The notes under the pieces were generated by a model. The model was not told the DNA's origin, made no database searches, and worked only from the letters and a program-made list of their open reading frames with translations. Positions 1-64,000 of a DNA stretch of 64,000 bases are shown here, piece by piece. This DNA comes from Lachnospiraceae bacterium (GTDB taxonomy: Bacteria; Bacillota; Clostridia; Lachnospirales; Lachnospiraceae): contig JAFYAS010000026.1 of assembly GCA_017540605.1 (NCBI GenBank), positions 62,001 to 126,000 of the forward strand. The letters are read 5' to 3'. Every line of letters begins with the position of its first letter. The first letter of the stretch is position 1. Position numbers and translations under genes: made by a program.

Positions 1-1094
1 TCTAAAATCGTTGTAAGTGGAAATATATCAAGTCCCCTTATCTCTTCACCTAAAGAACCTTCCACTCCGTAGGGATCCTTTATCATTCTTCCCATCATCT
101 GAAATCCGCCGCATATTCCAAATAGCAAGCCGCCTTTGTCGATATGATCATAAATGCTGTCGAAAAAACCGTTGTCCTTTAGCCATTTTAGATCCGATAT
201 GGTATTCTTGGTTCCGGGAAGAATTATCATATCAGGAGACATAAGCTCCGAGGGACTCTTTATATACCTGACAGATACCTTATCTATACCTTCGAATACA
301 TCAAAGTCGGTATAATTGGATAATCTCGGATAAGCGATCACTGCGATATCTATATCCCTCTGTATTCTTCTTTCAAATCTGTCAGATAGAGAATCCTCTT
401 CGGGGAGTTTTAAATCAATGTAGGGAACAACTCCAACAACAGGTATACCTGATCGATCCTCTAGTTCCTTTATTCCCGGATTCAGAATGGTTTTATCTCC
501 ACGGAATTTGTTGATCACCAAGCCCTTTACGCGCTTTTTTTCATCGTCCTCAAGCAACATCAATGTTCCAAGAAGCTGTGCGAACACTCCTCCTCTGTCT
601 ATATCTCCGACTAAAATCACGGGACTGTCAGCCATATCGGCCATGCCCATATTGACTATATCATTCTCTTTTAAATTTATCTCTGCGGGACTTCCTGCGC
701 CTTCGATCACTATAGGACTATATTTATCGGCGAGGATATTGTAAGCCTTCATGATATCAGGAACAAGCTTTTTTTTATGGTCAAAGTACTCTCTCGCTTT
801 CATATTCCCGACCACTTCACCGGCTACTATGACCTGAGATCCAACATTACTTGTAGGTTTTAACAGGATAGGATTCATCAACACTGAAGGTTCAAGCATA
901 GCTGCCTCTGCCTGCATAACTTGAGCCCTGCCCATCTCAAGCCCTTCCTTGGTAATGTAGGAATTGAGTGCCATATTTTGAGACTTAAAGGGAGCAGGTG
1001 AATATCCATCCTGCTTAAAAATACGACAGAGTCCGGCAGCGATCAGGCTCTTTCCAACATTTGACATTGTCCCTTGAATCATTATATTATGCAT
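1..1094 (-). CDS. cobQ: Cobyric acid synthase, CobQ (N-terminal ~365 residues, truncated by the window edge)
   Basis: Glutamine-dependent amidation of adenosylcobyrinic acid a,c-diamide to cobyric acid in cobalamin synthesis. Reading the minus strand from the ATG at 1094 gives an N-terminus with the dethiobiotin-synthetase-like P-loop GTMSNVGKS, followed by GLCRIF and [10 protein letters not shown], both diagnostic for CobQ. Near the edge the frame contains the class I glutamine amidotransferase nucleophile motif [10 protein letters not shown] (Cys near position 117) and then YGVEGS. The family is about 500 residues, so roughly the last quarter lies outside the window. An in-frame stop just upstream of the ATG fixes the N-terminus, although no convincing Shine-Dalgarno precedes it. 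No cobalamin riboswitch fits into the 45 bases upstream, where a terminator for the neighbouring gene sits. Confidence 0.93.
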
Positions 1095-1139
1095 ATTCGA
1101 TTATTATTACAGGTAGCTTCGTTTCTTATAAAGTGAAAA

Positions 1140-1171
1140 AAGGACAGACGATAAAGGCTCAGTCTGTCCTT
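1140..1171 (-). terminator. Rho-independent terminator of the EAL gene
   Basis: On the minus strand a 10-bp perfect stem (AAGGACAGAC / GTCTGTCCTT) with a 12-base loop is followed directly by a run of T. It lies just after the EAL gene stop and separates that gene from cobQ. Confidence 0.85.
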
Positions 1172-1176
1172 CATTA

Positions 1177-2901
1177 TTACTTTAATTCTCCGTCAAGCTC
1201 CAAATCTTCTTCAGGGAAAAAGGATTCATCCTTTTTCTTAAGTCTCTCTTCAAATTGTTTAACAGGCATAGGTCTGTCAAAATAAAAGCCCTGAGCCAGA
1301 TAACAATTATTCTTCTTTAGTAACTTCACCTGTTCAAGTGTCTCAACGCCTTCAACAATACACTCAAGTCCCATATCCTGAGCCATAGCGATAACATGCT
1401 TTAGCATCACCATCTCATTCTTACGGCTCTGTCCTATCACAGGAAGGAAGCTCTTGTCAATCTTTAGAACATTCCAGGGAATCTCACGGATAAGATTGAG
1501 GGATGAATAACCAATACCAAAATCATCCACAGAAGTTGAGATACCTCTCTCCTGAAGTCCGTAAACGACTCTCTTTAAATCCTTGAACTCCACATCAGTG
1601 GTTGTCTCAGTAAGCTCTATCTCTATGTACTTATATGGAACATCATAGGAGTCGATGATCTGAAGAATGTGATTCAAAAGATCCATATCACCAAGATGTC
1701 TTCTAGACAGATTCACAGATACCTTGACAGGTTCAACTCCTTCGTCAAGCCATCTTCTGATATCTGCACACACATGGGCAAGCATATAAAAATCAAGCTT
1801 ACATATGTTCATGCTTTGTTCAAATACCGGGATAAAATCGCTGGGAGGAACAAGTTTGCCATCTCTTTCCCATCTACAAAGTGCCTCAGCTCCAACCAGA
1901 TTGTATCTCTCAAGGGATATCTTAGGCTGATAATATACCTTGAATTCTTCGTTGGCCATAGCGTCAGGGAAAAGACTTTCTATCCTCTTCATCTCAGACT
2001 GTCTGTGCATCAGATTCTCGTTGAAGAATATCTCATCCGTTCCGTGAGAATTCTTTGCAACATTCATAGATATACTGATCTTGTCCATGATATCTTCAGG
2101 AGTTCGTATCTTATCATTCTCGTCTACAATATAGAAACCGGCAACAGAGCAAACCAGGACTCTCTCCTTGCTTACTTCATTGAATATAACTCCCTCACCA
2201 TGAAGGTGTCTTCTGACAACCTCAAGATCTGACTTTAGAAAAATAGCAGCAAAATTGTCGCCGCCTACACGAACCACAAGTCCGGGTTTTTTAAGCTTTT
2301 TCTGAAGCTGGGCAATATATTTTTTCATAACCAGAGTTCCGAGATTACGTCCTATCTGATCGTTGACAACTGAAAATCTTTTTAGATTGAAGAATACGGC
2401 ACCAAAATCATTGATCTGTCCTTTTGCGATCATCATACTGGTAAATCTCATGAATTGGGCTATATTGGGCATACCAAGCTGCATATCGGTATAGGTTCTT
2501 TCGTCAACCTGTTTCATCATGCTTGCACGACCGTTGAATGTAAACAAAGCCTTCTGAAATACCCTTACCTTATTGAGCTCTTCTTCGCTCCATGGCGCTT
2601 CATTGGTATATTGATAAATGTTGTAATGAGCGGCACTTCCCGCACCGGTCACCTCTCTTACGAATAGTTTTCTGTCTCTTGAAAATTCACCCTGACTGTA
2701 GAACACAACCAGTTTGCCTGAGTTCATGCGTTCCTTCTGCATGTTCTCATAGTAGACCAATTCAACCCTTGCTATTCGAAGAATGCGACAAAGCTTATCC
2801 ATTGCCACGTGAGTATCTCCGTTTACGATACCGTTTATCTTCTCCATACGGACAAGAAATTCTTCCAAAGCCTGATTGTATGCTAAGATATCTATTGCCA
2901 T
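1177..2901 (-). CDS. GAF-like/GGDEF(degenerate)/EAL protein, probable cyclic-di-GMP phosphodiesterase
   Basis: Likely hydrolyses c-di-GMP to pGpG in the cytoplasm. No membrane segment is visible. The first ~150 residues resemble a small sensor domain (GAF-like, tentative). A GGDEF domain follows in which the active-site motif reads RVGGDNF, so cyclase activity is doubtful. The EAL domain looks intact: AEALCRW, SVNLS, LTETT, DDFGIGYSS, KIDKSF, VEGVET and AQGF supply the expected metal and catalytic residues. The frame is open up to a TTG at 2982, but a TATAAT lies at 2985-2990, and a GGAGAG seven bases before the ATG at 2901 makes that ATG (Met-Ala-Ile-Asp) the better start, giving 574 residues. 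It is divergent from the DUF1836 gene and ends at a strong terminator. Confidence 0.85.
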   Translation of the reverse strand: MAIDILAYNQALEEFLVRMEKINGIVNGDTHVAMDKLCRILRIARVELVYYENMQKERMNSGKLVVFYSQGEFSRDRKLFVREVTGAGSAAHYNIYQYTNEAPWSEEELNKVRVFQKALFTFNGRASMMKQVDERTYTDMQLGMPNIAQFMRFTSMMIAKGQINDFGAVFFNLKRFSVVNDQIGRNLGTLVMKKYIAQLQKKLKKPGLVVRVGGDNFAAIFLKSDLEVVRRHLHGEGVIFNEVSKERVLVCSVAGFYIVDENDKIRTPEDIMDKISISMNVAKNSHGTDEIFFNENLMHRQSEMKRIESLFPDAMANEEFKVYYQPKISLERYNLVGAEALCRWERDGKLVPPSDFIPVFEQSMNICKLDFYMLAHVCADIRRWLDEGVEPVKVSVNLSRRHLGDMDLLNHILQIIDSYDVPYKYIEIELTETTTDVEFKDLKRVVYGLQERGISTSVDDFGIGYSSLNLIREIPWNVLKIDKSFLPVIGQSRKNEMVMLKHVIAMAQDMGLECIVEGVETLEQVKLLKKNNCYLAQGFYFDRPMPVKQFEERLKKKDESFFPEEDLELDGELK

Positions 2902-2984
2902 ACCCATACTCTCCATAAAATGCGAAACCCGCCAACCAAAATACTGTTCAAAGTATTGGTGAACAGTAAAAACACCTATCAATG

Positions 2985-2990
2985 ATTATA
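2985..2990 (-). promoter_or_regulatory. Extended -10 promoter element for the EAL gene
   Basis: The minus strand reads TGTTATAAT, an extended -10 (TGnTATAAT), without a recognisable -35 box at 16-18 bp. Transcription would begin near 2978, which excludes the upstream TTG start. Confidence 0.5.
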
Positions 2991-3077
2991 ACAGATTTTG
3001 TCTATAATTGCTATATATTTCTTGATTTTTCATCTATTTTTATGCACAAAAACGATTTGAGTTTATCATTTTTTTCC

Positions 3078-3106
3078 TTTACAAACTTATAAAAATAGCA
3101 TATTAT
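3078..3106 (+). promoter_or_regulatory. Sigma-A promoter of the DUF1836 gene
   Basis: TTTACA (3078-3083), 17-bp spacer, TATTAT (3101-3106). It is followed about 40 bases on by AAGGAAG and the ATG at 3157. The rest of the 2991-3156 divergent intergenic region is AT-rich with no other clear element. Confidence 0.65.
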
Positions 3107-3156
3107 TACTTTATTATGTAGTTTTTAATACTATGTGTTGTTTTTAAGGAAGAGAA

Positions 3157-3795
3157 ATGAAAATGGATAAGAAACATTCAGATATTATGAATATGCTTAA
3201 AGACCTTATCAGACTTGATTATATCGATCCCAAGGATATACCTGATATTGAGCTTTATATGGATCAGGTCACAACCTATTTTGACAAACAGTTTGCCAAG
3301 AGTCGAAGGAATGAGGATGACAAGATCCTCACAAAGACTATGATCAACAATTATTCGAAGAACGGTCTTTTACCACCCTCCAACAAAAAGAAATATGGTA
3401 AGGAGCATATCATACTGCTGATATACATCTATTATCTAAAGAATTTTCTTTCCATAGGTGATATCAAGACTTTACTCTCTCCTCTCACCGAGGATATGTT
3501 TAATGACAGTTCTGATAAAAACTCAGATAAAGATAATAAGGCTTTTAATGATGTTTATACCGAGATATTTAGTCTGATGCAGCTACAAAAAGGTCTGACT
3601 GATAAAAGTCTTTATTCAGCCTACAGACTGGCAGACAGATGCTATGATGACGAAGACGACAAATACCTTCACATGCTGGCATTTATCTCGGTACTCAGCT
3701 ATGACATCTATGCTAAAAAACAGATAGTCGAATCATTAATTGATGAACTCAACAAGGAAATCGAGAAAAAGAATCCGAAAAAAAAGGATAAGTAA
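3157..3795 (+). CDS. DUF1836 domain protein, MerR-like putative transcriptional regulator
   Basis: 212 residues. The core from about residue 55 (ILTKTMINNYSKNGLLPP, then KKYGKEHI and LKNFLSIGDIKTLL) matches my recollection of the DUF1836 family, a Firmicute group with a MerR-type winged helix-turn-helix. The N-terminus is acidic and helical, and the C-terminus ends in a Lys-rich tail (EKKNPKKKDK). An AAGGAAG Shine-Dalgarno lies eight bases before the ATG. Target genes are not known. It is the only protein gene besides htpG on the plus strand, it is divergent from the EAL gene, and its 3' end faces the TrpR-like gene convergently. Confidence 0.8.
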   Translation: MKMDKKHSDIMNMLKDLIRLDYIDPKDIPDIELYMDQVTTYFDKQFAKSRRNEDDKILTKTMINNYSKNGLLPPSNKKKYGKEHIILLIYIYYLKNFLSIGDIKTLLSPLTEDMFNDSSDKNSDKDNKAFNDVYTEIFSLMQLQKGLTDKSLYSAYRLADRCYDDEDDKYLHMLAFISVLSYDIYAKKQIVESLIDELNKEIEKKNPKKKDK

Positions 3796-3804
3796 AAAAG
3801 AAAG

Positions 3805-3835
3805 TGGGCGTATGATGGAATCCATCATACGCCCA
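3805..3835 (-). terminator. Terminator, 15-bp perfect hairpin
   Basis: TGGGCGTATGATGGA at 3805-3819 is perfectly inverted at 3821-3835. On the minus strand it is followed by CTTTCTTTTTT, so it terminates the amylase-like/TrpR-like transcript. Without a T-run on the plus side it is only a weaker stop for the DUF1836 gene. Confidence 0.85.
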
Positions 3836-3886
3836 TTGAGGTTATATGAAAAACAAACTTATGAAAACAACATAATTGTAGTCTTT

Positions 3887-4171
3887 TTATTTCATTCTGT
3901 CAAGCACCATATCATAGCTGCCGTTACCGTAATTAAGGGACCTGTTCACTCTTGATATGGTTGCCGTGGATGCTCCTGTTTTTTCGGCCACCTCGTGATA
4001 GGTGCAATTATCCTTTAGCATGCATGCTACCTCGAATCTCTGAGCTAGTGATAAAAGCTCGTTGACAGTACATATATCCTCGAAAAACTCAAAATACTCT
4101 TCTTCATTCTCAAGTGTCTTTATTGCTTCGAACAGTCTCTTGACTGCATCTGTTCTTATCGTCTTACCCAT
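3887..4171 (-). CDS. yerC: YerC/YecD family TrpR-related DNA-binding protein
   Basis: 94 residues with the TrpR-type helix-turn-helix arrangement: EEYFEFFEDICTVNEL, then LAQRFEVACML, then TYHEVAEKTGASTATISRVNRSL as the recognition helices. This matches the YerC/YecD family, a group related to the Trp repressor whose ligand and regulon are not well defined. A GGGGGA Shine-Dalgarno precedes the ATG. It starts 20 bases after the amylase-like gene, no promoter is visible in between, and both share the 3805-3835 terminator, so co-transcription is likely. The gene does not lie next to trp genes here. Confidence 0.87.
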   Translation of the reverse strand: MGKTIRTDAVKRLFEAIKTLENEEEYFEFFEDICTVNELLSLAQRFEVACMLKDNCTYHEVAEKTGASTATISRVNRSLNYGNGSYDMVLDRMK

Positions 4172-4191
4172 AGGTAAAATCCCCCGAAAAA

Positions 4192-5694
4192 TTATTTTGC
4201 TTTTTTAGCTCTGGTGGACTTTGATTTTACAGGCTTTGTGTCCTTCACCGGAGTCTCTACCCATACGGCAGCGGATCCGCGATTCACATAGAACTCGCCA
4301 CATCCATCATCATCAATCTTGATGTTGTATTTTGCATTACCTGTGATATCCGAGAAGAACTGTCCAGCATGGTGTCTTCCTACGTACATCCTCTTGGTTC
4401 CACCTGCTCCGTCAGAGATCACTACAGCCACGCCTGAGCCCTTGTGCTCCTCGTCACCCTCTCTGGTCCAACCAATGCAGTTGGCGTCATCAAAGTAGTC
4501 ATGCTGATATCCGTAAGCATAAAGCTTTCTTGCTTTAAGGATGGGATCAAGAACCTTCTTCATAGACTTAACCTTGCTTGAAGGAATTCCGTAATAATCG
4601 CCGTAGAACAATGAAGGATAACCCTGCTCACGAAGCATGATAAATGCATAAGCCATAGGCTTGAACCACTCTTCTACGTAAGATTCTCTGATACCGCCGG
4701 GCTGAGATTCGTGACAATCTACAAATGTAACAGCCTCTGTGGGAACCATTGAAACCAATGTATCATCCGCAAGAGTACGAAGATCATATCCGCCATGTGC
4801 CTTTGATGCATCAAAAAGTCTGAGATGCAAGGGTACATCTAAAAGTGTGATCTCGTGATTTACATTCTGTAAAAATTCATTGAGCTTATCAACATCGAAA
4901 TGCCAGCAATCGCCAAAGCTTACTAAAGGCTTTCCGGACACATCTCTCATCATTGATACCCAATCACGATAGAAGCTGCAGGCAATCCTATGAACTCCTG
5001 AAAGCTTTACACCATCTACTCCTGTCTCACTGATGAACCATGCGCCCCAACGATAAAGCTCATCAACTACCTCCTGATTGGTGTAGTCAATATCAGCGCC
5101 CATAATGTAGTCATATTTATCCTTGTCGCCTGCTACATATTCTTTCCACTTCTTTCCTGTGAAACGCTCTATGGCAGCCTTAAAATCATCTGTATCCCAA
5201 TCTATACCGTCAAAATGCTTCCAATTCCATGTAAACTTTGAATACTTACCTTTTCTTCCGGGGAAATCAAACTTTGTCCAGCCCTTTATCACACGCTTGC
5301 TGCCAACCATCTGATTTCTGCTGTAAGCATTAAAATCATCAGCAGAGATAAGCTCTGTGCCATCAGCACCAAAACGATAGCCTGTGGGGATATCAGCATA
5401 TACCTGAATATCCTTTTCCTGTAAGGCCTTGATAGCTGCAATATAATCCTTTTTTGTTCCGTATTTGGTGGATACTGAGCCCTTTTGATTAAATTCGCCC
5501 AGATCATAGAGATCGTAAAGACCGTAGCCTGTATCGTTCTTTCCGGCTACTCCTTTAAATGCAGGTGGAAGCCAAACTGCTGTTACTCCCAGATTCTTAA
5601 GCTTGGTGGCATCAGCTGCCAGCTTTTTCCAAAGTGTGCCGTCTGCAGGCATATTTTCTTCAAAGCACTGCATTATCAATCCGTTGTTCCCCAT
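4192..5694 (-). CDS. GH13 alpha-amylase homologue lacking all three catalytic residues (putative pseudoenzyme)
   Basis: 500 residues, no signal peptide, similar in layout to Bacillus-type liquefying amylases (GH13_5): the N-terminal barrel start GVTAVWLPPAFKG, TGYGLYDLYDLGEF, IDYTNQEVV, and the C-terminal sheet domain. The catalytic positions are replaced. The nucleophile Asp of FRLDAV is Ser in VKLSGV (residue 237 counted from the upstream Met at 5709), the acid/base Glu of AEYW is Asp in GDCW (267), and the stabiliser Asp of NHD is Glu in CHE (334). The spacings of 30 and 67 equal those of B. licheniformis amylase D231/E261/D328 as I remember it. Region I NH is also lost (ADIPTGYR). The frame is intact, arguing for a retained non-catalytic role such as glycan binding. 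The C-terminus is Lys-rich. Start chosen at 5694 because GGAGG sits eight bases upstream; the ATG at 5709 overlaps it. Confidence 0.85.
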   Translation of the reverse strand: MGNNGLIMQCFEENMPADGTLWKKLAADATKLKNLGVTAVWLPPAFKGVAGKNDTGYGLYDLYDLGEFNQKGSVSTKYGTKKDYIAAIKALQEKDIQVYADIPTGYRFGADGTELISADDFNAYSRNQMVGSKRVIKGWTKFDFPGRKGKYSKFTWNWKHFDGIDWDTDDFKAAIERFTGKKWKEYVAGDKDKYDYIMGADIDYTNQEVVDELYRWGAWFISETGVDGVKLSGVHRIACSFYRDWVSMMRDVSGKPLVSFGDCWHFDVDKLNEFLQNVNHEITLLDVPLHLRLFDASKAHGGYDLRTLADDTLVSMVPTEAVTFVDCHESQPGGIRESYVEEWFKPMAYAFIMLREQGYPSLFYGDYYGIPSSKVKSMKKVLDPILKARKLYAYGYQHDYFDDANCIGWTREGDEEHKGSGVAVVISDGAGGTKRMYVGRHHAGQFFSDITGNAKYNIKIDDDGCGEFYVNRGSAAVWVETPVKDTKPVKSKSTRAKKAK

Positions 5695-5745
5695 TGTTCC
5701 ATCCTCCATTTTTTGCTCAGAGTTTTTGTTTGTCTAGCTTTTTAC

Positions 5746-5774
5746 AGTATAACAAATATGACCTAAAATCGCAA
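5746..5774 (-). promoter_or_regulatory. Sigma-A promoter of the amylase-like/yerC operon
   Basis: Minus strand: TTGCGA (5769-5774), 17-bp spacer, TATACT (5746-5751), leading to the GGAGG/ATG at 5694 after about 45 bases. Confidence 0.65.
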
Positions 5775-5835
5775 CCACCTATTGTGGCTAAATTCACTGT
5801 TGAAATACGATTCATCTTTTAAAAAACTTACTGTA

Positions 5836-6558
5836 TTACTCCCCTTCAATAATTGCTGAATTGGTTTTAATGATAGCTCTGGGAATAGAATCCTTCGCAT
5901 TCTTCCAGGGTTCATCCTTGTATCTGTAATCATATTTATTGATAAACCAGGCAACATCTTCATTGACTCTCTCGATATTATCAAAGAACACCTTATCAAC
6001 AGTTTGAAGGAATTCAGTAAGGTCATTTCCGGACAATTCCTTAGCGGCATTCTCATAGAGCAGACCATAATGCTCAACACAAAAGCCCTTACAGCTCTTT
6101 ACTGCATCCTTAAATGAACTGTCCTTCTTCCACATGTGGAAAATGGTATTCACATATCTTTGAAAGGTATCCTCGATACGACCACAGATAAAACAGGTTG
6201 ATTTAAGACCTTTGACATAGTCAACTACCGAGCTTCCGCCTGTGGCTTTTTTAAACAGTCCGCCACCGGAGGGCTTATCACTTGAAGCCTGCTTTAAGTC
6301 CTTTATCACTTTGTCCATATGGGTATTAAGCATCAGTGCAAGACCAAGCCTGTTCTTCTCATTATACAGATCTCTGATATGCTTGCCGCAAAAGCCAAGC
6401 TTATCTGTCATGGCACGATTGTCATCCTCCATATAGCTTGGTCCCATGGTATATTCTATGGCATTCCTCTCTAAAGATCTTCTCATGGCACAGATAGGAC
6501 ACTCACAGTCCTCGTTGAATGCATCTGTAACAGGTATGGTATATAGTTGTTCTTTCAT
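5836..6558 (-). CDS. DUF6062 family cysteine-motif protein
   Basis: 240 residues, soluble, no signal peptide. Two paired Cys/His modules are visible: CECPICAMRRSLE with FCGKHIRDLY, then CFICGRIEDTF with FCVEHYGLLY. The N-terminal block (YTIPVTDAFN, then EYTMGPSYMEDD) matches the DUF6062 family that I recall from Lachnospiraceae. The repeated CxxC...CxxH layout suggests two metal-binding half-domains, probably zinc, but no function is established. An AAGGAG Shine-Dalgarno precedes the ATG. It is monocistronic, with its own promoter. Confidence 0.75.
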   Translation of the reverse strand: MKEQLYTIPVTDAFNEDCECPICAMRRSLERNAIEYTMGPSYMEDDNRAMTDKLGFCGKHIRDLYNEKNRLGLALMLNTHMDKVIKDLKQASSDKPSGGGLFKKATGGSSVVDYVKGLKSTCFICGRIEDTFQRYVNTIFHMWKKDSSFKDAVKSCKGFCVEHYGLLYENAAKELSGNDLTEFLQTVDKVFFDNIERVNEDVAWFINKYDYRYKDEPWKNAKDSIPRAIIKTNSAIIEGE

Positions 6559-6592
6559 AAGGCACTCCTTTTTCTTATATTCACATATGCCT

Positions 6593-6622
6593 ATTGTATG
6601 CGTTTTATGGGAGGTTTGTCAA
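6593..6622 (-). promoter_or_regulatory. Sigma-A promoter of the DUF6062 gene
   Basis: Minus strand: TTGACA (6617-6622), 18-bp spacer, TACAAT (6593-6598), about 35 bases before the ATG. The -35 box abuts the terminator of the upstream gene. Confidence 0.7.
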
Positions 6623-6625
6623 ATA

Positions 6626-6663
6626 TAAAAAACATCCTACAGTACCGAAATACCGTAGGATGT
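6626..6663 (-). terminator. Terminator of the 581-residue secreted protein gene
   Basis: Minus strand: ACATCCTAC (6655-6663) pairs with GTAGGATGT (6632-6640), with further inner pairing, and is followed by TTTTTT at 6626-6631. Confidence 0.85.
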
Positions 6664-6678
6664 CATAATGATGTCTAA

Positions 6679-8424
6679 TTATTTAATCTTTACTTTCTTT
6701 GCCTTACCCCATGAACCGTAGGCTGTGAAGGTATTTGAATACTTCTTGGTTACACGGCACTTAAGGTTAAGTGTCTTCTTACAAGAAGCGGGGGTGTTTC
6801 CACCCTTTACAAGTCTAAAGTTTGCTGAAGGCTTGTTGGTGGTATTGGGGCAGCTTGTACCGTAGATATTGTACTCATAGCTTGTTGCACCCTTTACCTT
6901 GGCAACAGTGATCTTACCGTTTGCAGCGTAGAAGGTATACTTCTTCTTGTACTCATTCCACTTACCGGGATTGTAGGTAAGAGTTCCTGTTTCCTTTGAA
7001 ATCTTTATATTGGTAACACTCTTTATAGTGGGCTTTGCAGCAGGTGCTGTACCAACTGTAAATGCCTTGCTAAGCTTACTCTCAGCCTTTGACTTGCTGT
7101 CATAGTTGGTAAGCTTGATCTGATACTTAGTATTTGCCTTAAGCTTCTTAAGAGTAATGCTGCTTCCCTTTGCTGTGCCTGCAAGCACGAACTTGCTTCC
7201 CTTCTTAAGATAGATCCTGATTGAATCTGCCTTTGAATCAGAGTTTGTACTCCAGCTCTTTACTGTGATAGCGTTTGAGCTACCGGTTCCCTGATAATCC
7301 ACGAAAGGCCTGGGCGTGTTGGTAACAGTCCATGTATCAACGACCTCGCCTCTCTCATCCTTGATCTTTACAGCAAACTTTCCAAAGTTGTCATCCTTGA
7401 AGATAACCTCTGTCAAAGGATTATCCTTGTCTAAAGAAAGCTTTGAGGTATCAACCTCAGCGCTCTTGGGGAAGCCGTCTGCGTCCTCGGGAACAATACC
7501 GATGATGCTGTTTGATTCTGTATAGTTCTTACCTTTTTCCTCAACCTTGATCTCGTTACCCTGCTTGAACTTAAGACCGGTGATTGGCTTATAAGGTCTC
7601 AATATAAAGCTCTTGAAGCCTCTGTCCATATTCTTGCCGATTGAACCACCTCTAACAAACATATAGTATGTTCCGGCCTCATAGAAAGACATCTTAGCCT
7701 TGTTATCTTTCATCTTCTCTCCGCCGGGCTCGGTCTGATAAGAAGTAGCTGTAGTATTGGTGGGATAGAAAATATTAGCATCAAGCTTAGAAAACGGAAT
7801 TTCTTTGTTAGAATTTAACTGCTGACTAAGTCCATCATAGAAATTCTTGTCTGAAACAGCAGGTGTAGTACCATCATTCTTGTAGAACATAAAAGTCGCA
7901 GAAGTATTATAAGGCTCAAACTCGATTGTTGAAGGAGCTGTGATGGTGAACCTAAACCAAGTTTCTTCGGCCGGGTCTGCTCCCTGAGGAATAGATACAG
8001 GTGCAGCTGTAGTAACATTAGTAAGGTCATAAGCAGATTCTTTTGTGTTGTAGTTGTTCGCTTCTTCAAAAGCGATCTCAACTGATCTTGATCCTGCTAC
8101 TCTGATGATAACAGGAGTATTTGCCTTTACCTCTTCATAAGAACCACCGTAATACTCACGTCCTTCAAGCCCCTTATAAATGGTTCCGCCTGAGAACTTT
8201 ACCATACCATCCTTGGCGAAAGTAATGGAATAAACCAAGCCTTCCTTTGAGCCACTGTATGAGTATGTTCCAAAATCAGAAATAGTACCTATATAAGGAT
8301 CACCTGTTGTTCCTGTTCCGCCTGTAGGTGTTAAAGCTGTTGCTGCATCAACAACTGCTGATGAAAGAACAAATCCTCCGATAAGCAGAAGTAATGCAAA
8401 TAAATGTGTTGCTATTCGTTTCAT
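6679..8424 (-). CDS. Secreted protein with PPC-like and fibronectin type III-like domains, function unknown
   Basis: 581 residues. An N-terminal signal peptide (MKR, then a hydrophobic stretch, then VVDAA) points to export. Residues ~30-110 form a beta-rich domain; ~115-260 resemble a pre-peptidase C-terminal (PPC-like) sandwich (ESAYDLT...ETWFRFTITAPSTIEF), and the segment GTYYMFVRGG fits that. A fibronectin III-like segment follows (SIRIYLKKGSKF...LKANTKYQIKLTNYDS, about 395-450), then a basic C-terminal domain ending GKAKKVKIK. No catalytic motif, LPXTG or membrane anchor is seen. An AAAGGAGGG Shine-Dalgarno lies before the ATG. The similar Lys-rich end in neighbouring secreted proteins suggests a common way of staying with the cell wall (inference). 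Confidence 0.7.
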   Translation of the reverse strand: MKRIATHLFALLLLIGGFVLSSAVVDAATALTPTGGTGTTGDPYIGTISDFGTYSYSGSKEGLVYSITFAKDGMVKFSGGTIYKGLEGREYYGGSYEEVKANTPVIIRVAGSRSVEIAFEEANNYNTKESAYDLTNVTTAAPVSIPQGADPAEETWFRFTITAPSTIEFEPYNTSATFMFYKNDGTTPAVSDKNFYDGLSQQLNSNKEIPFSKLDANIFYPTNTTATSYQTEPGGEKMKDNKAKMSFYEAGTYYMFVRGGSIGKNMDRGFKSFILRPYKPITGLKFKQGNEIKVEEKGKNYTESNSIIGIVPEDADGFPKSAEVDTSKLSLDKDNPLTEVIFKDDNFGKFAVKIKDERGEVVDTWTVTNTPRPFVDYQGTGSSNAITVKSWSTNSDSKADSIRIYLKKGSKFVLAGTAKGSSITLKKLKANTKYQIKLTNYDSKSKAESKLSKAFTVGTAPAAKPTIKSVTNIKISKETGTLTYNPGKWNEYKKKYTFYAANGKITVAKVKGATSYEYNIYGTSCPNTTNKPSANFRLVKGGNTPASCKKTLNLKCRVTKKYSNTFTAYGSWGKAKKVKIK

Positions 8425-8585
8425 TGAATGCCCTCCTTTTGATTAAAGATTATTGGGATAGCTAAATTTTAAGGTGTGTAATATGATTTTTTAGCTTATC
8501 CCCTCTTATCTTGTGTCAGTAAACATAATACCATAAAATGACACTTCTATCTACCCAAAATTTTTTATATACATTTTTAAACTGA

Positions 8586-8618
8586 ATTCGGTGCCTGCCA
8601 TATTGACAGACACCGAAT
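8586..8618 (-). terminator. Putative terminator of the giant surface protein gene
   Basis: A 14-bp stem (two G-U pairs) with a 5-base loop about 25 bases after the stop at 8643. The trailing sequence is AT-rich but lacks a clean T-run, so termination may be partial. In 8425-8585, the leader of the 581-residue gene, only a Shine-Dalgarno is clear. Confidence 0.55.
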
Positions 8619-8642
8619 AATATTCATTGTTTTACAACCTAT

Positions 8643-11600
8643 TTACTTGACTGTAACCTTAACCTTCTTGGCATATCCGTTTTTAGCATATATCCAGATA
8701 ACTGTTGAACCCTTCTTCTTGGCAGTTATCTTTCCATTCTTGTCTACGGTTGCAACAGTCTTGTTTGTAGATGCATATCTAAACTCAGTTGTATGTGCAT
8801 CTGTAAGCTGCTTTTTCTTCTTGTCAACAAGTACAGTTAGCGCTTTGATCTTCGAGGTCTTACCCTTCTTAAGAGTAAGTGATTTACTGCTCTTTAAGGT
8901 TATCGACTTAACATTGGTAAACTTGGTATTCTTAACACCTACAATGTGAGCTGTGATAGACTTACCGATCACTACCTTATTGCCGCCGATATTCCTGTAA
9001 GCACTTACATAAACCTTGAAATTCTTCTTAAGCTTCAAAGCCTTGCTGTTGATCTTATTGATCTTGGCTGTTACAGTATTTGCTTTCTTGATGGTCTTTG
9101 TAGCCTTGGTAGTGAACTTGCTTCCACAGTACTGTACAAATATATCATAGCCATCTGCATAGCTTACCTTACCCCAGGTTACATTGATGTTCTTTCCTAC
9201 CTGATCAACCTTCAAGCCTTCGTTGATCTTAAATGTAGTAGTCTCAACCTTTGCAGGGGCAGTATATTTCACAATCTCAGCCTGGATCTCTTTTTCTTTT
9301 TCAGATATTTCAGGATCCTGTGACTGAGGTGCCTCTGTGGTTTCTGTTGTCTCAGTTGTTTTGGGAGCCTCAGTTGTATCAGGTACCACAACAGGGGTAT
9401 CAGGTACTACTATCGGCTTGTCCCAACCAAGTACATAAGTAGAGAACTTTCTTGCGTAGATAATAAGTGTAGCTCCGTTGTCCTTGAACTCACAATGCTC
9501 TCCTGTTGTACCCTGAGGTATTTCATCAACTCCACCATCATGATATCTGTAAACCACAAGATTCTTGTGTGAACGCTGCTCTTCGGTAAGAGCTATCTTA
9601 AGAGCCAGGAGATTGGGTGTCTCTTTAAGCAATGAGCTTACCTTATTGCTGTTGACGTCTATTACTTCTTTGATGATCGAGATATCAAGGATCATTCCGA
9701 TATCCTTTCCGGAATTCTCAGCCTTTGAAATAAGTCCCTTTTCAGATGAAGGTACATCTGCGATACCTGTTGCATTAAGAGTGATATTAACACTTCCGCC
9801 ATTTAGAACCTTGATCTGATCATCCTTTGTAATACCTAAGTCATCCTTATCTACCAGGTTTTCATAATCCATAAGCTCATCCATACCTTCGATAACTGTC
9901 TTTGGAGCATTCACTACATTGACAGCTGTAGAAAGGTCTCCGATATTTGAGCCCTCGTTTACAACCTTGCCCTTGTTGTCGACAGGTGCATTGAAGCTGT
10001 TGTCACTCATGATACCATTGTTGGTCACAGGCTTATTGATCTCGGTATCGGAAATACTTCCGTTGTTGGTCACGCCAACATCAATACTACCGCCACTCAT
10101 GGTTTTGTTGTTGGTGATAGATCCGTCACCGCCTACAGTACCCTGGTTGTTGATCTTTCCGTTATTGACAAGTGTTCCGTCTACATCAAGCTTCACATTA
10201 TCTGCGACCTTCAATGTCGAATTCTTGTCAACTACAAGCTTGATATCATCAGGTACGGTTATATCATTCTTAACAGTCACATCATTTATTATATGAACCT
10301 CACCTGATCCCTCTGAAAGTGCAGTTTCAAGAGAACCATACTTCATATAGCCGTCAGCTGCTTTATAGCTTGTCTCCTGCTCGCTGTTTTTAAGCCACTT
10401 AGCATAAACAACCGTATCCTTCTGGATAGCAGTATCAAAATCATACAGTGTATCCATGTTTTCATCTGTGTACCAGTTTACAAATGTATGATCTGCATCC
10501 TTGGGATAAGCAGGTCTTGTTGCCTTGTTGCCTCGAACTATTGTCTGAGCTGCTATCTGAGTTCCTACATTCATCATATTGAAGGTGAACTGATAGGTAA
10601 TAGCATTACCCTCATTGTCATTAAATGTTGCATTGGAATCGAGATTGTCAACATCTCCGCTTACATCCGTTCCTTCAACTGATCCGTTGTTGATAAGATC
10701 ACCCTTGATGTCACTGTTCTTTATAGCACCCTCGTTGATTACCGTCGAATCACCATCACCAACCTTGGTATTTTCAAGCTCTCCTGTAGGTTGATTGGTA
10801 ATATTTCCGGTTACCTTGGATTCATTGCCCTCAGAACCCTTGTAGGTTCCGGAATTATCCAGGTTACCGTTTACATCTGTATCTACGGCTTCTCCATTAT
10901 TCAAAAGATCACCATTTACAGTACATCCGTCTATGCTACCGTTGTTTTCTACATTGCCAAGCGTCACATCATCAATAGTACCTGTAGCTCCATTGATCGT
11001 TTTGCCGCCGACTGTAGAGGTGTTATTTTCTGTGCTCTTGAAGGTTCCGTTGTTGGTAAGATCTCCATCCACATCTGTGTCAGAAATAGTACCACCATTG
11101 ATTACATTGCCCTTTACATCAGCACCGGAAACATTGCCGGAATTATCAAGATCACCATCAACTGTTGAGTCTTTTAATGTACCGGAATTGTCAAGATTTC
11201 CGGAAACAACTGCATCAGATATAGTTCCGTTATCATTATTGGTCACATCACCCACAATGCTTGTGTTGCTTATGTTTCCACCGATATTGTCTAAGTCACC
11301 CTTCACATCAGAATTGGTCACTGTACCATTGTTGGTTACATCACCATTTACATCATCACCGGTCATAGTACCATTGTTGGTCACATCACCGTTTACATCT
11401 ATACCATCAACATTTCCGTTGTTGGTCACAGGGCTGTTGACAGCAGACTTATCGCCCTCTCCCTTGATAGTACCATTGTTGATGATAGGATCATTGCCTT
11501 CGGTATTGTCAAGGGAACCTGTCTCTGAAACCTTCAATGTAGTTCCTTCATCTACAGTAAGGCTTGTGCCCTCAGGTATAACAAGAGACTTTGTGATCTC

Positions 11601-14600
11601 AGTGTCATTTTTAATAGTTATTTCCGTAGGCTTAGGATCAGCTGCTAAGGCTTCTTCAAGTGAACCATAGTTTGTATTACCCGCAGTATCCTTCCACATA
11701 GTCTCCTGATCATCAGCGCATAACCATTTTGCATAGAGAATCAAATCTTCTGTTACAACCTTATCGAAGTCATACTTTTTGCTAAGTGCTGCATCTACGA
11801 ACCAATCAGCTACGATCAGTCCTGCCTGATCATCAATGATCCTTGAAGGCTTTTCAACCCTTCCGCCCACAACTATCTCTTGTGATTCAATAGGATCTCC
11901 ATAAGCTCCAAGGTCAAAGGATACGGTTCTTGTAGCATTGTTAATATTTCCTGTTACTGTACCATCGGTGATGGTATTTGACATGGTTCCTTCATTGTTG
12001 ATGTCACCACCAACAGTTGCGGGATTCTTCGGATTATCACTACCAAAGGTTGCATTCTCATCATTATCAACATTGCCGCCTACATTGGTGTTGGTAGCTG
12101 ATCCCTTGTTGTCAAGATCGCCAACTATCTCTGAGCCATTTATAACAGCATCCTCGTTGTTGGTCACATTGCCATCAATAGATGAATCTTTAATAGTGCC
12201 ATTATTTGTGGTCTCACCCTTGATATCAACATCCGTTATGGTTCCGTTGTTTGTGATAGGGCTATTGATTGCAGGTTTGTCCCCTTCATTATCTCCCTTA
12301 ATAGTACCATTGTTGATAATAGGATCATTGCCCTCGGTGTTGTCAAGAGAACCATCCTCAGATATTTCCAAGGTAACATCCTCGTCTACAGTAACCGTAG
12401 TGCCTTCAGGTATAACAAGAGGCTTTGTGATCTCTGTGTCATTCTGAATGATGATACTTGCAGGGTTAGGATCTGCCTCTAATGCTTCTTCAAGAGTTCC
12501 GTAATGATCCTCACCCTCAGTATCAGTCCATTTAGCCTCCATGGTGGTATTAGAAACCCACTTAGCATAGAGTGTGGTTTCAACCTCTACTGCAAGAGTA
12601 AAGTCATAAGCATTAGTCTTAGCTTCATTGGTATACCATCCTTCGATGATCTGATCCTCGTAGCTTGCTCTGGCAGGCTTTGTAACCTTTCTGCCCTTTT
12701 TGATAGTCTCATCAGGAATAGTTACAGCATCATTACCGGTCACGAAGTGTACAGTTACCATATCGAAGTTGGTTTCGCCATCTCCGGTGGTCTCACCTTC
12801 GACATTGGTATTGTCCATCTGACCTTCATTATAAACATTACCTTCAATATCATTATGTCCGTCTTTGCCGGTACCAATGATCTTGCCGTAGTTTATGATC
12901 ACACTTGAGTCAGGAACCTCGATACTACCGTTCTCTTCTATGGTCACGGTCACACCCTTGTCGATAATGAGCTTTGTATTCTCAGGAACCTCAAGAACCT
13001 TATCAATAGTCATGTCGTTTTGGATATGTATCTCAAACATACCATCCTCTGTAGCAGGCTCCTTGTCCTTAAGCTCATCAAGTATCTCTTCAAGAGTTCC
13101 ATACTGCTTTTCGCCATTCTCGTCCACATAAGAAGACTGATCTTCAGTATCTACGGGATCCGGTGTTTCCTCAGAGGCTTCAGCCAATTTCCATGTAGCC
13201 TTGAATGTAAGATCTGTACAGGTACCTGAAACGATCTTTACATTTATGGTGGGTCTCTTAAGGGTATCACCGATCCAACCGATAAACTCATAGCCTTCCT
13301 TAACAGGATTGTTGAGTGAGAAGGTTTCGTCATCAGCTGTAAAGCGCGTTCTGTTCATGCTTCCTGTAACCTTGCCGCCATCAAGATCGGTGACAAGCTT
13401 ATATACAGCTGCATCCCAATCAGCAACAACACTGATATTTCCGGTGGTGTTTGCAGGTATGGTAAATGAATTTCCTTCAAGCTTTGTGGGAGCCCCACCT
13501 GCTATTGAAACATACCAGCCGTCAAATGCGTCACGACCTCTCTTTACTGTATTCAATGTTACAGTCTGATCAATGCTCTTCCTTGCATAGAATGAAGGAT
13601 TGTCAAAGGCAGCATCCGCAAGCTCTCCATGCTTATAGTCATAGTTGATCTTGTAGGTCTCCTGCTTAATATAAACAGTGAACTCAGATGAGCCGTCATC
13701 AGCTATCTTTCCTGAAAGAACATTGACCTTAGTTTCATCTATAGAGTAGAAACAATTAGGATCTGTTTCAGCCATGTATCTTGTAATAACATCGCTCTCC
13801 ATATTCAGAGTAATATTCTCATCTGTATTTGCGGCAAATTCCATAACCTTCGGTTCATCAGTATATTTACCGTTAACCTCATAGAATACATTGAGCTTAG
13901 CTGTGGTTTCGGCGGGTGCCCAGGTAGCCTTATAGCTTCTGTTTCCTGTGGAATTCTCAGGGATCACAAGATTTGAGATAGCAGCCTCAAGACCTGTTCC
14001 TGTCCATCCCATAAATGCATAGCCTTTCCTTGAAGGATTGGGAATAGATACTTCTGTTGCCCTTGTATAGCCTGTAGGCACTTCATAATTCTCGGGCCAT
14101 GCTCCACCATCCAGATCAAAGCTCAGCTTGTAGTCTATGTAATTCCAAACTGCAACCATTGTGATATCTCCAGTGGTGCCCTTGTTGATCACATAGGTCT
14201 TCTTGGCATCAGCGTCTGTTTCATTATTCTTTCTCCAGCCAAGGAAGTTTGATCCTGCAAGCTCAGGATTCTTTAGAGTGATATTCTCTGTCTCAATATC
14301 ATAGGTAGAAGGGTTGGTCTTGCCATTTGGAAGTAATCCACCATTCAATATATATTCGATACCATACTTGTCAGTGTCCCAGGTTGCAGTATATTCTGCG
14401 GTCTTCTTAACTTTTGTTACAAGCTTGCTATATCCATAGCTTGTCTGGTGATATCCGACAGCAGGTTCAAAGTCATAAGAAGGAATAACAGCATCGAAAT
14501 CAAGATTTTCAAATACCTGATCTGTTTCGCCGTCCTTTGCATGTGTACCGGGCTTGATGGTCACAATGTATTGAGCCTTTAAGTAAACCTTAAGCTTCAT

Positions 14601-17600
14601 TGAACCATCTCTTGTAATACTTGCACTTAAGACATTGTTTGTGTTGTTCTCATCAAATACATATGTACACTGAGAAGACTTTTCTTCGTTGATACCTTCA
14701 ACAATAGTTTCTACAGCAAGCTTATCTGCATCAGTCACACTCACCAAGGTAGCTGTGGTTCCTGTCCTTTCTGTATCAGATGCTGTTGCTGTCTCACTAT
14801 AGCTTCCGTCAACAGGATCCTGATAGAAGTATTCTACCGTATATGCAGTGTTATCGTTGGGAGTCCACTGTGCATAAAGGGTAATGCTTCCACCCTCCTC
14901 TGACACAAGGTTGATGACCTCTGCTGCGTCCGTATAAGCATCCCCGGTGCCGTTAGCCTTAGTTGTCCACTTATCAAAGGTATAGCCGGTTCTTATAAAG
15001 CTATTTGCTGTCAGTGCCTTAGCTACATCATAAACCATAGAAAGATCTTCCATAGTTCCGGTTGCTTCCTCTGAGTTCTTGTCAAAGCTTATAGAATATG
15101 CATTGGCTGTCCACCTTGCTACTACTGTCTTATCCTCTGTGAAGGTCCATGATGTAATAGCAGGGGTTCCGTCAGCATTTACTATCTTGGTATCTCCAAG
15201 GAAGTAGCCGTTGAAGGTGTAGCCTGTTCTTGAAGGTGCGGTAACATCGGATAAAGCAGCGTCATAGGTCACATTGAGAGTTCCGCTTCCACCTGTTCCG
15301 TTGTTGTCATCAAGTGTCAAGGTATAATTCTTTGCTGTCCATTTTGCTGTAAATGTGATCTCAGCTTCATCAACAGCTGTAAGATTTTCTACATTGGCCT
15401 TGTCAGCATAGGTATTATTGTTGTAGGTCCATCCTGCAAAACCATAACCGGCTCTTGCATATTTATTCTCAGGAAGAATGTTTGCAGGATCCTTGTAATT
15501 AAATGTAAAGCTTGCATCAGCCATAGTACCCGTAACCTCTGAGGTACCTGCAGCAGTATTCTTATCAAACTTTACAGTAAATGTATGAGGTCTCCATATT
15601 GCATAAAGGGTAACGGATGATCCGTTTTCCGATACAAGATTCTGTACTGAAGCCTCGTCGGCTAAGGTGTCGCCGGTACCGGAAGCCTCAGTATTCCAAC
15701 CTGTAAATGTGTAGCCTGTTCTTGCAAATGTATTCTTTGTAAGTGTTGTTGCGGCATCATAGGTGAAACCTGTCTGATCGGCCATAGTACCTGTCACGGT
15801 ATCCTCTGTATTCTTGTCGTACTTAACAGTATAGGTATTGGGAATCCAAACAGCCTTTAATGTTGCATTGGCAGTTCTATCCCAGGCCTTGATACCGGCA
15901 CCTGTATTATCGATATACTTTGTTCCGGTGTTTGTTCCATCGGTTGTATAACCGTTAAAGGTATATCCTGTCTTTGAAGGAAGGGACTCAATCTGCGCTA
16001 TCTTATCGTCAAAGTAAACAGTTGTGCTTGCTGTGCCTTCAGTTGTAGCAGCATTTCCATCCAATGTAACAGTGTAAGAGATCTTATCCCACTGTGCATA
16101 AAGAGTAATGCTTCCATTGTTGGTGTCAACAAGGTTGATTACCTCAGCCTTATCGGAATAAGGAATTCCTATACCGTCTGCCTTGGTATTCCAACCTGTA
16201 AATGTATAACCGTCACGGGTATATACATTCTCGGTAAGATTTGCAGCCAAGTCATAGGTCATGGATTCATTATCCATAGTGCCTACTACATTGCTTGAAC
16301 CCGTTCCCTTGTTCCTGTCAAATACAATGGAATAGCTGTTGGCAGTCCATGCAGCAGTGTAGGTTCTATTTTCCTTTACGCCCTCAGTATATTCATTAGT
16401 CACAAATTCAGTAACAGCTCTGTGATATCCGGTTGCTGCAGCAAATGAATGTGAAGGAGTAAGCTTATAATCCCAATCAACCTTTGTTGTGCTATCAGAT
16501 ACTGCACTCTGTGCTGCATGTGAGCCAGGAGCATAGGTGATGGTATATTGAAGCTTAAAGTAAACCTTAAGTACAGTAGCCCCTGTTCTGTCTATAGTAC
16601 CTGAAAGGATCTTTGACTCGTTATTTGAATCAAATGCATAATCAGAGGTTCCTGTATAGGTAGAAACAGGAAGTTTATCATATTCTGTTACAGCACATTC
16701 TGACGCTGTAGTTCCGGTTCTTGATACCTCGTTCTTCTTTTCAAAGGTTCCATCAGTCTCCTTCTGATAGTAATATTCCACCTTATAAGAGGTATTCGTA
16801 TTCGGCGTCCACTGAGCATAGAGGATGATGCTTCCGTTATTGGTGGAAACAAGATTCTGAACCGAATGCTTATCAGTGTAAGCAACACCCTGTTCATTAT
16901 CATTAGGTGAAGTAAGTGTATTCCATCCTGCAAAGGTATAACCTGTTCTTACAAAGGCATTCTCAGTAAGAGTTGCCACAGTATCATAGGTTATCTCTTG
17001 ATCAGCCATAGGTATAGCCGCTTCTGTTTCTGATGCATCGGTAAAGTTCTTGTCAAATACAACCTTGTAGGTTATAGGAGCCCATTTTGCGTAGAGATCA
17101 ACTGTAGCTCCTGAAACAGCAGAAAGATTACTAACCTGCTCTTGATCTGTGTGTACTACATTTCCACTTTCTGATGTTGCCCAGCCTATAAAAGTGTAGC
17201 CTGTCTTTTCAAAAGCATTGGCTGTAAGAGTCTGTGCCTCGTTATAGGTAAAGCTCTGGTCTGTCATAGAGCCGCTTGTAGAACCATTGCCGTGGAATCT
17301 TACCTCATACCCGTTGGCTGTCCACATTGCAAAAAGCGTTGTGTCCTCGGATTTATCCCAGGCTTTTGCACCGGTACCATCCGGATTGATATATTTTGTT
17401 TCTGTATCTTGTCCGTCTCTGTAGCCACCAAATGTATAGCCTGTCATTGTGGGTGCTACAAAACTGCCTTCATTTCCTGCATATATGTAAGAGTTTGATC
17501 CATAGGTTGCAGTAGCTGTTTCTGATCCGCCCACTGCACCAACACCTCTGTTAAATGTTACAGTATAGGTCTTCGGTGTCCACTGAGCATAAAGGGTTAA

Positions 17601-20600
17601 ATCTCTGTGAGAAGGTACATTATTGGCAAATGATGCGCCATCGGCATAGCTAGTACCGGGAGTTTCTGTGGTAGGTGTCGGTACCGTATTCCAGCCTGCA
17701 AAATCATAGGTGGTTCTTGTGAATGCATTGGCTGTTAGAGCGGCTGATGTATTATAATTTATGGTCTGAGAAGACATTGTTCCTGTTGCATCATCAGCAT
17801 TCTTATTAAAGGTAATGACAGTCTTTGCAGTCTCCCACTTTGCATGGTAGGTATAGTTTGTCTTAGTGTTTGTATTTAACTGTATAAATCGTGTATTCTC
17901 ATCTTCTAGATTAGTATACCATCCAACAAATTGACTACCTATCTTTGTAGGTGTAGGAAGGAGGGCAAAGTTACTTGTCTCAACCGTATAGGTTATGGTA
18001 GCTGTTGCTCCATTTTTAGTATATGTCGGAGAAGTAGTCAGCTCACCAAAATTGAAGGTATCAGGGAATACCGCTCCCTCTCCGCCATCAAGAGTTACAC
18101 TATAATCTATAGCTGTCCAGGTTGCAGTATATGATCTGTCACCTGTAGAACCGGTTGCTATGGTCACTGATGTGGTTGCATCATCTAACCCTGTACCTGT
18201 CCAGCCTGCAAATGTATAGCCGGCTTTAGTAGGGTTGATGAGTGTAATATTATCTGATTCTATATTGTAGCTTACAGGATTTGAACTTTCACCAAAGCTA
18301 CCGTCATTAAGTGAGTAGCTAATAGTATAATTGATAGGTGTCCAAACTGCGGTATAGGTTCTATCTTCTTTTACTGTAGTTCCATATTGTGTGGAGGCAA
18401 AATCAGTATCAAGTCTGGTATAACCTGTTGCTGCAGTAAATGAATGTGAAGGAGTAAGTGCTCCCCAATCAACCGTTTCACTACTGCTTGTTTCGCCAGC
18501 AGCTGCGTGATCACCGGGTTCATAGGTGATAGTATATTGGAGCTTAAAATAAACCTTAAGTACTGTTGATCCATCAGCATTTATAGATGCTGAAAGCACA
18601 TTGTTAGAGTTTAATTCATCAAATATATAAGTATTGCCGCCTGTGTAAGTAACATTTGGAATCTTGTCATCATCTGTTACTCTTGCTGTAGTTAAGGTTG
18701 TTCCGGTTTCTGTATCACTATCATTGGCATCTGCCGGATATTCGCCGGTTAAGGCATTCTGATAGTAATACTTAACAGTATATTCGGTATCGGTAGCGGG
18801 ATCCCACTTAGCATATAGATTGATTTCTCCGCTCGCTGAGGATGTAAGATTTATCACAGAATCTTCGTTGGTATATACAACGGGCGCATCTTCTAAATCC
18901 GATGTAGTCCAGCCTGCGAATGTATAGCCGGTTTTGCTGAATCCATTGTTTGTTAGATTCTGGGGTACATCATAAGTAAAGCTCTGATCCTCCATAGAAC
19001 CGCTTGTTGGATCATTCCCATGGAACTTAACGGTATATGTGTTAGCATTCCATTTAGCAAAGAGGTCAATCACTCCTTCTGATGTTGAAGAAAGATTGCT
19101 CACGGATTGATTATTGGTGTATTCCACATTACCTTCTGCTGATGTAGCCCAACCAGCAAAAGTATAGCCTGTTTTTGTAAATGCGTTAGTTGTGAGATTT
19201 TGTGATATTTCATACACAAAGCTCTGGGAATTCATAGAGCCTTCGCCACCGTTTGCATGGAAATTTACAGTATATCCGTTAGGAGTCCATACTGCAAAAA
19301 GATTTACAGTACCGTCATTTGTTGTAGTAAGATTATTCACAGATTGATTATTGGTGTATTCCACATCGCCCTCTGATGATATAGCCCAACCAGCAAAGGT
19401 ATACCCCTCTCTGTTAAATCCATTTGTTGATAAGTTTTGAGGATCTCCATATGTAAAAGCTTGATCTGAAATATCGCCTGTAGCATTTTCAGCGTTCCTA
19501 TTAAAATGAACAGTATAGCTAATACCTGTCCATTTTGCAAAAAGATCAGTGTTACTTGCTTTTATCCATTTACTATCACTATCTGTATAATTGGTAGCGC
19601 TCGCAATTGGTGAACCATTTGCATTGATAACCTGTGTTCCTCCACCGGACTCTTCTGTATAATAACCACCAAAAATATATCCATCCTTAGTAGGCAGTGA
19701 AGTGATAGGGGTAACCACCTCGTTGTATGTCACGTTTTTTGAAACCTGATTCTCTGAATCATTATATAAAGTTAGTGTATATTGAATAGGTGACCATACA
19801 GCATACAGATCCACTGTTGCTCCCTGAGTTGTTGAAAGATTTGAAACTGTTGTACCGGGATCATAATTTATTCCCTGTCCATTTTGAGCAGTATTCCAAT
19901 TTGTTAACGTATAACCCTCTCTTGAAAATCGATTTGATGCTTCTAAATCAAAATCAGCACCATATGAAATTGTACCATCAGGATCATAAGGTACATCACT
20001 TCCGTAATTGCTATGATAAATCACATTGTATGTAATAGGTGTCCATCTTGCATAAAGAACTACAAGTCCATCATTTGCTGTAGTCAAGTTGGTTACTTCT
20101 TGTTGATCATTATAGTTAGAATATTCGTTACCAGAGGGATTAATATTCCAACCTGCAAAGGTATAACCAGTCCTACTGAATCCATTTTCTGTTAACTGCT
20201 GCTGATTTCCATAGGTGAATTGTTGGTTAACCATTGTGCCAATAGCATCTTCTGCATTTTTATCAAATGATACATTATAGGTGTTTGGTGTCCACCTTGC
20301 AGTATAAATAGCATCTGCTGTCGCTGTTACACGGTTTTCATTGGGTAAGGCTACAGTAAAATCAGTTGCTGCTCTATGATATCCGGTCGCTGCATCAAAT
20401 ACCTTTGAAACTACATAAGTTTCATTTAAGAACTTGTTTTCAACCACATCCTGAGCGCCGGCAGCTGCGTGAGCTCCGGGTTGATAAGTAATAGTGTACT
20501 TAGGCAGATAATATACCTTGAAGGTGGTTGATCCATCACTCTTCATAGTAGCCGTAGTAACAGGTTCGTATTCGGTATCTCCTGCAATAGCATCGTTTAT

Positions 20601-23600
20601 GATGGTAGTATTATCGCAATAATCGTAGGTACAGCTATTACTTGTTTGCTTAGTTGATATAGCGTTTGTCCAAGCAATTAGTCCTTTAAGAGTAGTCAAC
20701 ACATTTGTAATATCTACACTTTGACCTGTAACATATTGATTATATGTTGCAGTACCTACAGCAATTGGGATAGTTGTAGCTGTATCTAAAGTTCCGTCAG
20801 TTTTTACAAAGTTAAGCTCAACATTATAGGCAACCTTAGTGGGCTCCCACATAGCATAAAGAACTATATCCTTACCAAGATATCTTTGATCATATTGATG
20901 ATAAGAATAATATGCCGTATTGGCAGTCTCTATAGTTCCAATAGATACATAATTATCTCCGTTCTTGATCTTATATCCCCTAAAGGTATAACCCGGTCGA
21001 GAAGGTGTACCAAGTGTAATATCGGCATCAAGGAAACTGAAAGATGTAGGCAGGGAGCTTGTGATAGATGAATTAGCATCAGCAAATTCTACAGGTGTAG
21101 TTGTAGCAGTAGCTCCTGAATCATAACGACAATCCTTCACAACTATATTGGACACAGGTGCCCATATCGGATAGAAGGATACGATACCGCTTACAGCTTT
21201 ATCCTTATAATCATCCGACGCCGCGCCTTCATTATCTATTGAGACAACATCGGCATTATTCGGATTTGAAGTATATTCTCCGACAGCTTTTCTTGCTCCA
21301 TTTTTATAATCATCAATAGTAAGCTCTTTTCCAACAGACCAGCCTCCAAATTGAAGATCTGATTCCCAGCCGTAATCGGAATAAGTGTATCTTCCATTGA
21401 CAACACTTCCACCGGAATAGAAATTATCTATATTCGGAAGTGTTGTTGCCACATTATTCTTGGGACCGATCCAAGAATGTGATTCCTCTCCCTCCCAGGT
21501 CCATTGCTTTTCTAGTATAGTCTTCGTATCTGATCCGGTGTTGGGATAATGATCCTTATAATCAAATTTGGTCTTTAATCTTATGGTATAGCTTGTATCC
21601 CATTGTGCATAAAGATTGATTGTGGCTCCGTCATTTCCAAGGTCAGGAATCCTTGCGCCACCTTCGTATGCTGTTCCACTGCCATTACGTACCGTATTCC
21701 AACCGTTAAATAAGTAGCTCTCATTACTTAGATTGTTATCCGATTCCAAGAACAGATCACCAATCTTAGCGGAAGTAACAGTTTTTACGAGTGTAGTATC
21801 ATTGGCATCACTATTTCTATAATAATTTATAGTATAAGACTCATTGGCTGTTGACACTACAAAAGCAGGCTTTTTATATTTCACATCCGAATCTCTGGGA
21901 ATAACGATTCTATTTACATCTTCTGTTGATAATATCAGTCCCTCATTTTGAGCTCCGCCGGTATCAACACCCGCATTTGTATAATACTTAAGAGTCCATG
22001 CAGAGCCCTGTTTTGCGCTACTTGAACTAAATATGTTTAATGGTATCTCATAAATAACATCAGTTTTAATATTTGCTGTAAGCTTTCCACCTTCTTTGGT
22101 AATGGTGAAATAATGCTTATTAGAATCTGTATTTGCAGCTCCAAGAGCATTGTATGCCGCAATTCCCTCATCATCGATTGAAAGCTCCGGTCCATTTTCT
22201 TCAGGCTCACAAAGAAGCTCTACTGTGACAGAGTCGTCATATACCGGGTATAAATCTATGATATGAGTATATTCTCTGTTATGATAATCCTTTGTTGAAC
22301 CCGCTAAGACTCTTTCGTCTAACACTAAAGCATCATTTCTGTCGATATATACATAATCATTGTGATCTTTAACAAGATCACTTGCGCTTCCTTCGAATGA
22401 AAAACTATTGATCAACCAACCCTTTACATCCTGAAGCTTTTCCGCTTTTACATCATCTGCGTATCCTTTTATTGTATTAGAAGGGACAGTATCGCCTATC
22501 TGATAGGTGTCCGCCATCACTTCATAATCGCCCTGATTATCCTGAGTCGAATTTCCCTCATGAATCCTAAGCTTATAATCATTCTTAACCCAATTGGCAT
22601 AAAGGTTAAGCTGAAGGTAGGATTGATCATTTTCTTTCTTTAAACCATCAACTGTTCGAGCATAGTCCTTAGCATCCTCCCATGATTGATCTGCCAAAGC
22701 AAGGTTCTGATCATAGCGTAATAATTTGTTGTATATATTGCTGGAACTATTGCCAAAATCGCTGTTATCATAGGTGTAATACTGATCAACACCGGTTTCT
22801 GAATCTCCTCTTTCAGAATCATAAATAGTTCCTGTCAAAGAGGTATTATCGTACCAACCATTCAAATGATAACCTATCTTCGTCATAGAATGGAGCTTGC
22901 CGTTATCGGTTTCTATTTCCTTGTTTCCATAGAGAATAACGTTGGCATCATTGGGACTTTCACCAACTGTCCAAAAAGGTGTGGAATATGCATTATCTGC
23001 CATCTGATGATAGACAGGCGTTTTTGTATCAGTTGCATCATAGTGATATACAATATTGTATCTCTTTACATCCCACTTAGAATCGACGATCAATATATTT
23101 CTGTTTATTGTTTTTTTTGTTGAAGACTTTACAATATAAGAACCGTTGCCTGTCTCAACATTTCCTTCGGTTTCAACAAGGCCATTATAGATAGTCGTAT
23201 TATCCTTTGGATTTTTGTTGAATTTTGCTTCTTTTGAAACTGCTTCAACATTGGTATCCGTATATGGAATAAATGACATAGGAACATAACCGGTATCGCC
23301 GGGGGAAACCATAGTTCCTATTTCAGGCAAAGAGACAGGTGTATCTTCGCTCAAAAATGGATAGTTATACTTTAATTCGTCCACTTTTTTAGCATACAGA
23401 ATATGGAAATTATCAAAATATGCAGTATCAACATATTCATCAACCTTGAAGTCTCTGTCATATTTAATGGCATAAGCTCTTAGGAAGGTAGGAGTTGTTA
23501 CTGTAGATGTTTGCTTATTTTCCTTGGTAGTACTATCAAAATCATATTGCTTTCCTGTGAATATAATCTCCTTTCCACGGAAATAGTCAGTGTTTGCTTT

Positions 23601-24719
23601 CATTGAACTGCTGAAGAAAATAAAATATTTGCCGCCAAGCAAGTCAGCTTCTTTTGTTTCCTTTAACGGCTCAACAAATGAAAGCTCCCCATTATTTTCG
23701 ACAGTACTATATGCGGTTGCACCATCACTATCTTCCGATTGAGCTTCAAGGAAAATGATATTACCATCTGAAGATCCCCCGCTTAACTGTGTATCAGATG
23801 CATTCGGAAAATGAGCAGGTGTTTTAATCCTACGTAGCTTATCTGTTTCCTGGAATAAGAGATTCATTTTTGTGATACCTCTAAGATCCGCTCCACTCCA
23901 ATTGATATATTCTATATTTCTACATTCTCGAAACATTGAAGAAATATCAACATTGTTTCCGGAAGGAACAACAATGTTGGACATATTTACTACTCTTAGA
24001 TTTCTACATCCGTAGAACATAGAATACATATTTGAAACATTTGAGAATTGAACTCCACTCAGATCAATATAGCATGCCTTCGAATTGAAGAAGAAATTGC
24101 TCATATCTGACGGGAATAACACACCATTTTCAAAGGTATAAGAAAAAACAGATGCCGGTGCGTTCTTAAAGGGTGATACACCATTTTTCATCGGAGCAAG
24201 CTCTATAGACAATGAATTAAAGGAGCTTGCTGTAATATAACCACCGGTATTAAGTGATGAATCAACCGAAACAGTACCAAAACTAATTGAAGGCTTTACT
24301 GTCAGATTCTTTATAGAATCCGGAAGATTATCCTTTACTTTATTGATCACGATGACCGGTTGCTTGTAAACATTGTAGATCATGTGATAATTTCCATTAT
24401 TATTTCTGATCTCATTGAACTCGACAAGCCTGATCTCGAAATCATAATTGTTGAGCCAGGATCCTGCTCCATCTTCCTCAGTTGCAGCTTCTTTAACCTT
24501 GTTCTCCAATGCAAGCTTCAGATTGTAAAGCTTGCCAAAGACCTCAGTATTTTCAGCATAATCAAGTTCTACTACATTCGATTCCGCTTTTACGACACTA
24601 AAAAATCCGAACGCAGACAAAAAACTATCCACATTCGGACTCGAAATGATCATTGCAAACGTAAGCAAAATCGCAAGTAATCTTAGGCCAAATGGCCTTC
24701 TTCCTTTCCTTCTCTCCAT
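8643..24719 (-). CDS. Giant (~5,358-residue) secreted surface protein: BspA-type segment, ~30 Listeria-Bacteroides repeats, four beta-roll/15-residue repeat modules, FN3 and Big2 C-terminus
   Basis: The signal peptide (MERRKGRRPFGLRLLAILL...) precedes a BspA/DUF285 segment (FSNVSNMYSMFYGC; plus-strand 23.8-24.1 kb). About thirty InlB B-type repeats follow (GYTFAGW...LYAQW; 22.9-13.2 kb), interspersed with MucBP-like blocks starting YTVxYYYQ and ending LKVYFKLQYTI. Next come four modules (13.2-9.9 kb), each opening with YGTLEEAL, a short beta-helix-like stretch and N-N-G-T solenoid repeats. Modules 1-3 close with an LYAKW repeat. The C-terminus has a Thr/Glu/Pro linker (9.41-9.28 kb), an FN3-like domain and a Lys-rich Big2 domain ending KKVKVTVK. 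No LPXTG, SLH or TM anchor is seen. Predicted roles are adhesion or cell-surface scaffold (inference). Start at 24719 because GGAGG is seven bases upstream; the ATG at 24725 is too close. The frame is unbroken over 16 kb. Confidence 0.88.
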   Translation of the reverse strand: MERRKGRRPFGLRLLAILLTFAMIISSPNVDSFLSAFGFFSVVKAESNVVELDYAENTEVFGKLYNLKLALENKVKEAATEEDGAGSWLNNYDFEIRLVEFNEIRNNNGNYHMIYNVYKQPVIVINKVKDNLPDSIKNLTVKPSISFGTVSVDSSLNTGGYITASSFNSLSIELAPMKNGVSPFKNAPASVFSYTFENGVLFPSDMSNFFFNSKACYIDLSGVQFSNVSNMYSMFYGCRNLRVVNMSNIVVPSGNNVDISSMFRECRNIEYINWSGADLRGITKMNLLFQETDKLRRIKTPAHFPNASDTQLSGGSSDGNIIFLEAQSEDSDGATAYSTVENNGELSFVEPLKETKEADLLGGKYFIFFSSSMKANTDYFRGKEIIFTGKQYDFDSTTKENKQTSTVTTPTFLRAYAIKYDRDFKVDEYVDTAYFDNFHILYAKKVDELKYNYPFLSEDTPVSLPEIGTMVSPGDTGYVPMSFIPYTDTNVEAVSKEAKFNKNPKDNTTIYNGLVETEGNVETGNGSYIVKSSTKKTINRNILIVDSKWDVKRYNIVYHYDATDTKTPVYHQMADNAYSTPFWTVGESPNDANVILYGNKEIETDNGKLHSMTKIGYHLNGWYDNTSLTGTIYDSERGDSETGVDQYYTYDNSDFGNSSSNIYNKLLRYDQNLALADQSWEDAKDYARTVDGLKKENDQSYLQLNLYANWVKNDYKLRIHEGNSTQDNQGDYEVMADTYQIGDTVPSNTIKGYADDVKAEKLQDVKGWLINSFSFEGSASDLVKDHNDYVYIDRNDALVLDERVLAGSTKDYHNREYTHIIDLYPVYDDSVTVELLCEPEENGPELSIDDEGIAAYNALGAANTDSNKHYFTITKEGGKLTANIKTDVIYEIPLNIFSSSSAKQGSAWTLKYYTNAGVDTGGAQNEGLILSTEDVNRIVIPRDSDVKYKKPAFVVSTANESYTINYYRNSDANDTTLVKTVTSAKIGDLFLESDNNLSNESYLFNGWNTVRNGSGTAYEGGARIPDLGNDGATINLYAQWDTSYTIRLKTKFDYKDHYPNTGSDTKTILEKQWTWEGEESHSWIGPKNNVATTLPNIDNFYSGGSVVNGRYTYSDYGWESDLQFGGWSVGKELTIDDYKNGARKAVGEYTSNPNNADVVSIDNEGAASDDYKDKAVSGIVSFYPIWAPVSNIVVKDCRYDSGATATTTPVEFADANSSITSSLPTSFSFLDADITLGTPSRPGYTFRGYKIKNGDNYVSIGTIETANTAYYSYHQYDQRYLGKDIVLYAMWEPTKVAYNVELNFVKTDGTLDTATTIPIAVGTATYNQYVTGQSVDITNVLTTLKGLIAWTNAISTKQTSNSCTYDYCDNTTIINDAIAGDTEYEPVTTATMKSDGSTTFKVYYLPKYTITYQPGAHAAAGAQDVVENKFLNETYVVSKVFDAATGYHRAATDFTVALPNENRVTATADAIYTARWTPNTYNVSFDKNAEDAIGTMVNQQFTYGNQQQLTENGFSRTGYTFAGWNINPSGNEYSNYNDQQEVTNLTTANDGLVVLYARWTPITYNVIYHSNYGSDVPYDPDGTISYGADFDLEASNRFSREGYTLTNWNTAQNGQGINYDPGTTVSNLSTTQGATVDLYAVWSPIQYTLTLYNDSENQVSKNVTYNEVVTPITSLPTKDGYIFGGYYTEESGGGTQVINANGSPIASATNYTDSDSKWIKASNTDLFAKWTGISYTVHFNRNAENATGDISDQAFTYGDPQNLSTNGFNREGYTFAGWAISSEGDVEYTNNQSVNNLTTTNDGTVNLFAVWTPNGYTVNFHANGGEGSMNSQSFVYEISQNLTTNAFTKTGYTFAGWATSAEGNVEYTNNQSVSNLSSTSEGVIDLFAKWNANTYTVKFHGNDPTSGSMEDQSFTYDVPQNLTNNGFSKTGYTFAGWTTSDLEDAPVVYTNEDSVINLTSSASGEINLYAKWDPATDTEYTVKYYYQNALTGEYPADANDSDTETGTTLTTARVTDDDKIPNVTYTGGNTYIFDELNSNNVLSASINADGSTVLKVYFKLQYTITYEPGDHAAAGETSSSETVDWGALTPSHSFTAATGYTRLDTDFASTQYGTTVKEDRTYTAVWTPINYTISYSLNDGSFGESSNPVSYNIESDNITLINPTKAGYTFAGWTGTGLDDATTSVTIATGSTGDRSYTATWTAIDYSVTLDGGEGAVFPDTFNFGELTTSPTYTKNGATATITYTVETSNFALLPTPTKIGSQFVGWYTNLEDENTRFIQLNTNTKTNYTYHAKWETAKTVITFNKNADDATGTMSSQTINYNTSAALTANAFTRTTYDFAGWNTVPTPTTETPGTSYADGASFANNVPSHRDLTLYAQWTPKTYTVTFNRGVGAVGGSETATATYGSNSYIYAGNEGSFVAPTMTGYTFGGYRDGQDTETKYINPDGTGAKAWDKSEDTTLFAMWTANGYEVRFHGNGSTSGSMTDQSFTYNEAQTLTANAFEKTGYTFIGWATSESGNVVHTDQEQVSNLSAVSGATVDLYAKWAPITYKVVFDKNFTDASETEAAIPMADQEITYDTVATLTENAFVRTGYTFAGWNTLTSPNDNEQGVAYTDKHSVQNLVSTNNGSIILYAQWTPNTNTSYKVEYYYQKETDGTFEKKNEVSRTGTTASECAVTEYDKLPVSTYTGTSDYAFDSNNESKILSGTIDRTGATVLKVYFKLQYTITYAPGSHAAQSAVSDSTTKVDWDYKLTPSHSFAAATGYHRAVTEFVTNEYTEGVKENRTYTAAWTANSYSIVFDRNKGTGSSNVVGTMDNESMTYDLAANLTENVYTRDGYTFTGWNTKADGIGIPYSDKAEVINLVDTNNGSITLYAQWDKISYTVTLDGNAATTEGTASTTVYFDDKIAQIESLPSKTGYTFNGYTTDGTNTGTKYIDNTGAGIKAWDRTANATLKAVWIPNTYTVKYDKNTEDTVTGTMADQTGFTYDAATTLTKNTFARTGYTFTGWNTEASGTGDTLADEASVQNLVSENGSSVTLYAIWRPHTFTVKFDKNTAAGTSEVTGTMADASFTFNYKDPANILPENKYARAGYGFAGWTYNNNTYADKANVENLTAVDEAEITFTAKWTAKNYTLTLDDNNGTGGSGTLNVTYDAALSDVTAPSRTGYTFNGYFLGDTKIVNADGTPAITSWTFTEDKTVVARWTANAYSISFDKNSEEATGTMEDLSMVYDVAKALTANSFIRTGYTFDKWTTKANGTGDAYTDAAEVINLVSEEGGSITLYAQWTPNDNTAYTVEYFYQDPVDGSYSETATASDTERTGTTATLVSVTDADKLAVETIVEGINEEKSSQCTYVFDENNTNNVLSASITRDGSMKLKVYLKAQYIVTIKPGTHAKDGETDQVFENLDFDAVIPSYDFEPAVGYHQTSYGYSKLVTKVKKTAEYTATWDTDKYGIEYILNGGLLPNGKTNPSTYDIETENITLKNPELAGSNFLGWRKNNETDADAKKTYVINKGTTGDITMVAVWNYIDYKLSFDLDGGAWPENYEVPTGYTRATEVSIPNPSRKGYAFMGWTGTGLEAAISNLVIPENSTGNRSYKATWAPAETTAKLNVFYEVNGKYTDEPKVMEFAANTDENITLNMESDVITRYMAETDPNCFYSIDETKVNVLSGKIADDGSSEFTVYIKQETYKINYDYKHGELADAAFDNPSFYARKSIDQTVTLNTVKRGRDAFDGWYVSIAGGAPTKLEGNSFTIPANTTGNISVVADWDAAVYKLVTDLDGGKVTGSMNRTRFTADDETFSLNNPVKEGYEFIGWIGDTLKRPTINVKIVSGTCTDLTFKATWKLAEASEETPDPVDTEDQSSYVDENGEKQYGTLEEILDELKDKEPATEDGMFEIHIQNDMTIDKVLEVPENTKLIIDKGVTVTIEENGSIEVPDSSVIINYGKIIGTGKDGHNDIEGNVYNEGQMDNTNVEGETTGDGETNFDMVTVHFVTGNDAVTIPDETIKKGRKVTKPARASYEDQIIEGWYTNEAKTNAYDFTLAVEVETTLYAKWVSNTTMEAKWTDTEGEDHYGTLEEALEADPNPASIIIQNDTEITKPLVIPEGTTVTVDEDVTLEISEDGSLDNTEGNDPIINNGTIKGDNEGDKPAINSPITNNGTITDVDIKGETTNNGTIKDSSIDGNVTNNEDAVINGSEIVGDLDNKGSATNTNVGGNVDNDENATFGSDNPKNPATVGGDINNEGTMSNTITDGTVTGNINNATRTVSFDLGAYGDPIESQEIVVGGRVEKPSRIIDDQAGLIVADWFVDAALSKKYDFDKVVTEDLILYAKWLCADDQETMWKDTAGNTNYGSLEEALAADPKPTEITIKNDTEITKSLVIPEGTSLTVDEGTTLKVSETGSLDNTEGNDPIINNGTIKGEGDKSAVNSPVTNNGNVDGIDVNGDVTNNGTMTGDDVNGDVTNNGTVTNSDVKGDLDNIGGNISNTSIVGDVTNNDNGTISDAVVSGNLDNSGTLKDSTVDGDLDNSGNVSGADVKGNVINGGTISDTDVDGDLTNNGTFKSTENNTSTVGGKTINGATGTIDDVTLGNVENNGSIDGCTVNGDLLNNGEAVDTDVNGNLDNSGTYKGSEGNESKVTGNITNQPTGELENTKVGDGDSTVINEGAIKNSDIKGDLINNGSVEGTDVSGDVDNLDSNATFNDNEGNAITYQFTFNMMNVGTQIAAQTIVRGNKATRPAYPKDADHTFVNWYTDENMDTLYDFDTAIQKDTVVYAKWLKNSEQETSYKAADGYMKYGSLETALSEGSGEVHIINDVTVKNDITVPDDIKLVVDKNSTLKVADNVKLDVDGTLVNNGKINNQGTVGGDGSITNNKTMSGGSIDVGVTNNGSISDTEINKPVTNNGIMSDNSFNAPVDNKGKVVNEGSNIGDLSTAVNVVNAPKTVIEGMDELMDYENLVDKDDLGITKDDQIKVLNGGSVNITLNATGIADVPSSEKGLISKAENSGKDIGMILDISIIKEVIDVNSNKVSSLLKETPNLLALKIALTEEQRSHKNLVVYRYHDGGVDEIPQGTTGEHCEFKDNGATLIIYARKFSTYVLGWDKPIVVPDTPVVVPDTTEAPKTTETTETTEAPQSQDPEISEKEKEIQAEIVKYTAPAKVETTTFKINEGLKVDQVGKNINVTWGKVSYADGYDIFVQYCGSKFTTKATKTIKKANTVTAKINKINSKALKLKKNFKVYVSAYRNIGGNKVVIGKSITAHIVGVKNTKFTNVKSITLKSSKSLTLKKGKTSKIKALTVLVDKKKKQLTDAHTTEFRYASTNKTVATVDKNGKITAKKKGSTVIWIYAKNGYAKKVKVTVK
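9900..13170 (-). repeat. Four tandem modules of LEEAL beta-roll plus 15-residue (45-bp) Asn/Asp/Gly repeats inside the giant gene
   Basis: Each module starts with Y-G-[TS]-L-E-[ET] (near 13.1, 12.5, 11.66 and 10.34 kb), then IxNDxxI...VPE/DxxxxxVD-type strands and repeats of the form xVxGDVTNNGTxxxx. Module 3 (11.5-10.6 kb) has the longest run, about sixteen units mostly 15 residues apart. At DNA level modules 2 and 3 are close copies around 11.47-11.66 and 12.30-12.49 kb. Confidence 0.75.
13240..22900 (-). repeat. Array of about thirty Listeria-Bacteroides (InlB B-type) repeats in the giant gene
   Basis: Units of 65-80 residues carry the signature GYTFAGWNT...YTD...VxNLxxxxxGxxxLYAQW. I count 30-34 by eye, some degenerate. 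A longer super-repeat containing the YYYQ...LKVYFK block recurs three times (near 18.7, 16.7 and 14.7 kb), with one divergent copy near 20.7 kb. Confidence 0.85.
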
Positions 24720-24783
24720 AAGCATACCTCCGTGTTAAAATAATTTTCCTCAAAATGCACTAAAAAAAGTATGTCTATGTGAG

Positions 24784-24812
24784 ATTTTACCACATTTTCA
24801 ACAAAATGTACA
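24784..24812 (-). promoter_or_regulatory. Candidate promoter of the giant surface protein gene
   Basis: Minus strand: TGTACA (24807-24812), 17-bp spacer, TAAAAT (24784-24789), leaving a leader of about 60 bases before the GGAGG and ATG at 24719. The -35 box is weak. Confidence 0.45.
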
Positions 24813-24822
24813 GAAAAACATA

Positions 24823-25341
24823 TCATATACTGAACATTTTGCTGACAATTGATTCATTTTCATTGACTTTTATATGACTAAATACAAATAGGCATAGCGT
24901 TGCGATAAGACACCCCAACAGTACACCTGAAAAGTCTATCATTACATCAAGAAACTCTCCGCTTCTGCCACATACAACAAGCTGATGTATCTCATCAGTA
25001 CCTGCGTAAAAAAGACCTGATAAAAGTGCTGTAATAAAATTCTTTATTCCATTAAAGCCAAGAAACACTCTGACATCAAGTAAAAACAGAAATCCCAATG
25101 CTGCAAATTCGGTAAAATGAGCCAGCTTTCTAAGGGGATACTGTATCTTTTTTACATATGCCTTCTTTTTCTTCTTTGGAAGCTTTTTGAAATTCTTTAC
25201 CGTAAGCTCTCCTACCTTGTAGCCTACAGAGTCTGAAAGGTCTGAAGACTTCTTGGCGTTCATGGCTGACATACGGAATATAAAACCCATGACAAAAATA
25301 GTCTGGATGATAAGTACGATTTTTAATACTTTGAGATACAT
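24823..25341 (-). CDS. VanZ-like membrane protein
   Basis: 172 residues, with an N-terminal TM helix and about three further TM helices. It carries the VanZ signature RKLAHFTEFAALG, then YAGTDEIHQL, GRSGEFLDVMIDFSGVLLG. The segment between helix 1 and the signature is strongly basic (KKLPKKKKKAYVKK). The namesake gives low-level teicoplanin resistance; most family members are uncharacterised envelope proteins. The GAGAGGG Shine-Dalgarno is part of an inverted repeat (25351-25391). It lies directly upstream of the giant gene but has its own promoter, and the giant gene has another, so co-transcription is possible but not required. Confidence 0.88.
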   Translation of the reverse strand: MYLKVLKIVLIIQTIFVMGFIFRMSAMNAKKSSDLSDSVGYKVGELTVKNFKKLPKKKKKAYVKKIQYPLRKLAHFTEFAALGFLFLLDVRVFLGFNGIKNFITALLSGLFYAGTDEIHQLVVCGRSGEFLDVMIDFSGVLLGCLIATLCLFVFSHIKVNENESIVSKMFSI

Positions 25342-25350
25342 AAATAAGCC

Positions 25351-25391
25351 CTCTCAATGGTTAAGATGTTTTTACATTGTACCATTGAGAG
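25351..25391. promoter_or_regulatory. Inverted repeat (operator candidate) spanning the vanZ promoter and Shine-Dalgarno
   Basis: CTCTCAATGG (25351-25360) and CCATTGAGAG (25382-25391) are perfect inverted copies, 21 bases apart. One arm is inside the promoter spacer and the other covers the vanZ Shine-Dalgarno. A transcript starting after the -10 would lack the first arm, so a protein-binding dyad is more likely than an RNA hairpin. Confidence 0.4.
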
Positions 25392-25404
25392 AGCCTTGTT
25401 TCAA
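25376..25404 (-). promoter_or_regulatory. Sigma-A promoter of vanZ
   Basis: Minus strand: TTGAAA (25399-25404), 17-bp spacer, TACAAT (25376-25381). The -35 lies in the 3' arm of an 8-bp stem-loop (25399-25424) after the preceding gene that may be a weak terminator. Confidence 0.55.
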
Positions 25405-25433
25405 TCCTTAATGTTTGATTGAAAGAAATAGAT

Positions 25434-28400
25434 TTAAAGCTTCTTTATCTTCTGTTTTTTACCTGTGATACCACGCTTTTTAAGGATAGTCTTATAAAGC
25501 TTAAGCTTCTTTTTCGGAACCTTGATGGTGGCCTTTTTGTGTATTCCGCTAAAGGCCTTTGCTCCGATCTTCTTTAGTGTCAATGAGCTTGACTTTATGA
25601 TCACTGTCTTTAGATTTGAACAACCGAAAAATGCGTTTTTTCCGATCTTCTTTACCGTCTTCGGTATAGTGATCTTTTTAAGCTTGGTGTTGTATTTGAA
25701 TGCGTCCTTTGCAATCTCTGTTACCTTGTATTTTTTCTTCTTGATAACGACAGTCTCAGGTACTGTGACGGTTGTAGCTTTTTTGTTGACACTGGCACCG
25801 TATTGAACTGTAGCCGTGCCATCGATAGAAATGATGACATAGTAGCCCTTTCCTACCGCCTGTACATCACCTACCTGTGCAGGAGCATTGGGATTGGCAA
25901 GTCCCTTGTCATCCGTTGAAGGCTCTTCCTTAAACTCTTCGGTAGTGGTAGTTGTAGTTGTTGCTTCCGTAGTTGGCTCTACTACACTTACAGTGGTGGG
26001 TTCGGGTTGAGGCTCCGGCTCAGGTTGAGGCACTGGCTCAGGAATAGGAAGTGGATCAGGAACAAATTCCTCGTTTATTACCTCTTTTTTTATAGGTGTG
26101 AAATAAATTGAAAGTGTTCTGTAATGCTTGGTTCCATTAAGAGGCTGAATCAAGATAAGCATTTCCTCTCCTGCAGCATTAATATTCTTTTCAAAATATG
26201 TATGACCGCCGCGATAGTTGGTATATAAACCTTCGTTGTTGAACGCATCTTCGACATCTACATCAACTCTATATATTTCACCCTCTTCGTAGGTTGTAAA
26301 GGTAGAATCTGCATTGTCATCAGTAAGGTCATCATTGAATATATCACCCTTTACCAAAACAGGAGAATTAAATACCTTGGTGAATACTCCGGCATTTGAA
26401 GCCTGTACATTTAATAGCTCATCCTTTAGATCCTTGATCTCACCCTTTTTATCACCCGGCTCGGGGATGTTCATAACCATATCAAGCTGATTGATGTAGT
26501 CGCTGTTTTCATCCATAAGCTCGGTATAACCGCTTAACATAATGGTATAGTACTCATTATTGGAAGGATTGTTATATACTTCTGAAGTAGAATTATTTCC
26601 ATAGTAAGGAGCATTATAAGCCGGTCCCATCCAGAAGGCTTTTCCGGTATAAGACTTTCCGTTTACCTTTACGTTTATTTGGTCTATATCAACAGCATAG
26701 AGATAATCCTTATCGGTATCATAATCATCATAATACACCTGATTATAGTTTGTCATTTCAACAGGAAATGTATTTCCCTTTTTAGGTTTGATTTTTATAG
26801 TCGGAGTATATGCAGTATTTGCTTTAAATTTAGTTTCAGATAATGTACCATAGCTTATAGTTGCAGTATAATCAGCTCCTTCCGGCACCCTGATAGCTTC
26901 ATTTTGAGGAATATCTGCTCCTATCACCGGCTCGTCAAAATCTACTACAAACTCTGTTTCAGGAATTGATAATGTAACCTCACAAAGCTTAATGCCTCCT
27001 GTAACTCTTGAGCATTTTATAACAGAGGTTCCGGGCTTAAGACAAGTGATCTCACCATTCTGATCAACAGTTGCGACATTGGTATCTGATGATGACCACG
27101 ATATAGCATCATTATAAGTAGAATACTGAGGATATGGAGTCGCAGAAAGCTTCATTTTTCCCCCCTGCTTTCCATTGATCATATATTTTCCTGTGATATT
27201 CTTCTCTCCATAGTATAATCTCATCTCTTTAAATTCATGACTTACTGTCAAGGTGAATCTATCAATGGGAATTGTATATTCATCACTACCATTTTTATAT
27301 TCAACCGCACCTGAAAAGACATAATCACCGGCCGGAATGTCATAACAATCTTGCTTGGTATCATCAATTATGAAATCTCTAAAATCAAAAGAATTTGAAT
27401 ATGTTGAAGATGATGGAGAATTCACACGGATAGTTTGAGTTTCCTTCCTAAGATTACAATTTTTAGGATAGGATTCCAAAGCAAGACTTAACTGCATCTC
27501 ACTAACAGTAGGAAATCCGCTTACACTAACCTGTATCTTTTTAGCTGAAGTCTTATTACCTTCTGTGATTTTAATAGCAGCAGCATTGTTGGTTACAGCT
27601 TCATTAAAAAAACTTGATACATGTGCCGTAACACTTCCCGGTTCATATCCCACATAAAGCTTTTCTGAGAATGTCGTTACTCCTTGATATCCTTTCATCC
27701 ATGTGTATTTCATACCGTAGATCTTGTTATTCTTGCCATCAGCTGAAAGATTTATATCATAATATGTTTTACCCTGGTAAGTCTGTCCTGTTGAAGAAGT
27801 ATCCTCATAAAAGACATATTCACCATTTGAATCTACCTTGAAATATCCCCATTTTATCTTAGACGGATCATCAGTAAGCGGTGTAGAAAGCCTTATCTTG
27901 CCTTTTCCATTTGAAATGTTAGGAATAATAATAGTACCATTGTATTTTTCAATAGTTTCTCCATTCAGAGCATAGCTTACCGAAAGTTTAGGCATACTAA
28001 ATACTGTTATGGTAGTAGAATTCTTTTTGCATGGAACATAGTCTGAGCCCTTTATAAAATTAACTTCATAGCTCACCTCGGATGTACCCTTCTTTATATC
28101 ATCAATATATATGGTTTTGGGCAACGCAGAGACACCTGTATTCATAAAATACAGGTCTTTATCGTTACCATTTTCATCGGTATAAGTGATTTTGACAGTG
28201 TAGTAATCTGCCTTACCATTTTTGATAAAATCATTTAGACCACTTTCACTAAAACTATCTGTGGGCATTAAAGCGATTCCGCTCTCTGTTTCAGAAAAAG
28301 TAAGCTTACCATCAAGCTCAAAGGGATCGATAATATCAATTGCCTGATCACTAATACAGTTATACTCCACCTCATATGTTCTCTTATTCTTCCAATATTC

Positions 28401-29807
28401 TTTACCCTCGGCGATCACATAATATCTTTTATTTGCCTGAAGCTTATTAAGTTCGTCAGTTGTAAGATTTTTCGGAATTGTTAATTTATTGCTTGCGGAT
28501 TCCTTTGTGATAATTCTATTGTACTTACCTTTCTCGTATGTACATATCGAGAAATTAAAAATCCTATAGTGCTCCTTTATCTCATCATAAGACTTAAGAC
28601 CATTCATAAACCATGAATCGCTTATACCCGACCATGCATCAGAATCATCAAGTTTCGCTTCAAATGTAAGCTCCTCGTTTTTGTCCCAGTTGATAGCTCC
28701 GTTTCCGGCCTTTCCTTGACATTTTACCTTGGTTCCCCACTCTTCCGGAAGAGTTACATTTATTCTGCTGTCGGTATTCTCAAAATCCTCATAAAGCTCC
28801 AGCTTGCTTCTGTCCAGCTTCCCTCTTTTCTTCTCGCTTATCACAGAACCTGAATAAACATCATCAAAGCTGAAGCCTATATTTCCATAGGCTGTTGACC
28901 ATGCTGAGCTTACACTGCTTGTAAATACAAGATCATTATCCTGCTTTTCTGTATTAAAATATCCGCCCATAACTCTAATAGTTGCACTGTTTGACGCGCT
29001 TATAGCATGAGCGCAGCCTGCACCGATGATCTCACCGTCATTTACATAAAGAGTTCCCTTTGCACCAACCTCTATGGCTCCTTCTCCTGCTGTAGTATTG
29101 TATCCGGCCTTTTCATGCAAAAAGAAACCACGTCCCTGTATCAATCCACCATTTATTGTACAGGTTCCTGCCTGGACATCAATAGCAGTTCCGTTGATCT
29201 GTTTATAATAATACTTGGCCTTTGAAGCGCTATAAAATCTTGAAGATCTTCCCGCATAGAGCTTTCCTCCGTTCACACGAAGCTCTCCGCCATCAACCAA
29301 GATCAAATCTCTCTGTACCAAAAATGGACTGCAATCATTGGAAAGGGATCCGTTGTAATTGATCTCGCCGCTGTCCTTTTTATCATTTATCACAAGCTCG
29401 GCACCGGTAGGAACCTTGATCAAAGTGGAATAACCTGCATCAAAGCCTATATCATAGCTTGCGTCGATATCATGACCATCAAGCTCAATGACCTTGGTAC
29501 CGGTTCCAACAGTGATATAATATTTCACATACGGATTGCTATCAGTTACCTTATAGACTCCCTCTTTTCCGATTCTTGTATATACATCCTTAGTCAAAGT
29601 GATCCTGTAATTTCCACTCATCTCCAAGTATTTCTTAAGATCATCCATAGAGTCTACAGATTTTTCATCAAACGTAGTTGATCCATCAAATGTATAATAC
29701 TCCTTTGCAATGACCTCGGTTTCATTCAGTCTTGTGACCGGAGAAATACCGAAGGCAAGTGCCGCAGATAATGTTATTGCGATTAGTTTATTTAATGATT
29801 TTTTCAT
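25434..29807 (-). CDS. Large secreted protein: beta-helix N-terminus, Big2 domain, Pro/Glu linker, LRR_5 (BspA-type) C-terminus
   Basis: 1,457 residues with a signal peptide (MKKSLNKLIAITLSAALAFG). Residues ~95-330 form repetitive short strands typical of a right-handed beta-helix (GAELVINDKK, GGELRVNGGKLY, GTLYVNDGEIIG). A Big2 domain lies near 860-940 (ISWSSSDTNVATVDQNGEI...KPGTSVIKC). A PEPEPQPEPTT-rich linker at ~1,245-1,290 leads to the LRR_5 tail (~1,370-1,457: AFKYNTKLKKITIPKTVKKI, KNAFFGCSNLKTV) ending KKQKIKKL. This tail is close to that of the split protein ending at 39920. No anchor motif is found. It starts 12 bases after the peptidase-like gene with AGAGAGG overlapping the gap, so the two form an operon. 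A role in binding host or plant glycans is conceivable but unproven. Confidence 0.8.
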   Translation of the reverse strand: MKKSLNKLIAITLSAALAFGISPVTRLNETEVIAKEYYTFDGSTTFDEKSVDSMDDLKKYLEMSGNYRITLTKDVYTRIGKEGVYKVTDSNPYVKYYITVGTGTKVIELDGHDIDASYDIGFDAGYSTLIKVPTGAELVINDKKDSGEINYNGSLSNDCSPFLVQRDLILVDGGELRVNGGKLYAGRSSRFYSASKAKYYYKQINGTAIDVQAGTCTINGGLIQGRGFFLHEKAGYNTTAGEGAIEVGAKGTLYVNDGEIIGAGCAHAISASNSATIRVMGGYFNTEKQDNDLVFTSSVSSAWSTAYGNIGFSFDDVYSGSVISEKKRGKLDRSKLELYEDFENTDSRINVTLPEEWGTKVKCQGKAGNGAINWDKNEELTFEAKLDDSDAWSGISDSWFMNGLKSYDEIKEHYRIFNFSICTYEKGKYNRIITKESASNKLTIPKNLTTDELNKLQANKRYYVIAEGKEYWKNKRTYEVEYNCISDQAIDIIDPFELDGKLTFSETESGIALMPTDSFSESGLNDFIKNGKADYYTVKITYTDENGNDKDLYFMNTGVSALPKTIYIDDIKKGTSEVSYEVNFIKGSDYVPCKKNSTTITVFSMPKLSVSYALNGETIEKYNGTIIIPNISNGKGKIRLSTPLTDDPSKIKWGYFKVDSNGEYVFYEDTSSTGQTYQGKTYYDINLSADGKNNKIYGMKYTWMKGYQGVTTFSEKLYVGYEPGSVTAHVSSFFNEAVTNNAAAIKITEGNKTSAKKIQVSVSGFPTVSEMQLSLALESYPKNCNLRKETQTIRVNSPSSSTYSNSFDFRDFIIDDTKQDCYDIPAGDYVFSGAVEYKNGSDEYTIPIDRFTLTVSHEFKEMRLYYGEKNITGKYMINGKQGGKMKLSATPYPQYSTYNDAISWSSSDTNVATVDQNGEITCLKPGTSVIKCSRVTGGIKLCEVTLSIPETEFVVDFDEPVIGADIPQNEAIRVPEGADYTATISYGTLSETKFKANTAYTPTIKIKPKKGNTFPVEMTNYNQVYYDDYDTDKDYLYAVDIDQINVKVNGKSYTGKAFWMGPAYNAPYYGNNSTSEVYNNPSNNEYYTIMLSGYTELMDENSDYINQLDMVMNIPEPGDKKGEIKDLKDELLNVQASNAGVFTKVFNSPVLVKGDIFNDDLTDDNADSTFTTYEEGEIYRVDVDVEDAFNNEGLYTNYRGGHTYFEKNINAAGEEMLILIQPLNGTKHYRTLSIYFTPIKKEVINEEFVPDPLPIPEPVPQPEPEPQPEPTTVSVVEPTTEATTTTTTTEEFKEEPSTDDKGLANPNAPAQVGDVQAVGKGYYVIISIDGTATVQYGASVNKKATTVTVPETVVIKKKKYKVTEIAKDAFKYNTKLKKITIPKTVKKIGKNAFFGCSNLKTVIIKSSSLTLKKIGAKAFSGIHKKATIKVPKKKLKLYKTILKKRGITGKKQKIKKL

Positions 29808-29819
29808 CGTTGACCTCTC

Positions 29820-31541
29820 TTATTTTACCTTTATATTCTTTACACTGCTCCACACCGAATAAAATGTATATCCTACGTATGTCTTGTTTATCGCTCTTAC
29901 TCTCACATAATATTTCTTCTTTGACGCGAGGTTTGTGAGAGCTTTTTTAAGTGTGGTCGCCTTGTTTACATTTACAGATTTTTTGTTCTTGAAATTCTTA
30001 TCTGTCGAATATTGGATATTGTAGCCTGTGGCTCCCGTCACCTTTGCATATTTTACTGTCAGCTTTTTCTTTGCTGCCTTTAGGGATTTTAGTGTAGGTG
30101 CCTTAAGTCTTACTATAAGCTCTGAATTGGCTCCCGAAGCGTGAACCTCTTTTGCATTCTTAAATGGTGGAGTTGCATATACAAATATCTGATAGGTATA
30201 GCCTTTTCCAGCCTTTGCTGATGTATCAATAAATGTCGTTGCTTTTGGATCTTTAACCGTTCCCACAACCTTTTCATTTTTAAGCTTCTCATCAAAACGA
30301 TGAATCTCATATCGCTCGGCATTTTTCACTGTCTGCCAAGTGACCTTTATACCCTTTGATACATTCTTCGCGGTTATCTTCTTGGGACCACTTAGTGTAA
30401 ATGTACTGCTTTCGTTCTGTTCCTTTAGTTGCTTTTGATACTCTTCTTTGGTGATGATATTGCCATCGGCATCATACATATATAGATTATGAATATCCTC
30501 CATTTGCTTGATCCTTGAGTAGGTTATGTCCATTCCCAGCTCTTTTGCGAGACTTACATAAGGCTCCTTGTTGACCTCTTCCATATATCTGTAATAGCTA
30601 TCATAGTATAAACCAATGGATCCGCCTGAGGTATTGGTTCCGTCAGCATTTTTTATGAGCTTTGGATACATTATTCCAAAATATTCATCATTATAATAGG
30701 CTTTGTAGCCTGATTTCTCAAAGAACTTAACCATACGGGGAAGGATGTCCGTGCCGATGGCTACCTGATTCTCATGTGCCATATCGGCTACAGCCTTTAC
30801 AGCTTGCTTGAAGCTTTCATTCGCCATAATGCCGGCATAAACTGAAGGATTGTTTGTTTTGGCGTATGCCAAATAATGTAACAGGAAGTATGTGAATTCT
30901 GCCTCGGATTCTACATCATTGGCTATCTCTCCTATGTAATCCTCAATAGTCTCCCAATCAGCCTTCTGTGTTTCAACATAGGTTATGAGATTCACGTCTG
31001 TTCTTGCACCTCTCACATAAGCGGCATATTCCTGAAGGATGCCGTAGGCTCCGCGTTTTATAGAGCTCATATTGGGCTCGCTGCCCTCGCCGAGGTATTT
31101 TCTGCCTCTTTTTGCATGGGATATATCCTTTAGCTCCTGGGGAATGCTTGGATATATGGCGTCACTGGTAAATGTCTCGGTAAATGCAACCTTGATATCA
31201 GCTCTTCCACCGCCTATATAATAATTCTCGCAATCATATTCACCCACCACATTTGATATCTGGTGAAACGATTCGTGTACAGCACTGTTCATATTGCGAA
31301 GGATGTTCTTATCCTTCCCAAACCAGACCATAAAATCATTTCCCCTAGCTACTGTGGTTTCAAGAACATGTGCACCATCAGGATCGTATTTTTTCTCGAC
31401 AGCTAGGATGTTTTCGCTTGTAACCTCTGTGTCCATCATGCTTGGGGCTGCATTAACTTTTTTTATAATCGGTTCTGAACCAAAAAGCATAGCGCCACAA
31501 AGTAAATATGCGGAAAGTCTTTTTATAGTGGATCTAATCAT
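29820..31541 (-). CDS. Secreted HExxH metallopeptidase-like protein with two FN3-like domains
   Basis: 573 residues from the chosen Met. Signal peptide: MIRSTIKRLSAYLLCGAMLFG...VNA. The N-terminal half contains VHESFHQIS, an HExxH zinc motif (codons at 31263-31277), and 82 residues further LQEYAAYVRG, whose Glu could be the third zinc ligand as in gluzincins. This is motif reading, not a family match. Two fibronectin III-like domains follow (from about 385: ITAKNVSKGIKVTWQTVKNAERYEI; and KYAKVTGATGYNIQYS), ending SVKNIKVK. Start at 31541: AGGAGG is seven bases upstream, whereas the upstream Met at 31586 lies in the -10 box. It is co-transcribed with the 1,457-residue surface protein, making that protein or another surface partner a possible substrate. 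Confidence 0.72.
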   Translation of the reverse strand: MIRSTIKRLSAYLLCGAMLFGSEPIIKKVNAAPSMMDTEVTSENILAVEKKYDPDGAHVLETTVARGNDFMVWFGKDKNILRNMNSAVHESFHQISNVVGEYDCENYYIGGGRADIKVAFTETFTSDAIYPSIPQELKDISHAKRGRKYLGEGSEPNMSSIKRGAYGILQEYAAYVRGARTDVNLITYVETQKADWETIEDYIGEIANDVESEAEFTYFLLHYLAYAKTNNPSVYAGIMANESFKQAVKAVADMAHENQVAIGTDILPRMVKFFEKSGYKAYYNDEYFGIMYPKLIKNADGTNTSGGSIGLYYDSYYRYMEEVNKEPYVSLAKELGMDITYSRIKQMEDIHNLYMYDADGNIITKEEYQKQLKEQNESSTFTLSGPKKITAKNVSKGIKVTWQTVKNAERYEIHRFDEKLKNEKVVGTVKDPKATTFIDTSAKAGKGYTYQIFVYATPPFKNAKEVHASGANSELIVRLKAPTLKSLKAAKKKLTVKYAKVTGATGYNIQYSTDKNFKNKKSVNVNKATTLKKALTNLASKKKYYVRVRAINKTYVGYTFYSVWSSVKNIKVK

Positions 31542-31584
31542 AAAAACCTCCTGATTAGGACTATTTTTTATATAACTACTCAAC

Positions 31585-31614
31585 ATTTTATTGCATATTA
31601 CCGGCTTTTGTCAA
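31585..31614 (-). promoter_or_regulatory. Sigma-A promoter of the peptidase-like/LRR operon
   Basis: Minus strand: consensus TTGACA (31609-31614), 18-bp spacer, TAAAAT (31585-31590). It settles the downstream start at 31541. Confidence 0.7.
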
Positions 31615-31659
31615 CGCAAAAAGAATTGACTGAGAATAGAAAAAAGGCTATAATCGTTT

Positions 31660-31748
31660 CAAAAGATAAAAGAAGATAAAGAAAGATAAAAGATTTTTTT
31701 AATGATAAAGAATGATAAAAGAATTTGCATATGATAAAGAACGATAAA
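31660..31748. repeat. Cluster of GATAAA direct repeats upstream of the peptidase promoter
   Basis: Seven to eight GATAAA copies (plus strand, often GATAAAGAA or GATAAAAGA) in about 90 bases, 45-135 bases upstream of the -35 box. It could be a binding-site array or an expanded simple sequence. Confidence 0.55.
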
Positions 31749-31768
31749 AACATTCGTATATAATTAAA

Positions 31769-31792
31769 CACCGCAGACCGAGGTCTGCGGTG
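31769..31792. terminator. Hairpin terminator after the Big2/helical-repeat gene
   Basis: CACCGCAGACC (31769-31779) and its inverse (31782-31792) form an 11-bp GC-rich stem. On the minus strand TTTAATTATA follows; on the plus strand CCATTTTTC follows. Confidence 0.65.
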
Positions 31793-31811
31793 CCATTTTT
31801 CTTAATATAGC

Positions 31812-33398
31812 TTACAGTTCTTCTTCTACAGGTTTGAAATCATTTGCAATGATATGTCTAAACTGTGTTTGATATGAGAACCAACGCTTTTCTTTTGTTG
31901 AATAATATACATCAATGTATCTTTCAGCATCAGAGCCACTTGACTTTACAAGAATCATATATGTTGTAGGTCTTTTTCCTGTAATAGTCCACTTCTCATC
32001 TATAAAGTAAGGTCCCTTATACATTTCAAGAACATAAGGCTCAGAAGGTGTATAATTGTTTGCAGGTGAAGAACCGTTGAAATAGCTCTTGTAAATATTA
32101 GGGCTGATCTTTAATGCTTCTTTCATGCTAAGTATTGAGTTGTCCATATCTCCCTTGTAAATGTTCATAGACTCTGCAGGACCATTTATATACTCAAACA
32201 TCTGTCTTACAGGATCATTTGAAAGGAAGGGATCGCTTGGATTAGCACCACCTGTAAACGTACAAGCCGCACAAATAGTTGCAGCCATAGCATTGAAACC
32301 ACCATAATTGGGATCAGCACCGGCTACCCTAATATCTGATGTGTCATTCTTCTCAGGATTTGCGAAAAATTGCTTGATATCATCCAGAGTAGAGGGAAGC
32401 TTTTTGAATGTGTATTTAGCTGTTTCACATCTCTGATTCTTTGTTACTGTTCCACTTTCCTCATCCACAGTACATCCCTGATCTCTTAAATCTGCAATTT
32501 CATCAGGATCATACTCACCGGTTTTCTCATCTTTCTTAAGAGTAAATTCAATATATTTATCCTTGAATCCATACTCAATAGTAACATCTCTCTCGAAAAT
32601 AAAGCCTTTCTGTCTAACAAGCTCTGTTTCGCTGTCAGTAAGTGTTGAAAGATTTGTAACCAATTTCTTTTGATCCTCCGTAAGTGCATCATAAGCTTTT
32701 CTAGCTGCCTGTATAGCTGCTTCTGATTGCTCGGTAATAGTACCAAGTGAATTTATAGCATCAATAACTGTTTTTGCTGCAGCCTGATTCTTTGCAGCTG
32801 CAAGTGCTGTCTCTGCAGCTGTAAGTGTAGCATAGTTTGTTACAAGCTTCTTCTGATCCTCTGTTAAAGCATTGTATGCAGTCTTGGCATCATTAATAGC
32901 TTTCTCAGAATCAACTGTTACGGTTCCGATAGCGTTGATAGCTGCGATAACCTTGTCAGCTGCTGCCTGATTCTCTGCAGCAACCTTCTTTGCTGCATCC
33001 TCTTCAGCCTGCTTTGCAGCATCTTCCGCTGCTTTCTTCTTTGCTGCCGCTGCAGCTGCATCACCCTTCTTGTCAGTTACAGTTACCTTGCAAGAATAAG
33101 TCTTCTTGTTGTACTTAACCTTGATTGTAGCTGTTCCTTTTTTCTTGGCGGTAATCTTTCCTGCCTTGGTTACTGTTACAACCTTCTTGTTTGTTGTAGA
33201 CCAGGTGATCTTCTTTGTGATCTTCTTCTTACCCTTCTTCAGTGTAAGAGTAAGTGTCTTGCCCTTGTCAAGCGTAACCTTTGTCTTTGACAGCTTGATC
33301 TTTGCTGCAGCGTCAACGCTTACAGGCTTTGTCACAACTGTACTTGCTGCCATAGCTGCACAAAGTGCGATAGCAACAACTCTCTTGAATCTTCTCAT
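31812..33398 (-). CDS. Secreted Big2-domain protein with Ala/Lys-rich linker and two helical repeats
   Basis: 528 residues. Signal peptide MRRFKRVVAIALCAAMAAS...VDAA. Residues ~32-108 form a very basic Big2 domain (KITWSTTNKKVVTVTKAGKI, KKKGTATIKV). A coiled-coil-like segment rich in Ala, Lys and Glu follows (AAAAAAKKKAAEDAAKQAEE). Two ~60-residue helical repeats come next (VIAAINAIGTVT...YNALTEDQKKLV and VIDAINSLGTIT...YDALTEDQKKLV), then a 260-residue C-terminal domain that I do not recognise (YVLEMYKGPYFIDEKW near its end). The AAGGAGG Shine-Dalgarno is ten bases from the ATG. No anchor is evident; the basic Big2 domain may bind the wall (inference). It is monocistronic. Confidence 0.75.
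   Translation of the reverse strand: MRRFKRVVAIALCAAMAASTVVTKPVSVDAAAKIKLSKTKVTLDKGKTLTLTLKKGKKKITKKITWSTTNKKVVTVTKAGKITAKKKGTATIKVKYNKKTYSCKVTVTDKKGDAAAAAAKKKAAEDAAKQAEEDAAKKVAAENQAAADKVIAAINAIGTVTVDSEKAINDAKTAYNALTEDQKKLVTNYATLTAAETALAAAKNQAAAKTVIDAINSLGTITEQSEAAIQAARKAYDALTEDQKKLVTNLSTLTDSETELVRQKGFIFERDVTIEYGFKDKYIEFTLKKDEKTGEYDPDEIADLRDQGCTVDEESGTVTKNQRCETAKYTFKKLPSTLDDIKQFFANPEKNDTSDIRVAGADPNYGGFNAMAATICAACTFTGGANPSDPFLSNDPVRQMFEYINGPAESMNIYKGDMDNSILSMKEALKISPNIYKSYFNGSSPANNYTPSEPYVLEMYKGPYFIDEKWTITGKRPTTYMILVKSSGSDAERYIDVYYSTKEKRWFSYQTQFRHIIANDFKPVEEEL
32610..32975 (-). repeat. Two-copy ~60-residue helical repeat within the Big2 protein gene
   Basis: Two units each contain AIN-x-[IL]-G-T-[VI]-T, an Ala/Lys helix and ALTEDQKKLVTN, back to back. 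At the DNA level they have diverged. Confidence 0.75.
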
Positions 33399-33448
33399 TA
33401 AATATGCGCCTCCTTTTTTTTGTTTCGTGGTAGCCCACTCAATAAATA

Positions 33449-33477
33449 ATTTTACAACATATGTTCAATTTTGTAAA
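33449..33477 (-). promoter_or_regulatory. Sigma-A promoter of the Big2/helical-repeat gene
   Basis: Minus strand: TTTACA (33472-33477), 17-bp spacer, TAAAAT (33449-33454). CAACAT/ATGTTG arms flank the -35 region as a possible loose dyad. Confidence 0.6.
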
Positions 33478-33495
33478 CATTTACCTATGTTGTTA

Positions 33496-34596
33496 TCAGA
33501 TTTTTCCGGAATTAATATATTCCGCCAGATAAGGTACAGCAAATCTTACCTTTCCCCGACGATGCTGCTCTATTAGGCCTGCCTGAAGCAATCTCCTCTT
33601 ATATGTTTGTGCAAATGAGCTTGTACATCCGAGTCTTTCAGCTATCTCAGATATCTCGCTTTCGTTTTCGTCCTCTGCCATAGCAGTTAAAAATTCAATA
33701 TCACGATCTGATAACGGAGCAATAGATGTTTGACAAATATCATTTTTATAATCATCCAGCGCGTTGTCAAGAGATTTTTGATAATCCGTTTTATCAAGCT
33801 TTCCCTTGTCATTTGCAGCTATAGTTATATAATGACCTATCAATTGCATTAGATAAGGTGATCCGCCTGTCATACTTGTTGCATCATCTATCATTTTATC
33901 GGTCAATTCTATTCCGAGTTCTTTAAAAACCTTTCTGTAATATATATTGATATCATTTAGATTGAGTGGTTCGAGTTCAAGTTTAGATGCACGATTCAAA
34001 AATGTAAGCACATGATCATTAAGCACAGCAGATACAGAGCCGGGTAAGCCTGCCATAACCAACGAGATATCAGCGCCCTCTCCAACTAATTCCTGATATG
34101 TTACTATGAGCTGTTTAAGAGATTCCTGATTAGCTTGAACCTCGTCTACTAACAATAATACAGAATGTCCCTTGCTGTTAAACAATCTACATAACTCAAC
34201 CAGTCTTTGTTCAGATGATTTTGGAAATGAAGTTTCCTCACTCACCTGTATTCCTGCACCAAAGCCCAATACACTTACATTGCCACCCGATATTTTAGAC
34301 TTCTTATCAATAAACTTTCCACCTTCATCATTAAGCTTTTCAATAATCCTATCGATCATATTTCCTGAAACCACTGTTGGAGAAGCAACAATCATGCCTT
34401 GTTTTCTGGCTTCTTCTGCAAGCATTAACAAAAGTACGGTTTTCCCGAGACCTCTTTGACCAAGTATAAGCTGAGCTTTTTCTCTGCTACCGGGTACACT
34501 ATTTATACCATTGTATAGTCTGTTCAAAATAGCTTCACGACCAACAAGATTCTTAGGTTTATTGCCAAACGATGGAACAAATACATTATCTATCAT
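33496..34596 (-). CDS. AAA+ ATPase with C-terminal winged helix (Orc/Cdc6-like or archaeal-ATPase type)
   Basis: 366 residues, soluble. The N-terminus reads VGREAILNRLYNGI, typical for this ATPase group. Walker A is GQRGLGKT (about residue 50) and Walker B is SVLLLVDEVQ (about 145). The C-terminal ~80 residues resemble a winged helix (LSDRDIEFLTAMAEDENE, then EIAERLGCTSSFAQTYKRRL). Similar stand-alone ATPases are often linked to mobile elements or toxin-like systems, but no partner gene is next to it. The Shine-Dalgarno AGAGG is nine bases before the third-codon ATG at 34596; the ATG at 34605 almost touches it. It is divergent from htpG, with the CIRCE operator between the two promoters. Confidence 0.8.
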   Translation of the reverse strand: MIDNVFVPSFGNKPKNLVGREAILNRLYNGINSVPGSREKAQLILGQRGLGKTVLLLMLAEEARKQGMIVASPTVVSGNMIDRIIEKLNDEGGKFIDKKSKISGGNVSVLGFGAGIQVSEETSFPKSSEQRLVELCRLFNSKGHSVLLLVDEVQANQESLKQLIVTYQELVGEGADISLVMAGLPGSVSAVLNDHVLTFLNRASKLELEPLNLNDINIYYRKVFKELGIELTDKMIDDATSMTGGSPYLMQLIGHYITIAANDKGKLDKTDYQKSLDNALDDYKNDICQTSIAPLSDRDIEFLTAMAEDENESEISEIAERLGCTSSFAQTYKRRLLQAGLIEQHRRGKVRFAVPYLAEYINSGKI

Positions 34597-34646
34597 TATT
34601 ATCATTCCTCTCTTATTCTTTTTATCTATTCTTATTCTTTTTATTC

Positions 34647-34675
34647 ATTTTATTCACTTTTTGCATTTCTGTCAA
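34647..34675 (-). promoter_or_regulatory. Sigma-A promoter of the AAA ATPase gene
   Basis: Minus strand: consensus TTGACA (34670-34675), 17-bp spacer, TAAAAT (34647-34652). The leader that follows is a run of GAATAA/GATAAA-like repeats. Confidence 0.7.
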
Positions 34676-34703
34676 CTCTTGAATTCTACCGGAAACAGTT
34701 TTG

Positions 34704-34730
34704 TTAGCACTCAATTTTATCGAGTGCTAA
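34704..34730. promoter_or_regulatory. CIRCE operator (HrcA binding site)
   Basis: Perfect TTAGCACTC (34704-34712), 9-base spacer, GAGTGCTAA (34722-34730). It lies seven bases upstream of the htpG -35 box and 28 bases upstream of the divergent ATPase -35, so HrcA could repress htpG and perhaps the ATPase gene. Confidence 0.93.
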
Positions 34731-34737
34731 TTTTTTA

Positions 34738-34766
34738 TTGACTTTCATTTTCTGAGGGTGTATTAT
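34738..34766 (+). promoter_or_regulatory. Sigma-A promoter of htpG
   Basis: TTGACT (34738-34743), 17-bp spacer, TATTAT (34761-34766), then AAGGAGATG and the ATG at 34800. Confidence 0.75.
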
Positions 34767-34799
34767 ACTTTATAGTTTTTAAAAAGGAGATGTAATATC

Positions 34800-36755
34800 A
34801 TGGCAAACAAAGGAAGTTTATCGATTAACAGCGAAAACATTTTCCCTATCATCAAAAAGTGGCTCTATTCAGACCACGATATTTTCTACAGAGAGCTTGT
34901 AAGTAACGGTTGCGACGCTATCACAAAGCTTAAAAAGCTTTCTTCTTTGGGTGAATACAAAGCTCCCGAAGGTGAGACCTACAAGATTGATGTCATCACA
35001 AGTTCCGAGAACAAGACTATCACAGTTATCGACAATGGTATAGGTATGACGGACAAAGAGGTTGAGGAATACATCAACCAGATTGCTTTTTCAGGTGCTA
35101 CCGAATTTATTGAGAAATATAAGGATAAGGGTGCAGGCGACCAGATCATCGGTCATTTCGGTCTGGGCTTTTATTCCGCATTTATGGTTGCTGACAAGGT
35201 AACTATCGACACTCTCTCATACAAGGAAGGCTCAAAGCCTGTTCACTGGGAGTGTGATGGCGGTACCGAGTACGAGATGGAGGAAGGTGACATGGAGACT
35301 CATGGAACCGAGATCACCCTTTATCTCAACGAGGACAGCTATGAATTTGCCAACGAGTATCGTTGTAAGGAAGTTCTTGAGAAATACTGCTCATTTATGC
35401 CTATCGAGATCTACTATACCAATGAAGATATCGAGGAAGAGGTTGAGGTAGAGAACGAGGACGGAACTCCTGCAAATGGGGCTTCAGAAAAAGCACAGGA
35501 AGCTGAGGCTGAGGGCGAAGAAAATGAAGAAAAGAAAGAACCCGAGGTTCCCAAACCCATCAACAATACCAATCCTCTTTGGAACAAGATGCCCAAGGAT
35601 TGTACAGACGATGAGTACAAGGAATTCTACAGAAAGGTATTTAACGATTACAAGGAGCCTCTTTTCTGGATCCATTTGAATATGGATTATCCATTTAACT
35701 TAAAGGGTATCCTCTACTTCCCCAAGATCAATCCCAAGTTCGATCAGCTAGAAGGAACCATTAAGCTTTACAATACCCAGGTATTTATCGCTGACAATAT
35801 CAAGGAAGTTATCCCTGAGTTCTTGATGCTCTTAAAGGGTGTCATCGACTGTCCCGATCTTCCACTCAATGTTTCACGTTCTGCTCTTCAGAATGACGGC
35901 TTTGTCAAGAAGATCTCAGACTACATCACCAAGAAGGTAGCTGACAAGCTTTCAGGCATGTGCAAGACCAACAAAGAAAATTATGAGAAGTATTGGGATG
36001 ATATATCTCCCTTTATCAAGTATGGTTGCTTGAGAGATGACAAGTTCAACGAAAAGATGACTGACTATATCATCTTCAAGAATCTTGAGGGCAAGTATGT
36101 TACTCTTCCCGAATATCTTGAAGCTGCCAAGGAAAAGCATGAGAACAAGGTTTACTATGTAACTGATGAAAAGGAACAAAGCCAATACATCAATATGTTC
36201 AAGGAGAATGAGCTTGATGCCATCATCCTTACTCACAATATCGACACACCTTTCATCACTCACCTTGAATCAAAGAATCAGGATGTTAAATTCATGCGTA
36301 TCGATTCCGATATTGAGGCCAATGCAGTTGAGGCTGACGCTCTCACAGAGGATGAGGCTAAGGAGCTTACCGAAAAACTAACTGAAAGCTTCAAGAAGGC
36401 ACTGGGTGTTGAGAATATCACCATCAAGGTAAAGGCCCTTAAGGACGAGAACATCTCTTCTATGATGACTCAGTCTGAGGAGACCAGACGTATGCAGGAT
36501 ATGATGGAAATGTACAGCATGGGCGGTGCAGGCTTCGATCCTTCAATGTTCGGTGGTGAGGGCTTAGAGCTTGTACTTAACTCAAAGAACAACCTTGTTA
36601 AGTACATTCTTGACAATCCCGAGTCAGAGAATACAGCAACCATCTGCTGTCAGCTTTATGATCTGGCATACCTTGCCAACAGACCACTTAAGCCTGAGGC
36701 AATGACGAAGTTTATCAAGAGAAGTAATGAGATTCTTGGAATACTTGCAAAATAA
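34800..36755 (+). CDS. htpG: Chaperone protein HtpG (bacterial Hsp90) with an acidic linker insertion
   Basis: 651 residues. ATP-dependent cytosolic chaperone. The N-terminal GHKL ATPase carries ELVSNGCDAITK (Glu and Asn of the ATP/Mg site), VIDNGIGMTDKE, GHFGLGFYSAFMV and GTEITLYL. The middle domain has DEYKEFYRKVFNDYKEPLFWIHL and LPLNVSRSALQ with the conserved Arg. The C-terminal dimerisation region follows, with a Met-rich stretch (RRMQDMMEMYSMGG). Between the N and middle domains, at residues ~210-255, lies an extra Glu/Asp/Lys-rich linker (EEEVEVENEDG...EGEENEEKKEPE). E. coli HtpG, as I recall it, has a much shorter linker there. A CIRCE upstream predicts HrcA control rather than the CIRCE-independent control of htpG in B. 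subtilis. It ends at a bidirectional terminator. Confidence 0.96.
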   Translation: MANKGSLSINSENIFPIIKKWLYSDHDIFYRELVSNGCDAITKLKKLSSLGEYKAPEGETYKIDVITSSENKTITVIDNGIGMTDKEVEEYINQIAFSGATEFIEKYKDKGAGDQIIGHFGLGFYSAFMVADKVTIDTLSYKEGSKPVHWECDGGTEYEMEEGDMETHGTEITLYLNEDSYEFANEYRCKEVLEKYCSFMPIEIYYTNEDIEEEVEVENEDGTPANGASEKAQEAEAEGEENEEKKEPEVPKPINNTNPLWNKMPKDCTDDEYKEFYRKVFNDYKEPLFWIHLNMDYPFNLKGILYFPKINPKFDQLEGTIKLYNTQVFIADNIKEVIPEFLMLLKGVIDCPDLPLNVSRSALQNDGFVKKISDYITKKVADKLSGMCKTNKENYEKYWDDISPFIKYGCLRDDKFNEKMTDYIIFKNLEGKYVTLPEYLEAAKEKHENKVYYVTDEKEQSQYINMFKENELDAIILTHNIDTPFITHLESKNQDVKFMRIDSDIEANAVEADALTEDEAKELTEKLTESFKKALGVENITIKVKALKDENISSMMTQSEETRRMQDMMEMYSMGGAGFDPSMFGGEGLELVLNSKNNLVKYILDNPESENTATICCQLYDLAYLANRPLKPEAMTKFIKRSNEILGILAK

Positions 36756-36760
36756 AAAAA

Positions 36761-36788
36761 CAGGAGCTGCCAGAAATGACAGCTCCTG
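36761..36788. terminator. Bidirectional terminator between htpG and the M50-like gene
   Basis: CAGGAGCTG (36761-36769) and CAGCTCCTG (36780-36788) form a 9-bp stem with runs of T following on both strands. It serves two convergent transcripts. Confidence 0.9.
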
Positions 36789-36792
36789 TTTT

Positions 36793-37395
36793 TTACTTTA
36801 GAACAAACAATTTCACGATCAGAGAAACCACGAACACAATACCCATGAATATCGGAATACCCTTCACATAGATCTTGATATCCTCAACGCTCATGGTCAT
36901 ATGGAAGAACATGGCCACTCCGATATATCCGATAAGTATCTTTCCCCAAAGAGGTATGGTAAGTGTGAGGATCAGATATCTGCAAAGGAGCACTACTCCC
37001 GTTCCCACAAACATTGGCGCAGATGATATAAATATCCTCTGTATAGCGATCATGAACATATTCCCGCGCATAGATGCATTCACATGTCCCAGGGTATCGC
37101 CTTCACGCTTAAACAATGCAAGCTCAGTGACCTTGGCTCCCGTGAGTACCGCAAATAATGCGTGTGCCAGCTCGTGAAGCATAACTCCCGGAAAGAACAG
37201 ATAATTGACGATCACATACACCAGCCAGGGATCAACGAAAAATGATACCAAGGTGGCAAAGGCCTCTCCAAAGAGATTGATGGCATAACCCGCAAGTATC
37301 ACGGCAAATGGTAGCACTACAGATACAAAAGCTGCAAATACAAAGGGATTGCCATATATTATTTCCCAAATCTTTTTAAGATCTTCAGTAAGCAT
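36793..37395 (-). CDS. M50-like integral membrane metallopeptidase homologue
   Basis: 200 residues with four to six TM helices. The motif MLHELAHALFAVLTGAKV places HExxH (residues ~74-78) in a membrane helix as in site-2-protease relatives. A possible second metal site is MSVEDIKIY near residue 168, where canonical M50 proteins have an LDG-type Asp. It is much shorter than RseP and has no PDZ domain. The substrate is unknown. An AAGGAG Shine-Dalgarno precedes the ATG, 12 bases after the end of prfC, so it is the last gene of the proB-prfC transcript. Confidence 0.72.
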   Translation of the reverse strand: MLTEDLKKIWEIIYGNPFVFAAFVSVVLPFAVILAGYAINLFGEAFATLVSFFVDPWLVYVIVNYLFFPGVMLHELAHALFAVLTGAKVTELALFKREGDTLGHVNASMRGNMFMIAIQRIFISSAPMFVGTGVVLLCRYLILTLTIPLWGKILIGYIGVAMFFHMTMSVEDIKIYVKGIPIFMGIVFVVSLIVKLFVLK

Positions 37396-37407
37396 ACATA
37401 CTCCTTA

Positions 37408-39003
37408 TTAGTTTTTCCTGAAGTCTACCAATTCAAGTCCCTCATTATTCTCCAATACATTTCTAATAGCCCACTCGCTGTTAAATAACAACAGTGGATT
37501 GCCCTTCATGTCCTTTACCTTCTTGACATCATTTACCCTCTTAAGCTTGGTAACATCAGTTGAAGGATCCTTGACCCATCTGATAAAGCTATAAGGAATG
37601 GGCTCAAGTCTTACCTCGCAACCGTATTCATTCTCAAGACGGTATTTGAGCACATCGAACTGAAGTACACCAACAACGCCTACTATGATCTCAGACATAC
37701 CGGCAGTAAATTCCTGGAATATCTGAATAGCGCCCTCTTCCGCTATCTCTGTGACACCCTTTACGAACTGCTTTCTCTTCATGGTATTTAGCTGAACAAG
37801 TCTGCAGAAATGCTCCGGTGCAAATGTAGGGATAGCCTCGTAGTTGAACTTCTTGCCAAGGGTAATTGTATCACCAATAGAGAAAAGATCAGGATCAAAT
37901 ACACCGATCACGTCACCTGCATAGGCCTCTTCCACAATCTTTCTGTCCTTGGCCATAAGCTGCTGAGGCTGAGAAAGCTTCATCTTCCTGCCGCTTCGCA
38001 CATGGTAGATATCCTTGTTGGCGTCAAAACGGCCTGAACAAATACGCATAAATGCAATCCTGTCGCGGTGAGCCTTGTTCATATTGGCCTGAATCTTGAA
38101 TACAAAGGCTGAGAATTCATCCTCTATGGGATCTATCACTCCCTGATCCGACTCACGACCGAGAGGTGGTGTAGTCATTTCCAAGAAGTAGTTAAGGAAC
38201 ATATCGATACCGAAGGTGTTGAGGGCCGAACCAAAGAATACGGGGGAAAGCTCACCCTTTCTTACCGCTTCTACATCTATCTCGTCCATAGCGCCCTCAA
38301 CAAGCTCTATCTCTTCCTCGAACTGCTTGTAAAGATATTCACCACAAAGCTCCTTGAAGCCTTCATCCTCAATGTGATATTCTGTCTCTAAAGCCTTCTT
38401 CGCACCACCTGTAGATATTGCCTCAAAGGTAGAAAGCTTCTTTGTTCTTCTGTCATATACACCCTTAAATTCCTTGCCGGAGCCTATGGGCCAGTTCATG
38501 GGACAGGTCTTGATACCAAGAACAGTCTCTATATCATCAAGAAGCTCAAATGTATCTCTTGCATCTCTATCCATCTTGTTGATGAATGTAAAAATGGGAA
38601 TATGGCGCATAACACAAACCTTGAAAAGCTTGATAGTCTGTGCCTCAACACCCTTGGATGCATCTATGACCATGACGGCTGAATCCGCTGCCATCAAGGT
38701 TCTATAGGTATCCTCTGAGAAATCCTGATGTCCGGGAGTATCGAGGATATTAATACAATATCCGTCATAATTGAACTGGAGCACCGAAGAGGTTACTGAG
38801 ATACCTCTCTCCTTCTCGATATCCATCCAGTCGGATACCGCATACTTTGAGTTTGCCTTTCCCTTTACGGAACCGGCTGTGTTAATGGCGCCGCCAAATA
38901 GCAGGAATTTCTCTGTCAATGTGGTCTTTCCTGCATCCGGATGCGAGATTATCGCAAAGGTACGGCGCTTATTTATCTCTTCTGTAAGTTTTTTATCTGC
39001 CAT
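37408..39003 (-). CDS. prfC: Peptide chain release factor 3 (RF3)
   Basis: 531 residues, the usual length. A translational GTPase that recycles RF1/RF2 after termination. The G1 motif is SHPDAGKTTLTEK, followed by a switch region with GSVKGK and DWMDIEKERGISVTSSV (RF3-specific), G3 DTPGHQDF, and G4 NKMD. The RF3 C-terminal hallmarks VVGVLQFDVL and RLENEYGCEVRLEP are present. An AGGAG Shine-Dalgarno precedes the ATG. It lies 48 bases after proB and 12 before the M50-like gene, in what looks like a single transcript. Confidence 0.96.
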   Translation of the reverse strand: MADKKLTEEINKRRTFAIISHPDAGKTTLTEKFLLFGGAINTAGSVKGKANSKYAVSDWMDIEKERGISVTSSVLQFNYDGYCINILDTPGHQDFSEDTYRTLMAADSAVMVIDASKGVEAQTIKLFKVCVMRHIPIFTFINKMDRDARDTFELLDDIETVLGIKTCPMNWPIGSGKEFKGVYDRRTKKLSTFEAISTGGAKKALETEYHIEDEGFKELCGEYLYKQFEEEIELVEGAMDEIDVEAVRKGELSPVFFGSALNTFGIDMFLNYFLEMTTPPLGRESDQGVIDPIEDEFSAFVFKIQANMNKAHRDRIAFMRICSGRFDANKDIYHVRSGRKMKLSQPQQLMAKDRKIVEEAYAGDVIGVFDPDLFSIGDTITLGKKFNYEAIPTFAPEHFCRLVQLNTMKRKQFVKGVTEIAEEGAIQIFQEFTAGMSEIIVGVVGVLQFDVLKYRLENEYGCEVRLEPIPYSFIRWVKDPSTDVTKLKRVNDVKKVKDMKGNPLLLFNSEWAIRNVLENNEGLELVDFRKN

Positions 39004-39051
39004 GTTGATCTCCTATAATACTGGAACAGCCTCATGCTGATATATTCTCCA

Positions 39052-39909
39052 CTAAACATTTAAATAAGTCTTATCTCTTAAATACGTGATCAGATCAAAG
39101 TCCTTCTGTTTATGAGCCCTAAACACAGTTCCGATAACTTCCCCGTCAAAAAGCGAGATAAGATTGTCGATAGTAGCACCATTGATGATAGCCATATCGG
39201 CACCGGAATCACAAGCAATGGTCGCTGCCACAAGCTTCGATGCCATTCCTCCGGTTCCGTAGTTGGTACCACTACCCTTGCCCATGCTCATTAGCTCAGG
39301 AGTGATCTCATCAACAGTATCGATCTTTTTTGCATCGGGATTGGTTCTGGGATCATCCGTAAAAAGTCCCTCGATATCGGAAAGTAATACAACGAGGTCT
39401 GCTTTAATCAGCGAAGCAACTATAGCACTCATCACATCGTTATCGCCAAATTCGATCTCCTCTGTTGCCACAGTATCATTCTCATTTACAATAGGGATAA
39501 CATCAAGCTGCAAGAGCTCGTTAAATGTATTTATGGAATTCTGTCTTCTTACCGGATTGGTTATAACATCAAATGTAAGAAGCACCTGTGCTGAGGTCTT
39601 GTGGTACTCGGAAAAGAGCTTCTGATAAACCATCATCAACTGTCCCTGACCTATAGCTGCACAGGCCTGCCTAAGTGATGTGGTCTTTGGCTTTTTTGAA
39701 AGACCTATGGCATTCACTCCCACTCCAATGGCGCCCGAAGAAACCAAGACAACCTCCTTGTCCTGATTCTTTAAGTCACATACAAATCTCACAAGCTTCT
39801 CAAGCTTGATATAGTTTATATCTCCTGTCTCGGGATGCACTATAGTAGATGTTCCCAGCTTTATAACGATCCTTTTTTTGTCCTTTAATTTTTGTCTGAT
39901 ATTATCCAT
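39052..39909 (-). CDS. proB: Glutamate 5-kinase without PUA domain
   Basis: 285 residues. Phosphorylates glutamate in the first step of proline synthesis. Amino-acid-kinase fold motifs: IVIKLGTSTIVH, VLVSSGAIGVG, AAIGQGQLM, VNENDTVA, FGDNDVMSA, and GTGGMASKL. The protein ends right after the kinase domain; the E. coli enzyme carries an extra C-terminal PUA domain (367 residues). proA is not adjacent. It starts 10 bases after the split secreted-protein gene, with AAGGAAGAG overlapping the gap, so transcription may come from the promoter at 42822-42850. Confidence 0.95.
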   Translation of the reverse strand: MDNIRQKLKDKKRIVIKLGTSTIVHPETGDINYIKLEKLVRFVCDLKNQDKEVVLVSSGAIGVGVNAIGLSKKPKTTSLRQACAAIGQGQLMMVYQKLFSEYHKTSAQVLLTFDVITNPVRRQNSINTFNELLQLDVIPIVNENDTVATEEIEFGDNDVMSAIVASLIKADLVVLLSDIEGLFTDDPRTNPDAKKIDTVDEITPELMSMGKGSGTNYGTGGMASKLVAATIACDSGADMAIINGATIDNLISLFDGEVIGTVFRAHKQKDFDLITYLRDKTYLNV

Positions 39910-39919
39910 AACTCTTCCT

Positions 39920-41221
39920 TTATTTGCATTTCTTTATTTTCTGCTTTTTGCCGTTTACTCCAACCGCATTAAGGATCTTGGTGTAATCCTTAAGCTTACT
40001 CTTTGGAACTGTGACTGTCGCTTTCTTGTTGATATTCTTAAATGCATCTTTGCCTACATTCTTCTTGGTCAGCTTTGTGGTCTTTATGGTTATAGTCTTT
40101 AAATTTATACAACCACTAAATGCATTCTTTCCAATCTTCTTTATGTTCTTGCCGATCACGATCTTTTTTAGCTTCTTGTTATTCTTAAATGCATTGGCCT
40201 TGATCTCGGTAACCTTGTAAGTGACTCCCTTATACTTTAAGGTATTCGGTATGGTCACAGTCTTTGCAGATTTGGCCACAGCTTTTACTGTCACCTGCTT
40301 CTTTGCATTTACGACAAAATCTATCTTCTTTGCGCCCTTACCGCTTGAAAGCTTTGTTCCTACAGCTTCACCATTGGCAGGATATTGCTTCTCTTTAGTC
40401 TCAGTATCATCCTCCTTGGCAGTGGTCCCCTCGGTGGCAGACTCAGCAGTCGTAGGTTCAACCTTGGGTGCAGACTCAGCAGTCGTAGGTTCAACCTTGG
40501 GTGCTTCTGTTTTCGTCTTACCAACTATGGCATAGGTGGAGAATTTATTTGTGCTAAAAGCAAGAGAATTGGTAGCTGAATCATATGTGGACTTAAGGAC
40601 TTCGGACTTTCCGTCATGAACCCTGACAACAGTAAGTGAATCAAAGCCCTTGAAAGTATCCTTAAGCTTTAGGCTTACTGCTACATTTCCATCTGGCTCA
40701 GCAATCTTCGTCTCCCAGGTATCCTGAACCGTCTTACTCGCGTCATAGTTCTTTGCAACAGACTCAGTCAAAGTGAGATCTACATATTCGTACTTCTCCT
40801 CATTCTCTGCATCGGCAACAACAGCCTCTATACTCTTCCTCTCTTCATCCTTCACTTCAACCGAACCGATATCAAGCTTGGCATTTCCATTCTTGATGAC
40901 CGTATCGTCTACCTTCATAGAAGCCTCGGATATTGCAGTATTCTTGTCATCAAGCTCGACTACATCCTCGGTCTTAATAAATCCGGCACTTATATGTCCG
41001 GCACTCTTAGGCATCACAAAGGAGTAGCGCCCAACCTCATCAGCCTTGTCACTTGCGGCAGTCTTAATTGAAGTACCACTGATATTGAGAGTATCACCTA
41101 TAAACTGATAACCGGCATCCGGCATTATGGTTACATCAACAGTCTCTCCCTCGGCTATCCACGCCTCGAACTTTCCGTCTGTTCCATTGGTAATGTAATA
41201 ACCCTTGGTAAAGCCTGTCAT
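39920..41221 (-). pseudogene. C-terminal part of a secreted LRR protein, cut off by an in-frame amber codon
   Basis: 433 residues from the first ATG after the stop, but this ATG has no Shine-Dalgarno and the product has no signal peptide. It is in frame with the upstream piece (41228-42739): only TAG CTC CTG separates them. The whole length aligns with the intact paralogue at 44185-47373 (GFTKGYY/GFNKGYY, FEAWIAEGETV, FSTYAIVGK). Domains: a beta-rich repeat, a Thr/Glu linker with an exact 33-bp tandem duplication (APKVEPTTAES twice), then an LRR_5 tail (AFKNNKKLKKIVIGKNIKKI) ending KKQKIKKCK. Most likely the remnant of one 939-residue gene, or a readthrough product. A sequencing error cannot be excluded. 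Confidence 0.75.
40437..40502 (-). repeat. Exact 33-bp tandem duplication in the linker of the split LRR gene
   Basis: Units 40437-40469 and 40470-40502 are identical and encode an 11-residue Ala/Pro/Lys/Val/Glu/Thr unit twice. Such repeats are slippage-prone. Confidence 0.9.
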
Positions 41222-41227
41222 CAGGAG

Positions 41228-42739
41228 CTATCCGTTATCGGGATTGGTAACGGTCTTACCGTTGTCAAGCACAGCCCCATCATCCGCCTTATTCATCACA
41301 GAGTAAAGAATGGGATCGGTGGAGGTCAGAGTGAATCTGTAGTTTACATTATTTATCTCATAATGGAATTTATCCTTGTTAACACCCTGATACAGATCAT
41401 TTCTTGCAATCGGACTACACTTAACATAGACTCCTTGCTCAAGAATTCCGGCGTTGACTGTATTACCATCATATGGCTTTGTATTATCGGGATAAGAATC
41501 ATAGTATCTTAGACTAATTTGACCCAAACCTAGATCAATTGTATTATTCCAGGATATCTGTCCCTCCTGAAACACTTCTATATCACAGATTAATACGTCG
41601 CCAGACAAAGGTGAATATGCAAGCTTTGTAGCATCTACATAAAGCTTTGTGTAGTACACCTGAACAAGATCAACATTATAGAATGCAGTAGTAGCATATA
41701 TCTTATTATTATCTCTGTTTCTTTCGTGAAAATCATAGTTATAAAGCTCAACCTTTTTTACATCCTTATATCCATAGGTGGCCTTTGAGCTTGAAGTTCC
41801 GATATATATACCTACGTCATCTCTCAATCCTATACTGCCGATCCTGCCATCTGTATCATTGCAGCTGATACCCTGAGCCAGATTGATTATTGTGGCAGGA
41901 GCATTCTCTGTAGGCTCATGATTACTTTCACCGGGTCTGAATTCTGCCCTGACATTCTTATTGAATTTAATTGACTTAAAAGAATTAGTACCAACAGACT
42001 CTACGGTAATGCTGTTACCGGTAATAACAAGATCCTTGTTAGTTTTATTACAATCATTAAGCTCGACCGTAACTTCCTTTTTGTCATTCATTGAAGCTGT
42101 GATTCCGGATATAGAAGCACCTTCGACAACCACATCATTCTGTATCAGATATGTGTCACCAAGCTTTACATTAACGGATGAATCAACAATGGGTTCAGGA
42201 GGGTTATCTCCACCACCGCCGCTGTTCTCAGTAAATGAAGGCCAGAACACAAGTTTTTCTAATTCAGAAAAGTCAAAATCACCATCACCGCTTCCTGTAG
42301 TAGTATTGTTTGCCTTAAATGACATATAAGTGGTTTCTCTGGCTAAACTTACCGTCTTTTCTTCAGATGTTGCCGCATTCGTGGAATCAGCTTTATATAC
42401 ACTAAGATTTGCACTATAATCTTCGTCCGGATAAAGTCTTATCTCAACACAGTTCGCAGTTTTGGGAATAGTTGCTGTATATTTAATTGTTCCGCCTTCA
42501 TATCCGCTATCATCCACATATTCATCACAGGTTAATTTCGTGCCATCTACCCAGATCTCAGCTTGACCGTTATCCCATATTATCCTATTATTTGCTTCCG
42601 TTACAGATTTCGGAGCGCCTTCAATATCAAGCTTAAAACATCCATCCGCCTTAACCGGCACAACCGGCACCAAAGTAATCACCATCGCCACTGCCAAGAG
42701 CCATGACATTAGTTTTTTACTAAACTTCTCTCTTCCCAT
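41228..42739 (-). pseudogene. N-terminal part of the split secreted LRR protein
   Basis: 503 residues with a signal peptide (MGREKFSKKLMSWLLAVAMVITL...VKA), AGGAGAG and the ATG at 42739. It contains a beta-rich region (FSELEKLVFWPSFTEN matches LSGLQKLVFAPEFSQN of the paralogue), a GGGGDNPPEP linker, and a beta-helix-like stretch with LxLYNYDFHERN. The frame ends at TAG 41228-41230, aligned to a position where the paralogue has Thr, after DPILYSV and within a conserved domain. As translated it is a secreted protein missing the LRR tail. It has a strong promoter at 42822-42850. It may still be exported in truncated form. Confidence 0.75.
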
Positions 42740-42821
42740 ACATTCTCTCCTTTTTCATAAGACTCAAACCTTTGCCGTCCCCTCACAGCAAACACAACTT
42801 GGTTTCATAAATATCACGATC

Positions 42822-42850
42822 ATTATACATTCCTATCATTACAAAATCAA
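42822..42850 (-). promoter_or_regulatory. Sigma-A promoter of the split LRR gene (and perhaps proB-prfC)
   Basis: Minus strand: TTGATT (42845-42850), 17-bp spacer, consensus TATAAT (42822-42827); leader of about 75 bases to the ATG at 42739. Confidence 0.7.
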
Positions 42851-42945
42851 CGCATTTCAGACGAACTATTCCCAAGGCTATCCTCCCAAATACCATCTAT
42901 AGCCGGAAGCTCTGAACATCCCTCAAATGCGCCTCCTTTAAGACC
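42847..42945 (-). other. Intergenic scrap: orphan Shine-Dalgarno and short LRR-like reading frame
   Basis: The 314-base gap 42740-43053 holds two promoters, the 43010-43044 terminator and this stretch. One frame reads GLKGGAFEGCSELPAIDG and stops after 32 codons. AFEGCSEL resembles the BspA-type LRR core. The same DNA contains AAGGAGGCGCAT, identical to the start of the 33398 gene leader. It may be a gene remnant or chance; no start codon with proper spacing is evident. Confidence 0.3.
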
Positions 42946-42959
42946 CTATAATCCATAAT

Positions 42960-42988
42960 ATTTTAACATATATATAGATTCTTTTCAA
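42960..42988 (-). promoter_or_regulatory. Second, upstream promoter
   Basis: Minus strand: TTGAAA (42983-42988), 17-bp spacer, TAAAAT (42960-42965). A transcript from here would have a ~215-base leader before the ATG at 42739 and would include the LRR-like scrap. Confidence 0.5.
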
Positions 42989-43009
42989 AAAGATTTTTGA
43001 GAATATAAA

Positions 43010-43044
43010 ATACCGCTCTGAGCACTTATTGTTCAGGGCGGTAT
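43010..43044 (-). terminator. Terminator of the HTH-Uma2 gene
   Basis: Minus strand: ATACCGC (43038-43044) pairs with GCGGTAT (43010-43016), with inner CTGA/TCAG pairing, and TTTTATATT follows. It sits 10 bases after the stop. Confidence 0.75.
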
Positions 43045-43053
43045 CAACAAACA

Positions 43054-43953
43054 CTATTGTTCTATATATTTTTTAACTTCAGAAAAATCTATCACAAGCT
43101 TCTCATCATAAATCGACACGCCAACCTTGTCATCAAAGGAATGGATGGATACTATATCCCCCTCAAAGTAGTTCTTGATCACCTTGCCCTTCTCGTAATC
43201 CACTATCCAATATTCTCTGACTCCGTTCTCTTTGTATTTCTCAAGCTTGATCTCCATATCAATCTTTCTGGATGCAGGAGAAACCACCTCGATAATGAAA
43301 TCCGGAACACCTTTCATGGCTCTATCATCTTCAAGCTTCTTTCTGTCACATACTACAAAAAGATCCGGTTGAACGACTGTCATATCACCTTTATCGTATT
43401 CAAGGCGAACGTCAGCCGGAGCAACTATGGCTTCGCACTTACCCTTGTTCTCACGAATAAAGCTGTCTATCAATACATAAAGTCTCATAATAATACGTTG
43501 ATGATTGTATCTGGGCGAAGACATATCATAGAGTACACCATCTATAACTTCAACCCTTTTTCCTGCAGGAAGCTCAAGCTTATTATAATCTTCATAGGTG
43601 TAGCCGGTCTGGCTATAGATATCTCCTCCTGATCTTCCGTCACTCACATCTATAGCTGATGAACCTGAAGAATAATAGGGCTTAGAGCCGCCGGCAGTGT
43701 AGGGGGTAATTGATTCCGCTACAAATGGACCATCATCATAAGGATCGTGATCATAAAGGCCAATACCATCCTCCTTCTCGTAGCTTTCAAATACTCTTGA
43801 AAGAGCTAAAAGTGTACCTCTCCTCGGCGCCTTGATCACACCGCCAAATATCTTTTGTACGCTGCTTAAGGAAATGCCTGATTCTTTGCTTATATCCTCG
43901 TAAGACAGACCGTATATCTTTTTTAACTTAATCATGTCTGATATCTTGTACAT
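43054..43953 (-). CDS. HTH domain fused to a Uma2-family (PD-(D/E)XK) nuclease-like domain
   Basis: 299 residues. The N-terminal ~60 residues form an XRE-like helix-turn-helix (IYGLSYEDISKESGISLSSVQKIFGG). A Ser/Gly/Tyr-rich linker follows (~70-115). The C-terminal ~180 residues match Uma2/DUF820: YEDYNKLELPAGKRVEVIDG, then VVQPDLFVVC, GVPDFIIEVVSPAS and KLEKYKENGVREYWIVD. These supply the Asp, Glu-x-Val and Lys positions of the PD-(D/E)XK core. Cellular role unknown; the family is common but poorly characterised. Start at 43953 (Met-Tyr-Lys) because AAGGGGG is eight bases upstream; the TTG at 43971 overlaps it. The promoter carries three ATAGCAT copies, consistent with autoregulation by the HTH (inference). 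Confidence 0.82.
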   Translation of the reverse strand: MYKISDMIKLKKIYGLSYEDISKESGISLSSVQKIFGGVIKAPRRGTLLALSRVFESYEKEDGIGLYDHDPYDDGPFVAESITPYTAGGSKPYYSSGSSAIDVSDGRSGGDIYSQTGYTYEDYNKLELPAGKRVEVIDGVLYDMSSPRYNHQRIIMRLYVLIDSFIRENKGKCEAIVAPADVRLEYDKGDMTVVQPDLFVVCDRKKLEDDRAMKGVPDFIIEVVSPASRKIDMEIKLEKYKENGVREYWIVDYEKGKVIKNYFEGDIVSIHSFDDKVGVSIYDEKLVIDFSEVKKYIEQ

Positions 43954-43975
43954 AAACAAGCCCCCTTTCAAATAT

Positions 43976-44045
43976 ATAGCATATTTCTATCATAATAATA
44001 GCATAAACGCATTAAACAGTCAATAAAATATCATAAATATAGCAT
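43976..44045. promoter_or_regulatory. Three ATAGCAT direct repeats, candidate autoregulatory sites
   Basis: Copies at 43976-43982, 43998-44004 and 44039-44045, 22 and 41 bases apart, close to two and four helical turns. The middle copy overlaps the -10 box, the distal one lies upstream of the -35, and the proximal one is in the leader. Confidence 0.4.
43995..44023 (-). promoter_or_regulatory. Sigma-A promoter of the HTH-Uma2 gene
   Basis: Minus strand: TTGACT (44018-44023), 17-bp spacer, TATTAT (43995-44000). Confidence 0.7.
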
Positions 44046-44088
44046 CTATATATCATAAATCATTACTTCATAATAAAATCTTACAAAA

Positions 44089-44128
44089 AATAATCCCGAT
44101 ACCATTTTATAATGATAACGAGATTATT
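44089..44128 (-). terminator. Terminator of the 1,062-residue LRR protein gene
   Basis: Minus strand: AATAATCTCG pairs with CGGGATTATT (10 bp with one G-U), with further inner pairing (TATCATT/AATGGTA), followed by TTTTTG. Confidence 0.8.
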
Positions 44129-44184
44129 TTTATTGGTGTGCTTAAATGGAAGTAGCTAAGCTACTGAACATTTACGAAGCGTCA

Positions 44185-47100
44185 TTATTTAGTTTTATAA
44201 TATTTTATTTTAGAAGTTACAGAATTTTTAATTGCCTTCTTATACTTGGCAAACACATCTTTTATAATATAGATTCTTGCACCGGAATGTATTCCTTTGA
44301 ATGCATATTTACCTATAGTCAATTTTTTATATTTACCTTTAAAGGTAATCTTTTTAAGTTTTTTGCAATTATAAAATGCAGCGGAACCAATTCTCCTGAT
44401 ATTCGATCCAATAGTAACCTGAGCGATCTTTTTCTTTGATGCAAATGCTTCGGCACCGATTGAAGTAACCTTATAAGTAAAACCATCATATTTTACAGTT
44501 GCAGGAATAGTTACTGTTTTCTTATTACTTACCGATATTACCTGAACCTGTAGATTAGCAGTAACTATGTAGTTAATTTTTACACTGTTTTTTGTGACTG
44601 AGAATTTACTGCCTTTCTTAAGAGAAGTGGCTTTCTTTTTCGCATTGGTTGTATCCTCTTTTTTAGCATCCTTTTTCTCTTCTATCTGGGTATCCTTATC
44701 AGTTATAACTGTAGATGCCGGAGGATCAGTAGGATCAACTACAACTGCAGGCTTTATCTTCTTTTCTGACATTATCTTCTTCTTACCAACGATCGCATAG
44801 GTAGAGAACCTATCTGTTGAAAATGCTACACTATTGCCATCAACAGTCGCATCGAGGGTCTCTGCTTTTCCATCATGTACTCTTACCACAGAAACTCCCT
44901 CATCATAAGCTGAAAGTGTATCATTCAGATCAAGCTTTATCGTAACTGTACTGTTAAGATCGGTAAGCTGAGTATCCCAAGCTTCCTGAGACTCCATATC
45001 CTTGCTCTTATCATAATTTTTAACTACAGATTGCAATAGTGTAAGGTCGACATATTCAAAGCTTAATTCAGTCTTTTCACCTGTTCCTACCACAGAAGCT
45101 ATAGCGTTCTTGGTTGCATCATCAGGCTCTGCCATATCTACTATCAGCTTTGCATTACCAAAGCCTATAGGATTGCCATTCATTTCGATATCTGCAGTCT
45201 TAACCTTGGTAGCATCAGAACTGACCTTTACCACATCCTCAGTCTTTATGAAATCAGCACTCATATGACCTGCATTGGCAGGCATGGTAAATGTGTACTG
45301 ACCAACTACATCAGTATCACCTGCTTTAGTGGAAATGATATCTCCGTTAATATTAAGAGTATCCTTAACATATTGATAACCCTGATCAGGAAGGATCTTT
45401 ACATTGACCGTTTCTCCCTCGGCTATCCACGCCTCAAAACGACCGGTTTTCTTATCTACAGTATAATAACCCTTGTTGAAACCGCTCATTTCTATAGTAC
45501 CTTTATCAGCATTGGTAAACTCTATATCCTCATCAATGGTGTAAGCCACAGAATAAAGGATGGGATCTGTTGATTCTATTATTGTATAATCAAGTTCATT
45601 TTTACTATGATTTTTCACTAAATAGCCGTACTGGTTTGATTCATCTTCAGTCTTAGTTAAATCAACTTCCACATTAGAAACAAATTCTCCGCCTGCATCG
45701 CCTGCATTATCCATGTCAGCTATAAAGCCGCCCTCAGGATATGAAGAATAATATTTACTTATGAGTTTACCATCGCCGATATTTTCAACATAATAATCCA
45801 ATACGCCTTCCTGGAAAATCAGCATATCAGTTTTTTTTTCATCTCTTCTATCAAACATTGTACGAGCGTAAAGATTAACCTTTGCACTTGTTAATTCAAC
45901 TTTATCAACATTTTCAAAAGCTGTAACTGCAGCGATATCTACAGTGTAGGGGTCTCTATTATGGAATTCATAATTCCAGAGATCAACATTTTTGATCTCG
46001 CTAAATGCAGCTAAGGCATTTGAATGAGAAACTGTTTTATCTTCGTTAAGTGTTTGTCCGATATTGAGCATCAATGCATCTCTAAAGCAAATGCGTTCCG
46101 CTCCATCCCCTTCACCGACAATACCATCATTCAGATAAAGATGTGCAAATCCATCATACGTTTCCACACTTCCTTTTCCGCGGCCCCATATCTCAATAGC
46201 ACTATTTTCACCAAGGTCCATCCTATTGAAAGACAGGTCACCCTTCATCTCGATAGAGCCCCTTGAATAGATGTAAAGCTTATCCTCAGGGAAGATGCAA
46301 TCCTCCATACAGATATTACCGCTTTCAGGATCCACAGTAATACCTGAATATTTTTCATTGTCATTAACCTTCTTATTACCGCGTATAACAGTTTCTGTAC
46401 CGATAATTAATGTCTGCACTCTTTTAAGCTCAAATTCAAGCTGATAGCTGTGGTCTGCCGGTGTCTCGTTCTCAGAAAAGCCATCATACTTAAGTGCATA
46501 TTCCTTTGTGAATGAACCATTATCATTAAGAGTCAGATCATCACCTGCAGTTTTAACCTTTTCATTACCATCTACTCTGAGGCTAACACCTCTAACCTGG
46601 TCAATTTCATAGCCTTCATAAGGATCGATAGTTATATTCAGCTTTGCATTATTGCTATAACTACTTACATCTATAGGTTCATATTCTTGTTCTGTTGATA
46701 CTTCCACATCACCGGATGCTGTAGAAGGTTCATCATTTAGTTCATAGCTAATCTTTGCTTTACCTTTATTTTCACGACAGAAAAATGAGAAAAATCCCTT
46801 TTCCGCAGGCTGAGGCTGATCTCCTCCTTCAACATTATTCTGCGAAAATTCCGGCGCAAAAACAAGCTTTTGAAGACCTGAAAGATCATCAGCATATAGC
46901 TTGTAGCTATGATAACCATTTTCAGCTGCCAGCTGAAGATCAGCTCCATTCACATTAGTTTTACCTGAGCCCTGAGCGTATTCCGTAAACATACGACAGC
47001 TTTCATTATATCCCGTATAAGGGAAAAACCTGATCTCAACCTCAGTGGCATTGGAAGGTATATCTGCAGAAAAATATTTTTCCCCAGTGGTAGAATCTTC

Positions 47101-47373
47101 CATATCGTGTTGTGTAAAACTATTGACTACATATGGTTGTGTTTTTTCAGTATCAGTGGTTGTATACCAAACTACAACATATCCCGTATTTTCCTGAGAA
47201 TCACCAAAGAAAACTCGACCAGTATCACAATAACTCGGATTCCCGTGTATCCTAAGTATTGCATTCTGCGCAGGACCGCCGTTCGCCTCTACCTTTGGCA
47301 CAGGAACCAGCGCTACTACCATAGCCAAGGTAATAAGCCAGGCAGTAAATCTTTTCAACATCTTCTTACCCAT
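44185..47373 (-). CDS. Secreted LRR_5-tailed surface protein, intact paralogue of the amber-split protein
   Basis: 1,062 residues. Signal peptide: MGKKMLKRFTAWLITLAMVVALVPVPKVEA. A beta-rich N-terminus (~30-190) and a linker (GGDQPQPAE) lead to a charged beta-sheet region, a beta-helix-like stretch (YSRGSIEMKGDLSFNRMDLG), a duplicated FEAWIAEGETV-type domain, a Lys/Asp linker, and an LRR_5 C-terminus (from about 965: VTSIGAEAFASKKKIAQVTI, AAFYNCKKLKKI) ending KIKYYKTK. No sorting signal is visible. Start at 47373 because AGGAGAG is seven bases upstream; the frame's first Met at 47409 has none. Near full-length similarity to 39920-42739 indicates a gene duplication flanking the HTH-Uma2 gene. 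Ligand unknown. Confidence 0.8.
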   Translation of the reverse strand: MGKKMLKRFTAWLITLAMVVALVPVPKVEANGGPAQNAILRIHGNPSYCDTGRVFFGDSQENTGYVVVWYTTTDTEKTQPYVVNSFTQHDMEDSTTGEKYFSADIPSNATEVEIRFFPYTGYNESCRMFTEYAQGSGKTNVNGADLQLAAENGYHSYKLYADDLSGLQKLVFAPEFSQNNVEGGDQPQPAEKGFFSFFCRENKGKAKISYELNDEPSTASGDVEVSTEQEYEPIDVSSYSNNAKLNITIDPYEGYEIDQVRGVSLRVDGNEKVKTAGDDLTLNDNGSFTKEYALKYDGFSENETPADHSYQLEFELKRVQTLIIGTETVIRGNKKVNDNEKYSGITVDPESGNICMEDCIFPEDKLYIYSRGSIEMKGDLSFNRMDLGENSAIEIWGRGKGSVETYDGFAHLYLNDGIVGEGDGAERICFRDALMLNIGQTLNEDKTVSHSNALAAFSEIKNVDLWNYEFHNRDPYTVDIAAVTAFENVDKVELTSAKVNLYARTMFDRRDEKKTDMLIFQEGVLDYYVENIGDGKLISKYYSSYPEGGFIADMDNAGDAGGEFVSNVEVDLTKTEDESNQYGYLVKNHSKNELDYTIIESTDPILYSVAYTIDEDIEFTNADKGTIEMSGFNKGYYTVDKKTGRFEAWIAEGETVNVKILPDQGYQYVKDTLNINGDIISTKAGDTDVVGQYTFTMPANAGHMSADFIKTEDVVKVSSDATKVKTADIEMNGNPIGFGNAKLIVDMAEPDDATKNAIASVVGTGEKTELSFEYVDLTLLQSVVKNYDKSKDMESQEAWDTQLTDLNSTVTIKLDLNDTLSAYDEGVSVVRVHDGKAETLDATVDGNSVAFSTDRFSTYAIVGKKKIMSEKKIKPAVVVDPTDPPASTVITDKDTQIEEKKDAKKEDTTNAKKKATSLKKGSKFSVTKNSVKINYIVTANLQVQVISVSNKKTVTIPATVKYDGFTYKVTSIGAEAFASKKKIAQVTIGSNIRRIGSAAFYNCKKLKKITFKGKYKKLTIGKYAFKGIHSGARIYIIKDVFAKYKKAIKNSVTSKIKYYKTK

Positions 47374-47422
47374 AATATCTCTCCTTTCGTAACTTGCATA
47401 AGGTTTCAAATAACATACATTG

Positions 47423-47452
47423 ATTATACATCAAATAAAGCTCTTATCGCAA
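47423..47452 (-). promoter_or_regulatory. Promoter of the 1,062-residue LRR protein gene
   Basis: Minus strand: TTGCGA (47447-47452), 18-bp spacer, consensus TATAAT (47423-47428), about 45 bases before the ATG. Confidence 0.6.
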
Positions 47453-47486
47453 CTAAAACAAATAAAAAAACAAAGGATTTTTGCCA

Positions 47487-49130
47487 CTAAAGAGCAGGTC
47501 TAAACACTCCCATGATGGCCTCTGCTACCTTCAGTCCATCCATAGCTGCCGAGCTTATTCCTCCGGCATAACCACAGCCCTCGCCACAGGGATAAACGCC
47601 CTTTATATCCACGCTTTCATAATCGTCCTTTCGAAGTATCCTCACCGGCGAGGATGTCCTACTTTCCACACCCGAAAGCATAGCATTAGGATCAGCAAAA
47701 CCATGTATCCTTTTATCAAATGCATGTACTCCCTCTATGATATCCCCCGATACATATTCAGGAAGAATTGCTGTCAGGTCTGCCTTGGCATATTCACCCT
47801 TTATATTCGGAGTAATTTCCGCAGATTGATCAACATCAAAGCTACCAAATTCATCTCTTCCATATCTCTCACAAAAGCTCTTCTCAAAATCCCCAAAGCT
47901 CTGTACCGGCACCTTGCCTGAACCAAGCTCATAAGCGTTTTTCTCAAGTGATCTTTGGAATTCTACTCCCGCAAAAACATCATCACCTTCTAAATCAGAA
48001 GGATCAACTGTTACAACTATGGCAGAATTGGAATTTGCTCCCATACGGTCATGGTTACTCATTCCATTTACCACAAGCATTCCATCCTCAGAAGAGCTAT
48101 TCACAACAAATCCGCCGGGACACATACAAAATGAGAATACCCCTCTGCCATCCTTTGCCTGATGTGTAAGCTTATAGGAGGCTGTAGGAAGAAGCTTTGC
48201 CTCCTTGCTGTCACCATATTGGGAACGATTTATGAACTCTCTGTCATGCTCGATACGAAGTCCCACAGCAAAGGCCTTAGGTTCCATAGCAAAGCCGCTG
48301 TCTCTTAGCATAACAAATGTATCTCTTGCGGAATGACCGATAGCGAGTATCAAAACCGAAGTATCGAGACAATATTCGCCATCCGAAGAAGAAACTCTGA
48401 CACCCTTAACAGCCCTGTTTTTATCAAGGTCTATCCCCACAAGCTTATGACCGAATCTCACCTCTCCCCCAAGCTTAACAATCTCTTCTCGGATACCCTG
48501 GATCACACCCTTTAGCTTATCAGTACCAATATGAGGCTTTGCATCGATAAGTATCTCAGAGGGTGCTCCATGCTTTACAAAGGTTTCAAGCATAAATGTC
48601 TGTCTTCCGTATTTGTCGTTCACCTGTGTATTTAGCTTTCCGTCGGAAAATGCACCGGCTCCACCCTCACCGAACTGTACATTACTCTCTGTATCAAGTA
48701 CTCCTGTCTTCCAAAAATTTTCAATATCAGAGGTTCTTGAATCAACATCCTTACCTCTCTCAAGAACAATGGGCTTAAAACCATTTTTAGCAAGAAGTAA
48801 AGCCGCAAATATCCCTCCGGGGCCAAAGCCCACGACAACAGGGCGATAGTTTAAAGGCCTAGCACCATTTACCAAGGGCTTATATGATACAGGCTTATAT
48901 ATACTTATATCTCTATCAGATTTAAGTCTTCCCAAAGCCTTTTTTTCGTTGTCGACAGTAACCACTACCGTCAAAACATATTTAAGAGAATCCTTTTTTC
49001 TTGAATCGATAGATCTTCTTATGATTCTTACATCAGAAAAAGGAATGCCCTTAAGTCTCTTTTTAAGGGCATTCTCTATATCCTTTTCATTGTGATCTAT
49101 ATTAAGCTTTAACTGTCTGATCTCCAGCAT
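47487..49130 (-). CDS. FAD-dependent oxidoreductase of the COG2509 type, substrate unknown
   Basis: 547 residues, cytosolic. The N-terminal ~90 residues form a small alpha/beta domain specific to this group (LNIDHNEKDIENALKKRL). The dinucleotide-binding motif VVGFGPGGIFAALLLAKNGF follows, ending in the Glu of LERG. Further motifs are QFGEGGAGAFSDGKL (characteristic of the family) and ILAIGHSARDTF. The C-terminal FAD contact reads YPCGEGCGYAGGI. The physiological substrate is not known. An AGGAG Shine-Dalgarno overlaps the stop of the upstream flavoprotein gene, nine bases before the ATG, so it belongs to the cdd-flavoprotein operon. Confidence 0.85.
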   Translation of the reverse strand: MLEIRQLKLNIDHNEKDIENALKKRLKGIPFSDVRIIRRSIDSRKKDSLKYVLTVVVTVDNEKKALGRLKSDRDISIYKPVSYKPLVNGARPLNYRPVVVGFGPGGIFAALLLAKNGFKPIVLERGKDVDSRTSDIENFWKTGVLDTESNVQFGEGGAGAFSDGKLNTQVNDKYGRQTFMLETFVKHGAPSEILIDAKPHIGTDKLKGVIQGIREEIVKLGGEVRFGHKLVGIDLDKNRAVKGVRVSSSDGEYCLDTSVLILAIGHSARDTFVMLRDSGFAMEPKAFAVGLRIEHDREFINRSQYGDSKEAKLLPTASYKLTHQAKDGRGVFSFCMCPGGFVVNSSSEDGMLVVNGMSNHDRMGANSNSAIVVTVDPSDLEGDDVFAGVEFQRSLEKNAYELGSGKVPVQSFGDFEKSFCERYGRDEFGSFDVDQSAEITPNIKGEYAKADLTAILPEYVSGDIIEGVHAFDKRIHGFADPNAMLSGVESRTSSPVRILRKDDYESVDIKGVYPCGEGCGYAGGISSAAMDGLKVAEAIMGVFRPAL

Positions 49131-49139
49131 AATAAACTC

Positions 49140-50357
49140 CTATGAAATGTTTTCTCCTGCCTTGATACCTGAAAGTATTGCAAAGGTCAGATTGTAGCCA
49201 CCGCATTTACCATCCACATCCAATAGCTCTCCAACAGCATAAAGACCTTGTACCTTCTTACATGAAAAATCGTCATTCATCTCATCAAGTGAAATACCAC
49301 CGGCGGTTGTCTGAGCCATATCATATCCCTTGCTTCCGGTAATGTGGAATTCAAGCTCCTTTGAAACCCTAGCAAGCTTTCTGATGTCATCGACGCCAAG
49401 ACTCTTGGCTTTTATACCGTATCTGAAACCACATTTTTCAAGTAAGACACCTGCAAGTTTTTTGGGATAAAGACATTCAAGAAAATCTCCTGTCTTAATA
49501 TGCCCCGCATTCATAATAAGATAATCAAAATGGCTTACAAGCTCATCGAAGGAATAATCAGGCATCAGATCAAGACTAATGACTGCATCACCCATTGATT
49601 TTTCCAAAGCCCGATTTACCATACGGCTAAGATTGAAGATCACTATACCAGAAAGACCGTAATCAGTAAACTGAACCTCTCCCTCTTCAGAGGCAATATC
49701 CATACCTTTAACCTTTAATGTGGCCTTCGCAGGATATCTTACGCCGGCCAAAGTATTACATATACTCGCATCGCTTAGAAGAGGTACAAGCGCAGGTTTG
49801 GTTTCTACAAGATCTATTCCAAAGCTCTCCGCTAATGCATATCCACTTCCGTCAGAACCACCCTTAGGGTAAGCAAGACCTCCGGTAGCAAGGATCACAT
49901 TTCTTCCCTCGTAGCTTTGATCATCACAATCTACTATAAACTTGGTATCTTCCTTTACAACACTTTTTACCTTTCTCTTGTAAAGAACTTCAACGCCCAA
50001 AGAAAAAAGTGCCGCATCAAAGGCTCTGATGACACTTGTAGCCTCAAGAGAATGGGGATAATAATAACCATTCTTTTCTACGCAGGAAAGCCCAAGGGAT
50101 AAAAAGAAATCAAGAACTCTTGTATAGCTTCCCTCATGGAAGAATCTATCAAGAAAAGCTCTGTTGTCACTTCTCACACAATCCCTATCAAAATATGAAT
50201 TGGCAAGATTGCACCGTCCATTTCCTGTCACCTTTATTTTTTTACCAAGCTCTTCGTTGGCTTCAAGTAAAAGAACAGTATGTTTTTTTCTTGCAGCAGC
50301 AACTGCAGCAGACATACCCGAAGCAGATGCTCCGATTATCACAACATCATATATCAT
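49140..50357 (-). CDS. NAD(P)/FAD-dependent oxidoreductase, HI0933/YhiN (BaiN-like) family
   Basis: 405 residues. The N-terminal Rossmann motif is VVIIGASASGMSAAVAAARK, with the Glu of LLEANEELGKKIKVTGNGRCNLAN, which is diagnostic for the HI0933/YhiN family. ILATGGLAYPKGGSDGSGY, FTDYGLSGIVIFNLS, and the C-terminal TTAGGISLDE and GELLDVDGKCGGYNL are also family marks. Relatives include BaiN, a bile-acid-modifying reductase, but that function cannot be claimed from motifs. Start at 50357: GGAG lies eight bases upstream inside the end of cdd; the TTG at 50363 is not needed. It begins two bases after the cdd stop, suggesting translational coupling. Confidence 0.87.
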   Translation of the reverse strand: MIYDVVIIGASASGMSAAVAAARKKHTVLLLEANEELGKKIKVTGNGRCNLANSYFDRDCVRSDNRAFLDRFFHEGSYTRVLDFFLSLGLSCVEKNGYYYPHSLEATSVIRAFDAALFSLGVEVLYKRKVKSVVKEDTKFIVDCDDQSYEGRNVILATGGLAYPKGGSDGSGYALAESFGIDLVETKPALVPLLSDASICNTLAGVRYPAKATLKVKGMDIASEEGEVQFTDYGLSGIVIFNLSRMVNRALEKSMGDAVISLDLMPDYSFDELVSHFDYLIMNAGHIKTGDFLECLYPKKLAGVLLEKCGFRYGIKAKSLGVDDIRKLARVSKELEFHITGSKGYDMAQTTAGGISLDEMNDDFSCKKVQGLYAVGELLDVDGKCGGYNLTFAILSGIKAGENIS

Positions 50358-50359
50358 AG

Positions 50360-50737
50360 TCAATTCTCCAATTCAAAGGAATGAGGGATAAGCTCACATA
50401 CCTTAAAGCTTTTCACTTCATCATTTCGAGCCACGTAAACATCTCCATCCGGCATAAATTCGGCCATCACCTGTCTGCACATACCACAGGGCATAGGAAA
50501 TTGATCTGCCTTACAGACTATAGCAATAGCCTTCATATCTCTGCGGCCCTCCGATACAGCCTTCCACATAGCAACTCTCTCTGCACATACTGTAGCTCCA
50601 TAGGAAGCATTTTCTATATTGCATCCGGTAAATACACTTCCATCACTGCAAAGCACAGCGGCGCCAACTGAAAAATCCGAATACGGAGAGTATGAAAACT
50701 GAAGTGCCTCTCTTGCTTTTTCTATCAATTCATTCAT
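50360..50737 (-). CDS. cdd: Cytidine deaminase
   Basis: 125 residues, the length of small tetrameric Cdd enzymes. Converts cytidine and deoxycytidine to uridines in pyrimidine salvage. SYSPYSDFSVGAAV, then FTGCNIENASYG, then the zinc/catalytic CAERVA (Cys ligand and proton-transfer Glu) and PCGMCRQ (two Cys ligands). Start at 50737: GAGGTGA is upstream at good spacing. The longer frame up to 50785 crosses the -10 box (TATAAT, 50762-50767). First gene of a three-gene unit with two flavoproteins. Confidence 0.94.
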   Translation of the reverse strand: MNELIEKAREALQFSYSPYSDFSVGAAVLCSDGSVFTGCNIENASYGATVCAERVAMWKAVSEGRRDMKAIAIVCKADQFPMPCGMCRQVMAEFMPDGDVYVARNDEVKSFKVCELIPHSFELEN

Positions 50738-50761
50738 AAGCTTCACCTCACAAACAACCAT

Positions 50762-50767
50762 ATTATA
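50762..50767 (-). promoter_or_regulatory. -10 box for cdd
   Basis: Minus strand TATAAT, with a poor -35 region; start of transcription is expected near 50755, about 18 bases before the ATG. Confidence 0.45.
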
Positions 50768-50817
50768 AGGATACCAAAGAATCAAAAATAATTCTACAAA
50801 AAAATTTAAAAAAGTGC

Positions 50818-50846
50818 TTGCATTATCTATTTAAGTATGGTATATT
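50818..50846 (+). promoter_or_regulatory. Promoter of tRNA-Glu
   Basis: TTGCAT (50818-50823), 17-bp spacer, TATATT (50841-50846), about 20 bases before the tRNA. Confidence 0.65.
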
Positions 50847-50867
50847 AGTCAAGTCGCAAGGACATAC

Positions 50868-50939
50868 GGTCGATTGGTCAAGCGGTTAAGACGTCGCCCT
50901 CTCACGGCGAAAACAGGGGTTCGATTCCCCTATCGACTG
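50868..50939 (+). tRNA. tRNA-Glu (anticodon CTC)
   Basis: 72 bases, CCA not encoded. The acceptor pairs GGTCGAT with ATCGACT (first pair G-U), the D-arm has the usual GGTCAAGCGGTTAAGAC, and the anticodon stem TCGCC/GGCGA carries the loop CTCTCAC, giving anticodon CTC (reads GAG). The T-arm is AGGGG TTCGATT CCCCT. It has its own promoter and terminator and lies between divergent cdd and convergent EAL transcripts. Confidence 0.95.
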
Positions 50940-50942
50940 CGA

Positions 50943-50970
50943 AAGCTTCGGATTTATCCGGAGCTTTTTT
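50943..50970 (+). terminator. Terminator of tRNA-Glu
   Basis: A 10-bp stem (AAGCTTCGGA / TCCGGAGCTT, one G-U pair) with TTTA loop, followed by TTTTTT. Confidence 0.92.
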
Positions 50971-51007
50971 CATTTTCTTATAGAATCTAAATCACCTATA
51001 TAAAATT

Positions 51008-51040
51008 CATCCCCCCTTACGAAACTCGCAAGAAGGGATG
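51008..51040 (-). terminator. Terminator of the membrane EAL gene
   Basis: Minus strand: a 15-bp stem with several G-U pairs (CATCCCTT CTTGCGA / TCGTAAG GGGGGATG), 3-base loop, then AATTTTATAT. It starts 12 bases after the stop. Confidence 0.75.
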
Positions 51041-51051
51041 TCTATATAATC

Positions 51052-52968
51052 TTAAGCACTCTTTTTAAAGTACTCTTTCAATTTATCAATAGGAATCGGC
51101 TTTGAATATTTATATCCCTGAAGATATTTTGCATACATACTCTTACACATATCTTCATCCTTCTCGTCCTCTACTCCCTCGTAAAGCACGGAATAATTCA
51201 TAGTATCAAACATACTGGCAAGACTGTTAACCATGGTACCTGATCTCTCGCTTTTTCCCGAAGCAATAACAAGTGAACGATCAAACTTGATAATATCAAA
51301 GGGAAGCTCGATAATACGTTCAAAGTTGGAATATCCGGTTCCAAAATCATCTAGATAGAACTTTATTCCATTGTCCTTCAATTCATAAATCTTCTCTTTA
51401 ACGATCTCAAAATCATTTTCATTGCGACTCTCTGTGATCTCAATAGCGATCTTATCGTAGGGAATACCACAGTTCTTTACTATCCTCATGATATCGCCGC
51501 AGAAATTATCATCTCTGACATCTATTACTGAGAAGTTCACAGATATACGATTGAGCTCATAGCCCTCATCCATAAGCTCCTTTATCTTCTTGCAGGTTTT
51601 ATTGAGGATGATAAGGGAAAGCACATGGATCAGATTGTAATTCTCTGCAAGAGGTATGAACTGATCAGGAAATACCATACCAACCTCTTTAAGTCTTAAT
51701 CGCATCAAAGCCTCTGCTGTATCATATTTACCTGTAGTGGTATTGAGTACAGGTTGACAGAAAACCTCAATTCTTGAATCATCAAGATCAAACCTTCTGT
51801 TAATATCCTCAAGCTCGGATAGAATATATCTATGCTCAAGATAAGCCTTGATATCATCTCCATTTACAATACGCACTTGATTCTTATGAAGCTTCATCTT
51901 CTCAATATACTTTATCAACCTTATGTACTCATTGTTCCTGCTGATAGCATCAGTTGATTCCATAATGACTATCTTATAATCAAGCTTATACTTGGGATAA
52001 GACTCGTGAAAGCTGTTAAGCATATTCTTTATGCATTCATCCTTATTGGGATTCTTTTCAACATCAAAGGTAACGATCAATCTTCCGTTACTTGGCCTAA
52101 ACAACACGGCATTCTTTAAAAATCTGGTATAGAAATGCTTAACCAGATACTGAACCTCACGAGGAAGCTTATTATTATTATCAAAATCAATAAGATTGAG
52201 ACTCATTATCACAAGCTTTGTATCGTGACCGTAGCTGTATTCGATCATATCGTTGAAGGAAGCTTCATTGACAGCACCGGTCTCCATATCATAGGGACTT
52301 GAATGAAGAAGATACATAATAGCATAGGCAGGAAACAAGACAGATGCACAGGTATAGGTTGTATTGTCATTTATCACCTGTATGACAAGCATCATTGCAG
52401 AAACTACGATCGAAGATACCAAACCCTTTGTCACCTGTCCGAATACTCTGTCGCGATATTTATAGAGCAAAAGCATAGCAAATCCGACAAACAAAAAATA
52501 GAAAATGATAAAGAACGGAATACCGCTATGAACAGAAAGCTCCTCATCAATATAGAATCCAAAATGGGCATAATGCCCCACTATCACAAGCACAGACAAT
52601 ATAAAATATACACACGAGGTAATACGAGAATATCTCTCACTGAATTCGTCATCGATATACAGAGAACAACTTACATAACGCACGAAACAATAAATGTTTG
52701 CAAAAATAGAAAGCAGATATACATCATAAAACAGATAAATAACTATATTGTTCAATATGCCCTTTTGATTGATGGAAATATGGAAGATAATATTGGTTGC
52801 TGCTGAAATAAGAAGAAGTATCAGCATAGTAAAAAAGATATTGAAGGACTTAGTCTTTCTGATATAAGCGAACTTTATGAGTATAAAAAACACAAAGCAG
52901 CACGCCATAACGACGATATCTGCAACAGGTGAATAATTATCGAAATAATTGATAACATTGCCCGTCAT
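51052..52968 (-). CDS. Membrane-anchored EAL protein, probable cyclic-di-GMP phosphodiesterase with degenerate GGDEF
   Basis: 638 residues. The first ~220 residues hold about seven TM helices, resembling a 7TM-type sensor region. A GGDEF-like domain follows (~230-350) without the motif; the corresponding loop reads FRPSNGRLIVTF, so it is not a cyclase. The EAL domain (~400-638) is complete: AEALMRL, SVNFS, EITESRN, YLDDFGTGYSNF, IIKFDRSL, YEGVED, LQGYKYSKP. It should hydrolyse c-di-GMP at the membrane in response to an unknown signal. Start at 52968 because AGGAG is eight bases upstream; the GTG at 52977 is too close. Monocistronic. Confidence 0.86.
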   Translation of the reverse strand: MTGNVINYFDNYSPVADIVVMACCFVFFILIKFAYIRKTKSFNIFFTMLILLLISAATNIIFHISINQKGILNNIVIYLFYDVYLLSIFANIYCFVRYVSCSLYIDDEFSERYSRITSCVYFILSVLVIVGHYAHFGFYIDEELSVHSGIPFFIIFYFLFVGFAMLLLYKYRDRVFGQVTKGLVSSIVVSAMMLVIQVINDNTTYTCASVLFPAYAIMYLLHSSPYDMETGAVNEASFNDMIEYSYGHDTKLVIMSLNLIDFDNNNKLPREVQYLVKHFYTRFLKNAVLFRPSNGRLIVTFDVEKNPNKDECIKNMLNSFHESYPKYKLDYKIVIMESTDAISRNNEYIRLIKYIEKMKLHKNQVRIVNGDDIKAYLEHRYILSELEDINRRFDLDDSRIEVFCQPVLNTTTGKYDTAEALMRLRLKEVGMVFPDQFIPLAENYNLIHVLSLIILNKTCKKIKELMDEGYELNRISVNFSVIDVRDDNFCGDIMRIVKNCGIPYDKIAIEITESRNENDFEIVKEKIYELKDNGIKFYLDDFGTGYSNFERIIELPFDIIKFDRSLVIASGKSERSGTMVNSLASMFDTMNYSVLYEGVEDEKDEDMCKSMYAKYLQGYKYSKPIPIDKLKEYFKKSA

Positions 52969-53050
52969 AATAAACACTCCTAAAAAAACGGTTGATAAAT
53001 CCTTTTACACAATGTGTTCGCCTATTCCCCACCCACAAATCCATATTATA

Positions 53051-53079
53051 ATTGTATCTTATATAACAATTAATATCAA
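53051..53079 (-). promoter_or_regulatory. Promoter of the membrane EAL gene
   Basis: Minus strand: TTGATA (53074-53079), 17-bp spacer, TACAAT (53051-53056); leader of about 75 bases. Confidence 0.6.
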
Positions 53080-53125
53080 CAAATTTATCTATGAAAAATA
53101 ACCAAATTTTTTCAATTTTAATAAT

Positions 53126-53162
53126 GCAAAATGCCGATTGGTATTACCAACCGACACTTTGC
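53126..53162 (-). terminator. Terminator of the cdsA-polC operon
   Basis: An 18-bp stem including four G-U pairs and a 1-base centre (a real loop of 3-5), 30 bases after the polC stop; it is followed by ATTATTAAAATT rather than a pure T-run. Confidence 0.65.
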
Positions 53163-53191
53163 ACATAAATTCATCTATATTTTATTCAATA

Positions 53192-56100
53192 TTACTGCCC
53201 ATTTAAAAGAGCAAAGAAATCATATTGCGGAGTATCCTGCATATCACCAAGAAGCCCAAGCTCATCAAGCTTTTTGATAGTGGTATTTCCAAGCTTTGCT
53301 CTGGTATTCAGTTCCTCCTTACAATAGAACTCTCCTTCCTTTGCTGCAGCCATAAGCTGCTCGGCAGCCTTGCCTCCAAGACCCTCTACGGTGGAAAGAG
53401 CCGGCATGATCTTACCGTCTATGATAAGGAATCTCTCAGCATCAGCTCTATAAATATCTATGGGCATAAATTCTATTCCTCTGGCATACATCTCCTGAAC
53501 TATACGAAGATCACGAAGGGTATCAAGATCAACAGCCGCAGGCTTTTCCATCTCTCTGATCTTTTTTATCTCTTCCGCTGCTATCTCAGGTCCTAAACAC
53601 ATTTTCTCGTAGTTGAAGGCCTTGGCTCTGATACTGAAAAATGCCGTATAATATGCTAAAGGATGATATACCTTGAACCAGGCAACTCTCCAAGCCATCA
53701 TAACATAGGCTACAGCATGTGCTTTGGGGAACATGTATTTTATCTTCTCACAGGACCAAATGTACCAGTCGGGAACATCATGTTTTTCCATCTCGGCTCG
53801 CCACTCAGGCCATTTGTCGCATTTTCCCTTGGCTACCATACCCTTTCTCACTGCCTCCATGATCTTGAAGGCCATATTGGCTTCAAGGCCCTTGTTTATC
53901 AGATATACCATGATATCATCACGGCAGCAGATAGCCCCGGAAAGCTCTGTCTTACCTTCCTTGATAAGGGTTTCTGCATTGCCTAGCCATACATCTGTAC
54001 CATGGGCAAGACCTGCTATTCTGGCAAGGTCGGAAAAATTCTTTGGGTTGGTATCGATAAGCATCTGCATAGCGAAATCTGTACCGAACTCCGGAACTCC
54101 AAGACAGCCGAGCTTGGTTCCTCCTATATCATCGGGGGTTATACCAAGTGATTCTGTATTGTGAAACAATGCCATAACCTTCTTGTCATCAAGTGGAATG
54201 GTCTTTGCATCCACTCCCGTAAGATCCTCAAGCCTTCTGATCATGGTAGGATCTGCATGGCCGAGAATATCAAGCTTTAACAGATTGTGGTCAATGGAGT
54301 GATACTCAAAATGTGTGGTAATGATACCACAATCCACATCATTTGCAGGATGCTGGATAGGGGTAAAGGGATATATCTCTTCATTTCTGGGAAGCACGAT
54401 CATACCACCGGGATGCTGACCTGTGGTTCTCTTGGTAAAGAGACAGCCCGCCGAGAGTCTTTCCACCTCACATCTTCTCTTTGTGATCTCTCTTTGCTCA
54501 AGATATTTTAAGGTGAAGCCATAGGCTGTCTTTTCTGCCACAGTACCTATGGTTCCGGCTCTGAATGCATGCCCCTTTCCAAAAAGCTCTTCCGTATAGG
54601 CATGTGCATGAGGCTGATCCTCACTTGAGAAATTCAAGTCTATATCAGGCTCCTTATCTCCATTAAATCCTAGGAAGGTTTCAAAGGGAATATCATGCCC
54701 TTCCTTTATAAGCTTATGACCGCAATTGGGACAATTCTTATCCTCCATATCACAGCCTGAGTTACCGTTTGATGCATGATTCTTTACATATTCGGAATCA
54801 AAGTCCACATAATGACACTCAGGACATATATAATGAGCATGGAGGGAATTAACCTCAGTAATACCTGCCATACAAGCCACAAAGGAAGAACCCACCGAAC
54901 CTCTTGATCCTACCATATATCCATCGGCATTGGACTTCCAAACAAGTTTTTGTGCAATGATATAAAGCACCGCAAAACCGTTGCTGATGATGGAATTGAG
55001 TTCCTTTTCAAGTCGGTTCTCAACGATTTCCGGAAGATTCGGTCCATATATCTCGTGAGCCTTGTCATAGCATATTCTTCGAAGCTCCTCGTCTGAATTC
55101 TCTATGACAGGCGGGCATTTGTCGGGTCTTACAGGTGAAGTATATTCGATCATATCAGCAATGGCATTGGTGTTGTCTATAACAACCTCCTTTGCCTTCT
55201 TTGCCCCAAGGTAATCAAATTCCTGAAGCATCTCTTCTGTAGTCCTAAAATACAGTGGACTCTGCTCATCCACTTCTTTTTGCTTGAAGCCGTTACCGGT
55301 CATAATGATCTTTCTGTATATCTCATCCTCAGGATCTATAAAATGCACGTCACAGGTTGCAACACACATCTTTCCGCTATCATCAGCAAGCCTTATGATC
55401 TCTTTATTGATCTCTCTTATATCATCCTCGCTTTTTATATCCGAGTATTTATCGGATTTTATCATAAATGCGTTGTTGCCAACCGGCTGTATCTCAAGAT
55501 AATCATAAAAGTCAACAATCCTTGATACCTCTTCATCAGCGGCACCATTAAGCAGCGCCTGAAAAAGCTCTCCTGCCTCACAGGCAGAACCGAGTATAAG
55601 TCCCTCCCGATACTTGTTGATCAAGCTCTTGGGTATAACAGGACGTTTCCTCGTAGTATTAAAATAATTAATATGTGATTCCGAAACAAGTCTATAAAGA
55701 TTGTATCTTCCGGTATCATTTTTAGCTAAGATAATACCGTGATACATCCTGGCTTTTTTTATCTTTTCAGGTGACGCATTACCCATTTTGTTGAGTCCGT
55801 CCAGGTCGAATATCTCCTGATTTTTAAGTATATCAAGTAGCTTTAAGAAAATGTGTGCTGTCGCCTCAGCATCATCAACTGCTCTGTGATGAAAGCCGGG
55901 ATCAACGGCAAAGAATTTACACAATCTGTCCAGTGTATATTTTCCAAGGTTGTGTACCAAAACCTGCGCCATAGTCATAGTATCGCAGACTGTAAAATCA
56001 TACGGAAGATCAAGCTCCTTGCAGTTATATTTAATAAAGCCTGTATCAAACTTGGCATTATGCGCTACCAAAACAGAGCCCTTACAAAACTCCAAAAACT

Positions 56101-57766
56101 TTGGAAGGACTATATCAACTGTATCAGCATTCGCAACCATAGTGTCAGTAATACTTGTGAGCTTTGTGATATTGTATGGTATAGGTCTTTCGGGATTGAT
56201 AAAGGTCGAGAATCTATCTACTATCTCCCCACCTGATATCTTTACGGCACCAATCTCAATGATCTTATTAAATCTTGGCTTGAATCCGGTGGTCTCGATA
56301 TCGAATACCACATAGCTGTCATCAAAGGTCTGCCCCATTGGCTTTGTTACCAGATCATTGAGATCATCTACAAAATAGCCCTCAAGTCCATATATGATCT
56401 TGAAGGGATCACCGGGCTTTACACAATGATTAGCAACAGGGAACGCCTGACATACTCCATGATCTGTAATGGCTATTGCCTTGTGCCCCCAGCTCTTTGC
56501 TCTTTTTATGATCTCGCCCACATCTACAACACTATCCATATCAGAATAGCCGGTATGCATATGAAGCTCTACACGCTTTTCAAAGCTGTCATCGGATCTC
56601 TTTGATCTAAAATCACTGATCTTCTTTATACCGTCTATACGACCAAAGGTAACATCATGGGCAAAATCATCATATTCGGGAATACCCTTTATCTTATAAA
56701 AACCTCCGACAAAAAGATCGGACTTGATAGCCACAGAATCCTCAGGAGAAACGAATATCTTACACATGATGGTATCGGTAAAGTCAGTCAGAGTAAATTC
56801 CATGATCACCTTACCGGTTTTTGTGGTATGCTCGTCCATTGTTCTGATCATACCCTTTATGACGCACTCGCCTATTCCTGCCTGTATATCACAGATATCA
56901 GCCAAAGTTCCCTCTACATTCTTACCAAAGAACACCTCAGGATCAACGGAAATACCGCGTTTAGAAAATGATCTCTTTTGGCCGTAACCGTTGTTCCTAT
57001 ATCCGTTTCCATTGCCTTCATTTCCCTGTTCGCTTCTGTTCTTGGCTGCTTCAACAACCTTGGCTTCGGTATCGGCAACCATCTGCTGATTCTTGGTAAG
57101 CTTCTTATCCTTTTTCTCAACACTTATCTCACCGTTTTCATTTACCGAAACCTCATTGTTTGCATTTTCCTCGGCTACGGCTTTAGACAATTCATCCATA
57201 GTCTTTGAGGTCTCAAGCTTCAGCTTATATTCCTTGGCATCACGAAGTGCCTGCTTTTGCTCCTCGGTATAATCAAAGCCGACCTTTATCTCCTTGGCAA
57301 AGCGCGTCTTAAATACACCCTCGATATAATCCTTGATATTTACGGATCTGCCCTTACTCAAAAAATCATCATTCATGGTAAGGGTCACGATATTATCATT
57401 CACAAACCACTCTGAATCCTCAACAAGCTGATAATCGATCATACTGGTCTCACGAAGCTCTAAAAGCATACTATCCTTATATGCATCAACAATAGCTTGC
57501 TCGTTGTAGATATCAGTAAGAACAAAGCGCTCATAAATGATGACAGATATTCTCTGAGCTTTGAAAAATCTTTCCTTAAGCTCCTCTTCCATTTTAAATA
57601 CAGCCCACTTTGGAATAATGGACTGCGAAACAATATAGACAGTCAAAGCCCTCTGAGAGCGCTTTAAGACTGCCCTTTCCACAAATACATTCTTATAAAA
57701 ATCCGCTATCTTATCCGTAGCGGTGAAACCGTCAAACACCTTGAAAAACAATTTATTATCGTCCAA
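53192..57766 (-). CDS. polC: DNA polymerase III PolC-type (Gram-positive replicative polymerase)
   Basis: 1,524 residues, slightly longer than the usual ~1,440. Order: N-terminal domain (1-~270), OB fold (~290-385), PHP part (HMHTGYSD near 401), inserted DEDDh proofreading exonuclease (VFDIETTG near 485 to HHRAVDDAEATAHIF), second PHP part, Cys4 zinc module (CPECHYVDF...CPNCGHKL near 980), polymerase catalytic Asp pair in EPDIDLNFSSEDQ (near 1,038), and a C-terminal helix-hairpin-helix region. Immediately before the OB fold is an Asn/Gly/Arg-rich flexible stretch (RSEQGNEGNGNGYRNNGYG), part of the extra length. Start codon is TTG, eight bases after AGGAG, and no ATG fits. It is the last gene of the operon, 32 bases after ispG. 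Confidence 0.97.
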   Translation of the reverse strand: MDDNKLFFKVFDGFTATDKIADFYKNVFVERAVLKRSQRALTVYIVSQSIIPKWAVFKMEEELKERFFKAQRISVIIYERFVLTDIYNEQAIVDAYKDSMLLELRETSMIDYQLVEDSEWFVNDNIVTLTMNDDFLSKGRSVNIKDYIEGVFKTRFAKEIKVGFDYTEEQKQALRDAKEYKLKLETSKTMDELSKAVAEENANNEVSVNENGEISVEKKDKKLTKNQQMVADTEAKVVEAAKNRSEQGNEGNGNGYRNNGYGQKRSFSKRGISVDPEVFFGKNVEGTLADICDIQAGIGECVIKGMIRTMDEHTTKTGKVIMEFTLTDFTDTIMCKIFVSPEDSVAIKSDLFVGGFYKIKGIPEYDDFAHDVTFGRIDGIKKISDFRSKRSDDSFEKRVELHMHTGYSDMDSVVDVGEIIKRAKSWGHKAIAITDHGVCQAFPVANHCVKPGDPFKIIYGLEGYFVDDLNDLVTKPMGQTFDDSYVVFDIETTGFKPRFNKIIEIGAVKISGGEIVDRFSTFINPERPIPYNITKLTSITDTMVANADTVDIVLPKFLEFCKGSVLVAHNAKFDTGFIKYNCKELDLPYDFTVCDTMTMAQVLVHNLGKYTLDRLCKFFAVDPGFHHRAVDDAEATAHIFLKLLDILKNQEIFDLDGLNKMGNASPEKIKKARMYHGIILAKNDTGRYNLYRLVSESHINYFNTTRKRPVIPKSLINKYREGLILGSACEAGELFQALLNGAADEEVSRIVDFYDYLEIQPVGNNAFMIKSDKYSDIKSEDDIREINKEIIRLADDSGKMCVATCDVHFIDPEDEIYRKIIMTGNGFKQKEVDEQSPLYFRTTEEMLQEFDYLGAKKAKEVVIDNTNAIADMIEYTSPVRPDKCPPVIENSDEELRRICYDKAHEIYGPNLPEIVENRLEKELNSIISNGFAVLYIIAQKLVWKSNADGYMVGSRGSVGSSFVACMAGITEVNSLHAHYICPECHYVDFDSEYVKNHASNGNSGCDMEDKNCPNCGHKLIKEGHDIPFETFLGFNGDKEPDIDLNFSSEDQPHAHAYTEELFGKGHAFRAGTIGTVAEKTAYGFTLKYLEQREITKRRCEVERLSAGCLFTKRTTGQHPGGMIVLPRNEEIYPFTPIQHPANDVDCGIITTHFEYHSIDHNLLKLDILGHADPTMIRRLEDLTGVDAKTIPLDDKKVMALFHNTESLGITPDDIGGTKLGCLGVPEFGTDFAMQMLIDTNPKNFSDLARIAGLAHGTDVWLGNAETLIKEGKTELSGAICCRDDIMVYLINKGLEANMAFKIMEAVRKGMVAKGKCDKWPEWRAEMEKHDVPDWYIWSCEKIKYMFPKAHAVAYVMMAWRVAWFKVYHPLAYYTAFFSIRAKAFNYEKMCLGPEIAAEEIKKIREMEKPAAVDLDTLRDLRIVQEMYARGIEFMPIDIYRADAERFLIIDGKIMPALSTVEGLGGKAAEQLMAAAKEGEFYCKEELNTRAKLGNTTIKKLDELGLLGDMQDTPQYDFFALLNGQ

Positions 57767-57798
57767 ATGATCAACTCCTAAAATTCACGTAAAATAAA

Positions 57799-58863
57799 TC
57801 ATACTCTGAGAGCATCAAGCTCAGACTTTAATGCATTTAAAAGCTCTGATTCCGGAAGTTTCTTTACTATCTCACCCTTTTTGATAAGAAGGCCCTCTCC
57901 CTTTCCGCCTGCAATACCAAGGTCTGCTTCCTTTGCTTCACCGGGACCATTTACTACACAGCCCATTACGGCTACCTTGATATTTAGATCCTCGTAGTCG
58001 GCAACCAGCTCCTCTACCCTGTTGGCAAGTCCGATAAGGTCTATTTCAGTTCTTCCACAGGTAGGACAGCTTACTACTTCAACACCTCCTGTACGAAGGC
58101 CGAGAGTTTTAAGAATAAGCTTTGCTGAAATGATCTCATTTACAGGATCACCTGTTAACGATACTCTGATCGTATCTCCTATTCCCTGACCAAGGATCAT
58201 ACCAAGACCAACTGATGATTTGATATTTCCTCGAAGAAGAGTTCCGGCCTCAGTAATACCCACATGAAGAGGATAATCAGTCTCCTTTACGATAAGCTCA
58301 TGAGCCTTTACGCACATAAGAACATCGGAGGATTTTATGCTGATCACCATCTGATCATAGCCAAGCTTTTCTATCATATTCACCTTGTCAAGAGCGCTCT
58401 CAACAAGGCCTTCTGCTGTAACACCATCATATTTTGCTACAAGCTCCTTTTCAAGAGAGCCTGAATTGACACCAACTCTTATAGGAACCTTGTGAGCCCT
58501 TGCGCAATCAACTACAGCCTTCACTCTATCCTCACCACCGATATTGCCGGGATTGATCCTGATCTTGTCCGCGCCATTCTCTATAGCTTCTATTGCAAGC
58601 TTATAATCAAAATGAATATCAGCCACCAAAGGAATATGTATCTGAGACTTAATATCCTTTATAGCCCTTGCTGCCTCAGAGGTATTGGCTGTACATCTGA
58701 TGATCTCACAGCCGGCTTTTTCAAGCTCAAGTATCTGCTTTACCGTAGCATCAACATCAGCAGTCTTTGTATTTGTCATAGACTGGATAAGGATGGGATT
58801 GCCACCGCCTATCACTCTGTCACCAATTTTAATTACTCTCGTATTATTGCGATAATCTCCCAT
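57799..58863 (-). CDS. ispG: 4-hydroxy-3-methylbut-2-en-1-yl diphosphate synthase (IspG/GcpE)
   Basis: 354 residues. Converts MEcPP to HMBPP in the MEP pathway, using a [4Fe-4S] cluster. ILIQSMTNTKTADV, LVADIHFDYKLA, KIRINPGNIG, PIRVGVNSGSLEK and HVGITEAGTLLRG are typical barrel motifs. The cluster site is VSCPTCGRTEID (two Cys) and MGCVVNGPGEAKEAD (third Cys plus Glu). Start at 58863 because AGGAG lies upstream at seven bases; the ATG at 58911 would overlap the rseP stop. It lies between rseP (19 bases) and polC, with dxr two genes upstream, linking two MEP enzymes in one transcript. Confidence 0.97.
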   Translation of the reverse strand: MGDYRNNTRVIKIGDRVIGGGNPILIQSMTNTKTADVDATVKQILELEKAGCEIIRCTANTSEAARAIKDIKSQIHIPLVADIHFDYKLAIEAIENGADKIRINPGNIGGEDRVKAVVDCARAHKVPIRVGVNSGSLEKELVAKYDGVTAEGLVESALDKVNMIEKLGYDQMVISIKSSDVLMCVKAHELIVKETDYPLHVGITEAGTLLRGNIKSSVGLGMILGQGIGDTIRVSLTGDPVNEIISAKLILKTLGLRTGGVEVVSCPTCGRTEIDLIGLANRVEELVADYEDLNIKVAVMGCVVNGPGEAKEADLGIAGGKGEGLLIKKGEIVKKLPESELLNALKSELDALRV

Positions 58864-58882
58864 GATCCTTCTCCTTGAAAAA

Positions 58883-59935
58883 CTACTTTTTGAAAACAAG
58901 TCTTGAAACATCCATCACCAAAACAAGCGCCATGAGTCCGTAAAGGAAAGCCATACCTGCCTGATTGATCTTTCCTTCAACCTCATCAGAAAGCTTCTTC
59001 TTAAAGATCAGCTCAATAAGAAGAAAGAACAACCTACCACCGTCAAGAGCCGGTATTGGTAAAAGATTCATAACACCTAAGTTAGCTGAAAGAAGTATGC
59101 AGAAATTGATGAGATTAACAACAACGTTGAGATTGTTTCCTGTTTCCTTTGCTTCCTCGATCACTGTATTCATGGTTGCGGATATGCCAACAGGACCTGA
59201 AAGCTGCTTTATGCTAACTCCACCGGTAATAAGCTGGTAAAGGCTTTGTATAGTTGTCTTTATCCAATATCTTACCTCTACGGCAGCATAACCGACTACA
59301 GTTAAAGGATTGGAGGTTTTTTGCCCTTTTCCCGCAATACCAAGCTGATAAGCTCCTGTCTCAAGCTTTTTGGGTGTCACTGAAAGCTTGATCCTCTCTC
59401 CGTTTCTGTTCAGGGTAAGCTCAATGGGACCATCACCCTTATAAAACTGCATGCTTACGGTGATCTCCTTGAAATTGTAGACACGACTTCCGTCAAAACG
59501 TTCAACCCTGTCTCCCGCAAGTATTCCTGCCTCTTCGGCAGCAGAATTCTCTGAAACAAAGCTTATTTCATTGGGTGTATAGCCTACAAGACAAACAAAG
59601 ACAACAGACATGATAAGCGCCAGTACAAAGTTCATAAATACACCGGCTACCACTACGATGATCCTGCGTAAAAGAGGAGCATTACCAAAGGCATCCGGTT
59701 CATCCGAAGCCTCGTCCTCACCTACCATAGCGCAATAGCCACCGATAGGAAGTGCTCTAAGCGAATACTGTGTGCCGTTTTTGTCGGTATGCCAAAGTAA
59801 AGGTCCCATACCTATGGAAAACTCAATAACTCCGATACCGCTTTTCTTAGCAGTGATAAAATGTCCGAATTCATGTATTGTGATACATACTCCAAACACA
59901 AAGATGATCATAATAAGATTGATCGCTAAACTCAT
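58883..59935 (-). CDS. rseP: RIP metalloprotease RseP (site-2 protease, M50)
   Basis: 350 residues. Intramembrane zinc protease that releases anti-sigma factors or clears signal peptides. TM1 bears HEFGHFITAK (HExxH at about 22-26); the second ligand motif is PALDGGRLFFLL near 300. A single PDZ domain lies between (~125-215: SAAEEAGILAGDRVERFDG). Four TM helices, as expected for the Gram-positive enzyme. AGAGGA precedes the ATG. Flanked by dxr (26 bases) and ispG. Confidence 0.95.
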   Translation of the reverse strand: MSLAINLIMIIFVFGVCITIHEFGHFITAKKSGIGVIEFSIGMGPLLWHTDKNGTQYSLRALPIGGYCAMVGEDEASDEPDAFGNAPLLRRIIVVVAGVFMNFVLALIMSVVFVCLVGYTPNEISFVSENSAAEEAGILAGDRVERFDGSRVYNFKEITVSMQFYKGDGPIELTLNRNGERIKLSVTPKKLETGAYQLGIAGKGQKTSNPLTVVGYAAVEVRYWIKTTIQSLYQLITGGVSIKQLSGPVGISATMNTVIEEAKETGNNLNVVVNLINFCILLSANLGVMNLLPIPALDGGRLFFLLIELIFKKKLSDEVEGKINQAGMAFLYGLMALVLVMDVSRLVFKK

Positions 59936-59961
59936 TGTTAATTCCTCTTTCTAAAATTAAT

Positions 59962-61098
59962 TTATTTTGAAAGTAAGTCATATACCCACTTTTCTGTTTC
60001 AAGTATATCTGATAACGAAGGATTCTTTATTACCTCGTGACTATCCATGGCTTTTTCAATCATGGAATATATGTCAAGAAAATGTATCTCTTTCCTTAAG
60101 AACTTCGCAACGGCAAATTCATTTGCTGCATTGAACACAGTAGGCATACTGCCTCCGGTACGACCTGCCATTATGGCAAGTGGAAGTCCTTTGAAGGTAT
60201 CCATATCAGGCTGCTCGAATTCAATAGACGAAAGGGTTTTGAAATCAAGCCTGTCACCGGGAAGGAATCTTCTCTCAGGATAATAAAGCGCATACTGGAT
60301 AGGAAGCTTCATATCGGGAGTTCCAAGCTGGGCAAGCACTGCTCCATCCTTGAATTCCACCATGGAATGAATGATGCTCTTCGGCTGAACAACCACCTGG
60401 ATATCATCAAAATCAACATCAAAAAGCCATCTTGCCTCCATCACCTCAAGTCCCTTATTTACAAGGGTTGATGAATCTATGGTTATCTTTGCTCCCATAG
60501 CCCAGTTGGGATGCTTTAGTGCATCCTCTACTGTAACCGACCTCAGATCCTCTGTCTTTTTGTGCCTAAAGGGTCCTCCCGATGCAGTGATCAAGAGCTT
60601 CGCTATCTCCTTATGCTCTGTTCCTCTGATACATTGGAATATCGCAGAATGCTCACTATCAACGGGAAGAATAGATACATTATGCTCCTTAGCCAAAGGC
60701 ATAATGATATGCCCTGCCGTAACAAGAGTTTCCTTGTTGGCAAGAGCTATATCCTTTCCTGCTTTTATTCCTTCAATAGTTGGTCTGATGCCGATCATTC
60801 CAACTATAGCAGTCACAAGTATCTCGCTATCAGGATGAGTAGCTAAAGCAATAAGCCCTTCCATACCACACATGATATCTACCTTGAGATCTCCGATCAG
60901 AGATTTGAGTTCAGGAATAAGCTTCTCATCACCTATGACAGCCAATGAAGGCTTGAATTCCTTTATCTGCTCCGCTAAAAGCTTTACATTTTTTCCGGCA
61001 GATAAGGCTACAACCTCTATATCTTTATTCTCTCTAACTATCTCAAGGGTCTGGGTACCTATAGATCCGGTAGAACCAAGTACAGCTATCTTTTTCAT
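59962..61098 (-). CDS. dxr: 1-deoxy-D-xylulose 5-phosphate reductoisomerase
   Basis: 378 residues. NADPH-dependent conversion of DXP to MEP, the committed step of the pathway. GSTGSIGTQTLEIV is the NADPH motif at the N-terminus; LANKETLV, PVDSEHSAIFQC, TASGGPFR, HPNWAMGAKITIDSSTLVNKG and LEVMEARWLFD are the metal and substrate loops. AGGAG overlaps the stop of the upstream gene, with 9 bases between the two frames, so translation is probably coupled. Confidence 0.97.
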   Translation of the reverse strand: MKKIAVLGSTGSIGTQTLEIVRENKDIEVVALSAGKNVKLLAEQIKEFKPSLAVIGDEKLIPELKSLIGDLKVDIMCGMEGLIALATHPDSEILVTAIVGMIGIRPTIEGIKAGKDIALANKETLVTAGHIIMPLAKEHNVSILPVDSEHSAIFQCIRGTEHKEIAKLLITASGGPFRHKKTEDLRSVTVEDALKHPNWAMGAKITIDSSTLVNKGLEVMEARWLFDVDFDDIQVVVQPKSIIHSMVEFKDGAVLAQLGTPDMKLPIQYALYYPERRFLPGDRLDFKTLSSIEFEQPDMDTFKGLPLAIMAGRTGGSMPTVFNAANEFAVAKFLRKEIHFLDIYSMIEKAMDSHEVIKNPSLSDILETEKWVYDLLSK

Positions 61099-61107
61099 AA
61101 TAATCTC

Positions 61108-63327
61108 CTATTGTCTGTTCTGCTTTTCCATATGATTGTAGATAGCACTTATTGCAAGGCACAACAATCCACTTACGAAAAAGCTCAATGCATGTCCAAG
61201 TGTATTTGAATATGTGATATCGATCATAACAAATTTTACTACGCATATCATAGTGAGGATAAGCCCATATATTCTAAGTGCGCGTAGCTTTAGCTTAAAG
61301 CCGATACCTATAAGAACAATAGCAAGTATCAAAGCACCCAAGCTAAAGGCAAATGCAGGGAAATCAAAAGCATTCAGAATACTCCATAAAAGTATGGTGA
61401 ACTTAACTCCCACATAGATATTGAATAATTCAACATCTGCTTCAAGCTGCTTTTTAGCACGTAGCATAAATAGTATAATGGCTAAAAGCACATATATTGC
61501 TTTCCTACCGGGTGAAAGCGATAATGAGTTCATACCATCAATAGCCAGATACATTAAGACGATATTTATAATACTTGAATTGATCTCAAATTCCTTCTCT
61601 TCCTCTCCATTTATTCCTCTTGAAAAAGGCGAAAATACGACGATAAGTTGAACTCCCGTCAGAGCCAAAAAAGTGATAAACTGAGTCTCCTTATAGGATA
61701 TATCAGGAAATCTGTCAATCGCTATGGAGATCACTACCATCAATACATAATAAAGGGCTATCTTAAATATCTTGTCATATTTCTTCTCATTATTGTACAT
61801 AAAAAATGTTGATGCAACAGCAAAGATCAACATAAGTATTATGATATTTAAGGGCCTTACATAAAGAGATCCAACATCTCCTTTAGGTGTATCCCAATAT
61901 ATAGTCTGCATATAGCAGGTTAAAAATGCAAAGCCAAGGGATACCATCTTATACATTCTGTTCTCACGAAGAAATCCTGCTATAACAAGGGGGATGGCAA
62001 TAGCCATTAAACCTACCTGTGTGCTTATAAAAGGCAGGCAGATTACTCCAAAGGCGGCGGTGATGATCAATATCACCTGCCAAAGCCCCGGCATGATATA
62101 GGCTTCAGTAAGGGTATAGCCAACCTTATATACTACATGATCAACAGCGATAAATGTCAAAACAGCAACGATAAGTATTGTTGCTGCCCCGGTGATCTGA
62201 TTTTTAATAACCAGCATCAAAAGCACCGCAGAGGTCGCACTATAAAGAGTTCCCCAAAAAGCCGGAAGAGTCTTTTTACTGTTATCAAGTCTAGTCAAGC
62301 TTATAAATGTCAAAACCAATAGATAAACAAATAAGATAATCGCCACTATAAGTATAGTATGATCTAATACGTTTAAACGATCCAAAGAAAAATTATGTAT
62401 GACTGCTGTGGAAATTGTCATCACAATAAGTGAACAGCAATTAAAAAAGCTTATGATATCATGCTCTTTTTCATCACGAAAATTCTTAATGATAAATGAA
62501 AGGCTGCCTGTGATAAAATATCCTGTAAGGATAAGCATTGTAGATGAAGATTTCTCAGAAACACATAAACCGGCTCCAAAGCAAACTGAGATAAAGAGTC
62601 CGACTCCACCTATAAATGTAAATAGAATCTGTTGCTTTTTAGAAAGCATCAAAACAAATGCAGCCCATAAAAGCAGCAATACATACAAGGTCAGTTTTCC
62701 GATCAGGTGAAAATATGTATTTGTTAAAAACAGGGAAATATATATACCTCCGACACCTATCGCAAGAATAGACATAAAGAAAGTATTCTTCGATTCACTC
62801 TCAAGCTTTAATAGTCCCACTGAAACAAATGCGACACTCACAAGATACATAAGTCCGAGCTTCATACCGTCTGAAAGCATAGGTATGATCAATGTTGCAA
62901 ATAGGATAAAGCTTATAAAGATAAGAACCGCCGCAGCGATTCCCATGAAATTCTTTCCAAAGGATACCTCTGAATCCTTTGATCCCGATACAGATTTTTT
63001 AGCTTTGGGAATATTGGCATATGTATTGCTTAAAACTGCTTCAGAAACAACATAAGGAGGTACCTCAGTAATGAAATCCTCTTTTTTGTTTACCTCAGGC
63101 ATGACAGCTTCAGCTTCCTTTATTACTTCAGGCTGCGCTTCGGGAGTAGCTAAAGACTCGGATTTTATAGAAACAGTTTCATCTGAATCCATTGTCTTAA
63201 GCATCTCAAGCTGTCCCTTTATGGAATCCATCTCCAAACAAAGGGCATTTAACTTGTTGTAGAATTGCTCCTGTCTTCTTTCAAGCTCTTCTATCTGCTC
63301 TTTAATGGTCTTGTTCTTTTCTTCCAT
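61108..63327 (-). CDS. Polytopic membrane protein with N-terminal coiled coil, DUF2339-like
   Basis: 739 residues. Residues ~1-50 form a charged coiled coil (EEKNKTIKEQIEELERRQEQF), followed by an acidic linker, then about 20 predicted TM helices through the C-terminus. This layout, with FGKNFMGIAAAVLIFISFILFA opening the membrane part, fits the DUF2339 type, a guess from architecture rather than a strong motif. Unusually it sits between cdsA (12 bases) and dxr (9 bases), where most Firmicutes have the two side by side. A GAAGGTG Shine-Dalgarno precedes the ATG. An envelope role is suggested only by context. Confidence 0.68.
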   Translation of the reverse strand: MEEKNKTIKEQIEELERRQEQFYNKLNALCLEMDSIKGQLEMLKTMDSDETVSIKSESLATPEAQPEVIKEAEAVMPEVNKKEDFITEVPPYVVSEAVLSNTYANIPKAKKSVSGSKDSEVSFGKNFMGIAAAVLIFISFILFATLIIPMLSDGMKLGLMYLVSVAFVSVGLLKLESESKNTFFMSILAIGVGGIYISLFLTNTYFHLIGKLTLYVLLLLWAAFVLMLSKKQQILFTFIGGVGLFISVCFGAGLCVSEKSSSTMLILTGYFITGSLSFIIKNFRDEKEHDIISFFNCCSLIVMTISTAVIHNFSLDRLNVLDHTILIVAIILFVYLLVLTFISLTRLDNSKKTLPAFWGTLYSATSAVLLMLVIKNQITGAATILIVAVLTFIAVDHVVYKVGYTLTEAYIMPGLWQVILIITAAFGVICLPFISTQVGLMAIAIPLVIAGFLRENRMYKMVSLGFAFLTCYMQTIYWDTPKGDVGSLYVRPLNIIILMLIFAVASTFFMYNNEKKYDKIFKIALYYVLMVVISIAIDRFPDISYKETQFITFLALTGVQLIVVFSPFSRGINGEEEKEFEINSSIINIVLMYLAIDGMNSLSLSPGRKAIYVLLAIILFMLRAKKQLEADVELFNIYVGVKFTILLWSILNAFDFPAFAFSLGALILAIVLIGIGFKLKLRALRIYGLILTMICVVKFVMIDITYSNTLGHALSFFVSGLLCLAISAIYNHMEKQNRQ

Positions 63328-63339
63328 TCAATACACCTT

Positions 63340-64000
63340 CTAAAATCCCCAAGCAAGGGTCAAAAGATAATATACTATAGGAGCTGTAAATATTACACTG
63401 TCGAATCTGTCCATGATACCACCGTGTCCGGGGATAAGCTTGCCATAGTCCTTGATATCATGATTTCTCTTAATGGCTGACGCAGCGAGATCTCCGATAA
63501 CAGCAGGTAATGCACCAACTGCACCTATCACCGCAAACTTTAGAATTGCAAGGTCGGTCTCAGCCACAAATTTATTGAATACCGCACCGAATATACAACC
63601 GAAAAGTGCCGCCCCAGCTATTCCACCAAAAAAGCCTTCTATACTCTTTTTAGGAGAAAGGATAGGACTTAGCTTATGCTTTCCTATGGTTCTTCCTACA
63701 AGATAAGCAAATACATCATTTACCCATGATGAAACGAATACAAGGAATACCAAAACAAGTCCGTTCTCAAGGGCTCTTATCCTGTAAATATAAGAAAGCA
63801 TGATGCCTACATAGATAAAGGGAAGGAACGCTCCCATCATATCAAAATCCTTGAATTTCGGATATGTAAGTACATAAGCTGAAAGCAGAAAAAGAAGATA
63901 TACGGTAATACAAAGCACCGTATGATCTCCCTCCACAAATAACAGCAAACAATAATAAACAATATTGATGATGTACGAAAAATAACCGAGAACAGTATTC
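63340..64000 (-). CDS. cdsA: Phosphatidate cytidylyltransferase, C-terminal part (truncated by the window edge)
   Basis: About 219 codons are visible. Makes CDP-diacylglycerol from CTP and phosphatidate in the membrane. The frame stays open to 64000 (VLGYFSYIINIVYYC before the first in-frame TTG), so the N-terminus is outside. The CDP-DAG synthase signature is present: SWVNDVFAYLVGRTIGKHKLSPILSPKKSIEG, completed by GDLAASAIKRNHDIKDYG and PGHGGIMDRFDS. First visible gene of the operon; frr and uppS would be expected upstream. Confidence 0.95.
   Translation of the reverse strand, partial: NTVLGYFSYIINIVYYCLLLFVEGDHTVLCITVYLLFLLSAYVLTYPKFKDFDMMGAFLPFIYVGIMLSYIYRIRALENGLVLVFLVFVSSWVNDVFAYLVGRTIGKHKLSPILSPKKSIEGFFGGIAGAALFGCIFGAVFNKFVAETDLAILKFAVIGAVGALPAVIGDLAASAIKRNHDIKDYGKLIPGHGGIMDRFDSVIFTAPIVYYLLTLAWGF

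Follow-up and report, generated by a model that had tools for sequence, protein, structure and literature searches.

The amylase gene and its neighbourhood

The window, i.e., the whole stretch of 64,000 nucleotides that was analysed, carries a putative pseudo-amylase gene of the GH13_5 type on the minus strand (4192..5694), assigned by profile, PDB and fold matches. The open reading frame (5709..4192, 505 aa) reaches back to an in-frame ATG upstream at 5709, and translation probably begins at the ATG at 5694 (MGNNG...), which lies behind GGAGG, agrees with the coordinate in an earlier note on this DNA and corresponds to the start in relatives. That note had described the frame, Shine-Dalgarno sequence and promoter of the gene as intact; the frame is open, GGAGG precedes the ATG, and the promoter-like site TTGCGA-17-TATACT (5746..5774, minus strand) was recognised by consensus match only. 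The N-terminus of the amylase is without signal-peptide-like sequence; the gene comes from a gut-type bacterium, and the amylase is of the intracellular type. A search of positions 3000-7000 against Rfam returned no RNA family.

Separated from the amylase gene by 20 bp, a downstream gene of the TrpR family, yerC/hisR (3887..4171, minus strand), was recognised by TIGR02531 (131 bits, cut-off 42.2), with 3frw and 3g1c as the nearest PDB entries. YerC has been identified as HisR, a histidine-responsive TrpR-family repressor, and HisR of R. gnavus shows histidine-responsive binding to its operator (PMC9413887). Immediately upstream of the amylase gene lies a DUF6062 gene (5836-6558, minus strand; 330 bits) with Cys-pair motifs, which was not found near the orthologues, and at 8643-24725 on the same strand a single open frame of 5360 aa encodes a giant surface protein with a signal-like N-terminus, dozens of '..GYTFAGWNT..' repeats that by eye resemble the InlB B-repeat, followed by Asn/Gly-rich repeats and a C-terminus of Ig-like type.

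The amylase-like protein scored 605 bits with the NCBIfam model NF006969 (PRK09441, alpha-amylase; cut-off 382), and the closest solved structure in a PDB sequence search was about 51% identical (566 bits), the alignment to 4uzu, 6ag0 and 1hvx running almost without gaps across residues 9-486. An AlphaFold model (mean pLDDT 82.7) superposed on the B. licheniformis amylase 1vjs over 444 residues at 2.0 Å (VIA Z 58.1), and the similarity extends across domains A, B and C, as in members of the GH13_5-type alpha-amylase fold family. A Lys-rich C-terminal tail (residues 488-505; 4195..4248, minus strand) is absent from the aligned orthologues, and it has low pLDDT. The protein thus resembles the liquefying alpha-amylases of GH13_5 (B. 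licheniformis / G. stearothermophilus type) in fold, A-B-C order and motif spacing, at about 51% identity to 4uzu/1hvx over some 478 residues, whereas it differs from them in its replaced triad and region I Asn-His, the lack of a signal-peptide-like N-terminus, its adjacency to hisR and an unusually conserved domain C.

Replacement of the catalytic residues

The earlier note had claimed that all three GH13 catalytic residues are replaced, and the alignments to 4uzu, 6ag0 and 1hvx as well as to orthologues confirmed it: the nucleophile Asp (BLA D231) reads Ser237 (codon 4999..5001), the acid/base Glu (BLA E261) reads Asp267 (4909..4911) and the transition-state Asp (BLA D328) reads Glu334 (4708..4710), all on the minus strand. 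The spacings of 30 and 67 between them are canonical, and misalignment of the triad, a risk that the note had judged to be low, is excluded by the near-gapless PDB alignments, the orthologue alignment and the fold superposition; these comparisons placed no intact Asp/Glu/Asp in the active site. The reported loss of the region I Asn-His was likewise borne out, with Gly-Tyr at codons 110-111 (5377..5382, minus strand) in both orthologue and PDB alignments. Beside N110G and H111Y, we observed R235K, K240H, H241R and N332C, so that the region II Arg and Lys-His are also missing (K235, H240-R241). Among positions invariant in live homologues, 18 of 88 were changed in domains A/B of the window protein, mainly in known GH13 motifs, compared to 0 of 11 in domain C. 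The protein is homologous to an enzyme family and has lost its essential catalytic residues, and judging from these replacements it is probably catalytically inactive.

Two readings would nevertheless leave the old cleft in use. The protein might retain some amylase activity, or use Ser/Asp/Glu for a different chemistry, since carboxylates occupy two of the three triad positions and the fold is intact, but the His, Arg, Lys and Asn residues that assist the triad are gone and independent lineages carry ten unlike triads (see below), making this reading very unlikely. The earlier note had proposed instead a glycan sensor or binding protein. A sensor or lectin acting through the former active-site cleft could draw on subsite-type residues that remain (Y62, Y199, W269, H333, and Q336); however, the -1 site is destroyed by H111Y, R235K, N332C and the triad changes, W18 is replaced, every altered lineage shows relaxation in the cleft-forming domains A/B, and others among them have lost W269. 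With selection strongest on domain C and not on the old cleft, we consider such a cleft-based role improbable.

Repeated loss in a hisR-linked clade

Homologues were gathered from GTDB genomes, the choice of genera being steered by first matches, and triads were read after alignment. The orthologue of a congener (L010/L026) is 67% identical to the window protein, has the triad Asp/Glu/Asp and shares the arrangement DUF1836 - hisR - amy with the window. Both fall in a Lachnospiraceae clade, represented in the tree by 104 near-full-length amylases, whose genes lie directly upstream of yerC/hisR; 88 of these proteins have an intact and 16 an altered triad, in addition to the altered fragment L064. 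In contrast, none of 60 homologues lacking a hisR neighbour had an altered triad (Fisher p = 3e-4 with the fragment counted, the rows not being independent). Besides SDE of the window, the altered triads were DEE (L052; L181, L182), DEN (L226; L228, L229, L230), DDE (L236, L238), ESD (L056), DQD (L232), DAD (L070), AED (L057), NNN (L059) and DKD (L062), and ten triads so unlike each other across lineages argue against a new common catalytic motif. Lineages in which D334E or D334N is the sole triad change could, as far as the sequence tells, retain residual activity. The altered genomes are mostly metagenome bins, while L232 (DQD) lies on a contig of 3.19 Mb.

In a tree built without near-invariant columns, the triad was altered on about 11 separate branches (11 changes, each of them required by branches with good support, and 11-12 in bootstrap replicates), the positions of the long rows L062, L059 and L009 being less sure, and a single inherited loss was therefore rejected. 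Several altered groups comprise two or three species (L228/229/230, L236/238, L181/182, and L056/226), showing that altered proteins outlast speciation. The residues lost most often in them were W18, N198, D334, H111, H241, A238 and E267, mostly in active-site motifs. N198, invariant in live amylases, is missing from 12/16 altered proteins, Lys or Asp being frequent substitutes, and W18 is likewise missing from 12/16 (among them L009, L052, L056, L057, L070, L228-L230, L232, L236, L238, and others); these are recurrent losses secondary to the loss of catalysis. L057 and L056 both lack the stretch around residues 173-195, where the window model is of low confidence, probably by separate deletions.

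In two genera, 60/61 and 36/37 species, respectively, carry the gene, compared to 51/397 genomes sampled across the family. A search of seven altered genomes with the family model returned the altered gene as the sole GH13_5 copy above cut-off in each, which excludes a spare paralogue for these genomes. A glycogen synthase domain was found in 34/34 altered and intact genomes, which gives no support to the idea that the alterations stem from a lost glycogen metabolism.

Pairwise codon models of altered species pairs gave omega values of 0.035-0.121 in A/B and 0.001-0.044 in C (likelihood ratios against omega = 1 between 43 and 380), while intact pairs with unsaturated dS gave 0.020-0.057 in A/B. 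The window lineage is without a close relative, and its own constraint was judged solely against the congener, a pair with saturated synonymous sites, an open frame and identical residues at 64% of A/B and 78% of C positions; a three-taxon codon model was discarded as saturated, with boundary fits and a mis-indexed row (L048). The earlier note had held that orthologues with normal residues would indicate recent decay. The congener does have such residues, but decay into a pseudogene fails as an explanation because omega between altered proteins is 0.035-0.12, their frames are intact and the gene is kept in nearly all species of the two genera. Selection on altered proteins well below omega = 1 and the sparing of domain C indicate a protein that is maintained, for the window lineage itself only as far as the saturated congener comparison allows. 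The note's suggestion of a pseudoenzyme gains support, at the sequence level, from the roughly 11 parallel losses, purifying selection and the single-copy state of the gene. With so many losses in a single-copy gene and the rest of the protein, above all its C-terminal domain, kept, the protein seems to have a job other than cutting.

Domain C and possible roles of the protein

Domain C of the window protein (residues 398-485; 4255..4518, minus strand) has not changed at any of the 49 residues that are invariant among intact clade members, whereas 25 of 156 such residues were changed in A/B. Across the altered proteins, the 205 clade-invariant residues were changed in 315/2496 cells in A/B vs. 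7/784 in C (p about 3e-30, the cells not being independent). A clade-specific signature in this domain, rare outside the hisR-linked clade, consists of A459, Y461, I463 and K464 in the motif AKYNIK (459-464; 4318..4335, minus strand) together with Y474 and R477 (4288-4290 and 4279-4281, minus strand), and all six residues were found in 16/16 altered proteins. The branches of altered lineages were accelerated in A/B and little or not in C, with lengths for the first half, the second half and C of 0.51/0.61/0.012 in L056, 0.26/0.11/0.013 in L057 and 0.45/0.65/0.25 in the window; in the outside enzymes L011 and L012, it is domain C that evolves fastest. Domain C often had the lower pairwise dS, but codons of unchanged residues have changed about equally often all along the gene; DNA-level constraint near hisR was therefore rejected, and domain C is constrained as a protein. 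Its conservation may partly reflect stability.

These data also bear on passive retention, in which catalysis is useless and the gene is carried along since its promoter and transcript feed hisR. In the window, the 20 bp gap between amy and hisR contains no promoter-like site that we could find, whereas the gap of the congener is 94 bp and includes an operator. Against such hitchhiking stand the strong purifying selection at the amino-acid level in altered pairs, the domain-specific sparing and the absence of synonymous constraint towards hisR, and we give it very little credence indeed.

We favor, with a probability of about 0.72, that the cytoplasmic amylase of the window is catalytically dead but maintained, and that domain C of the clade holds a catalysis-independent function for which hydrolysis is expendable. 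The hisR-linked GH13_5 clade would then have a second function without catalysis, located mainly in a domain C patch around AKYNIK, Y474 and R477, and selection for this function would have kept the protein while glucan hydrolysis was lost about 11 times without gene duplication or gene loss, the window lineage being among the most complete losses. Domain C presumably binds something, and might bind glucan. Our guess, by analogy, is that the partner would be intracellular glucan or glycogen, or a glycogen-associated protein, which we prefer because all 34 genomes keep glycogen synthase and because of the precedent of ISA1/ISA2. A bolder version, tentative at best, is that the clade amylase serves above all as a regulatory or structural partner that acts through domain C on HisR or glycogen-bound protein complexes, with hydrolysis a dispensable by-function; if this were true, one single-copy gene would show every grade in nature between a working enzyme and an entirely dead pseudoenzyme.

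Could the partner be HisR itself? Domain C of live and dead amylases alike might bind HisR or its ligand path and tie glucan status to the histidine regulon, a role that is more novel than glucan or glycogen binding and builds on the known identity of HisR (PMC9413887). The adjacency to hisR throughout the clade, found in no other amylases, speaks for this role, as does a HisR-type operator (at least 12/14 positions of cacTTTAnnnnnnTAAAgtg) upstream of amy in 39/100 clade members vs. 3/2000 shuffled sequences and 1/59 unlinked amylases. The operator lies 40-180 bp upstream of amy with 12-14 of 14 positions in L033, L169, L071, L036, L040, L035, L192 and others, and since it precedes amy so often, the amylase in many members belongs, as a by-member, to an apparently autoregulated hisR operon and apparently to the histidine regulon. 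However, sharing of an operon would by itself explain the operator, which in the group of the congener (L010, L027, and L076) sits between amy and hisR, and near the window amy no HisR operator was found (best 9/14). A match with two mismatches at 6803-6822 was dismissed, as it falls within a different ORF and such matches were no more numerous across the genome than in the control. Coupling to HisR through domain C is thus unlikely in our view.

For the favored reading, a catalysis-independent function in domain C, several known systems offer parallels. In plants, ISA2 and a non-catalytic role of ISA1 (PMC12510319) similarly involve GH13 proteins, lost catalytic residues and retention by selection, and in maize the hydrolysis-independent function was mapped away from the active site; ISA2, however, is an old paralogue paired with an active one, whereas here a single-copy orthologue was altered many times, in bacteria. 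The ectodomains of 4F2hc and rBAT (PMC8537225) use the GH13 fold as a non-catalytic protein partner, with a triad not conserved in all orthologues, but they are animal membrane glycoproteins of another GH13 branch with a transporter as partner. Beetle GH28 pseudo-polygalacturonases (PMC6549527) are also glycoside hydrolase pseudoenzymes with a biological role, yet they are secreted, belong to another family and arose from gene duplication. Among the openly licensed papers searched, none connected GH13 with both 'catalytically inactive' and pseudoenzyme, and none connected hisR with amylase, although such absence is weak evidence.

For annotation, the 'equivalog' NF006969 names these proteins alpha-amylase, above its cut-off, though many of them can hardly be amylases. 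Pseudoenzymes among glycoside hydrolases are usually explained by duplication, which frees a spare copy. Here, a single-copy orthologue loses catalysis repeatedly yet stays under purifying selection that is strongest in one domain. The clade is thereby a natural mutational experiment in which the catalytic job of an 'ordinary' amylase can be told apart from its non-catalytic one, and it directs attention to a function of domain C.
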